Source of the DNA: Oryzias latipes
Taxonomy: Eukaryota; Chordata; Actinopteri; Beloniformes; Adrianichthyidae
NCBI RefSeq assembly: GCF_002234675.1
Contig: NC_019864.2
Location: 10,440,129-10,504,128, forward strand
DNA: 64,000 nucleotides
Direction: 5' to 3'
Each line of letters starts with the position of its first letter. The stretch's first letter is position 1. A program made the translations under genes and the position numbers. The notes under the pieces are model-generated. The model was not told the DNA's origin, ran no database searches, and saw only the letters and a program-made list of their open reading frames with translations. Of this stretch, positions 1 through 64,000 are shown piece after piece.

Positions 1-600
1 CGATGAGCCGAGCGAACATGCAATTTCATTCCCTGACATTAGATGGCGCTTAATATAAAACAGAAATACTCCTGTACACAAGGTGGCGCTGCACAACTTT
101 ACGCTTCTTACAGTCGCTTTTCCCTCAGAAGAAGAGATCGCAAGTATTTACACGCTTGTCAGAGTCATACAAAGAAAACATGAATATTTCAAGCACCAGT
201 TGCTCCAACTGGTGCTTGGTTCGGGGATATTTTAGAATGTCCGTCATTATTTCTTCGCGGCTGTGTAGATGCAACTCGGCGTCTATCTTCTTCGCTGGTA
301 TGTGTGCTCAGAAAGGCAGTTTTGTGTTTGAGCGTCCCCAAGTTGTGTTTTACTGTAACTTCAGAAGCTCCAGACACGTGTGCAAAAGCGGCATTCTCAT
401 TGGTCGAATAGATTTCGACGTGACGCGTCAAAAAAAAAAAACGAACCCGAGGCGTTTTTTTTTTGACGCTTTGACGCGTGGCTTTTTTTCGCGTCGGTGT
501 GCACACTCTCATTGGTGCCCTTTGTTTAGTCACGAGGCGTTAAACGTCGGCGAAAATCGCACGCGAAATTTGTCCCGGTGTGTCGGGCCTTAAGTTTAAA
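1..600. repeat. Probable end of a DNA transposon with strong hairpins
   Basis: This stretch has unusual base composition for the window, with repeated gacgcgt words. It contains a 13-bp perfect hairpin (190-202 with 206-218, loop ctc) and a 15-bp perfect hairpin (425-439 with 455-469) formed by an A run and a T run bounded by gcgtc/gacgc. It ends in cggtgtgtcgggccttaag, which resembles a terminal repeat, and the rest of the window past 600 has ordinary AT-rich composition. The partner end would lie left of the window. Open frames here on both strands have low-complexity K/R/F stretches and no recognisable domain. Family not identified. Confidence 0.45.
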
Positions 601-3600
601 CCATAAATAATAATTACCGCTTGAGACAAAAAAAACCCCAAAGTGTTAAAATCTGAGTTTAAACTTGAGTTGTTCTCAACACAAACAGAACATTTGTTTG
701 TGTAGTGGTTTGCTGCTGCCTCCTCATTTTAAATGGATCTTCAGCCGGACCCCACATGACCGCCTTCCTTAATTTAACCCCAACATCTACAAGGAGGCAT
801 GGCCGCTGCACCACAGGTCAAAACAATTCAAAGACGTTGGTTTTAGGTTTTCAAGTCTTATGGTTGAGCATCCCGTCAGTGAGATTACCAGCACCTGCCC
901 CCACTTTGCGTCTCCCAGCAAAGCATCACAGCTAAGTCTGTCTCCATAGCAACCAGTTGAGTTTGTCGGAGTCTTTTGCCTCGGGGAGGAAGAACCCATG
1001 AATTGAATCTAATGTGATACGCTGCATGCAGCATCCTCGTATAATGCATTTAAACCTCAGCTGGCAAACAGGAAAAAGAATAAATCTCTGTTTTGAAGGT
1101 TCCTCCTCTTCACATAACGCTGCCACTCTGCACTAAAGCCTCTGACTCCTCTGGGACTGACCGGAAGTGTTGGATCCCACCTGTGAGCTGGAGCTTTAGG
1201 TTTTTTTTTTTTTTGTGTGTGGACATTTTTAGGATCAGATCATATCCCTGTGACCTCATTTTTCTGTAATATTTATACTGTATAACATGTGCAGGAACTG
1301 AATTACTTAGTTTTTCAATTGTATGGAAATGCATTACAACTGACTGCATTTTAGTTATGAAAAAAGATACTAGACATGTTTGGGAAATGGTCATAAAGAA
1401 TAACTCGCCTTCTTAATCACCAGGTTTGCCCTCAATTGCAAATATTTTTCGTGGATGAGCAACCTGACATGTAAAACCCCTTTACCCTCATAAAACCTTG
1501 GAAAGGTGCTCATACTTGTTAGACAGTGTGTAAAGCCAAACTAACGTAACAAAATAACTAGTTACATTTCAGTTTAAAACTGAGATGTTTCTTTAAACAA
1601 AAATATGTAATAAATTAAAAATATATTTATTTTACTATTTTAAAATATGCTTTTATACAGCAGTTTAGATATGAACACAAATCAGTGCAACTATAAGGGG
1701 TTTTGGGTTATAGTTGCCTTTTGACAGCCGTGTGAGTAATGCTTTTTGATATTAATACCTCGATTAAAATCAATAGATGTTATCAGTGTATTTGCAGCTA
1801 TATTTCTCAGCAAAAGAAGACTTTTGGGTGGGAGAAAACCCCAACAGAACCGTTTCTTTCAGATCATTATCCACTCTGCAGGAGACAACTCTTCATAACA
1901 GAGAAAAAAAGTTTTTTTTCATAACCGAGGTAATCTGAGCTCTTGATCTGACTTTTTTCTGTTTAAACTAAACAACAGCTTAGACAAAAATAAAACACAC
2001 CACCCTTTACATGGTTCCCTGTAGCCGTGATGCGTGACTATTGAGCCGTTGCAGGGCCCGCTTAGAGCGTAAAATTACTGGAGGAGGAGTTACAGACTGT
2101 TAATAGGAGTGTGGTCATGTGACCTAGGGGCCCCGCTGAAACTAGTTTTGTTAGTTGTTCCATTTTTAGTGAGTTGTATGATGTCATCAAATCCTTTCAA
2201 TATTTGGAAAAAGTAAATCTGGCAGATTTTAAAGCAGATTTGAAAAATCAGGATTTAAAAGTCATCCATCGATCAAAACACCACAACCCCTTTATGTAAA
2301 ATGTAGAACTCAGACGTAAACTCAAAATATGGTTACAGTTGTCATAAATATTACTTTTTCCATGGAGATGACGACGGTTTTTTATTTAAAAAAAAAAAAC
2401 TGGAACTATAGAGTAGAAAAACACAGCCTTACTTGGTCAACACCTGATCTGGAACTAGTTACTTTCTTTTTAAAAAAAACTTCAATCTAGTTATCAAAGG
2501 CTTACCGCAATGGTTAAAAAATGGATATATATATAAATATATAAAATCAACATTAATCCTGTCACCAGTGTTTGAATGTGTGTTTGCCTGGGTGACTGGG
2601 TCTGTGACTGTAAAGCGCTTTGGGCCTTGTAGGAAGAAAACTATATAAGTATACGCCATTTACTGTTTATCTGTGAAAGTCATTTAAAATGAGACAGAAG
2701 AGGCAAAAAAACACAGAAAGGCACTGGTCATAAAAAGTCAAATGAAAGATTAAGGTTTCATATAAAAACTCTGACGCTGAAGCTAAATTGCCACCCTGTG
2801 ACTTCAGTTTGAAGCATTTTAAGCACATCAAGGGAAACCCGGCTCACGTCTCTGACACCAGCAGTCCTCTGTTGTAATCATATTTACAGCTGTTTCCTCA
2901 TGACAGCAGATTATTATTTTTAGGAACCTCATGACACAAACACGGGCGTGGCCCTTAAACTGACAGATAACACTCAGTTTTGAAACAAATTTGAACGAGC
3001 ATGTTTGTTCTTTTCTGTAAAGAAAAAGTTTGTGTTTTTCTTTCCTTCCTCTAAATCTCTGTAACAGTAATATTTTTCTCTAAAAATTCCATGTTGGGTG
3101 AATGTGAGGAGGGGCTTTTTGCATAAATCAGTTCCCGATTTTACTGACTGGCAGAGTAATCCATTCCCCTTCTACTCTTGTATGATGACCCTAGTATTTC
3201 TTTAGATGGCTGATTTTTATATTTGATTGAGAAATGTTCTTTTAAAGCAATTTCAAACACATGACTTTGCATGAAACTAACTAAGTGAGGCTTGTCAAAG
3301 AGTTTTAGAACATCTAAAGTTCTGGCTAGACTTTGACAAAACGTGAATTTGGCATAAATATGGTATTTGAGGCACGGTTTTTTGTGAACCGCTGTACGTA
3401 AAAGTCTAATATGGCCAACTCAGGGTAGTTAATGAACCTGAGGTGACTGGTGTGACTTAACTAAGTGGAAAAGATTCTCACATTTTAAGTTTTATAGTTA
3501 TAGTGAGCATTCTTAGGTCATAAATGGTCAGTTTGACACTTTAAAAAACCCACTGGGGACACAATATTGAGCACTCAGTGTTTTTGCAAAACCACATATA

Positions 3601-4824
3601 AATTGAGGAGAAACTATGACAAAAATGTTATTTTAAGATAAAGAAAAACCTTCACTGCTAAAGTTTTAGGAATGAAACATTTCAGGAACCGGGAAAGAAG
3701 TGTGTATTGGACCATGAGTCACTTCTCAACTCTGCAGTTTCAGCAAAACTGGTGAGTTTCTTTCACATGAAGCTGCAGAGGAAGCCTGCATACCCGACTG
3801 CAGAAAAGTCAATACGTAACCATTATCATTCAGAGATAACCAAAAAAGCCTTTCAAGCCTCATTAGATGCTGATTTTTATCAGTCATATAACTATTCCTC
3901 TGCAGAATCATGGGGGCTGCTTTGCCACAACTTCTCTGTGGAACAGCGTGACATTTTATTGTGAAAGTCCCTGTTAGTGACAACGTTTCTTCCTGTCTGT
4001 GACATCTCAGTGTATCCAGCACCTTGGGGGGAGATGAAAACACAGAGCAGACTATGACAAGCCATTTATTCTTCCAAACGTAGGCATTTTGAAGTATGTT
4101 GTTATTAAAAAGCATAAACTCAAACACTGTAGTGGTTCGTTTGTCTCTAAACTTATTTAAATAAAAACGCCAGGATGATTACTTTTCAGTTTTTAAATGT
4201 TTTAAGGATCTGGGACGGTGACGTAATCCTGTATTCAATTTTCTTCATCCCACTGATGAGATAAGTGTCCCAGGGTTGCATTTATATCAGACTTTTCCAG
4301 GAAACCATTGTCTGTAACACAAAACGCCTGTTCTGTCTGGCTTTACTTAATGCATTTGATTACATACAAGATGTTTCTTATTTATCACCACTTGCTCATT
4401 TTAAACTCGTATTTTCCTTAATGATTTTCTAAAATCCAGTGCAGATTTACTGGCATTAAAGTGTCCTGTGAGTTGCTGAATGAAAGCTTAGGGATCAGAG
4501 AATCGGCCCCCTCCCCTTCATCAACAGCTTCAGAGAGGAGCTTTCATCCAACTTGAGCTTCTCCTAATACCTGCTCAGACGTGGAGATGATACCAAGTGA
4601 AAGACAAAATAATATATATTTTATATTAAAGGGTATGTTTTAAATCATGTGTTGAACTCAAGGCCTCAACTCTGACTCAAAACCTCAAAGTTTACCCAAA
4701 CCACTCAGTTATTGAAAGGACCTCCTGCGTCTACAAAATAAAAGCCTCAAAATGTTTCTTTACGATTTCATAAAGACAATAACAGCTTCATAAGCCCGAT
4801 GATGAAGCAAAGGCGGGGCTTTAC
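601..4824. other. crabp1 intron 2 (part), no further exon seen
   Basis: AT-rich non-coding sequence between the possible transposon end at the left edge and crabp1 exon 2. It holds a LINE/SINE-like 3' tail at 2555-2668. Short open frames show no recognisable protein. I looked for crabp1 exons 3 and 4 on the minus strand and saw none. Confidence 0.6.
2555..2668 (+). repeat. Retroposon 3' tail (L2/SINE-like)
   Basis: Contains the widespread fish retroposon tail words gtaaagcgctttgggcc and ctatataagtatacgccat followed by ttac. A fragment of the same tail occurs in reverse at 11413-11449 (taaatggcatatacttatata). The body of the element is missing, as expected for 5'-truncated copies. Confidence 0.6.
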
Positions 4825-7800
4825 CTTGCACTTCCGCCCGTCCACCGTCTCCTCATCAAACTCCTCCCCAATGTGAAAGTTGATCTCGGTGGTGCGCACA
4901 CTGGTGGACGTTTTGATGTAGAACTGATCTCCATCCTGACGGATCTCCACCTGAGGGTTGGAGGCTGCAGCCACGGCGACCTTCCTTAGCATGGCGTTCA
5001 CCCCTGAACACACACGACACAGAGCTTGTGAGTCGGGTGGAGGGGGGCTCGTGTCATTATTGTAACATGAGCTATTTTAAATACATAAAGTATGATTGGG
5101 GGGGGGGTTGAATATGTTTGGGAGGATGAATGCTTCTGTGATGCCCAGTGATATTCTCTTGTTTTTCTTTTGTTTTGTTTTTCACCAGTGTGACCCTTAA
5201 AATAGATGTCCTTTGTAGCCACTCATCTGTAATACAAAAATAACTATTTTTGCATCTTTTTTTTTAACTTACATTAAAAAACATAAAGCCCCAGAAGCTG
5301 ACATCACCTCTCACGCCATATTCCATCAGCTCAGGACCGCTGATATGGCGAGACTTGCCGGCTGCATGTTTCCCCACACTGCAAAAACCTCAATCTTAAG
5401 AAAGTAAAATGACTTTTTTCAAGAAAAATTGTCCAATTTTCTGCCTCGCACGAAAAATGATCTCATCAAGAAAGTTTTTCATTTTTAAAATAATCTTAGT
5501 TTAAGAAAACGTGTAAAAAAAAAATCTTAAAATAAGTATAAATATGTACAGTATTTTACCCCATTGACAGATATTATTTTGTGCCTATTTAAAGATTTTT
5601 TTCACATTTGAAGAAGCTATTTTTGCATCGATGTTTGCGCTTCAACAACAATTTTTTGTTTTTACCACGACTGCTCGAAATCTGTTTGTCTCAGACTAAA
5701 AACTTTTCCTTGGCTCTGACAGATCCCCAACTATTTATCAAAACTGATGGTGGAGTTTGGAGGTCAGTCTTGGGGACTGCTAAGTCGTGTCCGAAGGGAA
5801 AAGATCCAAACTCTGGAGGATGTCAGAGTGGGTTAGTGCTGCCTCTCTTCTTTGTCTGATGGCTGCAAGAGCGGCAATCCTGTCAAAGGGACAACCCAGG
5901 CTTATGACAACTGTCAGACACGCACGCTCTGACTCTACGAGGGGCATTTGGCCTCATGTCCTACCAAATCCTGGATCTTTGATTTTGATTTTTTCAGATT
6001 GTGCCTTTTCTTTTAACATCCTTAATGACTTTTGGGGGTAAATGAATCCACCCTAAATGGACAGAGGTCTAGTCTGGTTAATACCCAGGAATTAAAAAAG
6101 TATTACTGTGACAGCCCTTTGGACCCTACCCTTGATCCTGGAGGTCACGCTATGTGTTTTCACAGCATTAATTATGCATGGTCCTCACTGAACCGTGAAA
6201 ATCTGCCCTAACATCCAAGGAAACGATGAAATATCGATGCACCTTAAGAAATGCAGGATGAACAACCTCTCCGGGGGTCCCAGAGAGTCATCTGGGTCAG
6301 CAAAGGTGCATAATGAGAAACTCATTATTAGCTACACGGCAAACTATTTGATTCTTGCGAAGATTTAAAACCTTATTTTAGAGATTTAGGATATTATTAT
6401 TATTTTAAATGAACTTTGCTCCAAACCTTTCCAAGCTTTTCTCAAAATTAGCAGATTTTTTTTCTTTAAGAGCTACACTCTAGAAATAAGAATATTGGCA
6501 TTAAAATGAGTCAAAATCCTTTTTTTCCGTCTTGACACAAGAAAAATTTGATTTAAGACTCAAAAAAACTGAAACTGCTCTGTAATTTATGGTTCAATTT
6601 TAAGAAAGTTATTTTAATGTTATATGTTTTAAAGTTCATTAACTGTTGGTCTGGCATTAATTGTCATTATGTAGGAAACAAAAATGTACATTTATGTTCT
6701 AAAAATAAGTGTTTGAATAAGTGATCTATTAGGATGGATCAACTTGTACTAAGATCGTGTTATCATTTTGTTCACATTTTGTTCTAAAATTAGTCAATTA
6801 GGTACATTAAAGCTCAGAAATACAAACAATTTGCTTAGAACTAGCAAAAAAAACAGTTATTATTGGAATGTATAACATTGAATTTTTATTATTTCTATCT
6901 AACAGCGTTTTTATTTAAATTTTTGCTTTTTGAATGTTTGTGTGATTGAGATAACTTCTTGTTAGGTAAAAATGACAGTCTTCATGGACTGATTATTTTA
7001 CTATTTTCTAGTGAGTTTCTTCTAATATTACTGCTTCTTTCCTTTTTTTGGGCCACCTCTTCTTGCAGTGTTGCTTTGCAGCACTGGAACTTGCAACAAC
7101 CATGCAATCCTTAGCAATATCAGCTGTCAGACTTTGAGAAGCAGTCCCTGTGAATTGTGCACACACACACACACACGCACACACACACACACACAGATGT
7201 GTCTCTGTCTTCTCTGTCTGGTTCTGCGGGGGAACGTCCAACTCATCAGATTATTAGAAAGACGTAGATGGAACACAGCGGCTCTGCAGCATTGGAATCC
7301 ACATTGAGTGCTCTGTCAGCCTCTGGCGCTAACAGGTGATCTGTTGGAGCAGATGTGGCGATGGGTGAGGCTCTGAACCCAGTTACCCGAGTCAGAGGAG
7401 CTCCTGCCTGAAGAACTTCAAAAATCAAACAGAAAATGGGCTGGAAAGCCTCTGAATAGTTGGGACATACAACTTTTTCTATGGTTTTTAAATCAATTAA
7501 AAGTATTTGCTGCTTTCAAGGACTTTGGCGAAAGGAGCGGGTGTTGGGCCCCAGCAGAGCTTCTCAGCAGGACCTCTCTGAACACGTTCTACACAAAGTG
7601 TTCTGCAGAGCCCCAGGGTCTCACCATCGGCGTGACGAAACGCTGTGGCACAAATGAATGACCCAGTTAAACCGCTCTCAATCTAAAGCATCAGTAAAGA
7701 AGAAAAAATAATTAATGCATGGCCTATTTAAATGCTCAATAACACTGCCCCCCCCCCCCCCCGGTCCCCTCTTCTCTTTATAAAACAATGGCACGTCTGT

Positions 7801-7845
7801 TTTAGGCAGGAATTCAGCATCCATAGTTTCATGTCTCCTGTAATG

Positions 7846-7876
<31 letters not shown>

Positions 7877-8107
7877 ACCTCCTCAGCAGCATCTCCTGCC
7901 TCCTGTTTCCCGGACGCTGCTGTGGAACAATATGATGTTGTGGGAAGTGATGATGGCATTCCAGAGCACAAGAAACGCTTTCTCCTGAGAGCGCATGATG
8001 GATGTGTCACGCAGAAAACAAGCAGGAGAGGGCTTACCGAGGGCTTTGAGTAGTTCATCAAAATTCTCACTCTTCCGCATCTTCCAGTTGCCGGCAAAGT
8101 TAGGCAT
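4825..8107 (-). CDS. crabp1: Cellular retinoic acid-binding protein 1, exons 1-2 (partial gene)
   Basis: Cytosolic carrier of the intracellular lipid-binding protein family that binds all-trans retinoic acid and moderates its delivery and breakdown. Exon 1 is 8038-8107 and begins [20 protein letters not shown], the family start. Exon 2 is 5003-4825, 179 nt as in other CRABP genes, and encodes [20 protein letters not shown] followed by [12 protein letters not shown] and [10 protein letters not shown]. Junctions are G|gtaagc at 8037 and cag|GGGTGA at 5004, and exon 2 ends AAG|gtaaag at 4824. Intron 1 is about 3 kb. The two exons encode about 83 of the usual ~137 residues. I found no match to exon 3 (expected words like TYWTREL) or exon 4 (RIYVRE) between 1 and 4824, so the gene most likely runs off the left edge with intron 2 longer than 4.8 kb. 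It is divergent from wdr61. Teleosts have a and b copies; I cannot say which this is. Confidence 0.95.
5378..6600. repeat. AT-rich transposon-like block in crabp1 intron 1
   Basis: Begins cactgcaaaaacctcaatct and is full of repeated aagaaa/tcttaa words, with a similar block in the reverse sense near 6450-6600 (aaaactgaaactg, gacacaagaaaaattt). A related stretch lies at 8450-8690. The core at 5750-6350 is of different composition and has no recognisable protein. Probably a non-autonomous hAT-type element; boundaries are approximate. Confidence 0.4.
7160..7195. repeat. CA microsatellite in crabp1 intron 1
   Basis: About 18 CA units with one CG interruption. Simple repeat; no other feature seen in it. 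Confidence 0.95.
7748..7879. repeat. Two poly-C tracts and a CA repeat in crabp1 intron 1
   Basis: Runs of C at 7748-7762 (15) and 7846-7862 (17), the second continuing into a CA repeat to about 7879. The crabp1 transcript therefore carries two long G runs here. Confidence 0.9.
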
Positions 8108-8367
8108 GTCTGCTCAGGCTGGAGGGGCTGCAAAGGGGACCTGTTCCACGCTCTGATGTGCGTCTCTTCAAGTCTTCCTCCTGCTTTTTCCTCTCTCCTC
8201 CTCCTCCTCTGCTCTGGGATCAGCCTCCCACTAAGCAAGTCTTGAGGTTTTTTTTTCTTTTCTTTTACTTCACACAGATGGAGGCTCTCTTTAACACAAA
8301 CACTCACCGTGCCGCCCGCTCATCAGTACGTCTCAGTGAGCCGGCTGCAGTCTCCAACTGGAGCTCC

Positions 8368-8373
8368 TTTATA
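8368..8373 (-). promoter_or_regulatory. Candidate TATA box of crabp1
   Basis: On the minus strand the sequence reads GCTATAAAGG about 260 bases upstream of the crabp1 start codon. A start of transcription near 8340 would give a 5' UTR of about 230 bases with no upstream splice site needed. This is the only clear TATAAA in a suitable place. Promoter use is inferred, not shown. Confidence 0.5.
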
Positions 8374-8449
8374 GCTTTGACGGGAGGCAGAGGAGGTCCC
8401 TCCCTCTGAGAGCTCAGTCTCCATCCGTCTCCTACCAAAAGGAGAGTTT

Positions 8450-8700
8450 GTCACTGAAAAAAACAGCACCTCTAGAAATAAGTCAAAACTTCCTAAAATA
8501 TGGAAAAAAATGCTTTAAAAAAATCTGCCAGTAGGTAAAGAAAAATAGTCTCAACAAGAACTCATATTTTAAGGAAAAAAAGTCAATTCACCAAGATTAA
8601 TAAGGTTGTTTTACCATTTAAAGCTTTCATAACAAAATTACTTTTCTTGCAAGTAAAAAAGAAGACATTTTTAAACAAGGACTTCTTACTTTAGTTTAGT
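8450..8700. repeat. Relative of the 5378-6600 repeat
   Basis: Starts cactgaaaaaaacagcacct and shares words such as ctctagaaataag and tcaacaagaactca-like motifs with the crabp1 intron 1 repeat. Lies just upstream of the crabp1 candidate promoter. Confidence 0.35.
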
Positions 8701-9485
8701 TTTTGCCCAGATTGGCCAACAAGATTTAATTCATCAATATTGCTTTTATTATTTTTGCAATGTTTAAAGAAGCTTGTATTGCATGTTATTTGTCAATAAT
8801 ATTGACCCAAAAAGATTTCTTTTTTGCTGGGGTAGCAGTCTGAAACTGAGGACAGACACCAAACTTAGATCAATGGAAAGACTTTTTGTACTTTTCCTTT
8901 TATTCCATTTAGTATAAAAATTATAAGATTTTTCTTCTACTTTTATCACAGCTTTTATTCATTGAGTTATGAGGGTGAGTTCTTTCAGAAAAGCTTTCAG
9001 CATCTCAATCAGTCTGAGGTTTGGAGATGTTTTCTCACTCACTCATTTGGTCCAAATTAGAGTTTTTTTTTGTTTTTGTTTTTATGGATTGTCAGTTTTT
9101 TTTGGCTGGAATAATCTGAAATCTGTATGGTCAAATTCCTGTCTCCCTGAGAACAAAAGCTTATTTTTTCTTTTTGCAACTAAATCCTAGTGTGATTCAT
9201 CACAATGTGAATGTGGATCATCTAATGATGCACCCAGCATTCCATGGCATACATGCCAAAGACGGTCAATTAACGCAGTGTAGTAAGAAGCTGAAGGAAG
9301 TCTTAACTTTTAAAGGGCTTGAGGAACTAAGAGGTTTTCTTTTTTCTTTTTGTTTAATATTTTTTACAACAATGTCTTTAAACAGCTGCTGTTTCCAGAT
9401 GCTGTTAAAAAGGTGAACTAATTTTAGTACTAAAAAAAACTATCCTAGTTTCAAAATTCCCTGAAACAAATTATTGCTTCGCAGT

Positions 9486-9967
9486 AATCGAATCGGTTAG
9501 TTCAAAAGGGGTCCAAGTCCACATTTTCTTCAAAATAGAGATATTATATGTTCTATGGTCTTCAAGGGAAAAGCTATCTGATTATGTGCAAAAAAATCCC
9601 AAGTCCATTGTAATGTGTTGACTATGCTTGACATTTAAAATGCATTAGGGCAAAATTCCTGGACTTGGGCCTCTCTTGTATGGGTTTTGCTTTATCCCAT
9701 AGATGGCAGCACTAGTTATCCAATGTGGCAGTGCCCCTGTTTATTTCAAGAACGGCCCAAGTCCAGAGACTTTAGTTTGCTAGTCCTCTGAAATTATAAA
9801 AGTGAAGTACTTCATATTATAGCATTTGTAAGCTATGAACTGGTGCTAAATCTGGGTTAAGTATTAATCATTTGGTATAGTCTCCCTTTAAGCTATGCAA
9901 TTAAAATCATTTCCTGGAAAAACAAACCTCTTGGACTTGGGCCCCTTTTGAACTAACTGATTCAATT
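9486..9967. mobile_element. 482-bp MITE with 35-bp inverted ends
   Basis: Positions 9486-9520 and 9933-9967 are inverted repeats that agree at 32 of 35 positions, each containing gttagttcaaaagggg and ending in ccaagtcc. The word (c/t)ccaagtcc or its complement occurs five times in the element (9512, 9598, 9661, 9756, 9933). There is no long reading frame. A non-autonomous DNA transposon is the simplest reading; the target duplication is not clear, so superfamily is open. Confidence 0.75.
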
Positions 9968-11412
9968 CCACTAAAGGTCCATTGTCTTGTCAGATGACCC
10001 ACTTTTAGTCCAGCTTTACTTGTCAACGTCATAGATTCAAATATGTCTCTAATAAAGCCTCAGATGTTCATGATCTGTGGCTGCAAACTGAACCTAAATC
10101 ATCAGTCGTCCTCGTTGTGCTTGATAAGTCCTTTCCATCTCAGCGTGCCTTCTGGTTGAACACCTTCACTTTCATCTTTTGGGCATTCTACCACAAGCCA
10201 TTTGGTTATTAAAGTGCAACTGCGCAGTGATCATGGTGTCTGAATTGCATTAAAATGCACTGCACTGGATGGTCTTTCCAGGATTTGGTGAAGGAATTCG
10301 GACAGCAGTTGCTTGATTGGACGTTACCTTCTTTTTGTGCAGCAACTTGTGAGCTCAGGTGGGAATTTTTTTAATTGTGGAAGGATTTTTTGAATAAATG
10401 AATCCAGACTTCCTTTTGTTGCAGAATAATGGACTCCAGTTGCTTCTCCATTTCTTTTACTCTGACGGTCACGCATCTGAGCAGCAAGCTGTCAGGTTTC
10501 ACTTTGATCAGAAGACTGCACACCTGCTAATGAATCATTTAAAGCTACTGATTAGCATTTAAATCATGGATCCGAGATTCTGTATGGCGGTAAAATTATT
10601 TAATATTCGGTCCTCTGGCTGAGGGTATGCTTTAGTGACACCTTCATCGTCTTTGAACTCTTCATATAAGCTTTTAATCTCCCTTGTTCCATTTTCATTC
10701 TTTAATGTCGATGTATAGAAACTTCTAGGATTATGCAACATGGATCATGACAAGATTTTGGACTCTGCTGAGCTTTGAAGCAGCTTTTTCATTAAGTGGT
10801 TGGACACCCTGAGATGACAGTAATATAACACAGACTTCAAACACTTCTCACATTTGCAGGCAGACTGAAACAGATCTTCAGCGCTCATCTGAATTTCACA
10901 CTTTTAAGTCACTTTTATGGATCAAAACACATTTTTGAAGCAGGGATTAAAAAGTTTTGAAGCTGTGGGATTTGTCACTTTTATTTTTGCTGACGTAGTG
11001 TGCTAGACAAAAATCCTACAAGGAAGCAAACTGAGAACTTAAGGAGCTAAATGGAAAAAAAAAAAGAAGCATCACAGGAGGAGCTGTGTCCTGCCTTTGT
11101 TGGATGACTTGTGCTGCACCTGGATGACAGAGCAAATTTAAGAGTTGTTTCTATCAAAATCCCCCTTTTTTTCCTGATAGCTGATGAAAAAATTGAAATG
11201 TTTTGATGCAGAACTGTGCCTCAAACAGATGTACAGACCAAGCCAACATGAAATTAGTTTGCCTTGTTTCCGTGTCAGTAGCCATGACATCAGATATTTT
11301 GAATGCAGCACAGTTAATGCCGCAACAGCTCCATTACTCGTCAAATTACATCAGATACAATGATGAGATTAAAAATAGCTGCATGGTACACATGTTTGTG
11401 TGCACTCTGACA

Positions 11413-12560
11413 TAAATGGTAAATGGTAAATGGCATATACTTATATAAGGCAAGGCAAGGCAAGTTTATTTGTATAGCACAATTCGTACACAAAGTAATT
11501 CAAGGTGCTTCACAAAACAGAAAAATGCATTAAAATCACAATACATCATAGAAATAATCAACGTAAAATTTACTTTAAAAGAAAAGAAAAAAAAATAATA
11601 ATTGAAAATTGATTTAAAAATAAAGGAAGGAAAGGAAAGAAAAGTGCAGATAGGACCTCTCAGTCACAGAGCTAAACAGAAATGTTTTAAGTCTAGATTT
11701 GAATATGAACACAGAAGAGGCCTGTCTTACGACTTCAGGGAGGCTGTTCCAGATTTTAGCTGCAGAATATTGAAACGCTGTTTCCCCCTTGTTTAGTTCT
11801 GACTCTGGGTATCAACAGGAGGCCGGCCCCTGAGGTCCTCAGAGTACGAGATGGTTCATATGGCACTAACATGTCAGAGATGTCCTTTGGTGCGTGGCCA
11901 TGGAGAGACTTGTACACAAGCAGAGCTGCTTTGAAGTCTATTCTTTGAGGTACAGGGAGCCAGTGCAGAGACCTGAGCACAGGACTAATGTGATCATACT
12001 TCCTGGTTCTGGTCAGGACTCGAGCAGCAGCATTCTGGATGTACTGAAGCTGTTTTACAGCTCGTTTGGAGAGGCCGGTGAGCAGGCCGTTACAGTAGTC
12101 TAACCTACTGGAGACAAATGCATGAATAAGTATCTCCAGGTCTGGCTTTGACACTATGTTTTTGATTTTGGCAATGTTTTTCAGATGGTAAAATGCCGCT
12201 GATGTTACTGACTTGATATGGCTGTTAAAGTTTAGGTCAGAGTCCATGATTACCCCTAGATTTCTGACTTGATTTGAGGGTTTCAGAGACAGAGAATGAA
12301 GGTAGCTGCTGACACTTTCTCTTTGTTTCTGTGGGCCAAAAATAATAACTTCTGTCTTGTTTGAGTTTAGCTGGAGAAGGTTGTTCTGCATCCACTCACT
12401 GATCTGTTGGAGGCAGTGGCTGAGTGAATCCACCGGCCCATATTCACCTGTTGTCAGTGACACATAGATCTGAGTATCATCTGCATAGTTGTGATAAGAT
12501 ATGTTATTACTGCGTATTAACTGCCCTAGTGGCAGCATGTAGAGGTTGAACAGAAGCGCT
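11413..12560 (-). mobile_element. 5'-truncated L2-like LINE with reverse-transcriptase remnant
   Basis: On the minus strand a frame at 12538-11756 encodes the C-terminal part of a non-LTR reverse transcriptase: the catalytic box YADDTQIY lies near its start, followed by typical words such as NSNKTEVIIFGP, NLGVIMDSDL, HIKSVTSAAFYHLKNIAKI, SSRLDYCNGLL and ISPVLRSLHWLPV. The upstream RT subdomains, and any endonuclease, are absent. The frame ends early (SIFCS, stop at 11756) although related coding words continue beyond it, so the copy is dead. The 3' end carries acaaataaacttgccttgcc with CCTTG repeats. A fragment of another tail abuts it at 11413-11449. Confidence 0.85.
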
Positions 12561-13140
12561 TTCTACCCTCTTTCATACAGGCATGTTCCACTTCAGCTCG
12601 GACAAACATAAGAGGATTTTTTTTTTGTACTTGACCACATTTAGTCTCTGCAATTTCGATAAAAACAAAAATGACCAATTTTTGTGTTTTTTTTAAATAT
12701 TTTTGACTAAAGAGATTATTTTGAAAATAGTCATGTAATCCCTAAAAATTTATAAATAAATCAGTTTTTTAAATCTAGATTACACGTCTAAGTAGAAGAA
12801 ATAATCTGATAAATCTTTTTTATTCCTCTCTGGGGTTATGCTTTTTATGTTTATGTGATCCTTTTTTCCAGTGATTAATATTTTTTAAATCTAGAAATCT
12901 ATTTTAAGTACCTATTCAGTTGAACAGCTCCAAAGAATGCCCTTGTTTAGGTGAGTCTACTCTGATTTATTTAGGGTTCTTTTGGTTGGCCACAAGTCTC
13001 TCTTCTATATTTTGTACATGAATGATTTCAGAAAATTTAGTTAACCTTCTACAAACTATTTCTTTATGTTAAAGAAATTCTATAAATCCACAAATGTAAT
13101 AAATAATCCCATATTTTACAAGAAAGAATTAAACAGCCTG

Positions 13141-13190
13141 TTGACCCTGCACAGGACAAGACAGCAGATAGATGGATGGATGGATGGGTT
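13141..13190. repeat. GGAT-repeat tail of a retroposon
   Basis: The words tgcacaggacaagacagcag followed by gatggatggatggatggg form the kind of tail seen on fish LINE copies. A second GGAT tract is at 34530-34550. Confidence 0.5.
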
Positions 13191-13635
13191 GAACACTCCA
13201 AATCACACAGATACCTATTATAATTGACAGTGACCAAAAATACATTTTGTCAACATTGTAATTTTACTTTACATATTTAAGACTTGAAGCCAGCTTTCGT
13301 TCTCTTAACAAAAACTTAACCTTAAACTTTCTTATAGGACAAAAAGGCTGGGCCGTGAGAAGAAAGTTTCCCAGCCTTTTCACAATTTTAACCAGCCAAT
13401 GATTATAAGATCTTTTGCTGACCATTACCATTTACCATTTTAAAAATTGCTAGCTGTAAAACATAAATAACTTTAATTTGTTTATCTTGTAGGAGTTTTA
13501 AAAAAATCTCAATTTTAGCTCGCAATTTAAAATCATTTTTTTCAATTTGATTGGTGGTTTAAGCTGTTGTAACTCTCCACCCTGCCGCTAGGGGCAATAG
13601 TGGCATCATTGTGTGTTTTTCTTAATGATGTTGAA

Positions 13636-13650
13636 AGCGGAAGTGACGCG
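13636..13650 (+). promoter_or_regulatory. ETS/CRE-like motif upstream of wdr61
   Basis: The sequence gcggaagtgacgcg combines an ETS core (GGAAGTG) with a CRE-like half (TGACGCG), a common arrangement in housekeeping promoters. It lies about 435 bases before the wdr61 start codon. Function inferred from sequence only. Confidence 0.35.
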
Positions 13651-14079
13651 TAATGTTATGGCGCTTCACATGTAAAGCACCGAGAATCCAAGTTTAAATA
13701 AGCGTGCATTTGGAATTTTAAATAAGCTTTATGCATGCTATTACAAACAATTAACTTTAATTTTCAAATAATAAAAGTAGTATTCGCTTAAATCTGGTAA
13801 GTAACCTAAAAACACGTTTGTTGCCGTCTTTACTCGCTTCATGCTAAAAATAAATAAGCTAGCAGCAAGAAGAAGAAGTTGTAGGCTCGGTGTTAATAAT
13901 TCCGACGCTCTTGTCTTGTCAGCTTCATGTTTGCATGAAGAGAATCTGCCATTATTATTATTATTTTTTTAAAACGGTGTTATTCATTATTTAATATTCC
14001 CCAACAATTGTATGTTGGTTTCAGGTCGAACAAACTACGCTAAGTGGCTCCATTTTTGGGTGGACCAATCACCAAAACG

Positions 14080-19460
<5,381 letters not shown>

Positions 19461-19539
19461 CGGAGACCGGCCGCTCTGATCCAGGAGGGAAGGGATATGA
19501 CTCTTGTAAATGAGAAAGTTTGTTTAGCAATGCTGTCAA

Positions 19540-19545
19540 AATAAA
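19540..19545 (+). terminator. wdr61 polyadenylation signal
   Basis: AATAAA 80 bases after the stop codon, giving a very short 3' UTR. Confidence 0.7.
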
Positions 19546-19653
19546 AGTTCTGTTTTTGTACAAATAACTGCTTGAATTGATGTGATTTAAGCACATTGGA
19601 AGCACTACACAGATTGGAGGTACTTATCCAAGTCTACAAAAAATGACATTGTG

Positions 19654-19865
19654 TAACCCTTGTGCTATCCTAGGCACTTTATCGTTGGGAGTTGGGTCAT
19701 CTAGACCCACTAGACAGTGCTCTGAACCTTTTTTCTTCAATGATTTGTGATCTTCACTGGTGTCCATGGATTACATGAAATCCTCTTCACCTTCATCCAC
19801 CTTTGTCATGGTAGGGAGAACACGTCAAAGTAAGAGTGGGGTCATCTAAGATAGCACAAGGGTTA
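19654..19865 (+). mobile_element. 212-bp MITE, copy A
   Basis: Ends are taacccttgtgctatc and gatagcacaagggtta, a perfect 16-bp inverted repeat including a TA at each edge, which fits insertion at TA (Tc1/mariner type). The inside holds a small palindrome gggtcatctagaccc. An inverted copy lies at 21516-21726 with near-identical body (gggagttgggtcatctagac, gtgctctgaacc). Confidence 0.9.
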
Positions 19866-20056
19866 GGCCCATCAGATGAGAGAAAAATATTGCTGCTTAA
19901 ATGAAACACCTAAAAGTTTAGATTTTCGATTATTTGAAGGCCTTTCCTGTACAAATGACGTTTAGCAGTTAAACTTAACTGAGCTGAACGTTTTGACTTT
20001 TTTTCATCACCATTTAAACAAGAACGCTCTGTGACATTTTTATATATATATATATA

Positions 20057-21515
20057 TACAGTCAGGACCATAAATATTTGGACAGAGATACATACTAATT
20101 TAGTTTCTGTACATTACCACAGTGAACTTTAAATAAAACAACTCAGATGCCATTGCAGTGCAGACTTTCAGCTTTTATTCCATGAGTTGAACAAAAAGAT
20201 TTGCATAAAAATGTGAAAAACTAAAGCATTTTTTAAACTCAATCCCTTCATTTCATGGGCCTGTTAGCAATTGGACAATTGACTTCCATGCTATTGCATG
20301 GGCGGGTGTGGTCAATTCCCTTGTTATGTCATTATGAGTGAAGCAGATAAAAGGCCTGGAGTTGATTAGAGGACTCGTGCTGCATTTTGAAGATTTTGCT
20401 GTGAACAGACAACATGCGGTCAAAGGAGCTCTCCATGCAGCTGAAAGGAGCCATCATTAAGATGAGAAAACAGAAAAAAAAACCATGCCAGAAATTGCTA
20501 AAGTATTAGGAGTGGCAAAATCAACACTGTGGTACATCCTGAAAAAGAAAGAAAGCACTGGTGAACTCAGCAACGCAAAAAGACCTGGACGTCTACGGAA
20601 GACAACAGTAGTGGATGATGGCAGAATCATTTCCATGGTGAAGAGGAACCTGTTCACAACAGCCAACCAAGTGAACAACACTCTCCAGGAGGTAGGTGTA
20701 TCAATATCCAAGTCTACCATAAAAAGAAGACTGCATGAATGTAGATACAGAGGGTACACTGCAAGATGTAAGCCACTAATAAGCCTCAAGAATAGGAAGG
20801 CTAGATTGGACTGCTAAAAAGCATCTAAAAAAGCCAGCACAGTTATGGAGAAACATTCTTTGGACAGATGAAACCAAAAACAACCTCTACCAGAATGATG
20901 GCAAGAGAAAAGTATGGAGAAGGCGTGGAGAAGCTCATGATCCAAAGCACACTACATCATCAGTAAAACACGGTGGAGGCAGTGTGATGGTCTGGGCGTG
21001 CATGGCTGCTAGTGGCACTGGGACACTAGTGTTTATTGATGACACGACACAGGACAGAAGCAGCCCAATGAATTCTGAGGTATTCAGAGACATACTGTCT
21101 GCGCAGATCCAGGTGAATGCAGCCAAACTGATTGGGCGGCGTTTCAGAATACAGATGGACAACGACCCCAAACATACAGCCAAAGCAACTCAGGAGTTTA
21201 TTAAAGCAAAGAAGTGGAATATTCTTGAAGTCAGTCACCTGATCTTAACCCAATTGAGCAGCATTTCACTTGTTGAAGACTAAACTTCAGACAGAAAGGC
21301 CCACAAACAAACAGCAACTGAAAGCAGCTGCAGTAAAGGCCTGGCAGAGCATTCAGAAGGAGAAAACCCAGCATCTGGTGATGTCCATGAGTTCAAGACT
21401 TCAGGCTGTCATTGCCAACAAAGGGATTTCAACCAAATGTTAGTAATGATTATTTTGTTTTCAGTTACTCATTTGTCCACTTACTTATGAGCCCATGAAA
21501 TGAAGGGATTGTGTA
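20057..21515 (+). mobile_element. Tc1-like transposon, right end missing
   Basis: Left terminus cagtcaggaccataaatatt follows a TA repeat at 20041-20058. The transposase region begins near 20414 and is broken: a frame change occurs at the A run around 20470-20482, the helix-turn-helix part is readable at 20485-20817 (MPEIAKVLGVAKSTLWYIL, KRPGRLRKTT, VSISKSTIKRRL), and the catalytic part is readable in another frame to about 21283 (ILWTDETKNNLY, GGGSVMVWACMAASGTG, QMDNDPKHTAKAT), with another frame break near its end. The WTDE and DNDPKHTA words carry the first two catalytic acids. The inner inverted repeat aatcccttcatttcatgggc (left, 20241) is matched at the right at 21490-21512, but the outer ~180 bases of the right end are absent. 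It is not autonomous. Confidence 0.9.
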
Positions 21516-21726
21516 TAACCCTTGTGTTATCTTAGATGACCCCACCCTTACATTTACGTGTTCTCCCTACCATGACAAAGGTGGATAAAGGTGGAAAGAT
21601 TTCATGTAATCCATGGACACCAGTGAAGATCACAAATCATTGAAGAAAAAAGGTTCAGAGCACTGTCTAGTGGGTCTAGATGACCCAACTCCCAATGTTA
21701 AAGTGCCTAGGATAGCACAAGGGTTA
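21516..21726 (-). mobile_element. 211-bp MITE, copy B (inverted)
   Basis: Inverted copy of the element at 19654-19865. Its left edge abuts the Tc1-like element exactly where that element is cut short. Ends are taacccttgtgttatc and atagcacaagggtta. Confidence 0.9.
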
Positions 21727-21795
21727 CAGAGTATCATGAATGTGCACTGCAGTCGGTTTCAGAAAAAGACGTAGACAATTCTGACATATTTTACC

Positions 21796-21801
21796 TTTAT
21801 T
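21796..21801 (-). terminator. Candidate slc25a44 polyadenylation signal
   Basis: AATAAA on the minus strand, about 1.28 kb after the slc25a44 stop codon. The stretch 21802-23080 would be 3' UTR; it shows no reading frame of note. Other AATAAA words exist, so the choice is tentative. Confidence 0.35.
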
Positions 21802-23080
21802 TCTCTTTCAAATATACAAAGATTCTCAAATTTCTGAAATACTTAAGTCTTTTTTTTCTTTTGTAACTAGTTTTTATCAACTGCATGTCATTAAAGACGA
21901 CTGTCCTTTTAAATGAAGTTAAAATCTAACATCAGGGCTCATTAGAAAGGCTGGTAGGTGTCTGAACATGAAGGCAGTGATTTGCTTAATATACTACATA
22001 TGAAGGACATGTCTTGATCTACTTTGCCCTCTAACTAAAAATTGTATATTTCAATATATTTCTGCTTGACAGTAAATAAAATGTGCACAATTATTGTGCA
22101 GCAAAAATTGGTTCAAAAATGGGATCTTTGCCATTATCTATCTAAAAATACATAGGATCTTTGAAAAATGGATTAACCAGAATTGCTTATAATTGACTAG
22201 TTTTCAAAATAAAGCACTTGATTATTAAACTCCTGAACATTTTGGGGGGGGAAAAAAGGGGGAAATGTCAGTTCTGCCTGATTATAATTGTTTAAAAGCA
22301 GCAGCAGGAAATTTAGAGAGAACGGTTGCAGCAATGCCTCCACCACACCTGTGTGGGCTCAGACCTGTGGTTCACCTTTCACTCTAAAAGCTCAGGTGAA
22401 ATCCAACTGCTTGCCTGAACCGGCATCAGAATGAAGTCAAAACCCGTCACTAAAACTCTTATTACAGTAAATCTTTCTTTTTTTGAAGTCTTATTGCTCC
22501 AATTTGTTTTGCAAGTTTTAGCTCAGAAAAAAACAGACTTTAAGGAATAAATAAAACCCTGCTGGTGCACGATTTAGAAGATTCATTTGTTATGGCAAAA
22601 AACAGCCCAAGGCTCAGCATTTAAAAGTCTGAGAAGGGATTATGTCTTTTACATCTTCAACACAAGGAATGCAGTCAGACATCACGCTCTTCCTCACTCT
22701 GGCAGAGGATCTCTAAGGACAAAAAAAAGGCAGTTTTGTCTGCTAATAATCTAAAAAATGTAACAGTCTCTCGTTTGACTCAGCTTCAAACAGGTAGAGT
22801 AATACGTTTCCTATTGAGGTTCATCAAAAACACACAAAAACATGTGAAAACCTGAATAGTCTTAGACGGCGACTGGACTGTCGCCGTGCTGCTGTGACCT
22901 CCTGAACATGCAGAACGGCTTTTTTCACTTCTTTTTAAAGAGATTTCCAGTGAAGAGTTGGTGCAGCAACTCTGAAATGCCCCAAAGCAGACCCAGCAGC
23001 TTCAGTACAGACGGGTCACAGTATGTGTTGGGGGGTGGAGCCTGGCGGAGAGGCGGAGTCCTGGTCCCGCTCTTGGACTT

Positions 23081-25112
23081 TCACCAATGTCTGGACTCAA
23101 TCAGCTCGGCGCGCAGGCTCAGCTTCTTCAGGGTCTCGTATCCGACCACCAGGAGCACCGACGTGGGCAGGGAGGAGAGGATGCGGGCGGACAGCCCCTT
23201 GGTCACGATCCCGGCGCCCTCCTCCGCCAGCAGCTGCTTGAACGTTTCTATGATGGACGATCGTCCCTCCACCTTCAGGAGACAGGAGAAATCGCTGTGG
23301 TTAGGGGCGCCATCACTCCACAGAGAAAGATTGTTGAGGTGGAAAGTACTATGCACATTTGCGGATGGTGCAGAAGAAAACTAGCCTGAGAGACAAAGCA
23401 CACAAACATTTCAACACTAAAGCTGTGACCCCGCCCACACCGGCTGAACGACTGCTGCACGCCGTCCACTTTCCCTTCTGCCCCGGCAACCCTGGTCAGA
23501 GTTGCATGTGACATAGTGGCGAAAGGCAGCTTTTCTCTTGGTTTTATCTCCATAGCAACCTTTCATTGTCTGTTAGTCAGGAGGTGATCATTTTTGGAAG
23601 AATCTGCAAAAGTAAACTTTTGGATTTCCTTGCCAACGGAGGTTTTTAGTTAACCATGCCCACATTCCTAATAAGTTTCTATTGCATGTCATTTCTTTTT
23701 GTCCAGCTGAAGTCAACAATTCGTGTATTCAAATTTTTAATGAAATTTCCCAGCCGTACAGTTTGGGGCCAGATTCCAGCTCAGACGAGGAGAACAAAGA
23801 CAAACATGGATCTAATCGTCTGCAAGTGGATGCATCAGAACGGATCAGAGCAGAGAGTTTGTGGCCCGCACAGCGTATTTTTCAACTATAACTTCCAATA
23901 TAGAAACGTTTTGGAATATTGAGCGCATTTTTCACTGAGCTAAAGAAAAAAAACACCCCCTACTGTTCCCATGGCAACTCCGATCTGATGGTTTGGGGGC
24001 CCCGGCCAGAGTTCCTGATGTGATGCATGATCTGCTTTGCATGCGCCTGTGCCAGGAACACTCATTGTTAGGAGCTTCCTCATTGACAGGAGTTCAGGGG
24101 TCATTTATGTGGTATTGGATGCTATGGGGGAAACTTGATTCTAGTTTTACTCATGAAACACAACTAAAGGATCTACAGCTAATGCTTATAGCAACAACTG
24201 AATGATGTGGAATCAAAACGGAATCAATCCAATCCATCAATGGAGAAAGAGCAGTTGCATTTCAACGAACCTGTACTCGAGCACGAATGACATCCAGGGG
24301 ATTTGTGATGGTGTAGGCAGTCGCTCCTGCCATTGGTCCAGCCAGAGCCTGCAGGAGCAGGTGAGGCCAAGCACTCGGTGCTAACAGAGTCAGCTGTTCT
24401 GTGAACATAAAGGATGTCAAACGCTGCAACATGGTGCTGTGCTTAACGGGGAGGTTTTCACTGTTGGTATACCTGCATAAAAGTGATAGAACGGCCACCA
24501 GAGGGCGCTGCTGGGGATGTATGTGAGCAGTGACGCCACATAGCCCCGGTAGAATCCCTTCACTCCGTCGGCTGCGTAGATCTGCACCGTCAGGTCCCAC
24601 GCCTGCCCAAACGTTCGCTTGCTCTTGGAGGCGGCAAGCACCCTTTTAGGTTTGACCTTAAAGCGGGACAGCTGCGACACGCTGTGGCAGCCTTGGATCA
24701 TCAGGTGCTGGGAAACCACGTCGATCGGCACGGTGATGGTCTGAGCCACCAAGGATGCAGCGCCCCCCCCCACCAAGGACTTCACAGTGTTGCTGGGCGA
24801 GTAATGGGACACGAACTTGCGCACGAGTTCATAGGTGGTGACGTACGCCTGTCCGGACAGCAGGGTGAAGGAATTGACCATGAAGCCGCGGTAGAGGCCG
24901 CGCACGCCCTCCGCTCGCAGGATCTTCAAGAAGGCATCAAAGGTGCCGGAGTACACCGCCTTCCCCTTCTGCACCTGCAGGCGGGTGCGGATCAGGCTGG
25001 CTGGGTAGGCCGTGGCTCTGGAGGTGAAGGTCATGAACACACCCAGGGAGTAGAACTTCCTCTTGTCCAGGTCCTCCCATTCGATGATCTGGATGGGACC
25101 TTTCTGCTGCAT
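23081..25112 (-). CDS. slc25a44: Mitochondrial carrier SLC25A44 (branched-chain amino acids), complete
   Basis: Inner-membrane carrier of the SLC25 family; SLC25A44 imports branched-chain amino acids into mitochondria, well known in brown fat. Coding exons on the minus strand: 25112-24473, 24398-24271, 23272-23081; 960 nt, 319 aa (human about 314). It starts MQQKGPIQIIEWEDLDKRKF and ends LKKLSLRAELIESRHW. The three carrier repeats show their signature: YPASLIRTRLQVQKGK near residue 36, VPIDVVSQHLMIQG near 140, NPLDVIRARVQ near 250. Internal words such as TFDAFLKILRAEGVRGLYRG and RGYVASLLTYIPSSALWWPF fit this member. Junctions: GCAG|gtatac to cacag|AACAGC, and CAG|gttcgt to gaag|GTGGAG. A splice acceptor at 25165 precedes the ATG exon, so an untranslated first exon lies upstream. 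It is tail-to-tail with wdr61. Confidence 0.96.
23700..23940. mobile_element. TTAA-family remnant in slc25a44 intron 3
   Basis: Shares ccagattccagctc, aatcgtctgcaagtggatgc, agagtttgtggcccg and cagcgtatttt with the copy at 26560-27000. A short frame here encodes DSSSDEE...RLQVDASERIRAESLW, aligned with DSSSDVE...SSASECIRMERSREL at 26800. Confidence 0.6.
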
Positions 25113-26559
25113 GGTGGTGACTGGGAGGGCAGCGCTGCACCCCAGCTGTCATCAACCATCACACCTGTGAAGATATGAAAGTAAAAAAAAAAGAAAAAAG
25201 GATTCTCATCATCCTCACTAAAAGGTGGAATGAAGATATGTGAAAACCCAAAATCCCATTTCTGTGATTATTCAAGTTCTTCTATTTCCATCAGATGTTT
25301 TCTAAAATCTATTCTTGATAAAAAAGTTTTGTAGAAATCAAGCTTTATTTAAAAAAAACCCCACAAAGGCTAGAGTATTAAAAATGAAAGGACTTACATT
25401 CAGATAAAGAAAGGATTTATTTTTGATAAATAATCAGAGGTGTGAGGTAATCTAATTTCTAGAAATGTATTCTGACATTAATCTGTATCAACTCTCCATA
25501 TCTATTGATCAACATAACCATTTCTGATCAAATATTATCTAAATTACATTAAATAACTGCTTTTTTATGAGTTCTCTCCCTGTGGACGTGAAACAGTGGG
25601 TCATCCGGTGAGCTCTTGAGGTGGTAGGAGCCTAAACTCTTCAGGAAAACCTGCTTCTGACCAGGTTAGGTTCACAGACTAAGTTACCATGGCAACGCCA
25701 CCCATCTTTCAAACACAGATGAGCCTGGGTTTGATGAGGCTTTTGCTCTGAGCTTCAAACTGCACTGGGTTGTAAATATATTTAAAGTTAGACCAGTTTA
25801 CATTGAAATAAAATAAGATTTAAGTTGTGCAACACCCCCCTCTAGTGGTTACTTTGTGAACTAAGCTTGGTTTAACTTAGTTGTTTCTTTGTTTGCAGCT
25901 GACACCATTTCATCTAGACATGTTGACATCCAATCACAGTGTTTTTAAGAATACCAAGCCGAATTATTGACCTAACAGGACCCGGGTTTGATGATCTCCT
26001 GTCAATCAAAAACCAGGCCTCCTGTTTGTGGGCGGCGGCTCTGAGGTCAATTATAAAATGGCGAGGGACGGAGGTGAAACATCCTTATTACAAACAAGAA
26101 CAAATAATCGAAAATTATAGTAATAAAGGAAAGAAAAACATCGTAAGTGTTTGTTTTAGCATTTTTTTTCTATTAATCAAGTGTGTTTTGAAATTGTTTA
26201 ATTTAACTGCAGGTCGTATTGTAACTTTTGATCAGAAACAGGAAGTTGTGGAGACAGAACCTCAATTCTGAGCTGTTCTGTAAAACACTAAACATAGAAG
26301 GAATTTAAGTAATAACAAATGTATTTAGAGTATAGATACAGTAGATTTTAACATCAAAAACTTTGTAGGTATGAGGCATCAAAGTAGAAATGCATTAATA
26401 TTTACAACATAAAGCAAAGTCAGATCTGTTTTTTTTCTATCCACAGGAGCATCTCTGTCACATTTAGTAGTGTCCATTGTTGGCCTTTAAATTCTCATTT
26501 AGACATTTTTAGCCAAAATCCACAAACTATTTTGAAATTGTTATGCTGTTTTTAGGCTA

Positions 26560-27000
26560 AATCCGAACACCTGTGTCGTTTTCTAGGACATAGTTTCTGC
26601 AGTGAGGCAAGTTATTAGAAATTCACCTCTGAGTTGTGGGCGACACTGTTGGCGCAGTGTAAGCCTGCCCACAAGTCCCATAATCCTTGTATTTACACAC
26701 TCTCCCGCTAACTTACAGCCCCTCACAACCCCAACCTAACATTAGTGGTGCAACAAAAATGGCGAGTGGTATTGGGGATATCCAGTTGCACAGTTTTGAG
26801 TCAGATTCCAGCTCGGACGTGGAAATGAAGAACTTTGAGAATCTATCGTCTGCAAGTGAATGCATCAGAATGGAGCGGAGCAGGGAGCTTGTGGCCCCAC
26901 CCAACATATTGTTTACGTCACAAATAGCATTTTTTCACTTGCTCCTGATTTACAATGATTGGAATAAAGAAATACCAGTGTTGGTCTGTGTTTGAATAAA
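26560..27000. mobile_element. TTAA-family copy with coding-like segment
   Basis: Contains gtgtcgttttctaggacatag, attagaaattcacctctgag and cccacaagtcccata, shared with other copies. It continues into a segment with an ATG at 26760 (MASGIGDIQLHS, then ESDSSSDVEMKNFENLSSAS) that is missing from the shorter copies and looks like the N-terminus of a protein once encoded by the full-length element. Confidence 0.6.
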
Positions 27001-28492
27001 AGTTAGAATTAAAATTTTTTTTAAATAAGAGCAAGATCAAAAACTTTTTCGAAAAATAAATCTCATTTGATTTATTTTTATTTTTTTATAATATGCCTGA
27101 TTCAAAACTACAGTGAAAATTAAGAAGAAAAAAAGATAACATTTGGATGAAACTATTCAACTATGAAGCGTGGCCTGCGGCGTAACGTTTGCGTTCTTCA
27201 TGCTGTGCGTGGAAACAAAAACAACAGAACCAGGCTGATTTTTCAAAACACACCCACTTTCAGAAAAAGTTACGAAACTTTAACAAAACACGACGGAAAA
27301 CGCGGGGAAAGCACCAGCAAAAGGCCCACACACACAAAAACAAAAAGGAACAGCGTCCTCAGATTGTTGTAGCTCAACAACTCGTTAAAGATCTTAAGTT
27401 TTGTTTACCACGTGTGATGATGTCACAGTGAGTGTTTGCTAACGGAGCATCAAGCTAACATCTAGAAGAACTGTGGAATTTACGGCCCAACGCCGACATA
27501 AATCATTAGTTTAATCGTAAACACACATTAACAAGTACCTTAAAGATCAGAAAAACACCCGTAGCATTTCCGAAACGCTATAAAGTCGAGTCTTTTTCCT
27601 CAAATTCACACGGACTGCAGCTTTGGCTTTGCTGTGCAAGGACGGTCATGTCTGCCGTCCAAACGCGAGCAAACGTCAGGAAAAGGTTAAAGGTCACGAG
27701 ACCACCCTTCTCTGCAGCGTTTATAATATTGCTATGCGCAAAACATCCGAAATATAAATATATATAAGTGAGAGAAACGTACTGTAATGAAATTGCAATG
27801 TTGATGTTGCAGACAGTTCCTCTTCGATGAAGACGCATTTATGGTCAACGTAAAAGTGGGAAATCCAAGGAGCTTTTGGCAAGTATATTAGCCGCTAAAA
27901 GTAAAAAAAAGTGTTTGTTTTTATTTACGAGTTTTCTAATAACATATGTGAAGTTTATAATTTCGCTTGTTTAGATTTATTTTTACACAAGTGTATTCAG
28001 GAATGCCTTACATTAAACGCAAAGCTTTGCTAAATGTTTAATGTATAGTTTAAATAATTAATATTTTAAAAAAGAATTAAATCTACATCTCTGCATCTCT
28101 TCAAATTAACTTTAATGGATACACAAATTTTCCGATATGTTTTCTTTTTAAATAAAAAGAAATCTTGACGCGACAAAATCTCAAAACAGGTAAGCGTCAT
28201 AAGCCCGTGGCACCTTGAAAGCATCACGAGCAGATGATGCATTTAGGTCAACACTGAAATGTTACTTACCTTATTAAAATTAAGACCGTTTGCTTTTTCA
28301 TCGGAAGTTGATAAATAAACATAGCAAGTCTTATTTGTCCAAGAATCATTTTATTAATGGGTGTAATAGCATACATAGACATCTAAAAATGTAGAAAATG
28401 TATTTCAACTAATATAAAACGTTCCATACTCCGTAGATTTAGTTACTTTTTGATATTTATAATTGGTGAAAACGTTCACATTTAGACTAAAA

Positions 28493-28542
28493 GACAGCTC
28501 TGTGATCTGGGAATATTGGATGTCTCAGATCACAGAGCTGTC
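28493..28542. repeat. Perfect 17-bp hairpin
   Basis: 28493-28509 (gacagctctgtgatctg) is the exact reverse complement of 28526-28542, loop of 16 bases. A gtcgac/gtcgac pair follows at 28541-28557. No protein feature nearby. Confidence 0.85.
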
Positions 28543-29149
28543 GACCTGTGTGGTCGACGTTTAGTTTAGTTATTTATGACCGTACAGTAATACATATAAT
28601 AAAAAATATTCTAGTTGAATAGAAATACCTTAATGTGTTTTTAAACACAAAAAGTATAATAATTAAAAGTAAAATTGAGGTAATAAAGTAGTTATTTCAA
28701 CATGTGAGCATAAAAATATGAGTTTTCCTTTTTCCTTTTGTTTCCCCTTGCAATGAGAAAAGGGGTATGGCCCCATATAAGAGGGGCTTTTTTGCAATTA
28801 GTCGTAGCTTTAAAGTTTGGATTTAAAAATACAGGCAGCTTTAGATATCAACTATAAAATGTCAAAGATTTTATGAGTAATAATTTTTTAGAATTAACGC
28901 AATAACATGCTAACAAAAAAAGCTGTGAATATAGTTAATATTATTCATAATTTAGCAAAACACTTATCTTATTATTGTTGTTGTTGTTGTTGTATTTTAA
29001 TATTAGATTTGTAGGTTTCTTTAAAAAAAAGGGAAATGTCAGAATGCAGTTTTTTTAAAAGAACAGAAATAGAACTAAAATGATCAATCTGTTTTTTAAA
29101 TCAGTTTATATTTTATTTCCACGGGTTCATGCATGTGGGCGTGGCCTCA

Positions 29150-29228
29150 GAATTCCGCTTTCTGATTGGTCGGCTTGCCGGTGCCTTTGCAGTAGCTCCT
29201 ACGGGTCGTGTTAATTTCAGGAGTCATC
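29150..29228 (+). promoter_or_regulatory. ireb2 promoter-proximal region
   Basis: Higher GC than its surroundings, with ggcgtggcc and an inverted CCAAT box (ctgattggtcgg at 29162-29173) about 60 bases before the start codon. Typical of a TATA-less housekeeping promoter; activity is inferred. Confidence 0.4.
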
Positions 29229-32200
29229 ATGGCGCTCGCTACCCAAATCAAAGGTAAAGGGTTGTCTTTGGAGAACCTTCTACGGATAGCTTTCATCCGA
29301 TGCATGGCGTAGTCTTAAAAGACGGCGACGACTTTAAAAAAGACTAACTATCACTATAGTTAGCTGCTGCTTGCCCAAAGCAAGTGTTATATACAATGTT
29401 TCGGCCTTACTTTGTCAGAATTACAACAAGCTAGCTAACGTTTGTTAGCTTGATAATGCTTGTCTTATAACTAAGCAGTAACGTAAAACATGATAGTTCT
29501 CAGCGCTGTCTTTCACCGGCAGGACTTTCGTGTGCGTTTGATGTGACGTCGTTTGTTTCTGGTTATCTCGTGAATGGTTTTGGGGTAGCGTGATAAGTAC
29601 GTAGCTCATGGTGTGCTTTACGATAAGGGACCGATGCTAGCAACTTGAAGCTTTGCTAGTAGTTCTGCTTCAGCTCCACCAAACATCAGTTTAGATGTTA
29701 GAATTTATTTTTAAATTGGAAATGAACCCAGACGTCATTTAAGCTGTAGATAATAAGTAAATCACTTTTCGGAGGTGTTTTTTCCCCCTCGTATTAAATC
29801 AAAAAATGTTTTTTTCCATGGTAAGAATTCTTACTAAGATATCTAAGAAAAACAAAAGCACGGAAATAAGCTTTAGCTTAAAATATCTAAACAAAAACAC
29901 GAATTGACATGATAGCAACGCATTTCCAGCTTTAAGACGTGTTTTTTCGGTTTAATTAAATACTTAGTGAATGTCTGAAGTAAATAGGAAGTGAAAAAAA
30001 AGGTTATTATCAGTTTATTTACGCTATTATCTCTCTCTCTTTTTTTCCATCTTTGCTAAAGAAAGCTAAACCTGTTTAGTGACAATACAGTGAGATACTC
30101 CACTCAGCTTTCTCCAAACACCTGACAAAGGCTGTTGTCTTATAGCTAAACCTACCAAATAACTAAGGGAAATGAGGGGTTTATAAATGCATAAAATTGT
30201 GTTATTTTAAAATGAATAGATAGTTGCTCTGACACTAATGAAACCCTACATCTACAGCAACAAAAGGGCTTATTTTCAGTAAAAGTACGTAAAGTGAGCT
30301 AAATTATAGCCCTTTTGGATTGTTTATGGTTTGCTGTCATTGAGTTTAGAGGAAATCCAGTAGACACAGGAGGCGACGTGTCTTTACTGCAGGTTTACTG
30401 GTTCCTTTTTAAAGACCCACTGTTGAAAATATTTTTTTAACTTGTTCTTGTAGCATTTTTCGCATGATGTTGGACATGTATAAAGAAAATTAAGTTTGAA
30501 ATGGCATTTCTGAGTATTTAAAAAAAAATTCAAATCATAAAATCTTGTAGCAGTGATGTGCCAACAGTCAGGCAAATTTCTTATGAGCCTTTGGGTAAAA
30601 ATGGCATAATCATAACAAAAACTACCCTGCAAACACTTGCACATTTGTTTAAATCATTGTGAATCTGGAGCAGATGGGGGGGAACAAGCCACTTGAAATA
30701 GATCATATCTGTGTCGTAGAAATTGCGTTAGGTGTGCCACAAACTCCTGCTCTGAGCTCTCAGCAATGGGAAGTGGAAGGGGGCCAGGGTTGCTCCGTGC
30801 CAACACTACTGCCCACAACTCAGGAGAATTTGTAATGAACTCCTGCTGCTCTGTGGAAACTGTCCTAGAAAACGACACAGGGTTGCTAGATTTTGGGCTA
30901 AAATGGCATAATCATAATTAAAAGACCACGGGGAATACTTTGATCACTTTTTGACTCATTAGTGTTTCCTTATTTCTGAAACCAACCACTTTAATCACTT
31001 TTGGATTAAAGATGATCAAAGTGGGACTTTAAAAAGTGTGTGGGACTGAGATGAAAGATATAGTTTAATTATTCTGATGATATATAATCTTGTACGACAG
31101 AGTATTAGGGCCATCATAAAAATAAAAGTGTAAATAAATAGATGAGAAAAAAGTCAACATTTTACAAACATAGTTGTAAAATTATGAGGACAAAAGTCAA
31201 CATTTTATGAGAATAACATAAGTTTATAAGTTAAAAATGTGCAAGTCGTAAACTTAAGAGGAAAAGGGCTGTAATAGCAACAACAGTAACTATAAGTGGT
31301 AACTTTAGCATTGGTTTCAGAAATAAGGAAACACTAATGAGTCAACATTAGATTATTGTTTTAGTATGTGGACTTTGAAAATAATTTGCTAGACACTGGG
31401 CCTCTGCATAAGAAAATGGCACACAGACTTGGTGGAAGAAATGGTTGGAGTTGCTGTTTATGTCATTGGAAGTATAGATAGATAAATAGATGACTTTATT
31501 AATCCCACAGTGGGGAAATTTCATTTATCTGTGGCAGCAACATGACATTCAGAAATAATCTATATAATATAACATCAATAAAGGACATCACAAATTACAT
31601 TTATATTAGATAATTAAAAATATTACTAAAATTATTATGAAAAATTATTATCAAAAATGAGATTCTTATTAAATAAAGAAATAAATATTAAATTTGCAGT
31701 GGTTTGGTTTGTAGTGGTCCTAAATTTGCATATGGCACATAGATTCCTGGGATAAGCAAAATGGTCAATGGATTCAGTCAGCACGTAACATGAATGGAGG
31801 CTTACACAACCAACTTTATTATCCTAAAAGCCTGGCTTATCCTCGCAAAATGACAACTTGTTTCTCTTAATTTGAAGACTTTATTCTCAAATACTTTTTT
31901 TTTTCATTTATGTTGGCTCTCACAGTCTTGTAAAGGTTTTGTAAAGTTTGGTTTGTGATGGTGTCAGGGCTGATGCTGTTTTTTGAGGCGTTTCTGTGTC
32001 TTAAACAGGGGTGTCAAACTCATTTTCACTGAGGGCCACATCAGCATAGTGGCTATCCTCAAAGGGCCAGATATAACTTATACATGTAACTAAATGTAAT
32101 GAAAAATAAATGTAACTACTCCTTAATGTTAAATAACTCATTATTTATTTACCAGCGTTGGAATAAGCGGTTATCCTGTTGTCCGAGACAACCAGATGTC

Positions 32201-35200
32201 ACGGAGGACAACCAAAAATGAACCTGATGGTTGTCCGTGTGACAACCTGGTCATTTATTCAACATTTTGGTATTTTTTTACTATTTTTCAAAGTTTTTGG
32301 GAAACCGACGTCCGACTTTTTAAGATAAAACCGAGTGTACACGAACGATGTCACGTGACTTCCGAACGAACCGAGTACGCCCGAAGACGTGAGCGGCATC
32401 AGCCTCAGCAGACGGAGTCGGACGTGGATGATCATGACATACCCCTAGAGGAACTTATCTGAAATTACTTGTCAAAAATGACAACATTTCACCTGCATGT
32501 CTTGTTTAAAAGATCAGGGATATTAGTCTTTACTGCTACTGCAGGGCACAATGTAAACATGGGATCATTTACACGTGTTTATTTGAAATAGATGTAATAT
32601 CATATTATAACTTTTCATCACATATAAATATTACTTTATATTTGGAGTGCTGTAGTAGTCCCAGTCCATACAAGTGTTCTAAATTTTAAAAATACTCATT
32701 AGGTTACAGTGTTGGTTGATGTAATCAATTTTCTGATAAATTATAGGGTAAGATAAAGTTTTTTCATTTGACCGTAACAGTATTTACATGGCAATACTTT
32801 GTGTAACCAGATGCTTCAATATTTAGTAAAAAGTTTGTTTTTAATATTTAAAGAGTTTTTTAAATGTCCATCATAAGAGGCAGTTGATATTAGATGTATA
32901 GAAGAAATAAAGATGTAAGTACTGACACCTGAATAGGTTTCGTTGCTGTTGAATATTGGTATCGAAGGACAACCAAATATTACTTGCCAGGTTGTCCTCC
33001 GGACAACCAATTCCCCCCCCTTATTTCTAACGCTGTTTACTATAACTTTTTAAAGTGACAATTACAGTTACATAAAAAACATATGTTTGCTTGTTACTCT
33101 AGCATAAATCCTTTTACATTTGATTCTGTCAGGTTAGGTTATACGGTCGGTGTTTAAGTTCTAATGTATAGTTGCCCAACCCGATAGTTTAAATCCAATT
33201 CCCCCTAGATATGAATAAATACACACCATTTTTTACTCTAAGAAATTAAAAACTTTTAGGCTCTCACGGGCCACATAAAATGACATGGCGGACCACATTT
33301 GGCCCACGGGCCCTTGAGTTTGACAAATGTGGTCTAAAAGAAAGATCAGAGTTGTGACAACCACAATTAAACAAGAGCTGAAGTTAAAACCTGATGTCCT
33401 GCTGTGAATCCTGCACACTAAAGTATTGTTTTTTTTAATGAAAAGATTAAATCATAATCTATTTTGGATGTTCCTGGCTGGTCTTAATCACATTGTTTTA
33501 ATGTCAGTTCCTCGCTGAATCACAGTAGTTCTGTTTTTCCAGACCGCAAAGCTTCGCCTCAATATCTCTGAGTGTACGCACACCAGAGAACATTTAGGAC
33601 AATTACTGCTGGAAATGTCTCTACCATGTGTAGCAGGGCTGCTAAATTTGGTGTTCTGATGCAAATGTTTGCGTTCCCTCTGCAGAGCACCCATACTCTC
33701 ATGTCATCGACACGCTGAAAGATGGCAAGATCAAATTCTTCAACCCGCTGAAACTCAACGATCCGAGATACGGTGAGTTCAGGAATCACTCCTGCTGAAG
33801 ATTTCATTAAGACATTTTGCTTTTAATGTTTAGCAAAGTTTAGTGCATATTGGAAAACAAAAAGGCTTTAGCAGCCCTAACTGAGAATAAGACATTTAGA
33901 GAACCTCAGCCAAACAGAAAAACCTCAGACAGTATTTTAAGAAAACAAAGCCAAAATGCAAAAATGTGAAAAAAACCTGCCGATGATTAAATGTCTTGTC
34001 AGCCCTCTAAGTTGCTGTGATTGATTTTTCTATGACGTTATCTGTGTCTCACATCATCATTTGGATTCATTTTGACTTGTTTTGAGGTTTCTTCAGTTCT
34101 TGAGGGTTTGTAGATTGCGGTCGTCTTAAGTCCCTGACACTTTTGTTTTGAATCCCTGCTTCATCTGTGGAAAACGGTTCTGCTGCGTGTTGTTTTGGAT
34201 CAGTTCCTGCTTGGCTTTAGTCAGTAGCATAACTTTAAGTTACAGAGTTCTGGGGCTTAAATGGTGTGGCTTGAAATAAAAGGAGTCTAAAATTGTTACA
34301 ACCATTTCCACTGAGTTTTGGTTTTTAGCACCTCAAAACGGGCATTTACGCGTTTCCATCGACCTTTCAATGGAAGTGGTTGCTTGAACAACCATTTCTG
34401 AGAGTGGTGTGAACGTAGCTTTACAGTTAGGGTGAGAAGCTGGATCACCCAGCGAGAGCTGGGAGTAGAGCGGCTGCTCTGGGCATCTTCACTTGCTGAC
34501 CCTCCAGCCTGGTCCTGGAAGAGCAGAAGTGGATGGATGGATGGATAAATGGGGGGGAGTGAGGTCACCCACACCTCAGTGCTCCAAGACCTGAAACTGA
34601 CAAAACTTTTGTGTCTGATTGTTTATCTGATGATTTATTTGTACATTTTCTTAGTCAAACTAGCTGTGAAAATGTTAAGAATTTTTTAACTAGTGATTAA
34701 AAGGGTTGGTTCAACTAATATTTGGGAGATTTGGCTTCTTCAGTTTGCAAAAGGTCTGAGGTAATATTGAACCAACTCTGATGTTTGTTTTCAGTGGGAA
34801 CTCCAGATGAATCAGCCTTTTTTTTTTCTGGTTGTGTTTTCCAGACCGGCTGCCTCTGTCCATCCGTGTCTTTCTGGAGGCAGCGATACGCAACTGCGAT
34901 GGCTTTTATACCACAGAGGGCGACGTGGAGAACATCTTGGACTGGCAGCAGCAGCAGGATAAAGCCGAAGTGCCTTTCACTCCGGCACGAGTCCTTCTGC
35001 AGGACTTCACGTGAGTTGACAGCATTTGAGGTGCTGTGAAACGGCGATCTCCAACCTTTTTCAGACCACAGACCGGTTTAATGTCTGACAACAGTTTTTC
35101 ACAGGCCTGTACAAGTCTGAAGTGGTTGTTTAATATTTGTTTTATTTTTCATGGTAAAGTTTCTCTTCTTCCTCTGTAAAGTATCTGCAGCTGGTTTCAT

Positions 35201-38200
35201 GGTTTTCATATACATTTTTGTAGGTGCGAAATAAATAAGTCACTAAAACTGATATTTTCTAAATATAATAATAAATGTGAATTTCTGCAACTTTATTAGC
35301 AGAAATTCATAACATTAGACAGCTGTTGCTAATTATTAGCCATTATTATTATGGTAAATAGGAACAACTTTGGCTATAAATCCAAATTCAGATTCCTGGT
35401 ATTTGTTTGTCATAAGCAGCTGTCTTTTATTTTGAAGTCAAAGGTTTCCCTTTTTTTCTGTAAAAAAAAAGCAACTTTCCAAATAGATTTGTTTTTTGTG
35501 AATTATCTAGCTTAAGTGGTCGGAGCAGCCTCTTTAATAAAATAGCGGATGTATTTTCAACACGGGACCGAGCCGCTCATTGTTGATATGCGTCAACAAT
35601 GAGTTGGATGTGGTGACGAAAATCTAGTAGTTTTCCAAAGAAAAAAAACTTCCTTTAAAATCAGAAAGAAAGTAGGTCATGTTTTTTTTCCATGTACTAA
35701 CTGTCCCTTGGACCGGTACTGGTCTGCAGCCCCGGGTTGAGGACCACTGACCACAAAAATTAGGCAAATCTTTATTATTATAGCTGGTAAATTTCAAAAT
35801 GTTTGGTTGAATAGTAACATGGTATGAGTAAGGTTATTGCAAAAGTTTAAGAAGAAAATTTGGCTTTTCTACCAGTTATGCTAAATGAATGAGGAAGACA
35901 AAAAAAAACCGTTACCTTAGTGAAAGAGAAATGCACTGAAGCATGTTTGTGCTGTTTTCTCTCTGTGTTGAATGAGTGGCAATGCTGTCATTTGAACAGG
36001 ATTGATAGGATTGTTTCATAGGATTGGATTAGCAGTGGTTCCAAAGTCGATTCCATGAAATTACCGGTAGCCCTTCCCCCACCTCCAGTATAAATGCCTT
36101 TGTTAGAAACTGATAAACCTGCTGTTTTCTCCAGATTTTGGCATCATGAATCACCAGAAAACGTCTATCTATGAATTACCTAGAATATATAAACTGGAAG
36201 TCTCCAGCAGACGTTTTAATTTACTTTAATTTGTTTCCGTGCAACTGTCTCTGTGGCCCAGTACCATGAACCGTGAACCGGTACTGGTCCACCACCCGGG
36301 GGTTTGGAGACCACTGCTGCACAGAGCTGTGGTTCTCTGAATCCTGACTGAGCGCTTTGGGATTTTCTCAAAGTTGCCTGTGTTTCTCAGCTGTTGGGTT
36401 ACATTTGCAAGGATCTTTTTTGACATGTAACTCCATCTACAGCCGGTTTAGCTCGTGCTGGTTTGCGGCGCCGACTCGTTCGCTGTGGCGACCCTGATGG
36501 GAAAAGCCGAAAGAGAAACAACAACTCCATCTACAGCTATGATTGTCTTTCCCAACAGGATTATTTACACATTTTAAAACCTGTTTGTTTTGTCAGTGGC
36601 ATTCCTGCCATGGTGGACCTGGCAGCCATGAGGGACGCCGTGGCTAAACACGGCGAAGACCCCAGTTTGGTCAACCCTAAATGCCCCACAGACCTGATTG
36701 TAGATCACTCATTACAGATTGATTTCAGCAAATGGTGAGTTTGCTTTTATCTTTTGCATTTTCTCTTCTTCTTCTATGAAGTCAGCAAATACAATCTTAG
36801 TTTGTTTTTATGTTTCTCATATTTCCTTATTTCACAGTGCCATACAGAATGCTCCAAACCCCGGTGGAGGGGAAAGTGCGACCCCCAGCCTGGCTCCTCC
36901 TCGCTCTGTGCCCTCCAGGCTTCCATCCAGAGGCGGCTCACATTGCGGAGGCCAGCAGGGCTCCTGTAGCAAAGCCGCCTGTAGCGACCCGCCGGCCTCC
37001 TCAGGAGGACGTCCAGCAGCAGTCCAGCAGATTGAGAACACGCCTCTTCTCTGCCCCTTCCACCTAAAGCCTGTGTCTGAGTAAGCTCACTATGTACTAC
37101 CATCTGTGTTTGTGCCATGGTAGTTACTGAATTAAGCATTGAACCAAGTTCTAAGACTCACATTTTATTCTTAGATCAGTCATATGGTTCTCATACTCAG
37201 AGAAACACTTTTGAGTCATTTAAAAGCTTTTTTATTTGCAGAACTGAAACGGCTGTGAAGAATCAGGAAATGGAACTGATAAGAAACAAGGAGAGGCTTC
37301 AGTTCTTTAAGGTACCAGAAGAAAAGCCTGACATTTCGGTTTTTATCACTTATTTATTACCAATGGGATGTCTGTCAGCGTCTCCTTTGAGAGGGTCTCC
37401 ACAGAGAATCATTGGCCTTCATCTAACCCTGTCCTCTGCATCTTCCTCGCTCACAGCATCCACCTTCATAGTCTTCTTCACTACACAGGTTTTTGGTTTT
37501 TGTCTAAAAACAGCATAATCATAATCAAAAGACAACCGGGGACGCTCTTCTAATAGATCAAACGATGATCAGAATGGGTCTTCAGTAGAGCTTTTAACCA
37601 TCGATTTGACCGGAAAAAGTTGTGAATGGTGTGATTTCTGAAAAACAGTGAAGGCGTTCTTGTCTGCCCTCAACATTTTTCTCTGTGTTTCCAAACAGTG
37701 GTGCTCCAAAGCATTCAAGAACGTGAACGTGGTTCCTCCAGACGTGGGTGCGGTTCATCAGGTCAATTTAGAGTACCTGTCGCGGGTGGCGCAGGTCAGC
37801 GACGGTGTGATCTACCCGGACAGTGTGGTGGGAACAGACTCCCACACCACCATGATCAACGGGCTGGGGATCCTAGGATGGGGTGAGAAGGGCTAGGGGT
37901 AGGGACTCATGTAAGATGTTTCTTTCTGCGGAGCAGGAAGGTGAAGAAAAAGAGAAAGTTGATGTAACTTGACTGCTGGTCTCTCCCTGTCAGGCGTGGG
38001 GGGAATTGAGTCAGAAGCCGTGATGCTCGGCCAGCCCGTGTCTCTGACTCTCCCTCAGGTGGTGGGCTGTAAACTGGTGGGCTCCATCAACCCTCTCAGC
38101 ACATCCATAGACATCGTGCTGGGCATCACAAAGGTAGCCCTCCTGCTGGATCTGGTGGTGTCTCTGTGGTGTTGCTGTGTTTTTATGCTTTGTTGATTTG

Positions 38201-41200
38201 TTCTTTGTGAAACAACAAATAAACAGGAAACAGGGACGTCCGTCTGACGTTCTCAGTCCAACTGTGACGATGACAGTCAAGTCTGTGGATCAAGTTGACT
38301 TTCAGGAAGTTAGAATATTGCTATAGTTAAATTTATTTATTTGTTTTAAACCATCAACAAAAAAAAACTTGAAGGAAATGTTATTTATTATTTTTAATGT
38401 AAAATAATCTAATTTATTCTAATGAATTTATTTCAAATATTTCTTTTTTTATTTTGTAAAGCGTTTTTTTTTTTTAAAACGTATTAAGATTTATATATGT
38501 TTCTTTTATCTATTATGTAGTTGATTTATTTTGTATGTATCTATATGTTTATTATTTTCAACAAAGAATATAATTTAATTTTTAAAAACAGTTTTTTAAC
38601 TGTCCTTTATTGTTTTGTATTAAGCCTCAATATTTTTTTGATTGAAAACATTTAGAAAGATTGTTTTTAAATGTAAAATATATTAAATTATAAAAATATC
38701 AATTAAAATGGACACTAACAGGCTCAGAATGTAAACAAGCTGAACAAAACCTTTGACAAAACTAAAGTCTTGCAGCATAAATCCACACATGGTACGGTCT
38801 TTTCTTTTCTTTAGACATTGCATTTTTATTTGGGAGTCCCAAAAAGAAAGACTAAGGATCCAGATCCAGGTTCAGTGTTTTTACATGTTTTATTAATTTA
38901 GTCATTTATATTTAGTCTTTCTTTTTTTATGTATATATTATGTAGAATGTATGTAATATATATATTATATTTGTATATAACTTTAAATTATTTTATTAAT
39001 TTAACTTATTTCATCAAAATATACATTTTAATTTAATTGTAGTGATAATTACTTGTCATCACTCATGTTGAAAACGTGTTTTTCTAACCAAACAAAAGCA
39101 TTTTCTAAAGTTTAAATTATCCATTGTTTCATTAAGCACAAATAAACCAGTTGGACTTTGAGCGTATGAATGACATTTTTTACTGATTCACTGTTTGAGC
39201 ACTTCCACTTCTAATCATTTAGCATAATGAGATTATATATTAAATAACTCTCGGCTACGTAAACAGGCATTCCTGATAACGGGAGAAACCCATGTGATGC
39301 TTTTTGTAGCACTTTAACTCTTTAGGCTCGTTTAAAGGCGTGCAGAAGTTAACGCTGTATTCTAATGTTCTTGATCCCTAAAAAATAACCCCTTCTTTCT
39401 TTTCCCATTCTGTGAACTTTTTCCCCAACTCTCTGCATGTTTGGGAATAATCAAACACAGGCTCTTTATGTTGTTGATGGGAAAATATCCACTTCTTCCT
39501 TCATGACGTCTCCTGCTGCTGACGGTGTATTATTTAGAAAATGCTCCGAAACACGGGAATCCCAATATTCCTGTTCTTTCTGAACGTATAATTATGTCAT
39601 TAAGGATATGACCCCACAGACTGAATGCTCTCTATTAGGTAAACTTAGTCACTGGTGTTGAGCTCCCTCAGCTTAAAGCACCAACAACAAAGTCAGTCAG
39701 CTGATTGAAACAGAACAGGACGTGGACTGCAGCAGGGGTTTTTCAACCTTTTTGGAGCCCAAGTACACTGTTTTCCTCGACAAAAATCCAGCAACCAAAA
39801 AAAAAAAAAGAGAGAAACTCTATGGTCTGTATTGATGTCCGGTCTGTCCACCATCTTGGTAGCATTTTTTGTAATAATTGAGGCAAAAATATTTTGAAGT
39901 TGCAGCTGTTTTTCCTAAAAGTTGCGATAATTTTCAATAATAACTTCTAACTTGAAAATAGTTGTTTTTCCTCTAGAGGAACTAGAGGAAAAACCTGTGG
40001 AATTATAAAAGTTCCAGTTCAAATCGGACTTTTACCACACAGTTGTAGTAAATAAATTTCTCATTCGTTCTGCTCCTTAGCTTCTTGTGAACAATGAAAC
40101 GTTCCAGCGCAAAGAACTTTGTTTTTCTCCTTCCCACCTAACAAAAAAAAGGAAAACGATTCCTCTATTTCTGCAGGAGTTCTTCATATTTGGAATCATC
40201 CAGACCTTTCCTGAACACTGTGTTAACGTTTCTTTTGCACTGCTTTCTCAGCACTTGCGGCAGGCTGGCATCGCTGGGAGGTTCGTTGAGTTCTTCGGAC
40301 CCGGAGTCTCCCAGCTGTCGGCTCCTGACCGGACCACCATCGCCAACATGTGCCCGGAGTACAACGCCACCGTCAGCTTCTTCCCCATCGACCGAGTCAC
40401 ACTCAAGCACTTTAAAAAGACAAGTGAGCCGCTCAGCGTTTAGCTGTAAAACCCGGACGCTTTGTGCTCAGTCTGTTGGGTCTCGGTGATTAAAGCTGTT
40501 GTTGGAACTCGCTGTTGCAGATTTCAGCCATGAAAAACTTGAATTGATGGAGTCTTACGTGAAGGCAGTCAAACTTTTCCGAAGCTATGAAGAACCTCCG
40601 GAAGACGTCCAGTATTCCGAGGTAAACTCCCCAAAATCTGCTCCTCCGTATCTAAACACTTTTCTTTCATGTTCCATCGTTCCTACATGGCTGCTGTTCT
40701 CCGGAGCGTTTGGCGCACCTCTTTCCACAACGAACTGATAGAAAAGCATTGATGCCTTTGCAGGTTATCGAGATCAACCTGAGCTCCATGGTGCCCCACG
40801 TCAGTGGCCCCAAAAGGCCCCAAGACAGGGTGGCGGTCAGTAACATGAAGGCAGACTTTCAGAGTTGTCTGGAAGAGAAGGTGAGCTGCAAAAGAACGCA
40901 CACGGGGGGTTTAGTCAGGCCGAAGCGCCGCCTTTGACTCCTCACAAACGTCTCTCTCCATCCCAGGTGGGCTTTAAAGGTTTCCACATTTCCAAGGAGA
41001 AGCAGGAGACTCGGGTCCCCTTCCTGCACTGCGGTCAGGAGTACCAGCTGGTGCACGGCTCGGTGGTCATCGCCGCCGTCATCAGCTGCACCAATAACTG
41101 CAATCCGTCTGTCATGCTGACTGCAGGTGGGGGCCTGACTGACGCCATGAAGCGCTTTAGAAGTGATTGATTTACTGCTAGAAAATAAAAAAAAGCTTAC

Positions 41201-44200
41201 AAACTGGTTCATAAAAAGCCACTGATGTCAGTGGTGGAGGAGAAGTAAAATAAGGAGCGACTCTACGTTCACACTGAACAAGATTTGCTAGCTTGTCTAA
41301 AAGTCTTTGTAAAGCTTTCTCTCCTGCTGTGTGTGTGTGGAGCTACCGTCAAAAACGTTTGGCTTTATCTCTGCATAATGGAAGACATAAATGATGTTTA
41401 GAGTTCACGTTTATTTGTTTTCAGGGGCTCTACAAAAGCCTCTGTAATCACGTCTCCATGTCTGGGTTCATGAGATTCTCTCAGTGCGGTGAGCTTCACC
41501 AAAGTCTGCTGCAGGAGCTGCGTCTGAATGTCAGCCGCTTTCAGCGGTACCTCCGTCTCTCTGTGAACCAGTTAACGACCTCCTGTCCCACATTAGTCCA
41601 AGGAGGGAAATAATAATAAATAAGAAAAGTATGATAAAGTTCAGGGGGAGAAGGTTCAGAGTTTTCGCCCGAGTCCAGATATTTGAACTCTAGAACCATC
41701 GGGATGTGTAGCAAAATCTTTAGCCTGAAACACGCTGCTGCTGCAGCATGTCTGACACTCAAAACCTCCAATCGCATTTGACCGGTGACTCCTTGCATTC
41801 GGTGTGAACGCAGCTATAGAAGACAAACTGATGATAAGATCGAGACAATCTTGTTTGAAAACCTCTTGTCTTCGTTCAGCCAGTAAGGGATCCTTTCAAG
41901 GCAGAATCTCCACTTCAGTAGAAAAGCATGTAGGATTTGATTTTTATGCCAAGTACTTTTATTTCAGCTGTTTAGGCTTGTTTTACTGATTGCAAACAAA
42001 AACATTTTTTAGCCTCTTTTATGCCTCATGCTCCTCTGTGCTGCCCATTCTCGCCTACAGACCATTTTATTGATTTAATTCTCGTCTTATTTTGCAGGTC
42101 TTCTGGCCAAAAAGGCCGTGGAAGCCGGCCTCACTGTCAAGCCTTACATCCGGACCAGTCTGGCTCCTGGAAGTGGGATGGTCACTCACTACCTCAACAG
42201 CAGCGGCGTTCTGCCTTACTTCAGTCAGCTGGGGTAAAACCACTGGAAACCACTGCTCTGGACCTGCTGGAAGTCAATGTTTTAGAGATTTTCTGTCCTC
42301 TGATGTCACTCCACTTCTACCAAGTTTAAAACAGATTCTATTCCATCTGATAGTTGCATAAAATCTGTTTTTTCCCCCTGTAATCTGACTGAACAAAAGC
42401 TATGTTTCTCAACCTGAAACTGGAAAAAAGGTGCTCTCTATCGCTGATTGTATGTTTGGATCCTTTAATTCTTTTTTCAGTGATATGATTATGTTTTCTC
42501 TCAGAGAGATAAGAGATGAAGAAACTTTATTAATCCTGAAGGAAATTAAAAAGCGGCCAGCTGCTTCCATTCAACACACACAATAAAAAAAATAAAGCCA
42601 TAAAAGCCATCAATATTAAAAGCCATTAGTTTAAAATAGTAAAATATTTCAAATCTATGATAAATCCATAAAACTTCAAATTCAACGTTTGTTGCTCACT
42701 GGGGGAGTTTTTCCAGTAAACTTTCAGATTTGGTCTTTTTATTTTTTCAAGTTGTCTGGACTTATTTCACTAACGTTGGTGTTTATATCTCCACAGGTTT
42801 CAGGTGATCGGTTACGGCTGTGCCACCTGCGTTGGAAACACAGCACCGTTACCGGACGCCGTCGTGGACGCCATCAAACAGGTAGTTTTCCACCATCTGT
42901 GATCCTCCTCTGTGCTTTTTTTCTATTTGCTTGTTTGTTTTAACCCATTAATAATGAACGTCTTCATTTCAGGGGGATCTGGTGACCTGCGGTCTGTTGT
43001 CCGGCAACAGGCACTTTGAAGGACGCCTGTGCGACTGCGTGCGTGCCAACTACCTGGCCTCCCCTCCCCTGGTGGTGGCTTACGCCATTGCGGGCACTGT
43101 GGGAATCGACTTTGAGAAGGAGCCGTTAGGTAAGGGCGGGGATCTGCGTGTGAGGATCATGGGAGGATTTTGGTGCTTAAATCACAGTGAATGGGCTTTT
43201 TGTGGTGATTCAGTGTGCTGCACACACACACGTTTATGCAGAAATGACTGTTTTCTGCTCTGTTGTGCGTCTGAACGCCTCAAATCATCCAGCCGGCGCC
43301 AGCTGTACAAGTTATTTAAGAAACATGACCCGATGTTTGAAGCCACTCAAAAAAAAAGCTTTTTTAGACACTCAAGTTGATCAAAATCTGCCTTCTTCAC
43401 ACTTTTTCATCTGATTCAACAATCTCCCTCGCTGTCTTTTAGGTGTTGAGGAGAAAAGTAAAGTTTTGGTTTTAGGATGATCCTTCCAGGTTGGGTAATC
43501 TCCGACTTTGCTGAAAAAGAACGTTGCCAGCAATTTCTGCAAACTGAGCCTTTTGTGTTTAATCCTTAAAAAGACATTTTGTAAAACTTGACCTCATCTT
43601 TAACACCTCATGACAGCTGACCTTGTTTTTTGGTTTTTGATAAGGATGCTGGTCCTCTTGTCCTGCTGATGGACAAAAAAAACCCTGTTTTTGACAACTA
43701 AAAAAAAGAAATAAGAAAAGAAAAAAACCACATACATTTATATCTATATATATATATAGATATATATATAGATCAGTAAACCCTTGTTTTTCGGGGGGGT
43801 TACGTTCCAAAAAGAACCCCTGATAGACAAAATCTGTGAAGTAGAAACCTTTATTTTTTTTACAATTAAATTCTCTATTATACATTGAAAAAAAAGAACA
43901 AACCATTTTCCAGGCTCAAGCATTTGTTTCACAAATAAAAGTTCTTTAGAACGTTTTTTTCAACAAATAACTTCTGTACTGTCAAATAACAATTTTAATC
44001 ATCAATGTGAACAGAAGGCTTCAAATTGCGGCGATTAGCCCCGCCCACCGCGACCTGAGTAATTGGACTAAACGGGAGAAAATTACAAAATAGTGGCTCT
44101 GGTGTATTTGTAGTGTTTTCTTTCTTTTGCAAAGTAACAATAGAGTTGTTGTGTGTCTTTGATCAGGTTTATCTTCAAGCGGAAAGGAGGTGTATCTTAG

Positions 44201-47200
44201 TGATATCTGGCCGTCCAGAGAGGAGGTCCAGCAGACGGAGGAGGACACGGTCATCTCCTCTGTCTTCAAGGATCTCAGGGGAAGGATGGAGGTTAGGAGA
44301 TGAAACTAAAGCTGTCTTTTTAATGGAGATGCAAAGGAAAGTTCGTTTCTTAATGTGAGTAAATGTTGACAGATGTTCCGCTCTCTTCCAGAAAGGGAAC
44401 ACGTTTTGGAACAACATTGAAAGTCCAGACTCGGTGGTTTTCCCGTGGGATCCCAAGTCCACGTACATCCGTTGTCCACCTTTCTTCAGCAAGCTGGTAA
44501 GTCCTCTGAAAGCTCTCTGTGGGAGCGCCGGGACCCTGACTTCGCCTTTCATCCTCCTCTCCCCTGTCTCAGAGCAAAGAGCTCCCCGCTCCTCAGTCCA
44601 TAGAGAACGCTCACGCCTTACTCTTCCTCGGGGACAAAGTGAGCACCGACCACATCTCGCCAGCGGGCAGCATCGCCAGGGCCAGCACCGCCGCCAAATA
44701 CCTGCAGAGCAGACGGTCAGTTTCAAGCTTTGGTTTTTTATTGACTCTGTCCTGCCCAACGTTAATAATGGGGTTATTTCCAGGGAGGGACGGCCTGATC
44801 TGATCACGGAGTTTCACACTTGATCAAAATCAAATGTTGCATCAGGAATCAGGGATCAGATATTTGTTTGATTCTCTTTACCATACTGATCAGTGCTAAA
44901 TACTTCAAGCTTATTCTACACCAGGGGTGGGCAAACTGCAGCCCACGGGCTGGATCCGGCCCGCCTCCATGTTTGGTCCGGCCCACTGAACAATATCAGT
45001 TATATCATTTATTTTGATCTGGCTACACTATCACGACCCGCATAGAACGTGAAATTTTATCCCCCTCTTCTGCAGTCTGAGCTCCAGCCTGAAACCCTCT
45101 AAAATCTCTGTCAAACAGAACAGAAGACAGTCTTCCCTTTCTACGTCGCAGATCATCTTTCCCGGTTTAGCTCACTCATTTAGAGCGATTGTGCTACTTT
45201 TTTTAAACAGCGCACCCTGTTCTGTGTCCTGATTGGATGGAGACCTTGTCAATCAATCTCCTCCGTGTCTCCTGTACAGAAACGCGGAGCTCTTCAGATC
45301 TACAGAAATTTGTGATCAATCAGATCTTTGTTTTCATTCTAAGATCCTTGACCTAAATTCTATGAAAGTTTCAGAATTTAAACAGAGAAAAGGATGAAAA
45401 TGTTCATGTCTGTCTGAGAAAAGTGTAGAAAGTGTGCAGTGAGGAGTTTTACTGCCATAAGCGTTTGTAATCAGACTCTGTGGATTTCACCGATCATGGT
45501 TATTTTTAGAACGTAACTCCTGCAATAAAGGAGGGAACTCTGTACTGGTGAAAAGGTAACGCAGTTATATGCGTAGCTGCAGCAGAAGACAGAAGAATGT
45601 GCTTTCTTTCATTATTACTGGATGAGAAACAGACGTGCAGGACTCAGCTGCTCAGTTTGAGCGCAAACTGTGAGACGTGAGGAGCTGCAGCTTCAAAGTC
45701 TCAGCTGGTCAACGACGGGAGAGGATCTTCTATTTATTGGTTTTTCTATTTTTTCCTGACTTTTGGTCTTTGAAAAATCACAGTTATTTGGTCATTTTTT
45801 TTATTACATAAATAGTGTTATTTATCTTATTAAAAGGACCATGAATTAATAAAACTTTATTATAGGGCTTTACAATAAAAGACAGATAAAAGTTGAAAAA
45901 AAACATCAAATGTTGACCTCACAAGTTAAAGTTTGGGGACTCCGCTCTAGCATCCATGTGGGGTTGGAACATTTGTTGTTTTTCTATCTTACGATCATTC
46001 AAACATCACATAAACGCAGCATTTCCACAAGTTCTCCATGAGGTACATCAAGCCGTTGGTGCAATTGGCTAAAAATTCTAAAATGTTTTTTTTTAAAATA
46101 CAACTTTAAATCCAAATGTTTTCATCCAGATTCCATGTTATTTCTTTCTCACAAAAAATGTGAAAAACTGACAGCGGGTGTTTATAGCTTTCCCTTAACA
46201 CAAACATTGATGTACAACAGTATCCATGGCAACCACTCTTGCCATTCAGGAGTGAGATCCCACCTCACCTTGAAACCTGTCAATGAAACCTTCCAAATGT
46301 TCATCGTGAGACCACGTATACTTTTATGGAGTTTATAGCTTTCACTACAGATAGTAGGAGGAATAGCTAAAACATGTTAACAAAAAGGACGAGTACTGAG
46401 TAACAGATGTTTATTTCTCAATAGAATAGTAAACGCATTGTGTTTCTTTTAAGTGGATAGTTTCTGCAGAGCGGCAGGAGCTTGTTGTAGTAGACTGTTA
46501 GCTCACTAGGAGCCCGGAGCGTGTAGCTCGCCCAGCGTATTTTCTATGCCACAAAGAAGCTCTTTAAAATAAAGGGAATTGTGATGATGATAATGATCGG
46601 CGGACGCTGCTCACACCGTGTTTGTGCGTGCGTTTTGGATAGGCTGACCCCGCGGGAGTTCAATTCGTACGGCGCTCGCAGAGGAAACGATGCGGTGATG
46701 ACCAGAGGCACGTTTGCCAGCATCAAGCTCCTGAATCGGTTCATCGGGAAGCCAAGCCCGAAGACTTTGCACATTCCTTCAGGCCAGACGGTGAGCGCTG
46801 CAGCAGAACCTTCTGATGCCGTCCTTCCTGTGTTTGTGTTTAGCTTATCTGCTCTGCTCCTCTGTTCTGCGCTCATCCTTCCAGCTGGATGTCTTTGAAG
46901 CAGCGGACCGCTACCAGAGAGATGGCGTTCCCCTGGTTATCCTGGCAGGAAAGGAGTACGGCTCTGGGAATTCCAGGGACTGGGTTGCCAAAGGGCCCTA
47001 TTTGCTTGTAAACAACAACAACAACAAACACTCGTTTTGGAGTTTTCTTTTTTGCTGTTTTTTGTTTTGGCAGTAAAGCGTTTCTGTGTGCCTGCAGGGC
47101 GTGCGAGCGGTCATCGCCGAAAGCTTCGAGAAGCTCCACAAGTCCCAGCTGGTGGGGATGGGCATCATGCCGCTTCAGTTCCTGCCCGGCCAGAGCGCCG

Positions 47201-47520
47201 ACTCGCTGGAGCTCAGCGGGAAGGAGCGCTTCAGCATCGTCCTGCCAGAGAGCCTGAGTCCCAGGCAGCAGCTCACCGTTAAGGTATGCGCCGGCACCTG
47301 CGCCCGCCTCCGTGTGACGCCACCGCGCTTCAGCAAAGCCTCTCTTTCTGCCCTGCAGACCAGCAAAGGAACGTCCTTCTCCGTCACCGCACTCTTCGAC
47401 TCTCAGATAGATGTCATCATTTTCCAACACGGGGGGCTTCTTCGGTACGTCGCCCAGACTTTTCTCAGAAGTGGCTCGCAGCCCAGAGCCGGTGCGGCCG
47501 AGCGCCCTCCATGTCCATAA
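29229..47520 (+). CDS. ireb2: Iron regulatory protein 2 (IRP2), complete
   Basis: Aconitase-superfamily RNA-binding protein that binds iron-responsive elements in ferritin and transferrin-receptor mRNAs when iron is low. Coding exons (22, as in human): 29229-29253, 33686-33772, 34845-35010, 36597-36734, 36838-37080, 37242-37311, 37699-37882, 37994-38133, 40252-40423, 40521-40621, 40764-40880, 40967-41126, 42098-42233, 42797-42881, 42973-43129, 44167-44291, 44392-44496, 44573-44715, 46643-46790, 46885-47007, 47098-47283, 47359-47520; 2973 nt, 990 aa (human 963). Diagnostic words: [89 protein letters not shown]. Exon 5 encodes the IRP2-specific insert, which separates it from IRP1. Cysteines 522, 588 and 591 keep the 66 and 3 spacing of the IRP1 cluster ligands. 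The C-terminus is about 17 residues longer than in human. Exon phases are consistent throughout. Confidence 0.97.
30425..30950. mobile_element. TTAA-family copies in ireb2 intron 1
   Basis: Two adjoining parts, 30425-30625 and 30655-30950. The second is very close to 48850-49140 (cacttgaaatagatcatatc, tgtgccacaaactcctgctc, ctctcagcaatgggaag), which suggests a recent subfamily. Confidence 0.8.
31458..31545 (-). repeat. Retroposon tail fragment (Rex1/Babar-like)
   Basis: Reads agatagataaatagatgac then tttattaatcccacagtggg and gaaatttca, the reverse of a common fish LINE 3' end. A similar fragment is at 42505-42550 (actttattaatcctgaagga). Confidence 0.45.
32006..33331 (+). mobile_element. hAT-type MITE interrupted by a second element
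   Basis: Left end caggggtgtcaaactcattt, right end complement shares gtcaaactca and gggcc. The 8-base flanks gtcttaaa (31998-32005) and gtctaaaa (33332-33339) differ at one base, a good hAT target duplication. Removing the inserted element leaves about 440 bases. Lies in ireb2 intron 1. Confidence 0.85.
32153..33035. mobile_element. 883-bp element nested in the hAT MITE
   Basis: Ends cagcgttggaataagcgg and its inverted partner (cagcgttagaaataaggg on the other strand), each followed by ggttgtccg-rich sequence that can fold (gttgtccgagacaacc; ggttgtcctccggacaacc). Flanked by the 5-base direct repeat tttac at 32148-32152 and 33036-33040. An 88-codon frame at 32196-32462 shows no recognised domain. 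Confidence 0.8.
35042..35749. mobile_element. hAT-type element in ireb2 intron 3
   Basis: Left end ctccaacctttttcagacca followed by cagaccggt; right end ggaccggtactggtctgcag followed by ccccgggttgaggaccactg. These are the worn ends of a common vertebrate hAT family (ccggt...ccaacc...ccactg). No reading frame. Confidence 0.65.
36033..36316. mobile_element. Short hAT-type relative in ireb2 intron 3
   Basis: Begins cagtggttccaaag and ends ccaccacccgggggtttgga followed by gaccactg, with gaaccggtactggtcc inside. A short internal-deletion relative of the element at 35042-35749. Confidence 0.6.
36450..36520. repeat. Dispersed fish repeat fragment
   Basis: Reads ggcgccgactcgttcgctgt then ggcgaccctgatgggaaaag and ccgaaagag, a 3' end I have seen as a common fish repeat. 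Family name uncertain. Confidence 0.4.
36838..37080 (+). other. ireb2: ireb2 exon 5, IRP2-specific insert
   Basis: Encodes about residues 139-220, between [12 protein letters not shown] and [18 protein letters not shown]. The middle is rich in S, P, R and G and includes [17 protein letters not shown], three cysteines spaced C-x6-C-x4-C. In mammals the insert has three cysteines spaced C-x5-C-x3-C and has been linked to redox, heme and iron responses. The insert is what marks this gene as IRP2. Confidence 0.9.
37490..37600. mobile_element. TTAA-family right end in ireb2 intron 6
   Basis: Contains aaacagcataatcataatca and aaaagacaaccgggg, then gatcagaatgggtcttcag, matching the right part of the family. 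Confidence 0.55.
38134..40251. other. ireb2: ireb2 intron 8, AT-rich
   Basis: Very AT-rich filler (38290-39250) with no exon. One possible hAT end, caggggtttttcaacctttt, at 39733, without a clear partner. Confidence 0.5.
41263..41815. mobile_element. MITE with gttcacac ends in ireb2 intron 12
   Basis: Left end ctacgttcacactgaacaag, right end cattcggtgtgaacgcagct. The ends are inverted around gttcacac(t/c)gaa. No coding capacity. A related end occurs at 56064 (gctatgttcacacggcc). Confidence 0.6.
43770..44065. mobile_element. Mariner/Tigger-like fragment in ireb2 intron 15
   Basis: Begins cagtaaacccttgtttttcg followed by gggttacgttccaaaaag and agacaaaatctgtgaagtag, a widespread vertebrate DNA-transposon end. 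A (TA)n tract precedes it at 43742-43770. Superfamily from memory, so tentative. Confidence 0.5.
44932..45944. mobile_element. hAT-type element in ireb2 intron 18
   Basis: Left end caggggtgggcaaactgcag then cccacgggctgg and gtccggccc; the expected inverted end is seen in worn form at 45926-45944 (taaagtttggggactccg). Flanks ttctacac and ctctagca agree only partly. No intact frame. Confidence 0.55.
46440..46560. mobile_element. TTAA-family fragment in ireb2 intron 18
   Basis: Contains gatagtttctgcagagcggc, tgtagctcgcccagcgtatt and ctatgcc, shared with 19190-19240 and 23860-23885. Confidence 0.5.
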
Positions 47521-48586
47521 ACAGCAGCCGTCTTTGGTTTGTCGTCCTGATGGAGAGACTCTGATGATCCGTCTGCCAGCGCCGGAGGCTCCACTGACTT
47601 TTGGAATGTATGCTTTAGGAGCAGCGCCAGAGTTACAGCGCAGCAGTGTCCCAGCAGCAGCGAATGCATCACACAACCAAGAGGAAACAGCGACGCCAGT
47701 CATTTCCATCTGTTATGGTCTTCTATAAAAAAAAAAACTCCAAAATATATATATATATGTAAATCGAGTCCGCTTACACAAACAGACAAATACACACTTT
47801 TTTTTCCAAGAATGCTAAATTTGGGCTTATTACAGGTTTTATGTATATTCAGTGTTTTATGTATATTCATACAATCACTTCCGTAGTTCAGGTTGTTAGC
47901 TGGCTCCTCCTCCATCGTCCCTACTTTCAGTCCTGGTGCTAAGCTCCGCCCCCCACTGACTGCACTTGTAGTGTGTTGAACTCCGCCTTTTATCTGACTA
48001 GACAGAAAGGAAGTAACTACACCCCCTCTTTGTGTGACATTGTGGAAGAATCTGCACTTTTGTCTGGGATTGAGGGCAGAGATGATCAGGGGCGTGTCTG
48101 GTGATGGCTCCACCCCTCGACTGTCTTCTCACCTCCTGTCTCAGTGCGACCTGGATTTTAACGTTCGTCAGAGTTCAGTCGGCATGTCCTTGTCAGGTTG
48201 ATGTGCATGTGATCAGTGTTTTTGTGAGCGGATCTCCTGCAACCTCCATTTACAGAGCATAGCCGTCACAACACTGAAGAGCGTCACGGTCTGAAGATCC
48301 GTGTAGAGCTTTGTTTTGCTTCGTCCAGCTGCCAACAGGAACCACCTTCATCTTCTCTGCCGTCTTTGTGCCTCACCCATGTCTCCACACGGCTCCTCCC
48401 CCTCCTCCTACTGCTTCACGATGGTCGACCTCCTCAGAAGAGTCGGCCAGAGTCTTACCGTCTGCCTCTTCAGTTTGAGCACGTCGTGAGTGGAGGGTCC
48501 GCCACTCCCGTCTTTCACCGCCTCACGCCATGGAGGACAAACAGAAGCGCTGTTTGTATCACTGCACCGGACTGTAAATACTTTTT

Positions 48587-48592
48587 AATAAA
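48587..48592 (+). terminator. ireb2 polyadenylation signal
   Basis: AATAAA about 1.07 kb after the stop codon, followed by a T/G-rich stretch (gtgtgacggtctgttgc). The region 47521-48586 has no reading frame of note and is taken as 3' UTR. Confidence 0.55.
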
Positions 48593-48766
48593 TGGAAAAG
48601 TAAAGCTGGCAGTGTGACGGTCTGTTGCTTTATCAAGAGTTCATCCAAACACTTCCGTGAGTTAAGGTGGAGTTAAGGTTCACACAAGGTGACATTTACA
48701 GGAAGTTCCTGTACAGAATCAATTCAATGTTATTCAAACTGAAGAAAAAGTGTTCCCAGAAGTACT

Positions 48767-49170
48767 TAAGGAGCCACTCTAATGAAAATGGTGTTTTTAA
48801 CTGAAGATGGAAGACAAAGAAAATGAAAATAAAATTGCAGTTCTGAGTATTTCTTTATTCAAATTGTTGTGAATCTGGAGCAGATGGAAAAAAAAAAGAA
48901 GCCACTTGAAATAGATCATATCTGTGTCGTAGAAATTGCGTTAGGTGTGCCACAAACTCCTGCTCTGAGCTCTCAGCAATGGGAAGGGGGGCCGGGGTTG
49001 CTCCTGCCCACAACTCAGGAGAATTTCTAATGAACTCCTGCTGCTCTGTGGAAACTATGTCCCAGAAAACGACACAGGGTTGCTAGATTTTAGGCTAAAA
49101 TGGCATAATCACAATTAAAAGACCACGGGGAACACTTTCACAATAAATGATCGGCGGGGATCTTTAAAAC
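48767..49170. mobile_element. TTAA-family copy between ireb2 and snx1
   Basis: Starts ttaaggagccactctaatga and ends ggggatctttaa, so TTAA is present at both edges. The body is nearly the same as 30655-30950. It lies between the two convergent polyadenylation signals. Confidence 0.8.
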
Positions 49171-51207
49171 AAAAAGGTGTTTCCTCCTCAAACACGCCTG
49201 CATGTTGAAGACTGACGTGATCCATCTAGTGAAGGAACCAGGTTACACTTCTACAGTCCTGGAAAGCAGTTCCGTTTGACACCAAACCAAATATTTAAAC
49301 CTTTAAACTGAGTTGTGGGGAAAGTGAATGGTTGCATTGGAACCAAATTCCTATCAGAAAACCAGGCTCTTTTTCTGTTTCGCCAACACAGACACCAAAC
49401 ATCCCGCAGTTTTTCCAGAACTTCTACGTCTTCGGAGGATGTAGTTCCTTTATAGCTGAATAATAGGTTGTCTTTAAGGTCAAACAAACTTTAATAATTT
49501 ATCCTTAATGTGAAGAAGGTTCTGTGAAACCAAGTTCTTCCCATCACAGATGCGAGCGGTTCTCCATCTGAAAATCAAAGCTCATATCTGAGCTGCACAT
49601 TGAAACACACCCTCTAAACAAACACCGTTTTTATTTAATGAACATTTTATTTTGAAATAAGTGAACTACAGGTCATCATAGAAGCTGCATGTAAGCACTG
49701 AAGAAAATAAGAGAAAAACCACAAAGTCTGAATGAATCTTGGTGTAAACAGTGCAGCTTTTTATTGATTGATTGATTGGCTGGAAAAGTCATCGTTGACA
49801 CAGTGTATGATACAGACGTTGTTCTGCACCTTAAGAACCGCTGCTATAGTTATGACGTTCAAACATTTGAACTGCAATTAACTTCAAGGAAAAAAACCAA
49901 AAAAAAGGGAAAAAGTTAAAGCTGTGTGAGAGTCTTCCCGAGAAGAACAGGAAGTCGCCGCACTGGCTAAACTTCGAGCTTCCTGTATGGCATTGGGGTC
50001 GAAGTTACTGTCAAATCCTCAGCACACATCCCATAATTTCATTCCTACTGGCTCCTAAAGGTCTATTCTAGTGTTTGTGCAGAACGTTACCATCTGGGCA
50101 TCTGTGATAGAAGTGTTTCCAGGTGAAATTATTTTTTCTTTTTCTGCTACGGCTTTTCAAAGTAAAGCCACTTTTGCTGCTTCTCTGTGAATCAACAGTG
50201 AGGAGATTATATTCATGTTTCATTGATTTGAATTTTATTTTAAGATCATTTTTTAACGGAAAAGCAAGAAAGGAATCACTTAAAAAAAAAAATAGAAGAA
50301 AGAAATAAGTGCCTGACCTTCTCTTCTAAGTGTAACGATTTTTTTGTTTTGTTTTTTTTACTATAAAGTGAGTTTAGACATCTGGAAGTAAAAGACGCAG
50401 GCGCAGACTCCGCCCCTTTAGGCAGCTTTCGCCACAGAACCAGCAGCTCAGACTAGCTTTGGTTGACTAATCCAAACAGACTCCCTCCCATCAGAGCTGG
50501 TGATTACCACTAAACAATGACGCACATTTAAACATCACAGCCTGTGTGGAGTCCGCCTAAAAAACCAAACACAAAAACCTTCTAGGTGAGAACTGAAAAG
50601 CATCTTGACCGGGTGGCGTCCTCGCTGGATTTTGACTGAACAAGTTGCACTAATTGTCACTCAGAATGCTGTTTGGAGGCAAAAAACACGTTTTTTTTTG
50701 GCATAAAAAAAGGCACATTAAGAAAAGTTTGCGTGCAAAACCTCACAGAAAAAAAAAAATCTAACCTGCTGCATAACTCCAGCTCACAGCGCTACTAATG
50801 CCTCTCAACATCTATTAGTTCTTCATGATGACAGGGAGGGATGTGTGGCAGAAAGGCTCAGACGTGTTCACTTTATCCTCTAAATGCTTCCCTTTGAGTC
50901 CCATTTGCTGTAAACTCTGAAGCTCCTGATCATTTTGACCTTCTTTTTCTGACAATAGACAGAGTCTACGCTTTTCCTCTATTTCTCCTCACCACTATAC
51001 AGATCCAAACTCTTGCTTTCATATGAAAATATTCTTGACTGGTTAGGTGAAAATATAGAATTACTAGTAGAATAGAAAGGGGTTAAATGTGATTAAAAAA
51101 AGAAAAAAAAAAGAGGTTGATTGTATCTCCCTTTTCAGCACGTTTCGCTTGGTTTAAAGGCAATAGAGGTAAAGTGTAGAAGAAGGCAGCCTGTTTGTCG
51201 TCCAGCT
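49171..51207. other. Convergent spacer and snx1 3' UTR
   Basis: From about 49760 to 51207 this is likely snx1 3' UTR (minus strand): AATAAA on the minus strand at 49760-49765, 1.45 kb after the stop. Low-complexity A/T runs are frequent. No coding feature seen. Confidence 0.5.
49760..49765 (-). terminator. Candidate snx1 polyadenylation signal
   Basis: Minus-strand AATAAA. A further one lies at about 49628-49633; either may be used. Confidence 0.4.
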
Positions 51208-54200
51208 TTACGCAATGGCTTTTGCTTCAGGTAAGAAAGCCTCCCAGTACTTTATCAGCTGAGGAGAGAAGTACACAAAAATGGAAAAGACATACTGAGC
51301 TGGTTTGTATTTGAAGATATTCAAAGTTTCACAACTGTTTGTTTTTATAGCAGCTGAAAGAGGGTTTGACTGTTCTTCTCGACTCACCTGCTGCTGAGAC
51401 TGAAGCAACAACTCCAAGTACTTTGTTATCTGCCTTTTAAAATTCTTGGTCCTTTGTTTCTAAAAGAGGGATTTAAAAAAAGAAATAGTTGATCGTTTCC
51501 AGAGCTAGCTGTTGTGGATGAATGAGGGTCAGAGCCGTACCTCAAAGCGGAGGACTTCCTTGCGTACAGTTGCAGAAACTCTCTCAAAGTCTCGCTCGAA
51601 CTGAGTCACCCTGGCTTCCCACTGCGATCCGGAAGAAAAGAGAAATGAGAGCGAGATCTCCTTATCAAGTGATTACTGTAAACCAAACTTTTTTAGGACT
51701 GTCATTGGTTACTTAAGCCTTAGTCCCAAATGCTGTTACCAGTAGACTGAGGGCCAGACAAAGGCCATCACACAACTTTAAGATCGTAGACCATTCAGTG
51801 AGCCCGTGAAGCCAAAATGTAAAGGCACGATTATTTTTCTACAGGCATGCTGTGGGGAACAGGTTATAGCGAACACTTCTACAAAACACACGGGTAAGTT
51901 AGGGTGAAGTAAGTGACGCATCACCTGCACACCCTGTGTGCACAGCTATTGCACATGGTCAGTAAGGAGCACCTAACTAATGTCTAAAATGCAACTAACA
52001 ACTGGAACACAACCTACAAACTTACTACCAACCTTACTAAAAACTAGAAAGCAACCTTACTAACAACTAGAAAACAACCTTACTAACAACTAGAAAGCAA
52101 CCTTACTAACAACCTTACTAACAACTAGAAAACAACCAACAACCTTACTAACAACTAGAAAACAACCTTACTAACAACTAGAAAGCAACCTTACTAACAA
52201 CCTTACTAACAACTAGAAAACAACCAACAACCTTACTAACAACTAAAAAAAAAAACAACAACCTTACTAACAACTAGAAAACAACCTTACTAACAACTAG
52301 AAAACAACCTTACTAACAACTAAAAAACAACCTTACTAACAACTAAAAAGCAACCAACAACCTTACTAACAACTAGAAAACAACCTTACTAACAACTAGA
52401 AAACAACCTTACTAACAACTAGAAAACAACCTTACTAACAACTAGAAAACAACCAACAACCTTACTAACAACTAGAAAACAACCAACAACCTTACTAACA
52501 ACTAGAAAACAACCTTACTAACAACTAGAAAACAACCTTACTAACAACTAGAAAACAACCTTACTAACAACTAGAAAACAACCTTACTAACAACTAGAAA
52601 GCAACCAACAACCTTACTAACAACTAGAAAACAACCAACAACCTTACTAACAACTAGAAAACAAACATACTAACAACTAAAAAGCAACCAGCAACCTTAC
52701 TAACAACTAGAAAACAACCTTACTAACAACTAGAAAGCAACCAACAACCTTACTAACAACTACAAAACAACCAACATCCTTACTAACAACTAGAAAACAA
52801 CCAACAACCTTACTAACAACTAGAAAACAACCAACATCCTTACTAACAACTAGAAAACAACCAACAACCTTACTAACAACTAGAAAACAACCAACAACCT
52901 TACTAACAACTAGAAAACAACCAACAACCTTACTAACAACTAGAAAACAACCAAAAACCTTACTAACAACTAGAAAACCACCAACAACCTTACTAACTAG
53001 AAAACAACCAACATCCTTACTAACAACTAGAAAACAACCTTACTAACAACAAGAAATCAACCTTACTAACAACTAGAAAACAACCAACAACCTTACTAAA
53101 AACTAGAAAACAACCAACAACCTTACTAAAAACTAGAAAACAACCAACATCCTTACTAACAACTAGAAAACAACCAACAACCTTACTAACAACTAGAAAA
53201 CAACCAACAACCTTATTAACAACTAAAAAACAACCAACAACTTAACTAACAACTAGAAAACAACCAACAACCTTACTAAAAACTAGAAAACAACCAACAT
53301 CCTTACTAACAACTAGAAAACAACCAACAACCTTACTAACAACTAGAAAACAACCAACAACCTTATTAACAACTAGAAAACAACCAACAACTTAACTAAC
53401 AACTAGAAAACAACCAACAACCATACTAACAACTAGAAAACAACCAACAACCTCACTCACTAAAGACTAGAGTGTGACTAACGACCTTACTAATGACTAA
53501 AGCAAAGAACGACTTAACTCTTAGAACCTTACTAATGACTGGAGTTTGACAAACAACTTTATTAACAGAGTTTGACTAATAACTAGAGTGCAACTAACGA
53601 CCTTAACCAACGACTAGAGCTGATAACCTGACTAACAAGTAGAGAGTGACTGAGGACCTTACTAACCACTAGAGGGCACTGCATCACCTGTGCATCATAA
53701 GACTTCTATTATTCTTACAAACACTTCATGACCCACTTACCACCCACGACAACCGTATGTTCCATTTTCATGAGGTGTTCATTGGAGCTTAAACTGTAGA
53801 ACACATCTGTGCCCCCCTCTTTATGACCCTCCACGTCCCACACAACCCAAAACGCAGCCACTTCCCCATAGGTGTGAATGGGACAAAGGCTTTAACTGGT
53901 GCAAAATTAAGAGTTTCATTTGCTTTCTGATTGGTTTACCTCCACGATCTCCTCTTTGGCCTGTTGCAGTTTGTCTGGTTTGTTGGCCCACAGCAGTTTG
54001 GCCTCCATCTCCCTCTTCTTCTGCAGCATGGCCTGGGCGTCCTGCCAGCGCTGCCACGCCTTTATCCGGTGATCAAACGACCCCTGTAGGCCGAACGCGC
54101 ACAGACACTTCAGTTTGTGTTCCAAAATACCTAAAAACATTCAGGTCGTTCTGCACGAATCGTTGGGCGCAATGTCCTCCGTACCCTGACGGCTCCCAGC

Positions 54201-57200
54201 AGGCGGATGTAATCTGCGATCAGCTCTGCGAAACTGAAGGTGTCGTACGCAGCCTGGTCCTGGTGCAACTGCTCGATCTTGTCCTCCACCTCGGCCAGCT
54301 GGGACAGAGCTCGGGACAAGGCGGTGTTGTCCTCGGCGCTGCCCAGCATGGCTGCACTTTTGGCAAAGTTTGCTGTGTTCAACGACAACTCTGGAGGAGA
54401 TTTAAAAGACCTTAAGAATCGGGGGGGGGGTTGGTGGCATTTCACTACAGAAAAGAGAAATCCAAACCTTTTCTATGAACTACTAGTGATTCAACCAGAG
54501 CATGAAGCTTCCTGAAGTGCTGGTCTGCAGACTCCACCTCCTGGAGCTTCTCCTCAAACCACTGCAGGAAAACACATCGTCATCATCAACCAGCTGCGTC
54601 TGTGAGCCTCTGAATCCAACACAACACCTTTGCTTCAATTGGATCCACTTTGGTGGAACTTTTAAAGGACGGGGTTTTCCAGCTGGACTCACCGCGTCCG
54701 ACTCGTTCATCTTGATGGTCATTTTACTGACGGCATCCGTCGCTTTGTTGATCATTTTGAGGAAGCCGGCGCCGCTTAGAGTCTGTGTGCTGACCGCTCG
54801 GGGCAACTGGAGACATAAAACAGAGTCAGACGCTCTAAAAAGTTTGGGAAAGAGAGACAGTCGTTCGGTTTGATGAGAGTTAAAAACGAGGGTTTGGTAT
54901 TAAAGGACAGATACAGCGATTGATCAACTGAAGCGTACTTCATCCTTCTCCAGGAATTCACGGACATCGGGATCCTGGAGGAGCAGGGGGTGATTCACCA
55001 CCCTCTGAAGATACCTGTAGACACACAAGAAACAAACATAAAAAGGTATTCAATCACAGATCTTAGTCTGTGATTCCAGAGTTCATGACCTTCATCTTCT
55101 TTTACCTTTCCAAAGCACCTCGTCTTCGCTCGAGAAAGTCTGCCGAAGAGGAATCTTCTTTTCCCACCTTCACCTTGGTCATTCCTGCAGGACCCAACAC
55201 TCAGGATTAGAGAAATATGCATGAAGTGAGAGATGGAAAAGCCAGACACCCTTACCCAGAATGCTCTTCTCTGGGGGTGGAGGGACGATCAATCCATTTG
55301 GTCCATGTTTTTCGGAGAGTTTCTGGTAGAGGCCTAGGAAGTCGCTGAAGCGTCGCCGGACTGTGAACAGCTTGTTGCGGAACATTGGCAGTGTGGTCTA
55401 GGGAAAAAAAAAAGTTGTAAAAATTTACCTTGTCATCTTTTCTTTTTAAAACTCTCAAAGATGGAATTGGTTTAAAGACACACTCCGATGAAAGTCATTT
55501 TTGGTGTTTTTAACACATTCTTGTGGCATTTTTCTGACATAGATGAAGGAAAATTAGGCTTAAAACTGCATTTCTGAATATTTCTTTATTCAAATCGTTA
55601 AAAAAAGATCTCATTTGTGATGTAGAAAAATACATTGGGAGGGTCACAAGCTTCCTGCCATGCAACTGGAAGGGGAAGGGGGTTGCTGTGCACCAACAGT
55701 CCCACCCACAACTCAGAGGTGAATTTCTAATGAGCTGCTGCAGAAACTGTGCCCCAGAAAACAACACAGGTGTTTGGATTTAGCCTAAAAGCAGCAGAAC
55801 ACTTTAAAACGAGATCAAAAGACCAAAGTGGGTCTTTAAGAATTTGAGATGTTTCACAATAAGAGCACTTAATTTGAAAGAGGGTCATGGGAGGGGGGAG
55901 GGTCATGCATCAGATGTGAAAAAGTACAGTCCTGAAAAATGACAGATAAAAGAACCAAAAATCCAGCTTTACCTCTGTGGATACTTTGTAGGCCATGTAA
56001 GCGTTCATGCCGTCCCCTAAAAGACAACAAAGTGAAGTATTCTTAACATTTCTTTGTTTTTAAAGCTATGTTCACACGGCCATCGGAAATGCAAAAAAAG
56101 CTCGATGTGAATGCGTTTCAGGCTTCCGCCTTTGAAATTCTTCTGTTCACACACATTACGCAAGTTTCTACAAATGTTTTTGGGCTATCCGTACAAAACG
56201 AACATGCGTTGAAAGTTAAACTAGGTCACACTTGGGCTAATCCAGAATAGTGACTTATCTGGTGACTCCAGACATGACGGCGAGCTTGATGGCGTCTGGG
56301 TTTGTTTTTTTTAAATAAAGATAAACCGAGGTCGCTCTCCTGACATGACGGTGATCCATATCCGCCATTGCAAGGACGCTCCCAACGAACGGAACCATTT
56401 CATGCCCCAAAATTGCAAGATTTGCACCACTTCAACATTTTGCACCAAGCCTCTTTTAACTACAGGTGGCAGTCATGCGGTGGGAAACGGTAGAAAAAGA
56501 AGCCCCTCCCTGCTGGTCCAGTGTGGACACCAATCAGGGGTCTCAGAATCCAGGCCTCGAAGGCCAACCTGCCATTGAAGCTCCTTATTGGCTGAACCCA
56601 CCTGATCCAGGTAATCAGGCAGCGTTTCAGGAAAACCAGCAGGTCAGCCCTCCAGGCCTGGAGTTTGACACCCCTGGGCTAAACGCACGTGTAAGAACCG
56701 CCGTGTTCGTAGTTTTAGTCTTCACAGTGCAAACAACAGAGGCCTGCAGCCCCGCTGTCATCAACCAAACCTAAAGAGTTTCTTTCACACAGCAGCTTCA
56801 CAAAGTCACAGGAAACACAACCACTCACCAACTTTCTCAGGATCTTTGACAGAAACCAAAACGTCAAACTTGTCCTCCAGCTCTGCCTCTTCCTCATCTT
56901 CCAACTGAAAACCAAAGAAAGAAAATCTAGAAACATGTGTTTCCCACAAACACTTCTCCTACATAACTGCAATTCTGATTTAGGAAATGTCTGTAGGCAT
57001 GGATACAAAAAATAAAGCAGAATTCCCCTGCAGGTTCATCTTTGTCATATTTTATGATAAAAATGATGATATAAACAAATTCCCGGGACTTTCATCTTGG
57101 TTTGGTTTGTACCTCCTCCAGGGCAGCAGGCGGCGGCTTGGCCTGTCTGGCGGGGGCTGAAAGAGAGGAGGAAGAGGAGGAAGCAGATGGCTTGGATGTT

Positions 57201-60200
57201 TCTTCGTTCTTCCTGCTGCTCCGTGGACTGTCTAGAGAAAGCTCCACTGTGGCCTCTGATGAGCAGAAACAGGAAAAAAAAAAAAAACGAACATAAAAGT
57301 GAAAGAGGGAAGGGTTGGTGTGGTTAACAAAATCCGTTTATGATTGTATACTTCCTGAAACAAGACAACCTAAAAGAGTTCCCACTTCAAACCACATTTA
57401 TCGAAGCTGAAGAAGATGGAAAAGAATGGTGACTTTGTAAATAAATAAAGCACCCACCAGTAAATAAGTCCTCCTCAGAGTGCACTCCATTGGCCTTGGA
57501 GTTGACAGTGTTGCTGGTTCTTGGCACCGTGGTGGCAGCTTCCTCTGTGAAGATATCTGCAGGTTCGGTGGGTTTGGAGAATGCTGGCCCAGCAGCTTTG
57601 GCTGTGCTGGACTTCCCTTCATTCTCTGTGGTCTTCTTGGACATGGCTCCCAGCGGCTCGCCGAACAGGTCCTCGTCAGGTTCCCCGAAGAGTCCTTTTT
57701 CAGGCCGACTGCTGGCTTTGCTCTGTGGTGCTCCTGTGAAAATGTCGCTGCCGTCGTCTTCAAACAGGTCAACTACAGCACTGCTGGGTTTTTTGGGATC
57801 TGCGGCTGGAGTGTCACCGAGAATCTGAGCTAAAGGGTCGATTACTTTTCCCCCGACGCGTGGCGGCTGTACATCGTTGTCGAGGTTGATAATCGGAGCA
57901 GCGGAGGAGGAACCCGTTTTTTCACCTGGTAGATCCGGACCGCCACTGGACGCCTCACCTGAATCGGCTTTGACAGAAGCCTCGACTTCCACCTTTTGCG
58001 TTTCACTTCCCAGTATGTCAAAAAACTCATCCGACGGCTCAGGGGAAGAGATTTCTGCTGCGTCTCTACTTTCTGCATCTAGGTTGTTGGTCAGGTCCAC
58101 AAATTCTTCGGGGGATGAGCTGGCTGCACTCTTCTCCGTTTGGCTGCTTGGAGGCCCGACTGAGAGATCCTCCATGAGGTCGCTGGCCTGACTGTCGGGG
58201 GAAGTTGGGGTGTCCTGTTTGGTCAAAGGAGTATTGCTCTGAAGACAAACATAAAAATCACTGTTAGTCCATACCTGCACTATGAAAGTGAATACGATTT
58301 TTCTTTTTCAGTTAGAAAAATAGGTTACGTTTTTTATGAAGGAATATTTTAGAAGCAAGAGAGAAAAAGTGGTTAAAACTTTATCTACTGCAGAAAGCCT
58401 GAATTCAACTACTCAATGCTGATAGTGCCCCCTTTAGGCCAAAGAAGGAGTAGAACGTTCAGAGTACTGAGAGACTGAAGTATTTACATCAGATTGAGGT
58501 TTTTTGTTTGTTTGTTTGTTTGTTTGTTTGTAAACAAAAAACAATGTTAGCAATACCAAATTATTTTTTGTATTTGTTTAGCCTTATATTTTTACTATAA
58601 TGTTAGATATTAACCCTAAACAAAAGCATAAAAGCTCAGAATCTCAAGGACTCAAGGAGTATTTTATAGCCATTTTCAGTGAACAGGGCAGTTTCACAAT
58701 CAGTCCCAACCTCAGAATATAGTAAAGCGTGCAGCAGCTAGCAAGCTCATGAGGCTGCCGTGGATTCCGTTTATTTCTTAGAAATGTAGCTGTAAAAGGT
58801 TTTGATGTTCATACTATTCTCTGGTAGGAAGCCTTGGCCTTTGACACAAAGATCATTGTGATGTGGGGTTTCCCCACACCCAACAGTCAGGGATCATTTA
58901 ACTGGCACGTTCAAATTCTTTTGATCTTTTCCAAACGTTTATGCTAATATACGATTTGTGTGATCCATGCTCATTTTTTTCCTGTTTGAAAACAATTTCA
59001 GACAACTCTACTGCATACCAGTATGTTTCCATTGGAAGTGAAACACATTAACACTAAATTTAAGAAGGATTTATTATTTTATGACATCACACCAGGTTTA
59101 GTATGGGCCCATGGAAAGGTTTTTCTTTATTTTTACTCTCTCATTATTCAAAAGACATTATTCTGAATTTCTTCTTATTGTTGTTTTGTATTACATAAAT
59201 CATATCAAACCAAAATGAACACGTGAACAAAAAATAATCATAACAATCACAACCAAATTGTGGGGAAAGTGAACCGTTGCATCCCTAATACAAATACTCA
59301 CATAACTACGATAGTTGTGAATCTGGATAATGTTGATTCTTTGAACTATATATTTATCAGGTTGTGTTAGGAAACCGATTTTATGAATTACAACATTTGT
59401 TTCCAGTCTATGCACATATTTGGCCAGGGGAATTATGGGACATTCTAAACCTCCAAGTGGCAACACTAAAAATGGATTTTAAAGATTAACTAGAGTACGA
59501 CTTATTTTCATATTTCTTAACAACTTCAGTGATTGATTTAAGGAAATTATGGAATTCATCCACTTCTTTGGGTCTATGTTATTTTAACATTGCATTACTA
59601 AACAATATACTTTTACAGTTTTTCAATAGTGCAAGTTTTCAATTTCATCTGATCCAATGTAGGAGATCATTGATTAACAAGTTTATACATCAAATTGTTG
59701 AAAGAGGTCTGCTTCGTTTGTTGGAGCTCATTTGGAAGATTAATCAATTTTGATGCATCAAATCCAATATTTTACCTTCCTTTAAAAGTGATTCTTGTTT
59801 TTTTTTTAATTTAAGACAAAAAAAGCTTTTAGATGATTTTAATTTAAAAGAAATTCAATTAGAAAAAGCTTGACTCTAATTTATCTCAATTTTCTGAGAA
59901 AAGTAATCAAATAAAACTGGTTTTGAACAGAAATCGGGAAAATATCTGTTTAATTGGATCATGGACTCAAATCAAAATCAAATTTGGATTTTGGCAAGGA
60001 TTACCAGCCCTTTTTTAAGCAATTGATCTATTAGTAAACAATGATGCTAACTTGTTTTTGTTCTATTTCTCCAGTTGCACAAAAAGTCAAGTGTGGTTAA
60101 GTGGATTAGCACATCTTGGCAGAGGTTGGGCCACCCTGCCATTTGCAACCATTACTTTAGCCGTGAGCTCAGTTCAGAGAAACATTGGAAACTGCTGACT

Positions 60201-61081
60201 AAGCAGACTAATGTCCTCCATGCAGCTCTGAGTAAACGCAGAAAAAGCCAAAGGCAGCAACTTCCAATCTGCCCTGTGAACTTTGAGGGAAAACATCCGG
60301 GTTTAGACCATGTGACCTATGCGTGCTCACATGACAGGAGGCAGCTTCAGCAAACTTTCTATTCTCATTCAAAAGCACTGAATGACAATAACAAAAGAAA
60401 ACACAAAACCGAGACATCTGCGTGTCAACCACAACTTCAACCACAATAAGCCCATGCTCTGCAAACTTCAGGTTTCCCCCCCACGCGTGGCCTCCCCAGT
60501 GTAGAGCCTGCACACCCAGAATCAGAGTTATTCAGTTATTTTTACGCGAACCATCTTCTTTAGATGCGGTTTGTAGATACAAATCGAATGGAAAGCGGTA
60601 AAAACAATGCACCTTTAAGAATGAAATTACCTGAAATGTTTGCAAAATTTCTGCTTAATCAAGTGACGCGGGGCACGTCGGGTAGTTTCCACCACTGAAA
60701 CTCGAAAACCGCCCAAAGAATTCGCATGAATGCTTTGCTAACACGCGCAACCAAAACCCAAACTGCATAAAAAACGTTTTAATCTGAGATTCTGGTCATG
60801 CTAACTCACAAAACACGACAAAAGTTTGACCAAAACTATCCAATTAGCTTCTCACGGAGACGTTACCTCCCTGCTGACAGTTGGTATCCTTTAGCCAAAT
60901 CAGAGGCGGGATAGCTAACATGATAAGGAGCGCGAGCTCCTTTGACACGTACCGCGCTCATAAACAGCTCCTCTCCGTCGTCTTCGTCACTGTCTCGACC
61001 ACCAACTTCTTCAGAATCCAGCACATCTTGGTCCTCGGTGTCGGGAAAAGGAGGAGGACTCCGCTCCGAACTGGACGCCAT
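51208..61081 (-). CDS. snx1: Sorting nexin 1, complete, long N-terminus
   Basis: PX-BAR protein of the ESCPE-1 coat that binds endosomal phosphoinositides, tubulates membrane and exports cargo with SNX5/6 and retromer/SNX27. Minus-strand coding exons: 61081-60953, 58238-57458, 57255-57113, 56904-56829, 56016-55973, 55397-55256, 55184-55106, 55014-54939, 54806-54693, 54561-54468, 54390-54185, 54083-53940, 51621-51541, 51459-51388, 51258-51208; 2232 nt, 743 aa versus about 522 in human. Order: acidic N-terminus (1-350); PX domain about 370-490 with [20 protein letters not shown] and [10 protein letters not shown]; linker [23 protein letters not shown] domain with [49 protein letters not shown] and [19 protein letters not shown]; end [14 protein letters not shown]. 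The extra length is almost all in exon 2 (781 nt). Phases agree at every junction. Paralogue a or b not decided. Confidence 0.96.
51985..53690. repeat. Minisatellite in snx1 intron 12
   Basis: Tandem array, best preserved 52040-53455, of a 23-base unit (caaccttactaacaactaga plus aaa) and a 30-base version with an added caaccaa. Roughly 50 units. The 23-base form dominates at 52040-52620 and the 30-base form at 52740-53455. Both edges decay into diverged units (51985-52040, 53455-53690). It fills most of the 2.3 kb intron between 51622 and 53939. Confidence 0.97.
55480..55835. mobile_element. TTAA-family copy with both ends, snx1 intron 5
   Basis: Best complete copy: left edge tttaaagacacactccgatg, right edge caaagtgggtctttaag. 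The ends are inverted (agac(a/c)cact) and bounded by TTAA on both sides. The body holds the shared words cttgtggcatttttctgaca, cagtcccacccacaactcag, aggtgaatttctaatgagct and ccccagaaaacaacacagg. No coding capacity. Confidence 0.85.
56535..56676. mobile_element. 142-bp hAT-type MITE in snx1 intron 4
   Basis: Ends caggggtctcagaatccagg and ggcctggagtttgacacccc then tg; inverted repeats of about 20 bases. It lies inside or beside a further repeat that starts near 56064 (gctatgttcacacggcc). Confidence 0.75.
57458..58238 (-). other. snx1: snx1 exon 2, enlarged acidic exon with DLF/DIF motifs
   Basis: A single 781-base exon encodes about 260 residues of low-complexity S/E/D/P-rich chain. It has repeated acidic-hydrophobic motifs: [55 protein letters not shown]; exon 1 adds GEELFMSA. 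Human SNX1 has two such motifs (DIFTG and DLFAD). The exon has intact frame, GT-AG borders and correct phase, so it is read as real coding sequence. Confidence 0.9.
58503..58531. repeat. GTTT microsatellite in snx1 intron 1
   Basis: About seven TTTG units. Confidence 0.95.
58532..60952. other. snx1: snx1 intron 1, remainder
   Basis: AT-rich sequence with several short open frames (59529, 60075) of no recognised content. No exon was found between 58239 and 60952; exon 1 joins exon 2 in phase 0. Confidence 0.6.
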
Positions 61082-61409
61082 CTTCAGTTCGTTCTTTCTT
61101 TTTCTTAAAGAAAAAAGAAAAGGAAAAAGGGGGGAGGCTTCCTGGCCTAATTGACGTGTCGTCCTGGGTTAGCTGCCAAAGGTTCCCCTCAACTAAACCA
61201 AACGGACCAGCGAAGGAGGACGGACGTCGCTCAGGAGCCGCTGCTGCTCTTTTACTTCCTGGTCCTCCTTCTCTCCTCGCCAAGCTAGCTTCAGCGTTAG
61301 CCTGCTAACAGCCGCTGGAGTTATGGGATCCCGGCGGCAGCAGCAGCAGCTGGGGTCCCGTTGAGGCCGGCTAATTAGTCGGTGTCTCGATCAGCGACGA
61401 CCTGTCAGG
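61082..61409. promoter_or_regulatory. Divergent promoter of snx1 and the right-edge gene
   Basis: Only 328 bases separate the two start codons, on opposite strands. The stretch is GC-richer than its surroundings, has no TATA box, and contains ttacttcctgg (ETS core on the minus strand) at 61253-61263. A shared housekeeping-type promoter is inferred. Confidence 0.6.
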
Positions 61410-64000
61410 ATGTCCCGGCACTTGGATACAGGAGACGTGGACGCGCGACGGCCTCTGCTCCCCGGAGATCAGCTGGATTCCAGCGTGCTGGACTCTGATG
61501 AAGGTAAACCCACCATCACAACATCAGTAGATCAGTGACTTTCATTCACATCCAAACAGATAGGTGCAACATTTTACAAAATAAAAGTTTTGCCAGCAAA
61601 TATATACTACCATATACTCTTTTTTTTTAACATCATATCCTGAATAATAATTAACTTTTTGTGTTTGTTTTTACAAAAACAAAAATTATTTCAGATGCAG
61701 TGGTGGGACAGTAGTTTGCATCCATCATGATTGTTTTTCTCACATTAAAATGCTTTAGATTTAGGAGTGTAAGGATTATTCAATGAATTGATTTAACCAA
61801 CCAGATCGATTCAAGTTAAGTTGGTAATTAAATCAAATTACCATACAAGATGAAAAAAAAAATCCTTTCAAAATAAAATAAATCAATTATATTGACATTG
61901 GAAAATAGCTTTTCGATTATGACATGGTGCGTTTATTTTACTGTAACGTAAAAATGATCAAGTGTCATCACAGCGAACAACACAGATGTGATGGCAGCAA
62001 AAAATGAAGTCATCATTCCAGTCCAAATTTGAATTCAGCAAAGTCATGTACATACAGTACATGCAAACAAAACAGTATTCTAATAATGTTTTGTTTGCAT
62101 GATGTTGATGTGGAAAAACAACAGTGGGCTGAACTTTAGGGACCAAAAACATGAATGGATTTGACATTAATTCTTGTTTACTTATTTGTTTGTACACATA
62201 TTTAAATGACACCTAATTTTAATGCAAGGAATCAGAAAAAAAACAGTCCCACTGGTTGAATCTTTGGCTGAAAGATGTCCTGGAGTGATTTTAGGTCAGT
62301 GAATCGGACCGTTCAAAATGAACTAATAGACTATGAATCACTTGTATTGGACTTGAAGGAATATATTGTCAACATCCTGTTGCAATACATGCAACAACTG
62401 AGAAGACTTTATGGTGAAGTGGTGAAATTCAGCACATTTTCAGTCGTTTTAGGTTCGCAAAAGACCACACAATGGCGTCTAAAATCATTTGGCTCAGAGA
62501 AAGTCAGAGTAAAAGGATTCTACCATTAGAGAAAAACTAGGCAACTAACTGCCCTGTTGGGTGGATACAGGCTGTCTGCCAGTGAAAAATGGGCAAATCT
62601 GTGCGCATGTGGATCACACGACATATCAAGGTTGTAGACCCCTTTGGTAGCCAGCAGAGCGCAAATGTTCAACACACGTTTTTTTTCTTTCTGCCATGCT
62701 GCGAGCACCAGCGTATAGTGAACACTTCAACGACATTCAAGGTTTAAGTAAGGGGAGAATAGATGAGCCTCAGGCACATTGTATGGATCCAGGACATCTT
62801 TAGCCAAAACGTCAACCTGTGTGACTCAGAGATGAATACCTGGTACTGAACAGAGCAGGTCAAGTTCTCCAGATTCCTGGTATTTCCTGCAAATAATCAA
62901 GTGTAAATGAAATATGATTACAAACAAACAAGTAAACAAGAATTAATGTCAAATCCATTCACATTTGCGCTTCATTAAGTTCAGCTCACTGTTGTTTTTC
63001 CACATAACAATAATTCAAAGGGAACTTTACACATTCTGTGTGGTCGCATGTCTTTGCTAAATTCAAAGTGTTTCCACACATTGGACTGGAATGATGAATT
63101 GATCATCTTTTGCTGTCATCACATGTGAGTTTTCTGCTGTGATGCAGTTATAGTAAAATGAACGTACCACGTCTCAATCCAAATGCTATTTTCCAACACC
63201 AATTATGAATTTATCTTATTTTGAAATGATTTTTTACAGATTACTTGATTTGATTACCAGCTTGCCTCAGACACATTGATCTGGTTGGATAACATGTAAT
63301 TCATCTGTTAACCGTTACACCACTAATGTGCACTGTGCAAGGGGCCACTTAGAACTGTTGACGTCCTGGGTTCTCATAACGCGACCAGTTTAGAGCTGAA
63401 TCATTGAAGCAGCTCACTTGTGTAAGCCTGGGTGAGGAGTTTGTGTTTAGCAAAAAATCCATGCAAATCCCATATCTGTGGGGTCTGAAGGGTCACAGCC
63501 ACGAGTTGAAGTAACCGGGTCACGCAGAGTTACCTAAAGCGTCAGTCTGATCATTCATCTAATGTAAAAGTGTTTCCAGTGGGTTTTTAACTATGATTTT
63601 GCTGTTCTTAACCAAAATGTAAAAATTAATTAACCAGTAGTTCATTAGAAAGGCAGGACTGTTGGCCAAGTCCACCTGCTTCCCATCATCCCACTAGCTT
63701 ATAGCCCCTCACACCCCAACCTAACATGTTAAAACCCCCAAAAGCAGTTTTGATTGGAATGGGTCTCTAAGTCACTTACTATACATGAATGCCGTCTTGG
63801 AAGCAATTGAATTGGAACACACTCAATTCTGAAAACGTAAGGTAATTTTTTTTAAAGAAAATTCTCCACAGTCGCAACCTGGAAGCAGAGCAAGGTTAGT
63901 TGCAGTTAGTTACATGGCATTCTGCATGTGTGCATGCAAGCTTTTTTTCTCTAAATAAATGTGTTTGTTTTCCTTCTTTTAAGGTGAAATCATTTTTGAG
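61410..64000 (+). CDS. Unidentified gene, exon 1 and start of exon 2 (partial)
   Basis: Exon 1, 61410-61503, encodes MSRHLDTGDVDARRPLLPGD followed by QLDSSVLDSDE. It ends GATGAAG|gtaaac, a good donor. At 63984 the sequence tccttcttttaag|GTGAAATC is a good acceptor, and the joined frame continues DSDE-GEIIFE to the window edge. I take this as the second exon with intron 1 of 2.48 kb. The N-terminus is acidic with an RRPLLPG element resembling a dileucine sorting signal, as found on the cytosolic tails of many membrane proteins, but this is only suggestive. I do not recognise the protein. It shares its promoter region with snx1. Confidence 0.65.
61755..63325. mobile_element. Foldback element with ~430-bp inverted arms
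   Basis: Left arm about 61755-62215, right arm about 62900-63325. Reverse-complement matches include gtggaaaaacaacagtg, gctgaactt, tggatttgacattaattctt, gtttactt, catcattccagtccaa, ttggaaaatagc and ccaaccagatc. The outer ends read ggagtgtaaggatta and, inverted, agtggtgtaacggtta, similar to known fish foldback/hAT elements. The middle 62216-62899 is unlike the arms and has no recognised protein. Sits wholly in intron 1 of the right-edge gene. Confidence 0.8.
63600..63780. mobile_element. TTAA-family fragment near right edge
   Basis: Contains agcttatagcccctcacacc followed by ccaacctaacat, shared with 26715-26745, and ends gattggaatgggtctctaag like other right ends. Confidence 0.6.

Follow-up and report, generated by a model that had tools for sequence, protein, structure and literature searches.

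Human SNX1 carries two aDLF motifs that bind the FERM domain of SNX27, with Kd values of 33.4 and 13.3 µM for peptides and mouse SNX27; single changes roughly halve SNX27 binding and a double change nearly abolishes it, according to the available text of Simonetti 2022 (PMC9038204). As described there, SNX27–ESCPE-1 coupling rests on weak motifs, in the tens of micromolar per peptide. FAM21, for which 21 LFa repeats are reported in humans, is stated in the accessible part of another report to bind the same groove of the SNX27 FERM domain (PMC7618989). In yeast Vps5, PL, K/R-hydrophobic and LFa sequences are combined, and sequences of the Vps5 N-terminus bind Vps29–Vps35. By comparison, the available texts report no detectable Retromer binding for human SNX1 and no conserved PL motif in human SNX1/2.

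How the avidity of SNX27–ESCPE-1 coupling is set is the question on which the fish snx1 paralogues described here bear. One has a long motif array and the other a short exon, and a splice form lacking any D[LI]F motif is possible, which would make valence testable in vivo. Direct binding of the tail to Retromer, if it occurs as well, would call into question the loss of this contact in animal SNX1/2. No expanded fish SNX1 array appeared among the literature matches listed for SNX1, its DLF motifs and teleosts, judged by title and the start of the abstract, and the papers listed for zebrafish snx1a were off topic.

The snx1 gene and its long exon 2

The window (the whole 64,000-nucleotide stretch analysed, numbered from its first base) contains, on the minus strand, one of the two snx1 genes of Oryzias latipes.

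60953..61081, minus strand: snx1 exon 1, 129 nt, residues 1-43, ending in DGEELFMSA, with donor GCG/GTACGT
57458..58238, minus strand: snx1 exon 2, the long exon, 781 nt, phase 0 to 1, residues 44-303
57113..57255, minus strand: snx1 exon 3, 143 nt
51211..56871, minus strand: remaining snx1 exon pieces found by alignment with human SNX1, taking in the PX and BAR regions and the C-terminus

The preliminary description had placed exons 1 and 2 at these coordinates, and re-reading the sequence bore this out: both are flanked by GT/AG sites and, on translation, join in frame to exon 3. Exon 1 aligns with that of the snx1 paralogue on C3 (0 of 2,000 shuffles scored as high). Pfam PF03700 (Sorting_nexin N-terminal domain) matches residues 4-73 (5.8e-12) and, together with the PX and BAR regions, places the gene in the SNX1/SNX2 (ESCPE-1 SNX-BAR) group. 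PX and BAR were assigned by alignment with a human SNX1 sequence rather than by Pfam. Five of these exon pieces were re-read and contain no stops; three pieces from the BAR region are 73-78% identical to human SNX1, and the others, being short or extending into introns, give lower values. Residues 1-351 fall on the disordered side of the charge-hydropathy plot (0.414 compared with a boundary of 0.457).

By three tests exon 2 is coding. Frame 0 is open for 260 codons, a length matched in 3 of 5,000 Markov simulations; its GC content is 0.545, compared with 0.361 and 0.356 in introns; and frame 0 has the least unfavourable codon score, the best of six, in both halves of the exon. None of 45 intron-1 windows was open. 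With the pattern used, a single acceptor-like site was found in exon 2, at offset 47.

DLF and DIF motifs in the Snx1 tail

The preliminary description counted about eight acidic-hydrophobic motifs in this region. All eight strings are present in the translation, but as a number of SNX27-type motifs eight is generous: five are D[LI]F, four of these have an upstream acid and two fit the strict motif. We took as strict the published consensus D/E-x-x-D-I/L-F and as relaxed a D[LI]F with an acid within three residues upstream. EFFDIL and KGLFGE are not D[LI]F, ELFMS of exon 1 has E instead of D, and VVDLFED lacks an acid in the three residues upstream. With two strict and four relaxed motifs, the Snx1 tail has the D/E-x-x-D-I/L-F sequence expected of SNX27 FERM ligands, for which one copy is enough. 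Even so, the excess over composition shuffles is large: six [DE][LI]F were observed (shuffle mean 0.203) and five D[LI]F (mean 0.094), numbers reached in 0 of 20,000 shuffles in either case, and two strict motifs arose in 1 of 20,000. The following sites have counterparts in human SNX1 or the C3 paralogue.

60962..60970, minus strand: ELF, residues 38-40, the exon 1 site, which aligns with the human EDIF motif with E for D
57549..57566, minus strand: EPADIF, residues 268-273, a strict motif in common with the C3 paralogue (EPADLF)
57462..57479, minus strand: SEEDLF, residues 297-302, the terminal motif, at the position of human EPQDLF

Across this fish genome and human, the only two covered by the comparison, relaxed motifs number four in the window Snx1, three in the C3 paralogue and two in human SNX1, whereas strict motifs number two, three and two, respectively. 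Snx1 resembles the SNX1/SNX2 described by Simonetti 2022 in being the product of an orthologous gene with its motifs in the same disordered region, as far as that source's available text goes. Relative to human SNX1, the exon 1 motif is in the same place and the terminal DLF lies just ahead of ATVELSLDS, but the fish protein adds four D[LI]F between these two sites, has EELF as its exon 1 motif, and has a 781-nt exon 2 with two LFa-like pairs.

Against 781 nt here, this exon measures 151 nt in the C3 paralogue, while snx2 on C9 has 100 nt; all three run from phase 0 to 1, and the copy in the window is 210 codons longer than that of the paralogue. The paralogue shares exon 1, EPAD[IL]F, the terminal DLF and the exon 2 phase; its short exon differs in carrying three strict aDLF motifs with neither an LFa pair nor a DPL. 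Its alignment to the window exon 2 was equalled in 0 of 2,000 shuffles, and in 12 of 2,000 once the last 14 residues were removed. A pattern scan of C9 up to 29614499 did not find exon 1 of snx2, so the Snx2 motif count is partial.

Proposed SNX27 coupling and competing explanations

In an alignment, both snx27 loci found in the fish keep 11 of 11 pocket residues checked (R437, R438, K439, I467, F469, Y490, K495, K496, R498, V500 and K501), which makes multivalent SNX27 binding the best explanation of the array. The enlarged exon 2 gives Snx1 a tail with four to five DLF/DIF motifs, compared with two in human and three in the paralogue. Most likely, single motifs dock weakly in the FERM groove of SNX27, which is ringed by basic residues. 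A single tail, of which there is one per SNX1:SNX5/6 heterodimer, could hold several SNX27–Retromer units or quickly rebind one, and could in this way raise the avidity with which cargo is passed into ESCPE-1 tubules. Two motif pairs in the tail have the spacing of FAM21 LFa repeats, whose reported binding site is this groove; the tail may thus act as a competitor of, or a substitute for, the WASH subunit. A strong in-phase splice donor inside exon 2 would, if used, end the exon early and take out every D[LI]F, through which SNX27 coupling could be set by splicing. To this combined explanation we assign a probability of about 0.5. The earlier proposal of a multivalent SNX27 ligand is plausible: it has the motif excess and the conserved pocket on its side, and against it a strict count of two and an in-phase donor that could remove the array.

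The features behind the competing explanations are as follows.

57831..57839, minus strand: DPL, residues 177-179, resembling VPS29-binding PL motifs
57738..57767, minus strand: LFa-like pair 1, residues 201-210, containing VDLF and the strict DGSDIF
57663..57692, minus strand: LFa-like pair 2, residues 226-235, containing GLF and DEDLF
57953..57961, minus strand: internal donor CAG/GTGAGG at exon 2 offset 280, phase-compatible with exon 3; the short exon would stop at 57959

It is improbable, though worth weighing, that the array serves mainly FAM21-type LFa partners (VPS35/VPS29 of Retromer, or TBC1D23), with the DPL allowing direct Retromer binding as in yeast Vps5. Four LF/IF sites of exon 2 form two LF–acidic–LF pairs downstream of the DPL, and two such pairs arose in 1 of 20,000 shuffles of residues 1-351; when the five LF/IF dipeptides of residues 44-295 were placed at random, however, two LFa-spaced pairs occurred in 2,595 of 50,000 placements (5%). 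Compared with the LFa consensus L-F-[D/E]3-10-L-F, both pairs have at least three acids, but their linkers contain G, P or S, and most of the WASHC2 linkers listed are more acidic. The FAM21/WASHC2 tail also differs in having 21 repeats, as reported for human FAM21, rather than two pairs, and the Snx1 pairs sit on a BAR-domain protein. When 18 WASHC2 sites from this genome were made into a matrix, three Snx1 sites (9.5, 8.49 and 7.76) exceeded the 95% shuffle threshold of 7.73 and human SNX1 had none; the third clears it by 0.03 bits, and a score of 12.44 in one shuffle surpassed all sites of the window. Some added motifs thus score as more LFa-like than those of human SNX1, which makes VPS35 or TBC1D23 candidate partners as well. 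The DPL lies 21 residues before the first LF and has RV and KV upstream, so that all three Vps5-type strings (PL, K/R-hydrophobic and LF) occur in the tail of this orthologous SNX-BAR, a layout resembling that of Vps5. The DPL itself appeared in 3,591 of 20,000 shuffles (18%) and by itself is not significant, and the lack of detectable Retromer binding by human SNX1 argues the other way. It would be a long shot that in this fish lineage one Snx1 regained a Vps5-like tail for direct, multivalent Retromer binding (DPL–VPS29, LFa–VPS35 and DLF–SNX27), toggled as a whole by a single alternative 5' splice site and partly reversing the animal separation of Retromer and ESCPE-1.

The internal donor suggests another reading, in which exon 2 has two alternative ends and the gene is novel chiefly because ESCPE-1 can, under regulation, be either coupled to SNX27 or not. 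Use of this donor is predicted to remove 501 nt, or 167 residues (137-303), leaving a short form with no D[LI]F that retains only the ELF; the array might be mostly spliced out in this way, and the donor is a possible on/off switch for SNX27 coupling. It scores 11.0 bits, compared with 7.78 for the real exon 2 end, and tops all three scored snx1 donors (7.78, 6.21 and 3.28). An in-phase donor of equal strength was present in 70 of 4,000 simulated exons, and another in-phase donor, of 7.21 bits, follows 33 nt after the first. The score matrix was, however, approximate, and the site was noticed in a scan before it was tested. The frame past the donor is open and frame 0 scores best there, which makes at least occasional use of the long form probable. 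We consider regulated splicing as the main novelty doubtful. We hold about the same reserve towards neutral drift, by which a loosely constrained disordered linker gained degenerate hydrophobic-acidic motifs with no added function: the strict motif number is not above human, exon 2 matches only itself in the genome at E up to 1 and the paralogue lacks the added part, but the D[LI]F count is beyond all shuffles and the differences within the LFGEP pair are confined to third codon positions. Far less credible is an annotation artefact, with a retained intron or a wrongly joined exon as the source of the extra sequence. The presence of an internal donor would fit it, whereas the open frame, the GC content, the best codon score in both halves and the closed intron-1 windows do not, and the one acceptor-like site lies before the internal donor.

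Within the SNX27 explanation, what the sequence shows is the gene model with its open frame, the excess of motifs, the conserved pocket and the donor score; binding, avidity, competition and use of the donor are inferred. We also counted in its favour the EPAD[IL]F and terminal DLF in common with the paralogue and the exon 2 phase common to three genes. Counted against it were the strict tally beside those of the paralogue and human, the frequency of the pair spacing in random placements, and one reconstitution, in the available text of which SNX27 or SNX27–Retromer pelleted inefficiently with SNX2/SNX6 on membranes without VARP (PMC11817943).

Origin of the long exon

Growth of exon 2 by internal duplication, as had been suggested, finds little in the sequence to sustain it. 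No tandem repeat was recorded in the exon 2 region, where the direct repeats number four, each weak, present twice and 12-16 nt long, and the self-alignment score (47) is near the shuffle mean (43), with 83 of 300 shuffles as high. Derivation from another gene or repeat was rejected, as an own-genome protein search (E up to 1; 3 candidates scored) matched only the exon itself. The 306-residue frame had no match among solved structures up to E 10, and none of the 5 and 54 pattern stretches in viral and prokaryote contigs, respectively, was a relative, as expected for a fish gene. A search of solved structures with the motif block gave one match, yeast SFH1 (E 1.2). The two LFGEP sequences agree at 11 of 15 nt, with all four differences at third codon positions; the most they would amount to is a single local duplication, small and old, or else convergence.

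Motif array of the snx1 copy in the window

The snx1 copy in the window encodes a genuine array of acidic DLF/DIF (aDLF) motifs, the docking motif of SNX1 and SNX2 for the SNX27 FERM domain, although its size depends on the motif degeneracy accepted. All strings quoted in the preliminary description were found in the translation, but the proposed 'about eight' motifs became 7 [LI]F, 6 [DE][LI]F, 5 D[LI]F, 4 D[LI]F with an acid no more than 3 residues upstream and 2 matches to the published strict consensus, D/E-x-x-D-I/L-F (PMC9038204). Composition shuffles of residues 1-351 never reached the observed [DE][LI]F or D[LI]F count (0/20000 each; shuffle means of 0.203 and 0.094, respectively), and 1/20000 reached the strict count. 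Human SNX1 has 2 motifs under every D-based count, and the paralogue on contig C3 has 3. The gene model comprises the following features.

about 51211 to 61081, minus strand: snx1 gene with its ATG at 61081, from translation and matches to human SNX1
60953-61081, minus strand: snx1 exon 1, 129 nt, joined in frame to exon 2
57458-58238, minus strand: snx1 exon 2, 781 nt, joined in frame to exons 1 and 3
57113-57255, minus strand: snx1 exon 3, 143 nt, joined in frame to exon 2

Beyond exon 3, matches run to the C terminus of human SNX1. Five re-read exon pieces lacked stops, with in-frame junctions confirmed for exons 1-3, and Pfam identified a sorting nexin N-terminal domain in the product. On the sequence, one of the snx1 copies has genuinely elaborated a known motif system, to a degree that is of moderate interest; the function of the array is putative, as is its conservation beyond the one fish compared. 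PMC9038204 describes a first motif and a second found in all vertebrates, and states that its supplementary tree gives the aDLF motif number beside each species, so a raised count in fish may already appear there.

A divergent gene starts at 61410-61503 on the plus strand (MSRHLDTGDVDARRPLLPGDQLDSSVLDSDE, then a GTAAAC donor). As this start lies ~330 nt from the snx1 ATG, the two genes may have a common promoter region. A short way downstream of its first exon, inverted repeats at 61857-63235 form five pairs, with arms 135, 57, 42, 38 and 34 nt long that are 76-85% complementary; they look like a fold-back element. Elsewhere in the window are open frames that, from their translations, we take to resemble fragments of a Tc1/mariner transposase (20783-21280, plus) and a LINE reverse transcriptase (11759-12562, minus), and others presumably resembling SLC25A44 (24420-25148, minus) and an aconitase/IRP-type protein (47077-47517, plus).

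Coding status, origin and splicing of exon 2

Several features indicate that the 781-nt stretch is most likely an exon rather than intron read-through. Frame 0 was open in just 3/5000 simulated exons (order-1 Markov), GC content is 0.545 whereas the introns on either side have 0.361 and 0.356, and none of 45 windows of intron 1 was open in a sense frame. Scored against 1084 codons from other exons, frame 0 was the highest of six frames in both halves, although all scores were slightly negative (-0.059 and -0.117 for frame 0). Use of the long exon is predicted.

We searched the whole genome (734,051,031 bases, 25 contigs, with the window at C6:10440129-10504128). The 17 matches to a PX-BAR query fell at three loci (the window, C3 and C9), all of which have exon 2 in the same phase. 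We read C3 as the putative genome-duplication partner of the window copy and C9 as putative snx2. The C3 paralogue has a 120-nt exon 1 (encoding GDDIFVS) and a 151-nt exon 2 (EPADLFSQEE and NDLFA); exon 2 at C9 is 100 nt. No shuffle scored as high as the alignment of C3 and window exon 2 (0/2000), and 12/2000 did so when the last 14 residues of each were removed. Because the exon is short in C3, snx2 and human SNX1, gain in the window copy would be the simplest history, with one fish compared. Growth by internal duplication, as originally proposed, is not supported: exon 2 has no tandem repeat and only weak direct repeats, and 83/300 shuffles reached its self-similarity. Of the 15 nt in the LFGEP pair, 11 are identical, and each of the four differences falls at a third codon position. 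A genome search with exon 2 (E up to 1) matched nothing but exon 2 itself.

A point absent from the preliminary description is an internal, in-phase donor, CAG|GTGAGG, at exon 2 offset 280. It scored 11.0 bits on an approximate matrix, having been spotted in a scan before scoring; the donors of exons 2, 1 and 3 scored 7.78, 6.21 and 3.28 bits. Equally strong donors occurred in phase in 70/4000 simulated exons and in any phase in 176/4000. If used, it would remove 167 residues, and the short form would keep ELF and have 0 D[LI]F motifs.

Candidate partners of the Snx1 tail

Both snx27 loci in the genome (C16 and C11) encode, by alignment, identical residues at all 11 positions that PMC9038204 places along or next to the aDLF groove. 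The two human SNX1 motif peptides bound mouse SNX27 at 33.4 and 13.3 uM, and a single change roughly halved binding and a double change nearly abolished it (PMC9038204). The added motifs could raise avidity for SNX27 through the same chemistry.

The window protein also has two pairs (residues 201-210 and 226-235) resembling the LFa motif of the FAM21 tail, L-F-[D/E]3-10-L-F (PMC4786876); no such pair is known in human SNX1, and the C3 paralogue lacks one. FAM21 LFa motifs reportedly bind the same SNX27 groove (PMC7618989), as well as VPS35 (PMC12000511, PMC7618989) and TBC1D23 (PMC10899256). On a matrix built with 18 WASHC2 sites from the same fish (95% shuffle threshold, 7.73), three window sites exceeded threshold (9.5, 8.49 and 7.76), as did one in the C3 paralogue (9.51), one in Snx2 (12.78) and none in human SNX1. 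Two pairs arose in 1/20000 shuffles, but with the number of LF/IF dipeptides fixed at five they arose in 2595/50000 random placements, and the best shuffled sequence (12.44) outscored every window site, both of which weigh against an LFa assignment.

In yeast, Vps5 uses a PL motif and upstream K/R-hydrophobic residues to bind Retromer, and also an LFa-like sequence in some species (PMC12000511). Compared with Vps5, the window tail has all three strings, DPL (177-179) lying in a 21-residue stretch (166-186). Nevertheless, it is very improbable that this tail is a regained Vps5-like Retromer binder, switched on or off whole by an alternative 5' splice site. DPL alone appeared in 3591/20000 shuffles, the conserved PL motif is described as absent from human SNX1/2 and human SNX1-Retromer binding as undetectable (PMC12000511), and a review suspects Retromer/SNX-BAR separation across animals (PMC7618989).

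The Snx2 piece from C9 carries LFDEDTEDLF, the first LF of which is, to our knowledge, missing from human SNX2. At C9:29599100-29599270 (minus), exon 2 of the fish Snx2 encodes ESLFDEDTEDLFA, which closely resembles an LFa motif of the FAM21 type.
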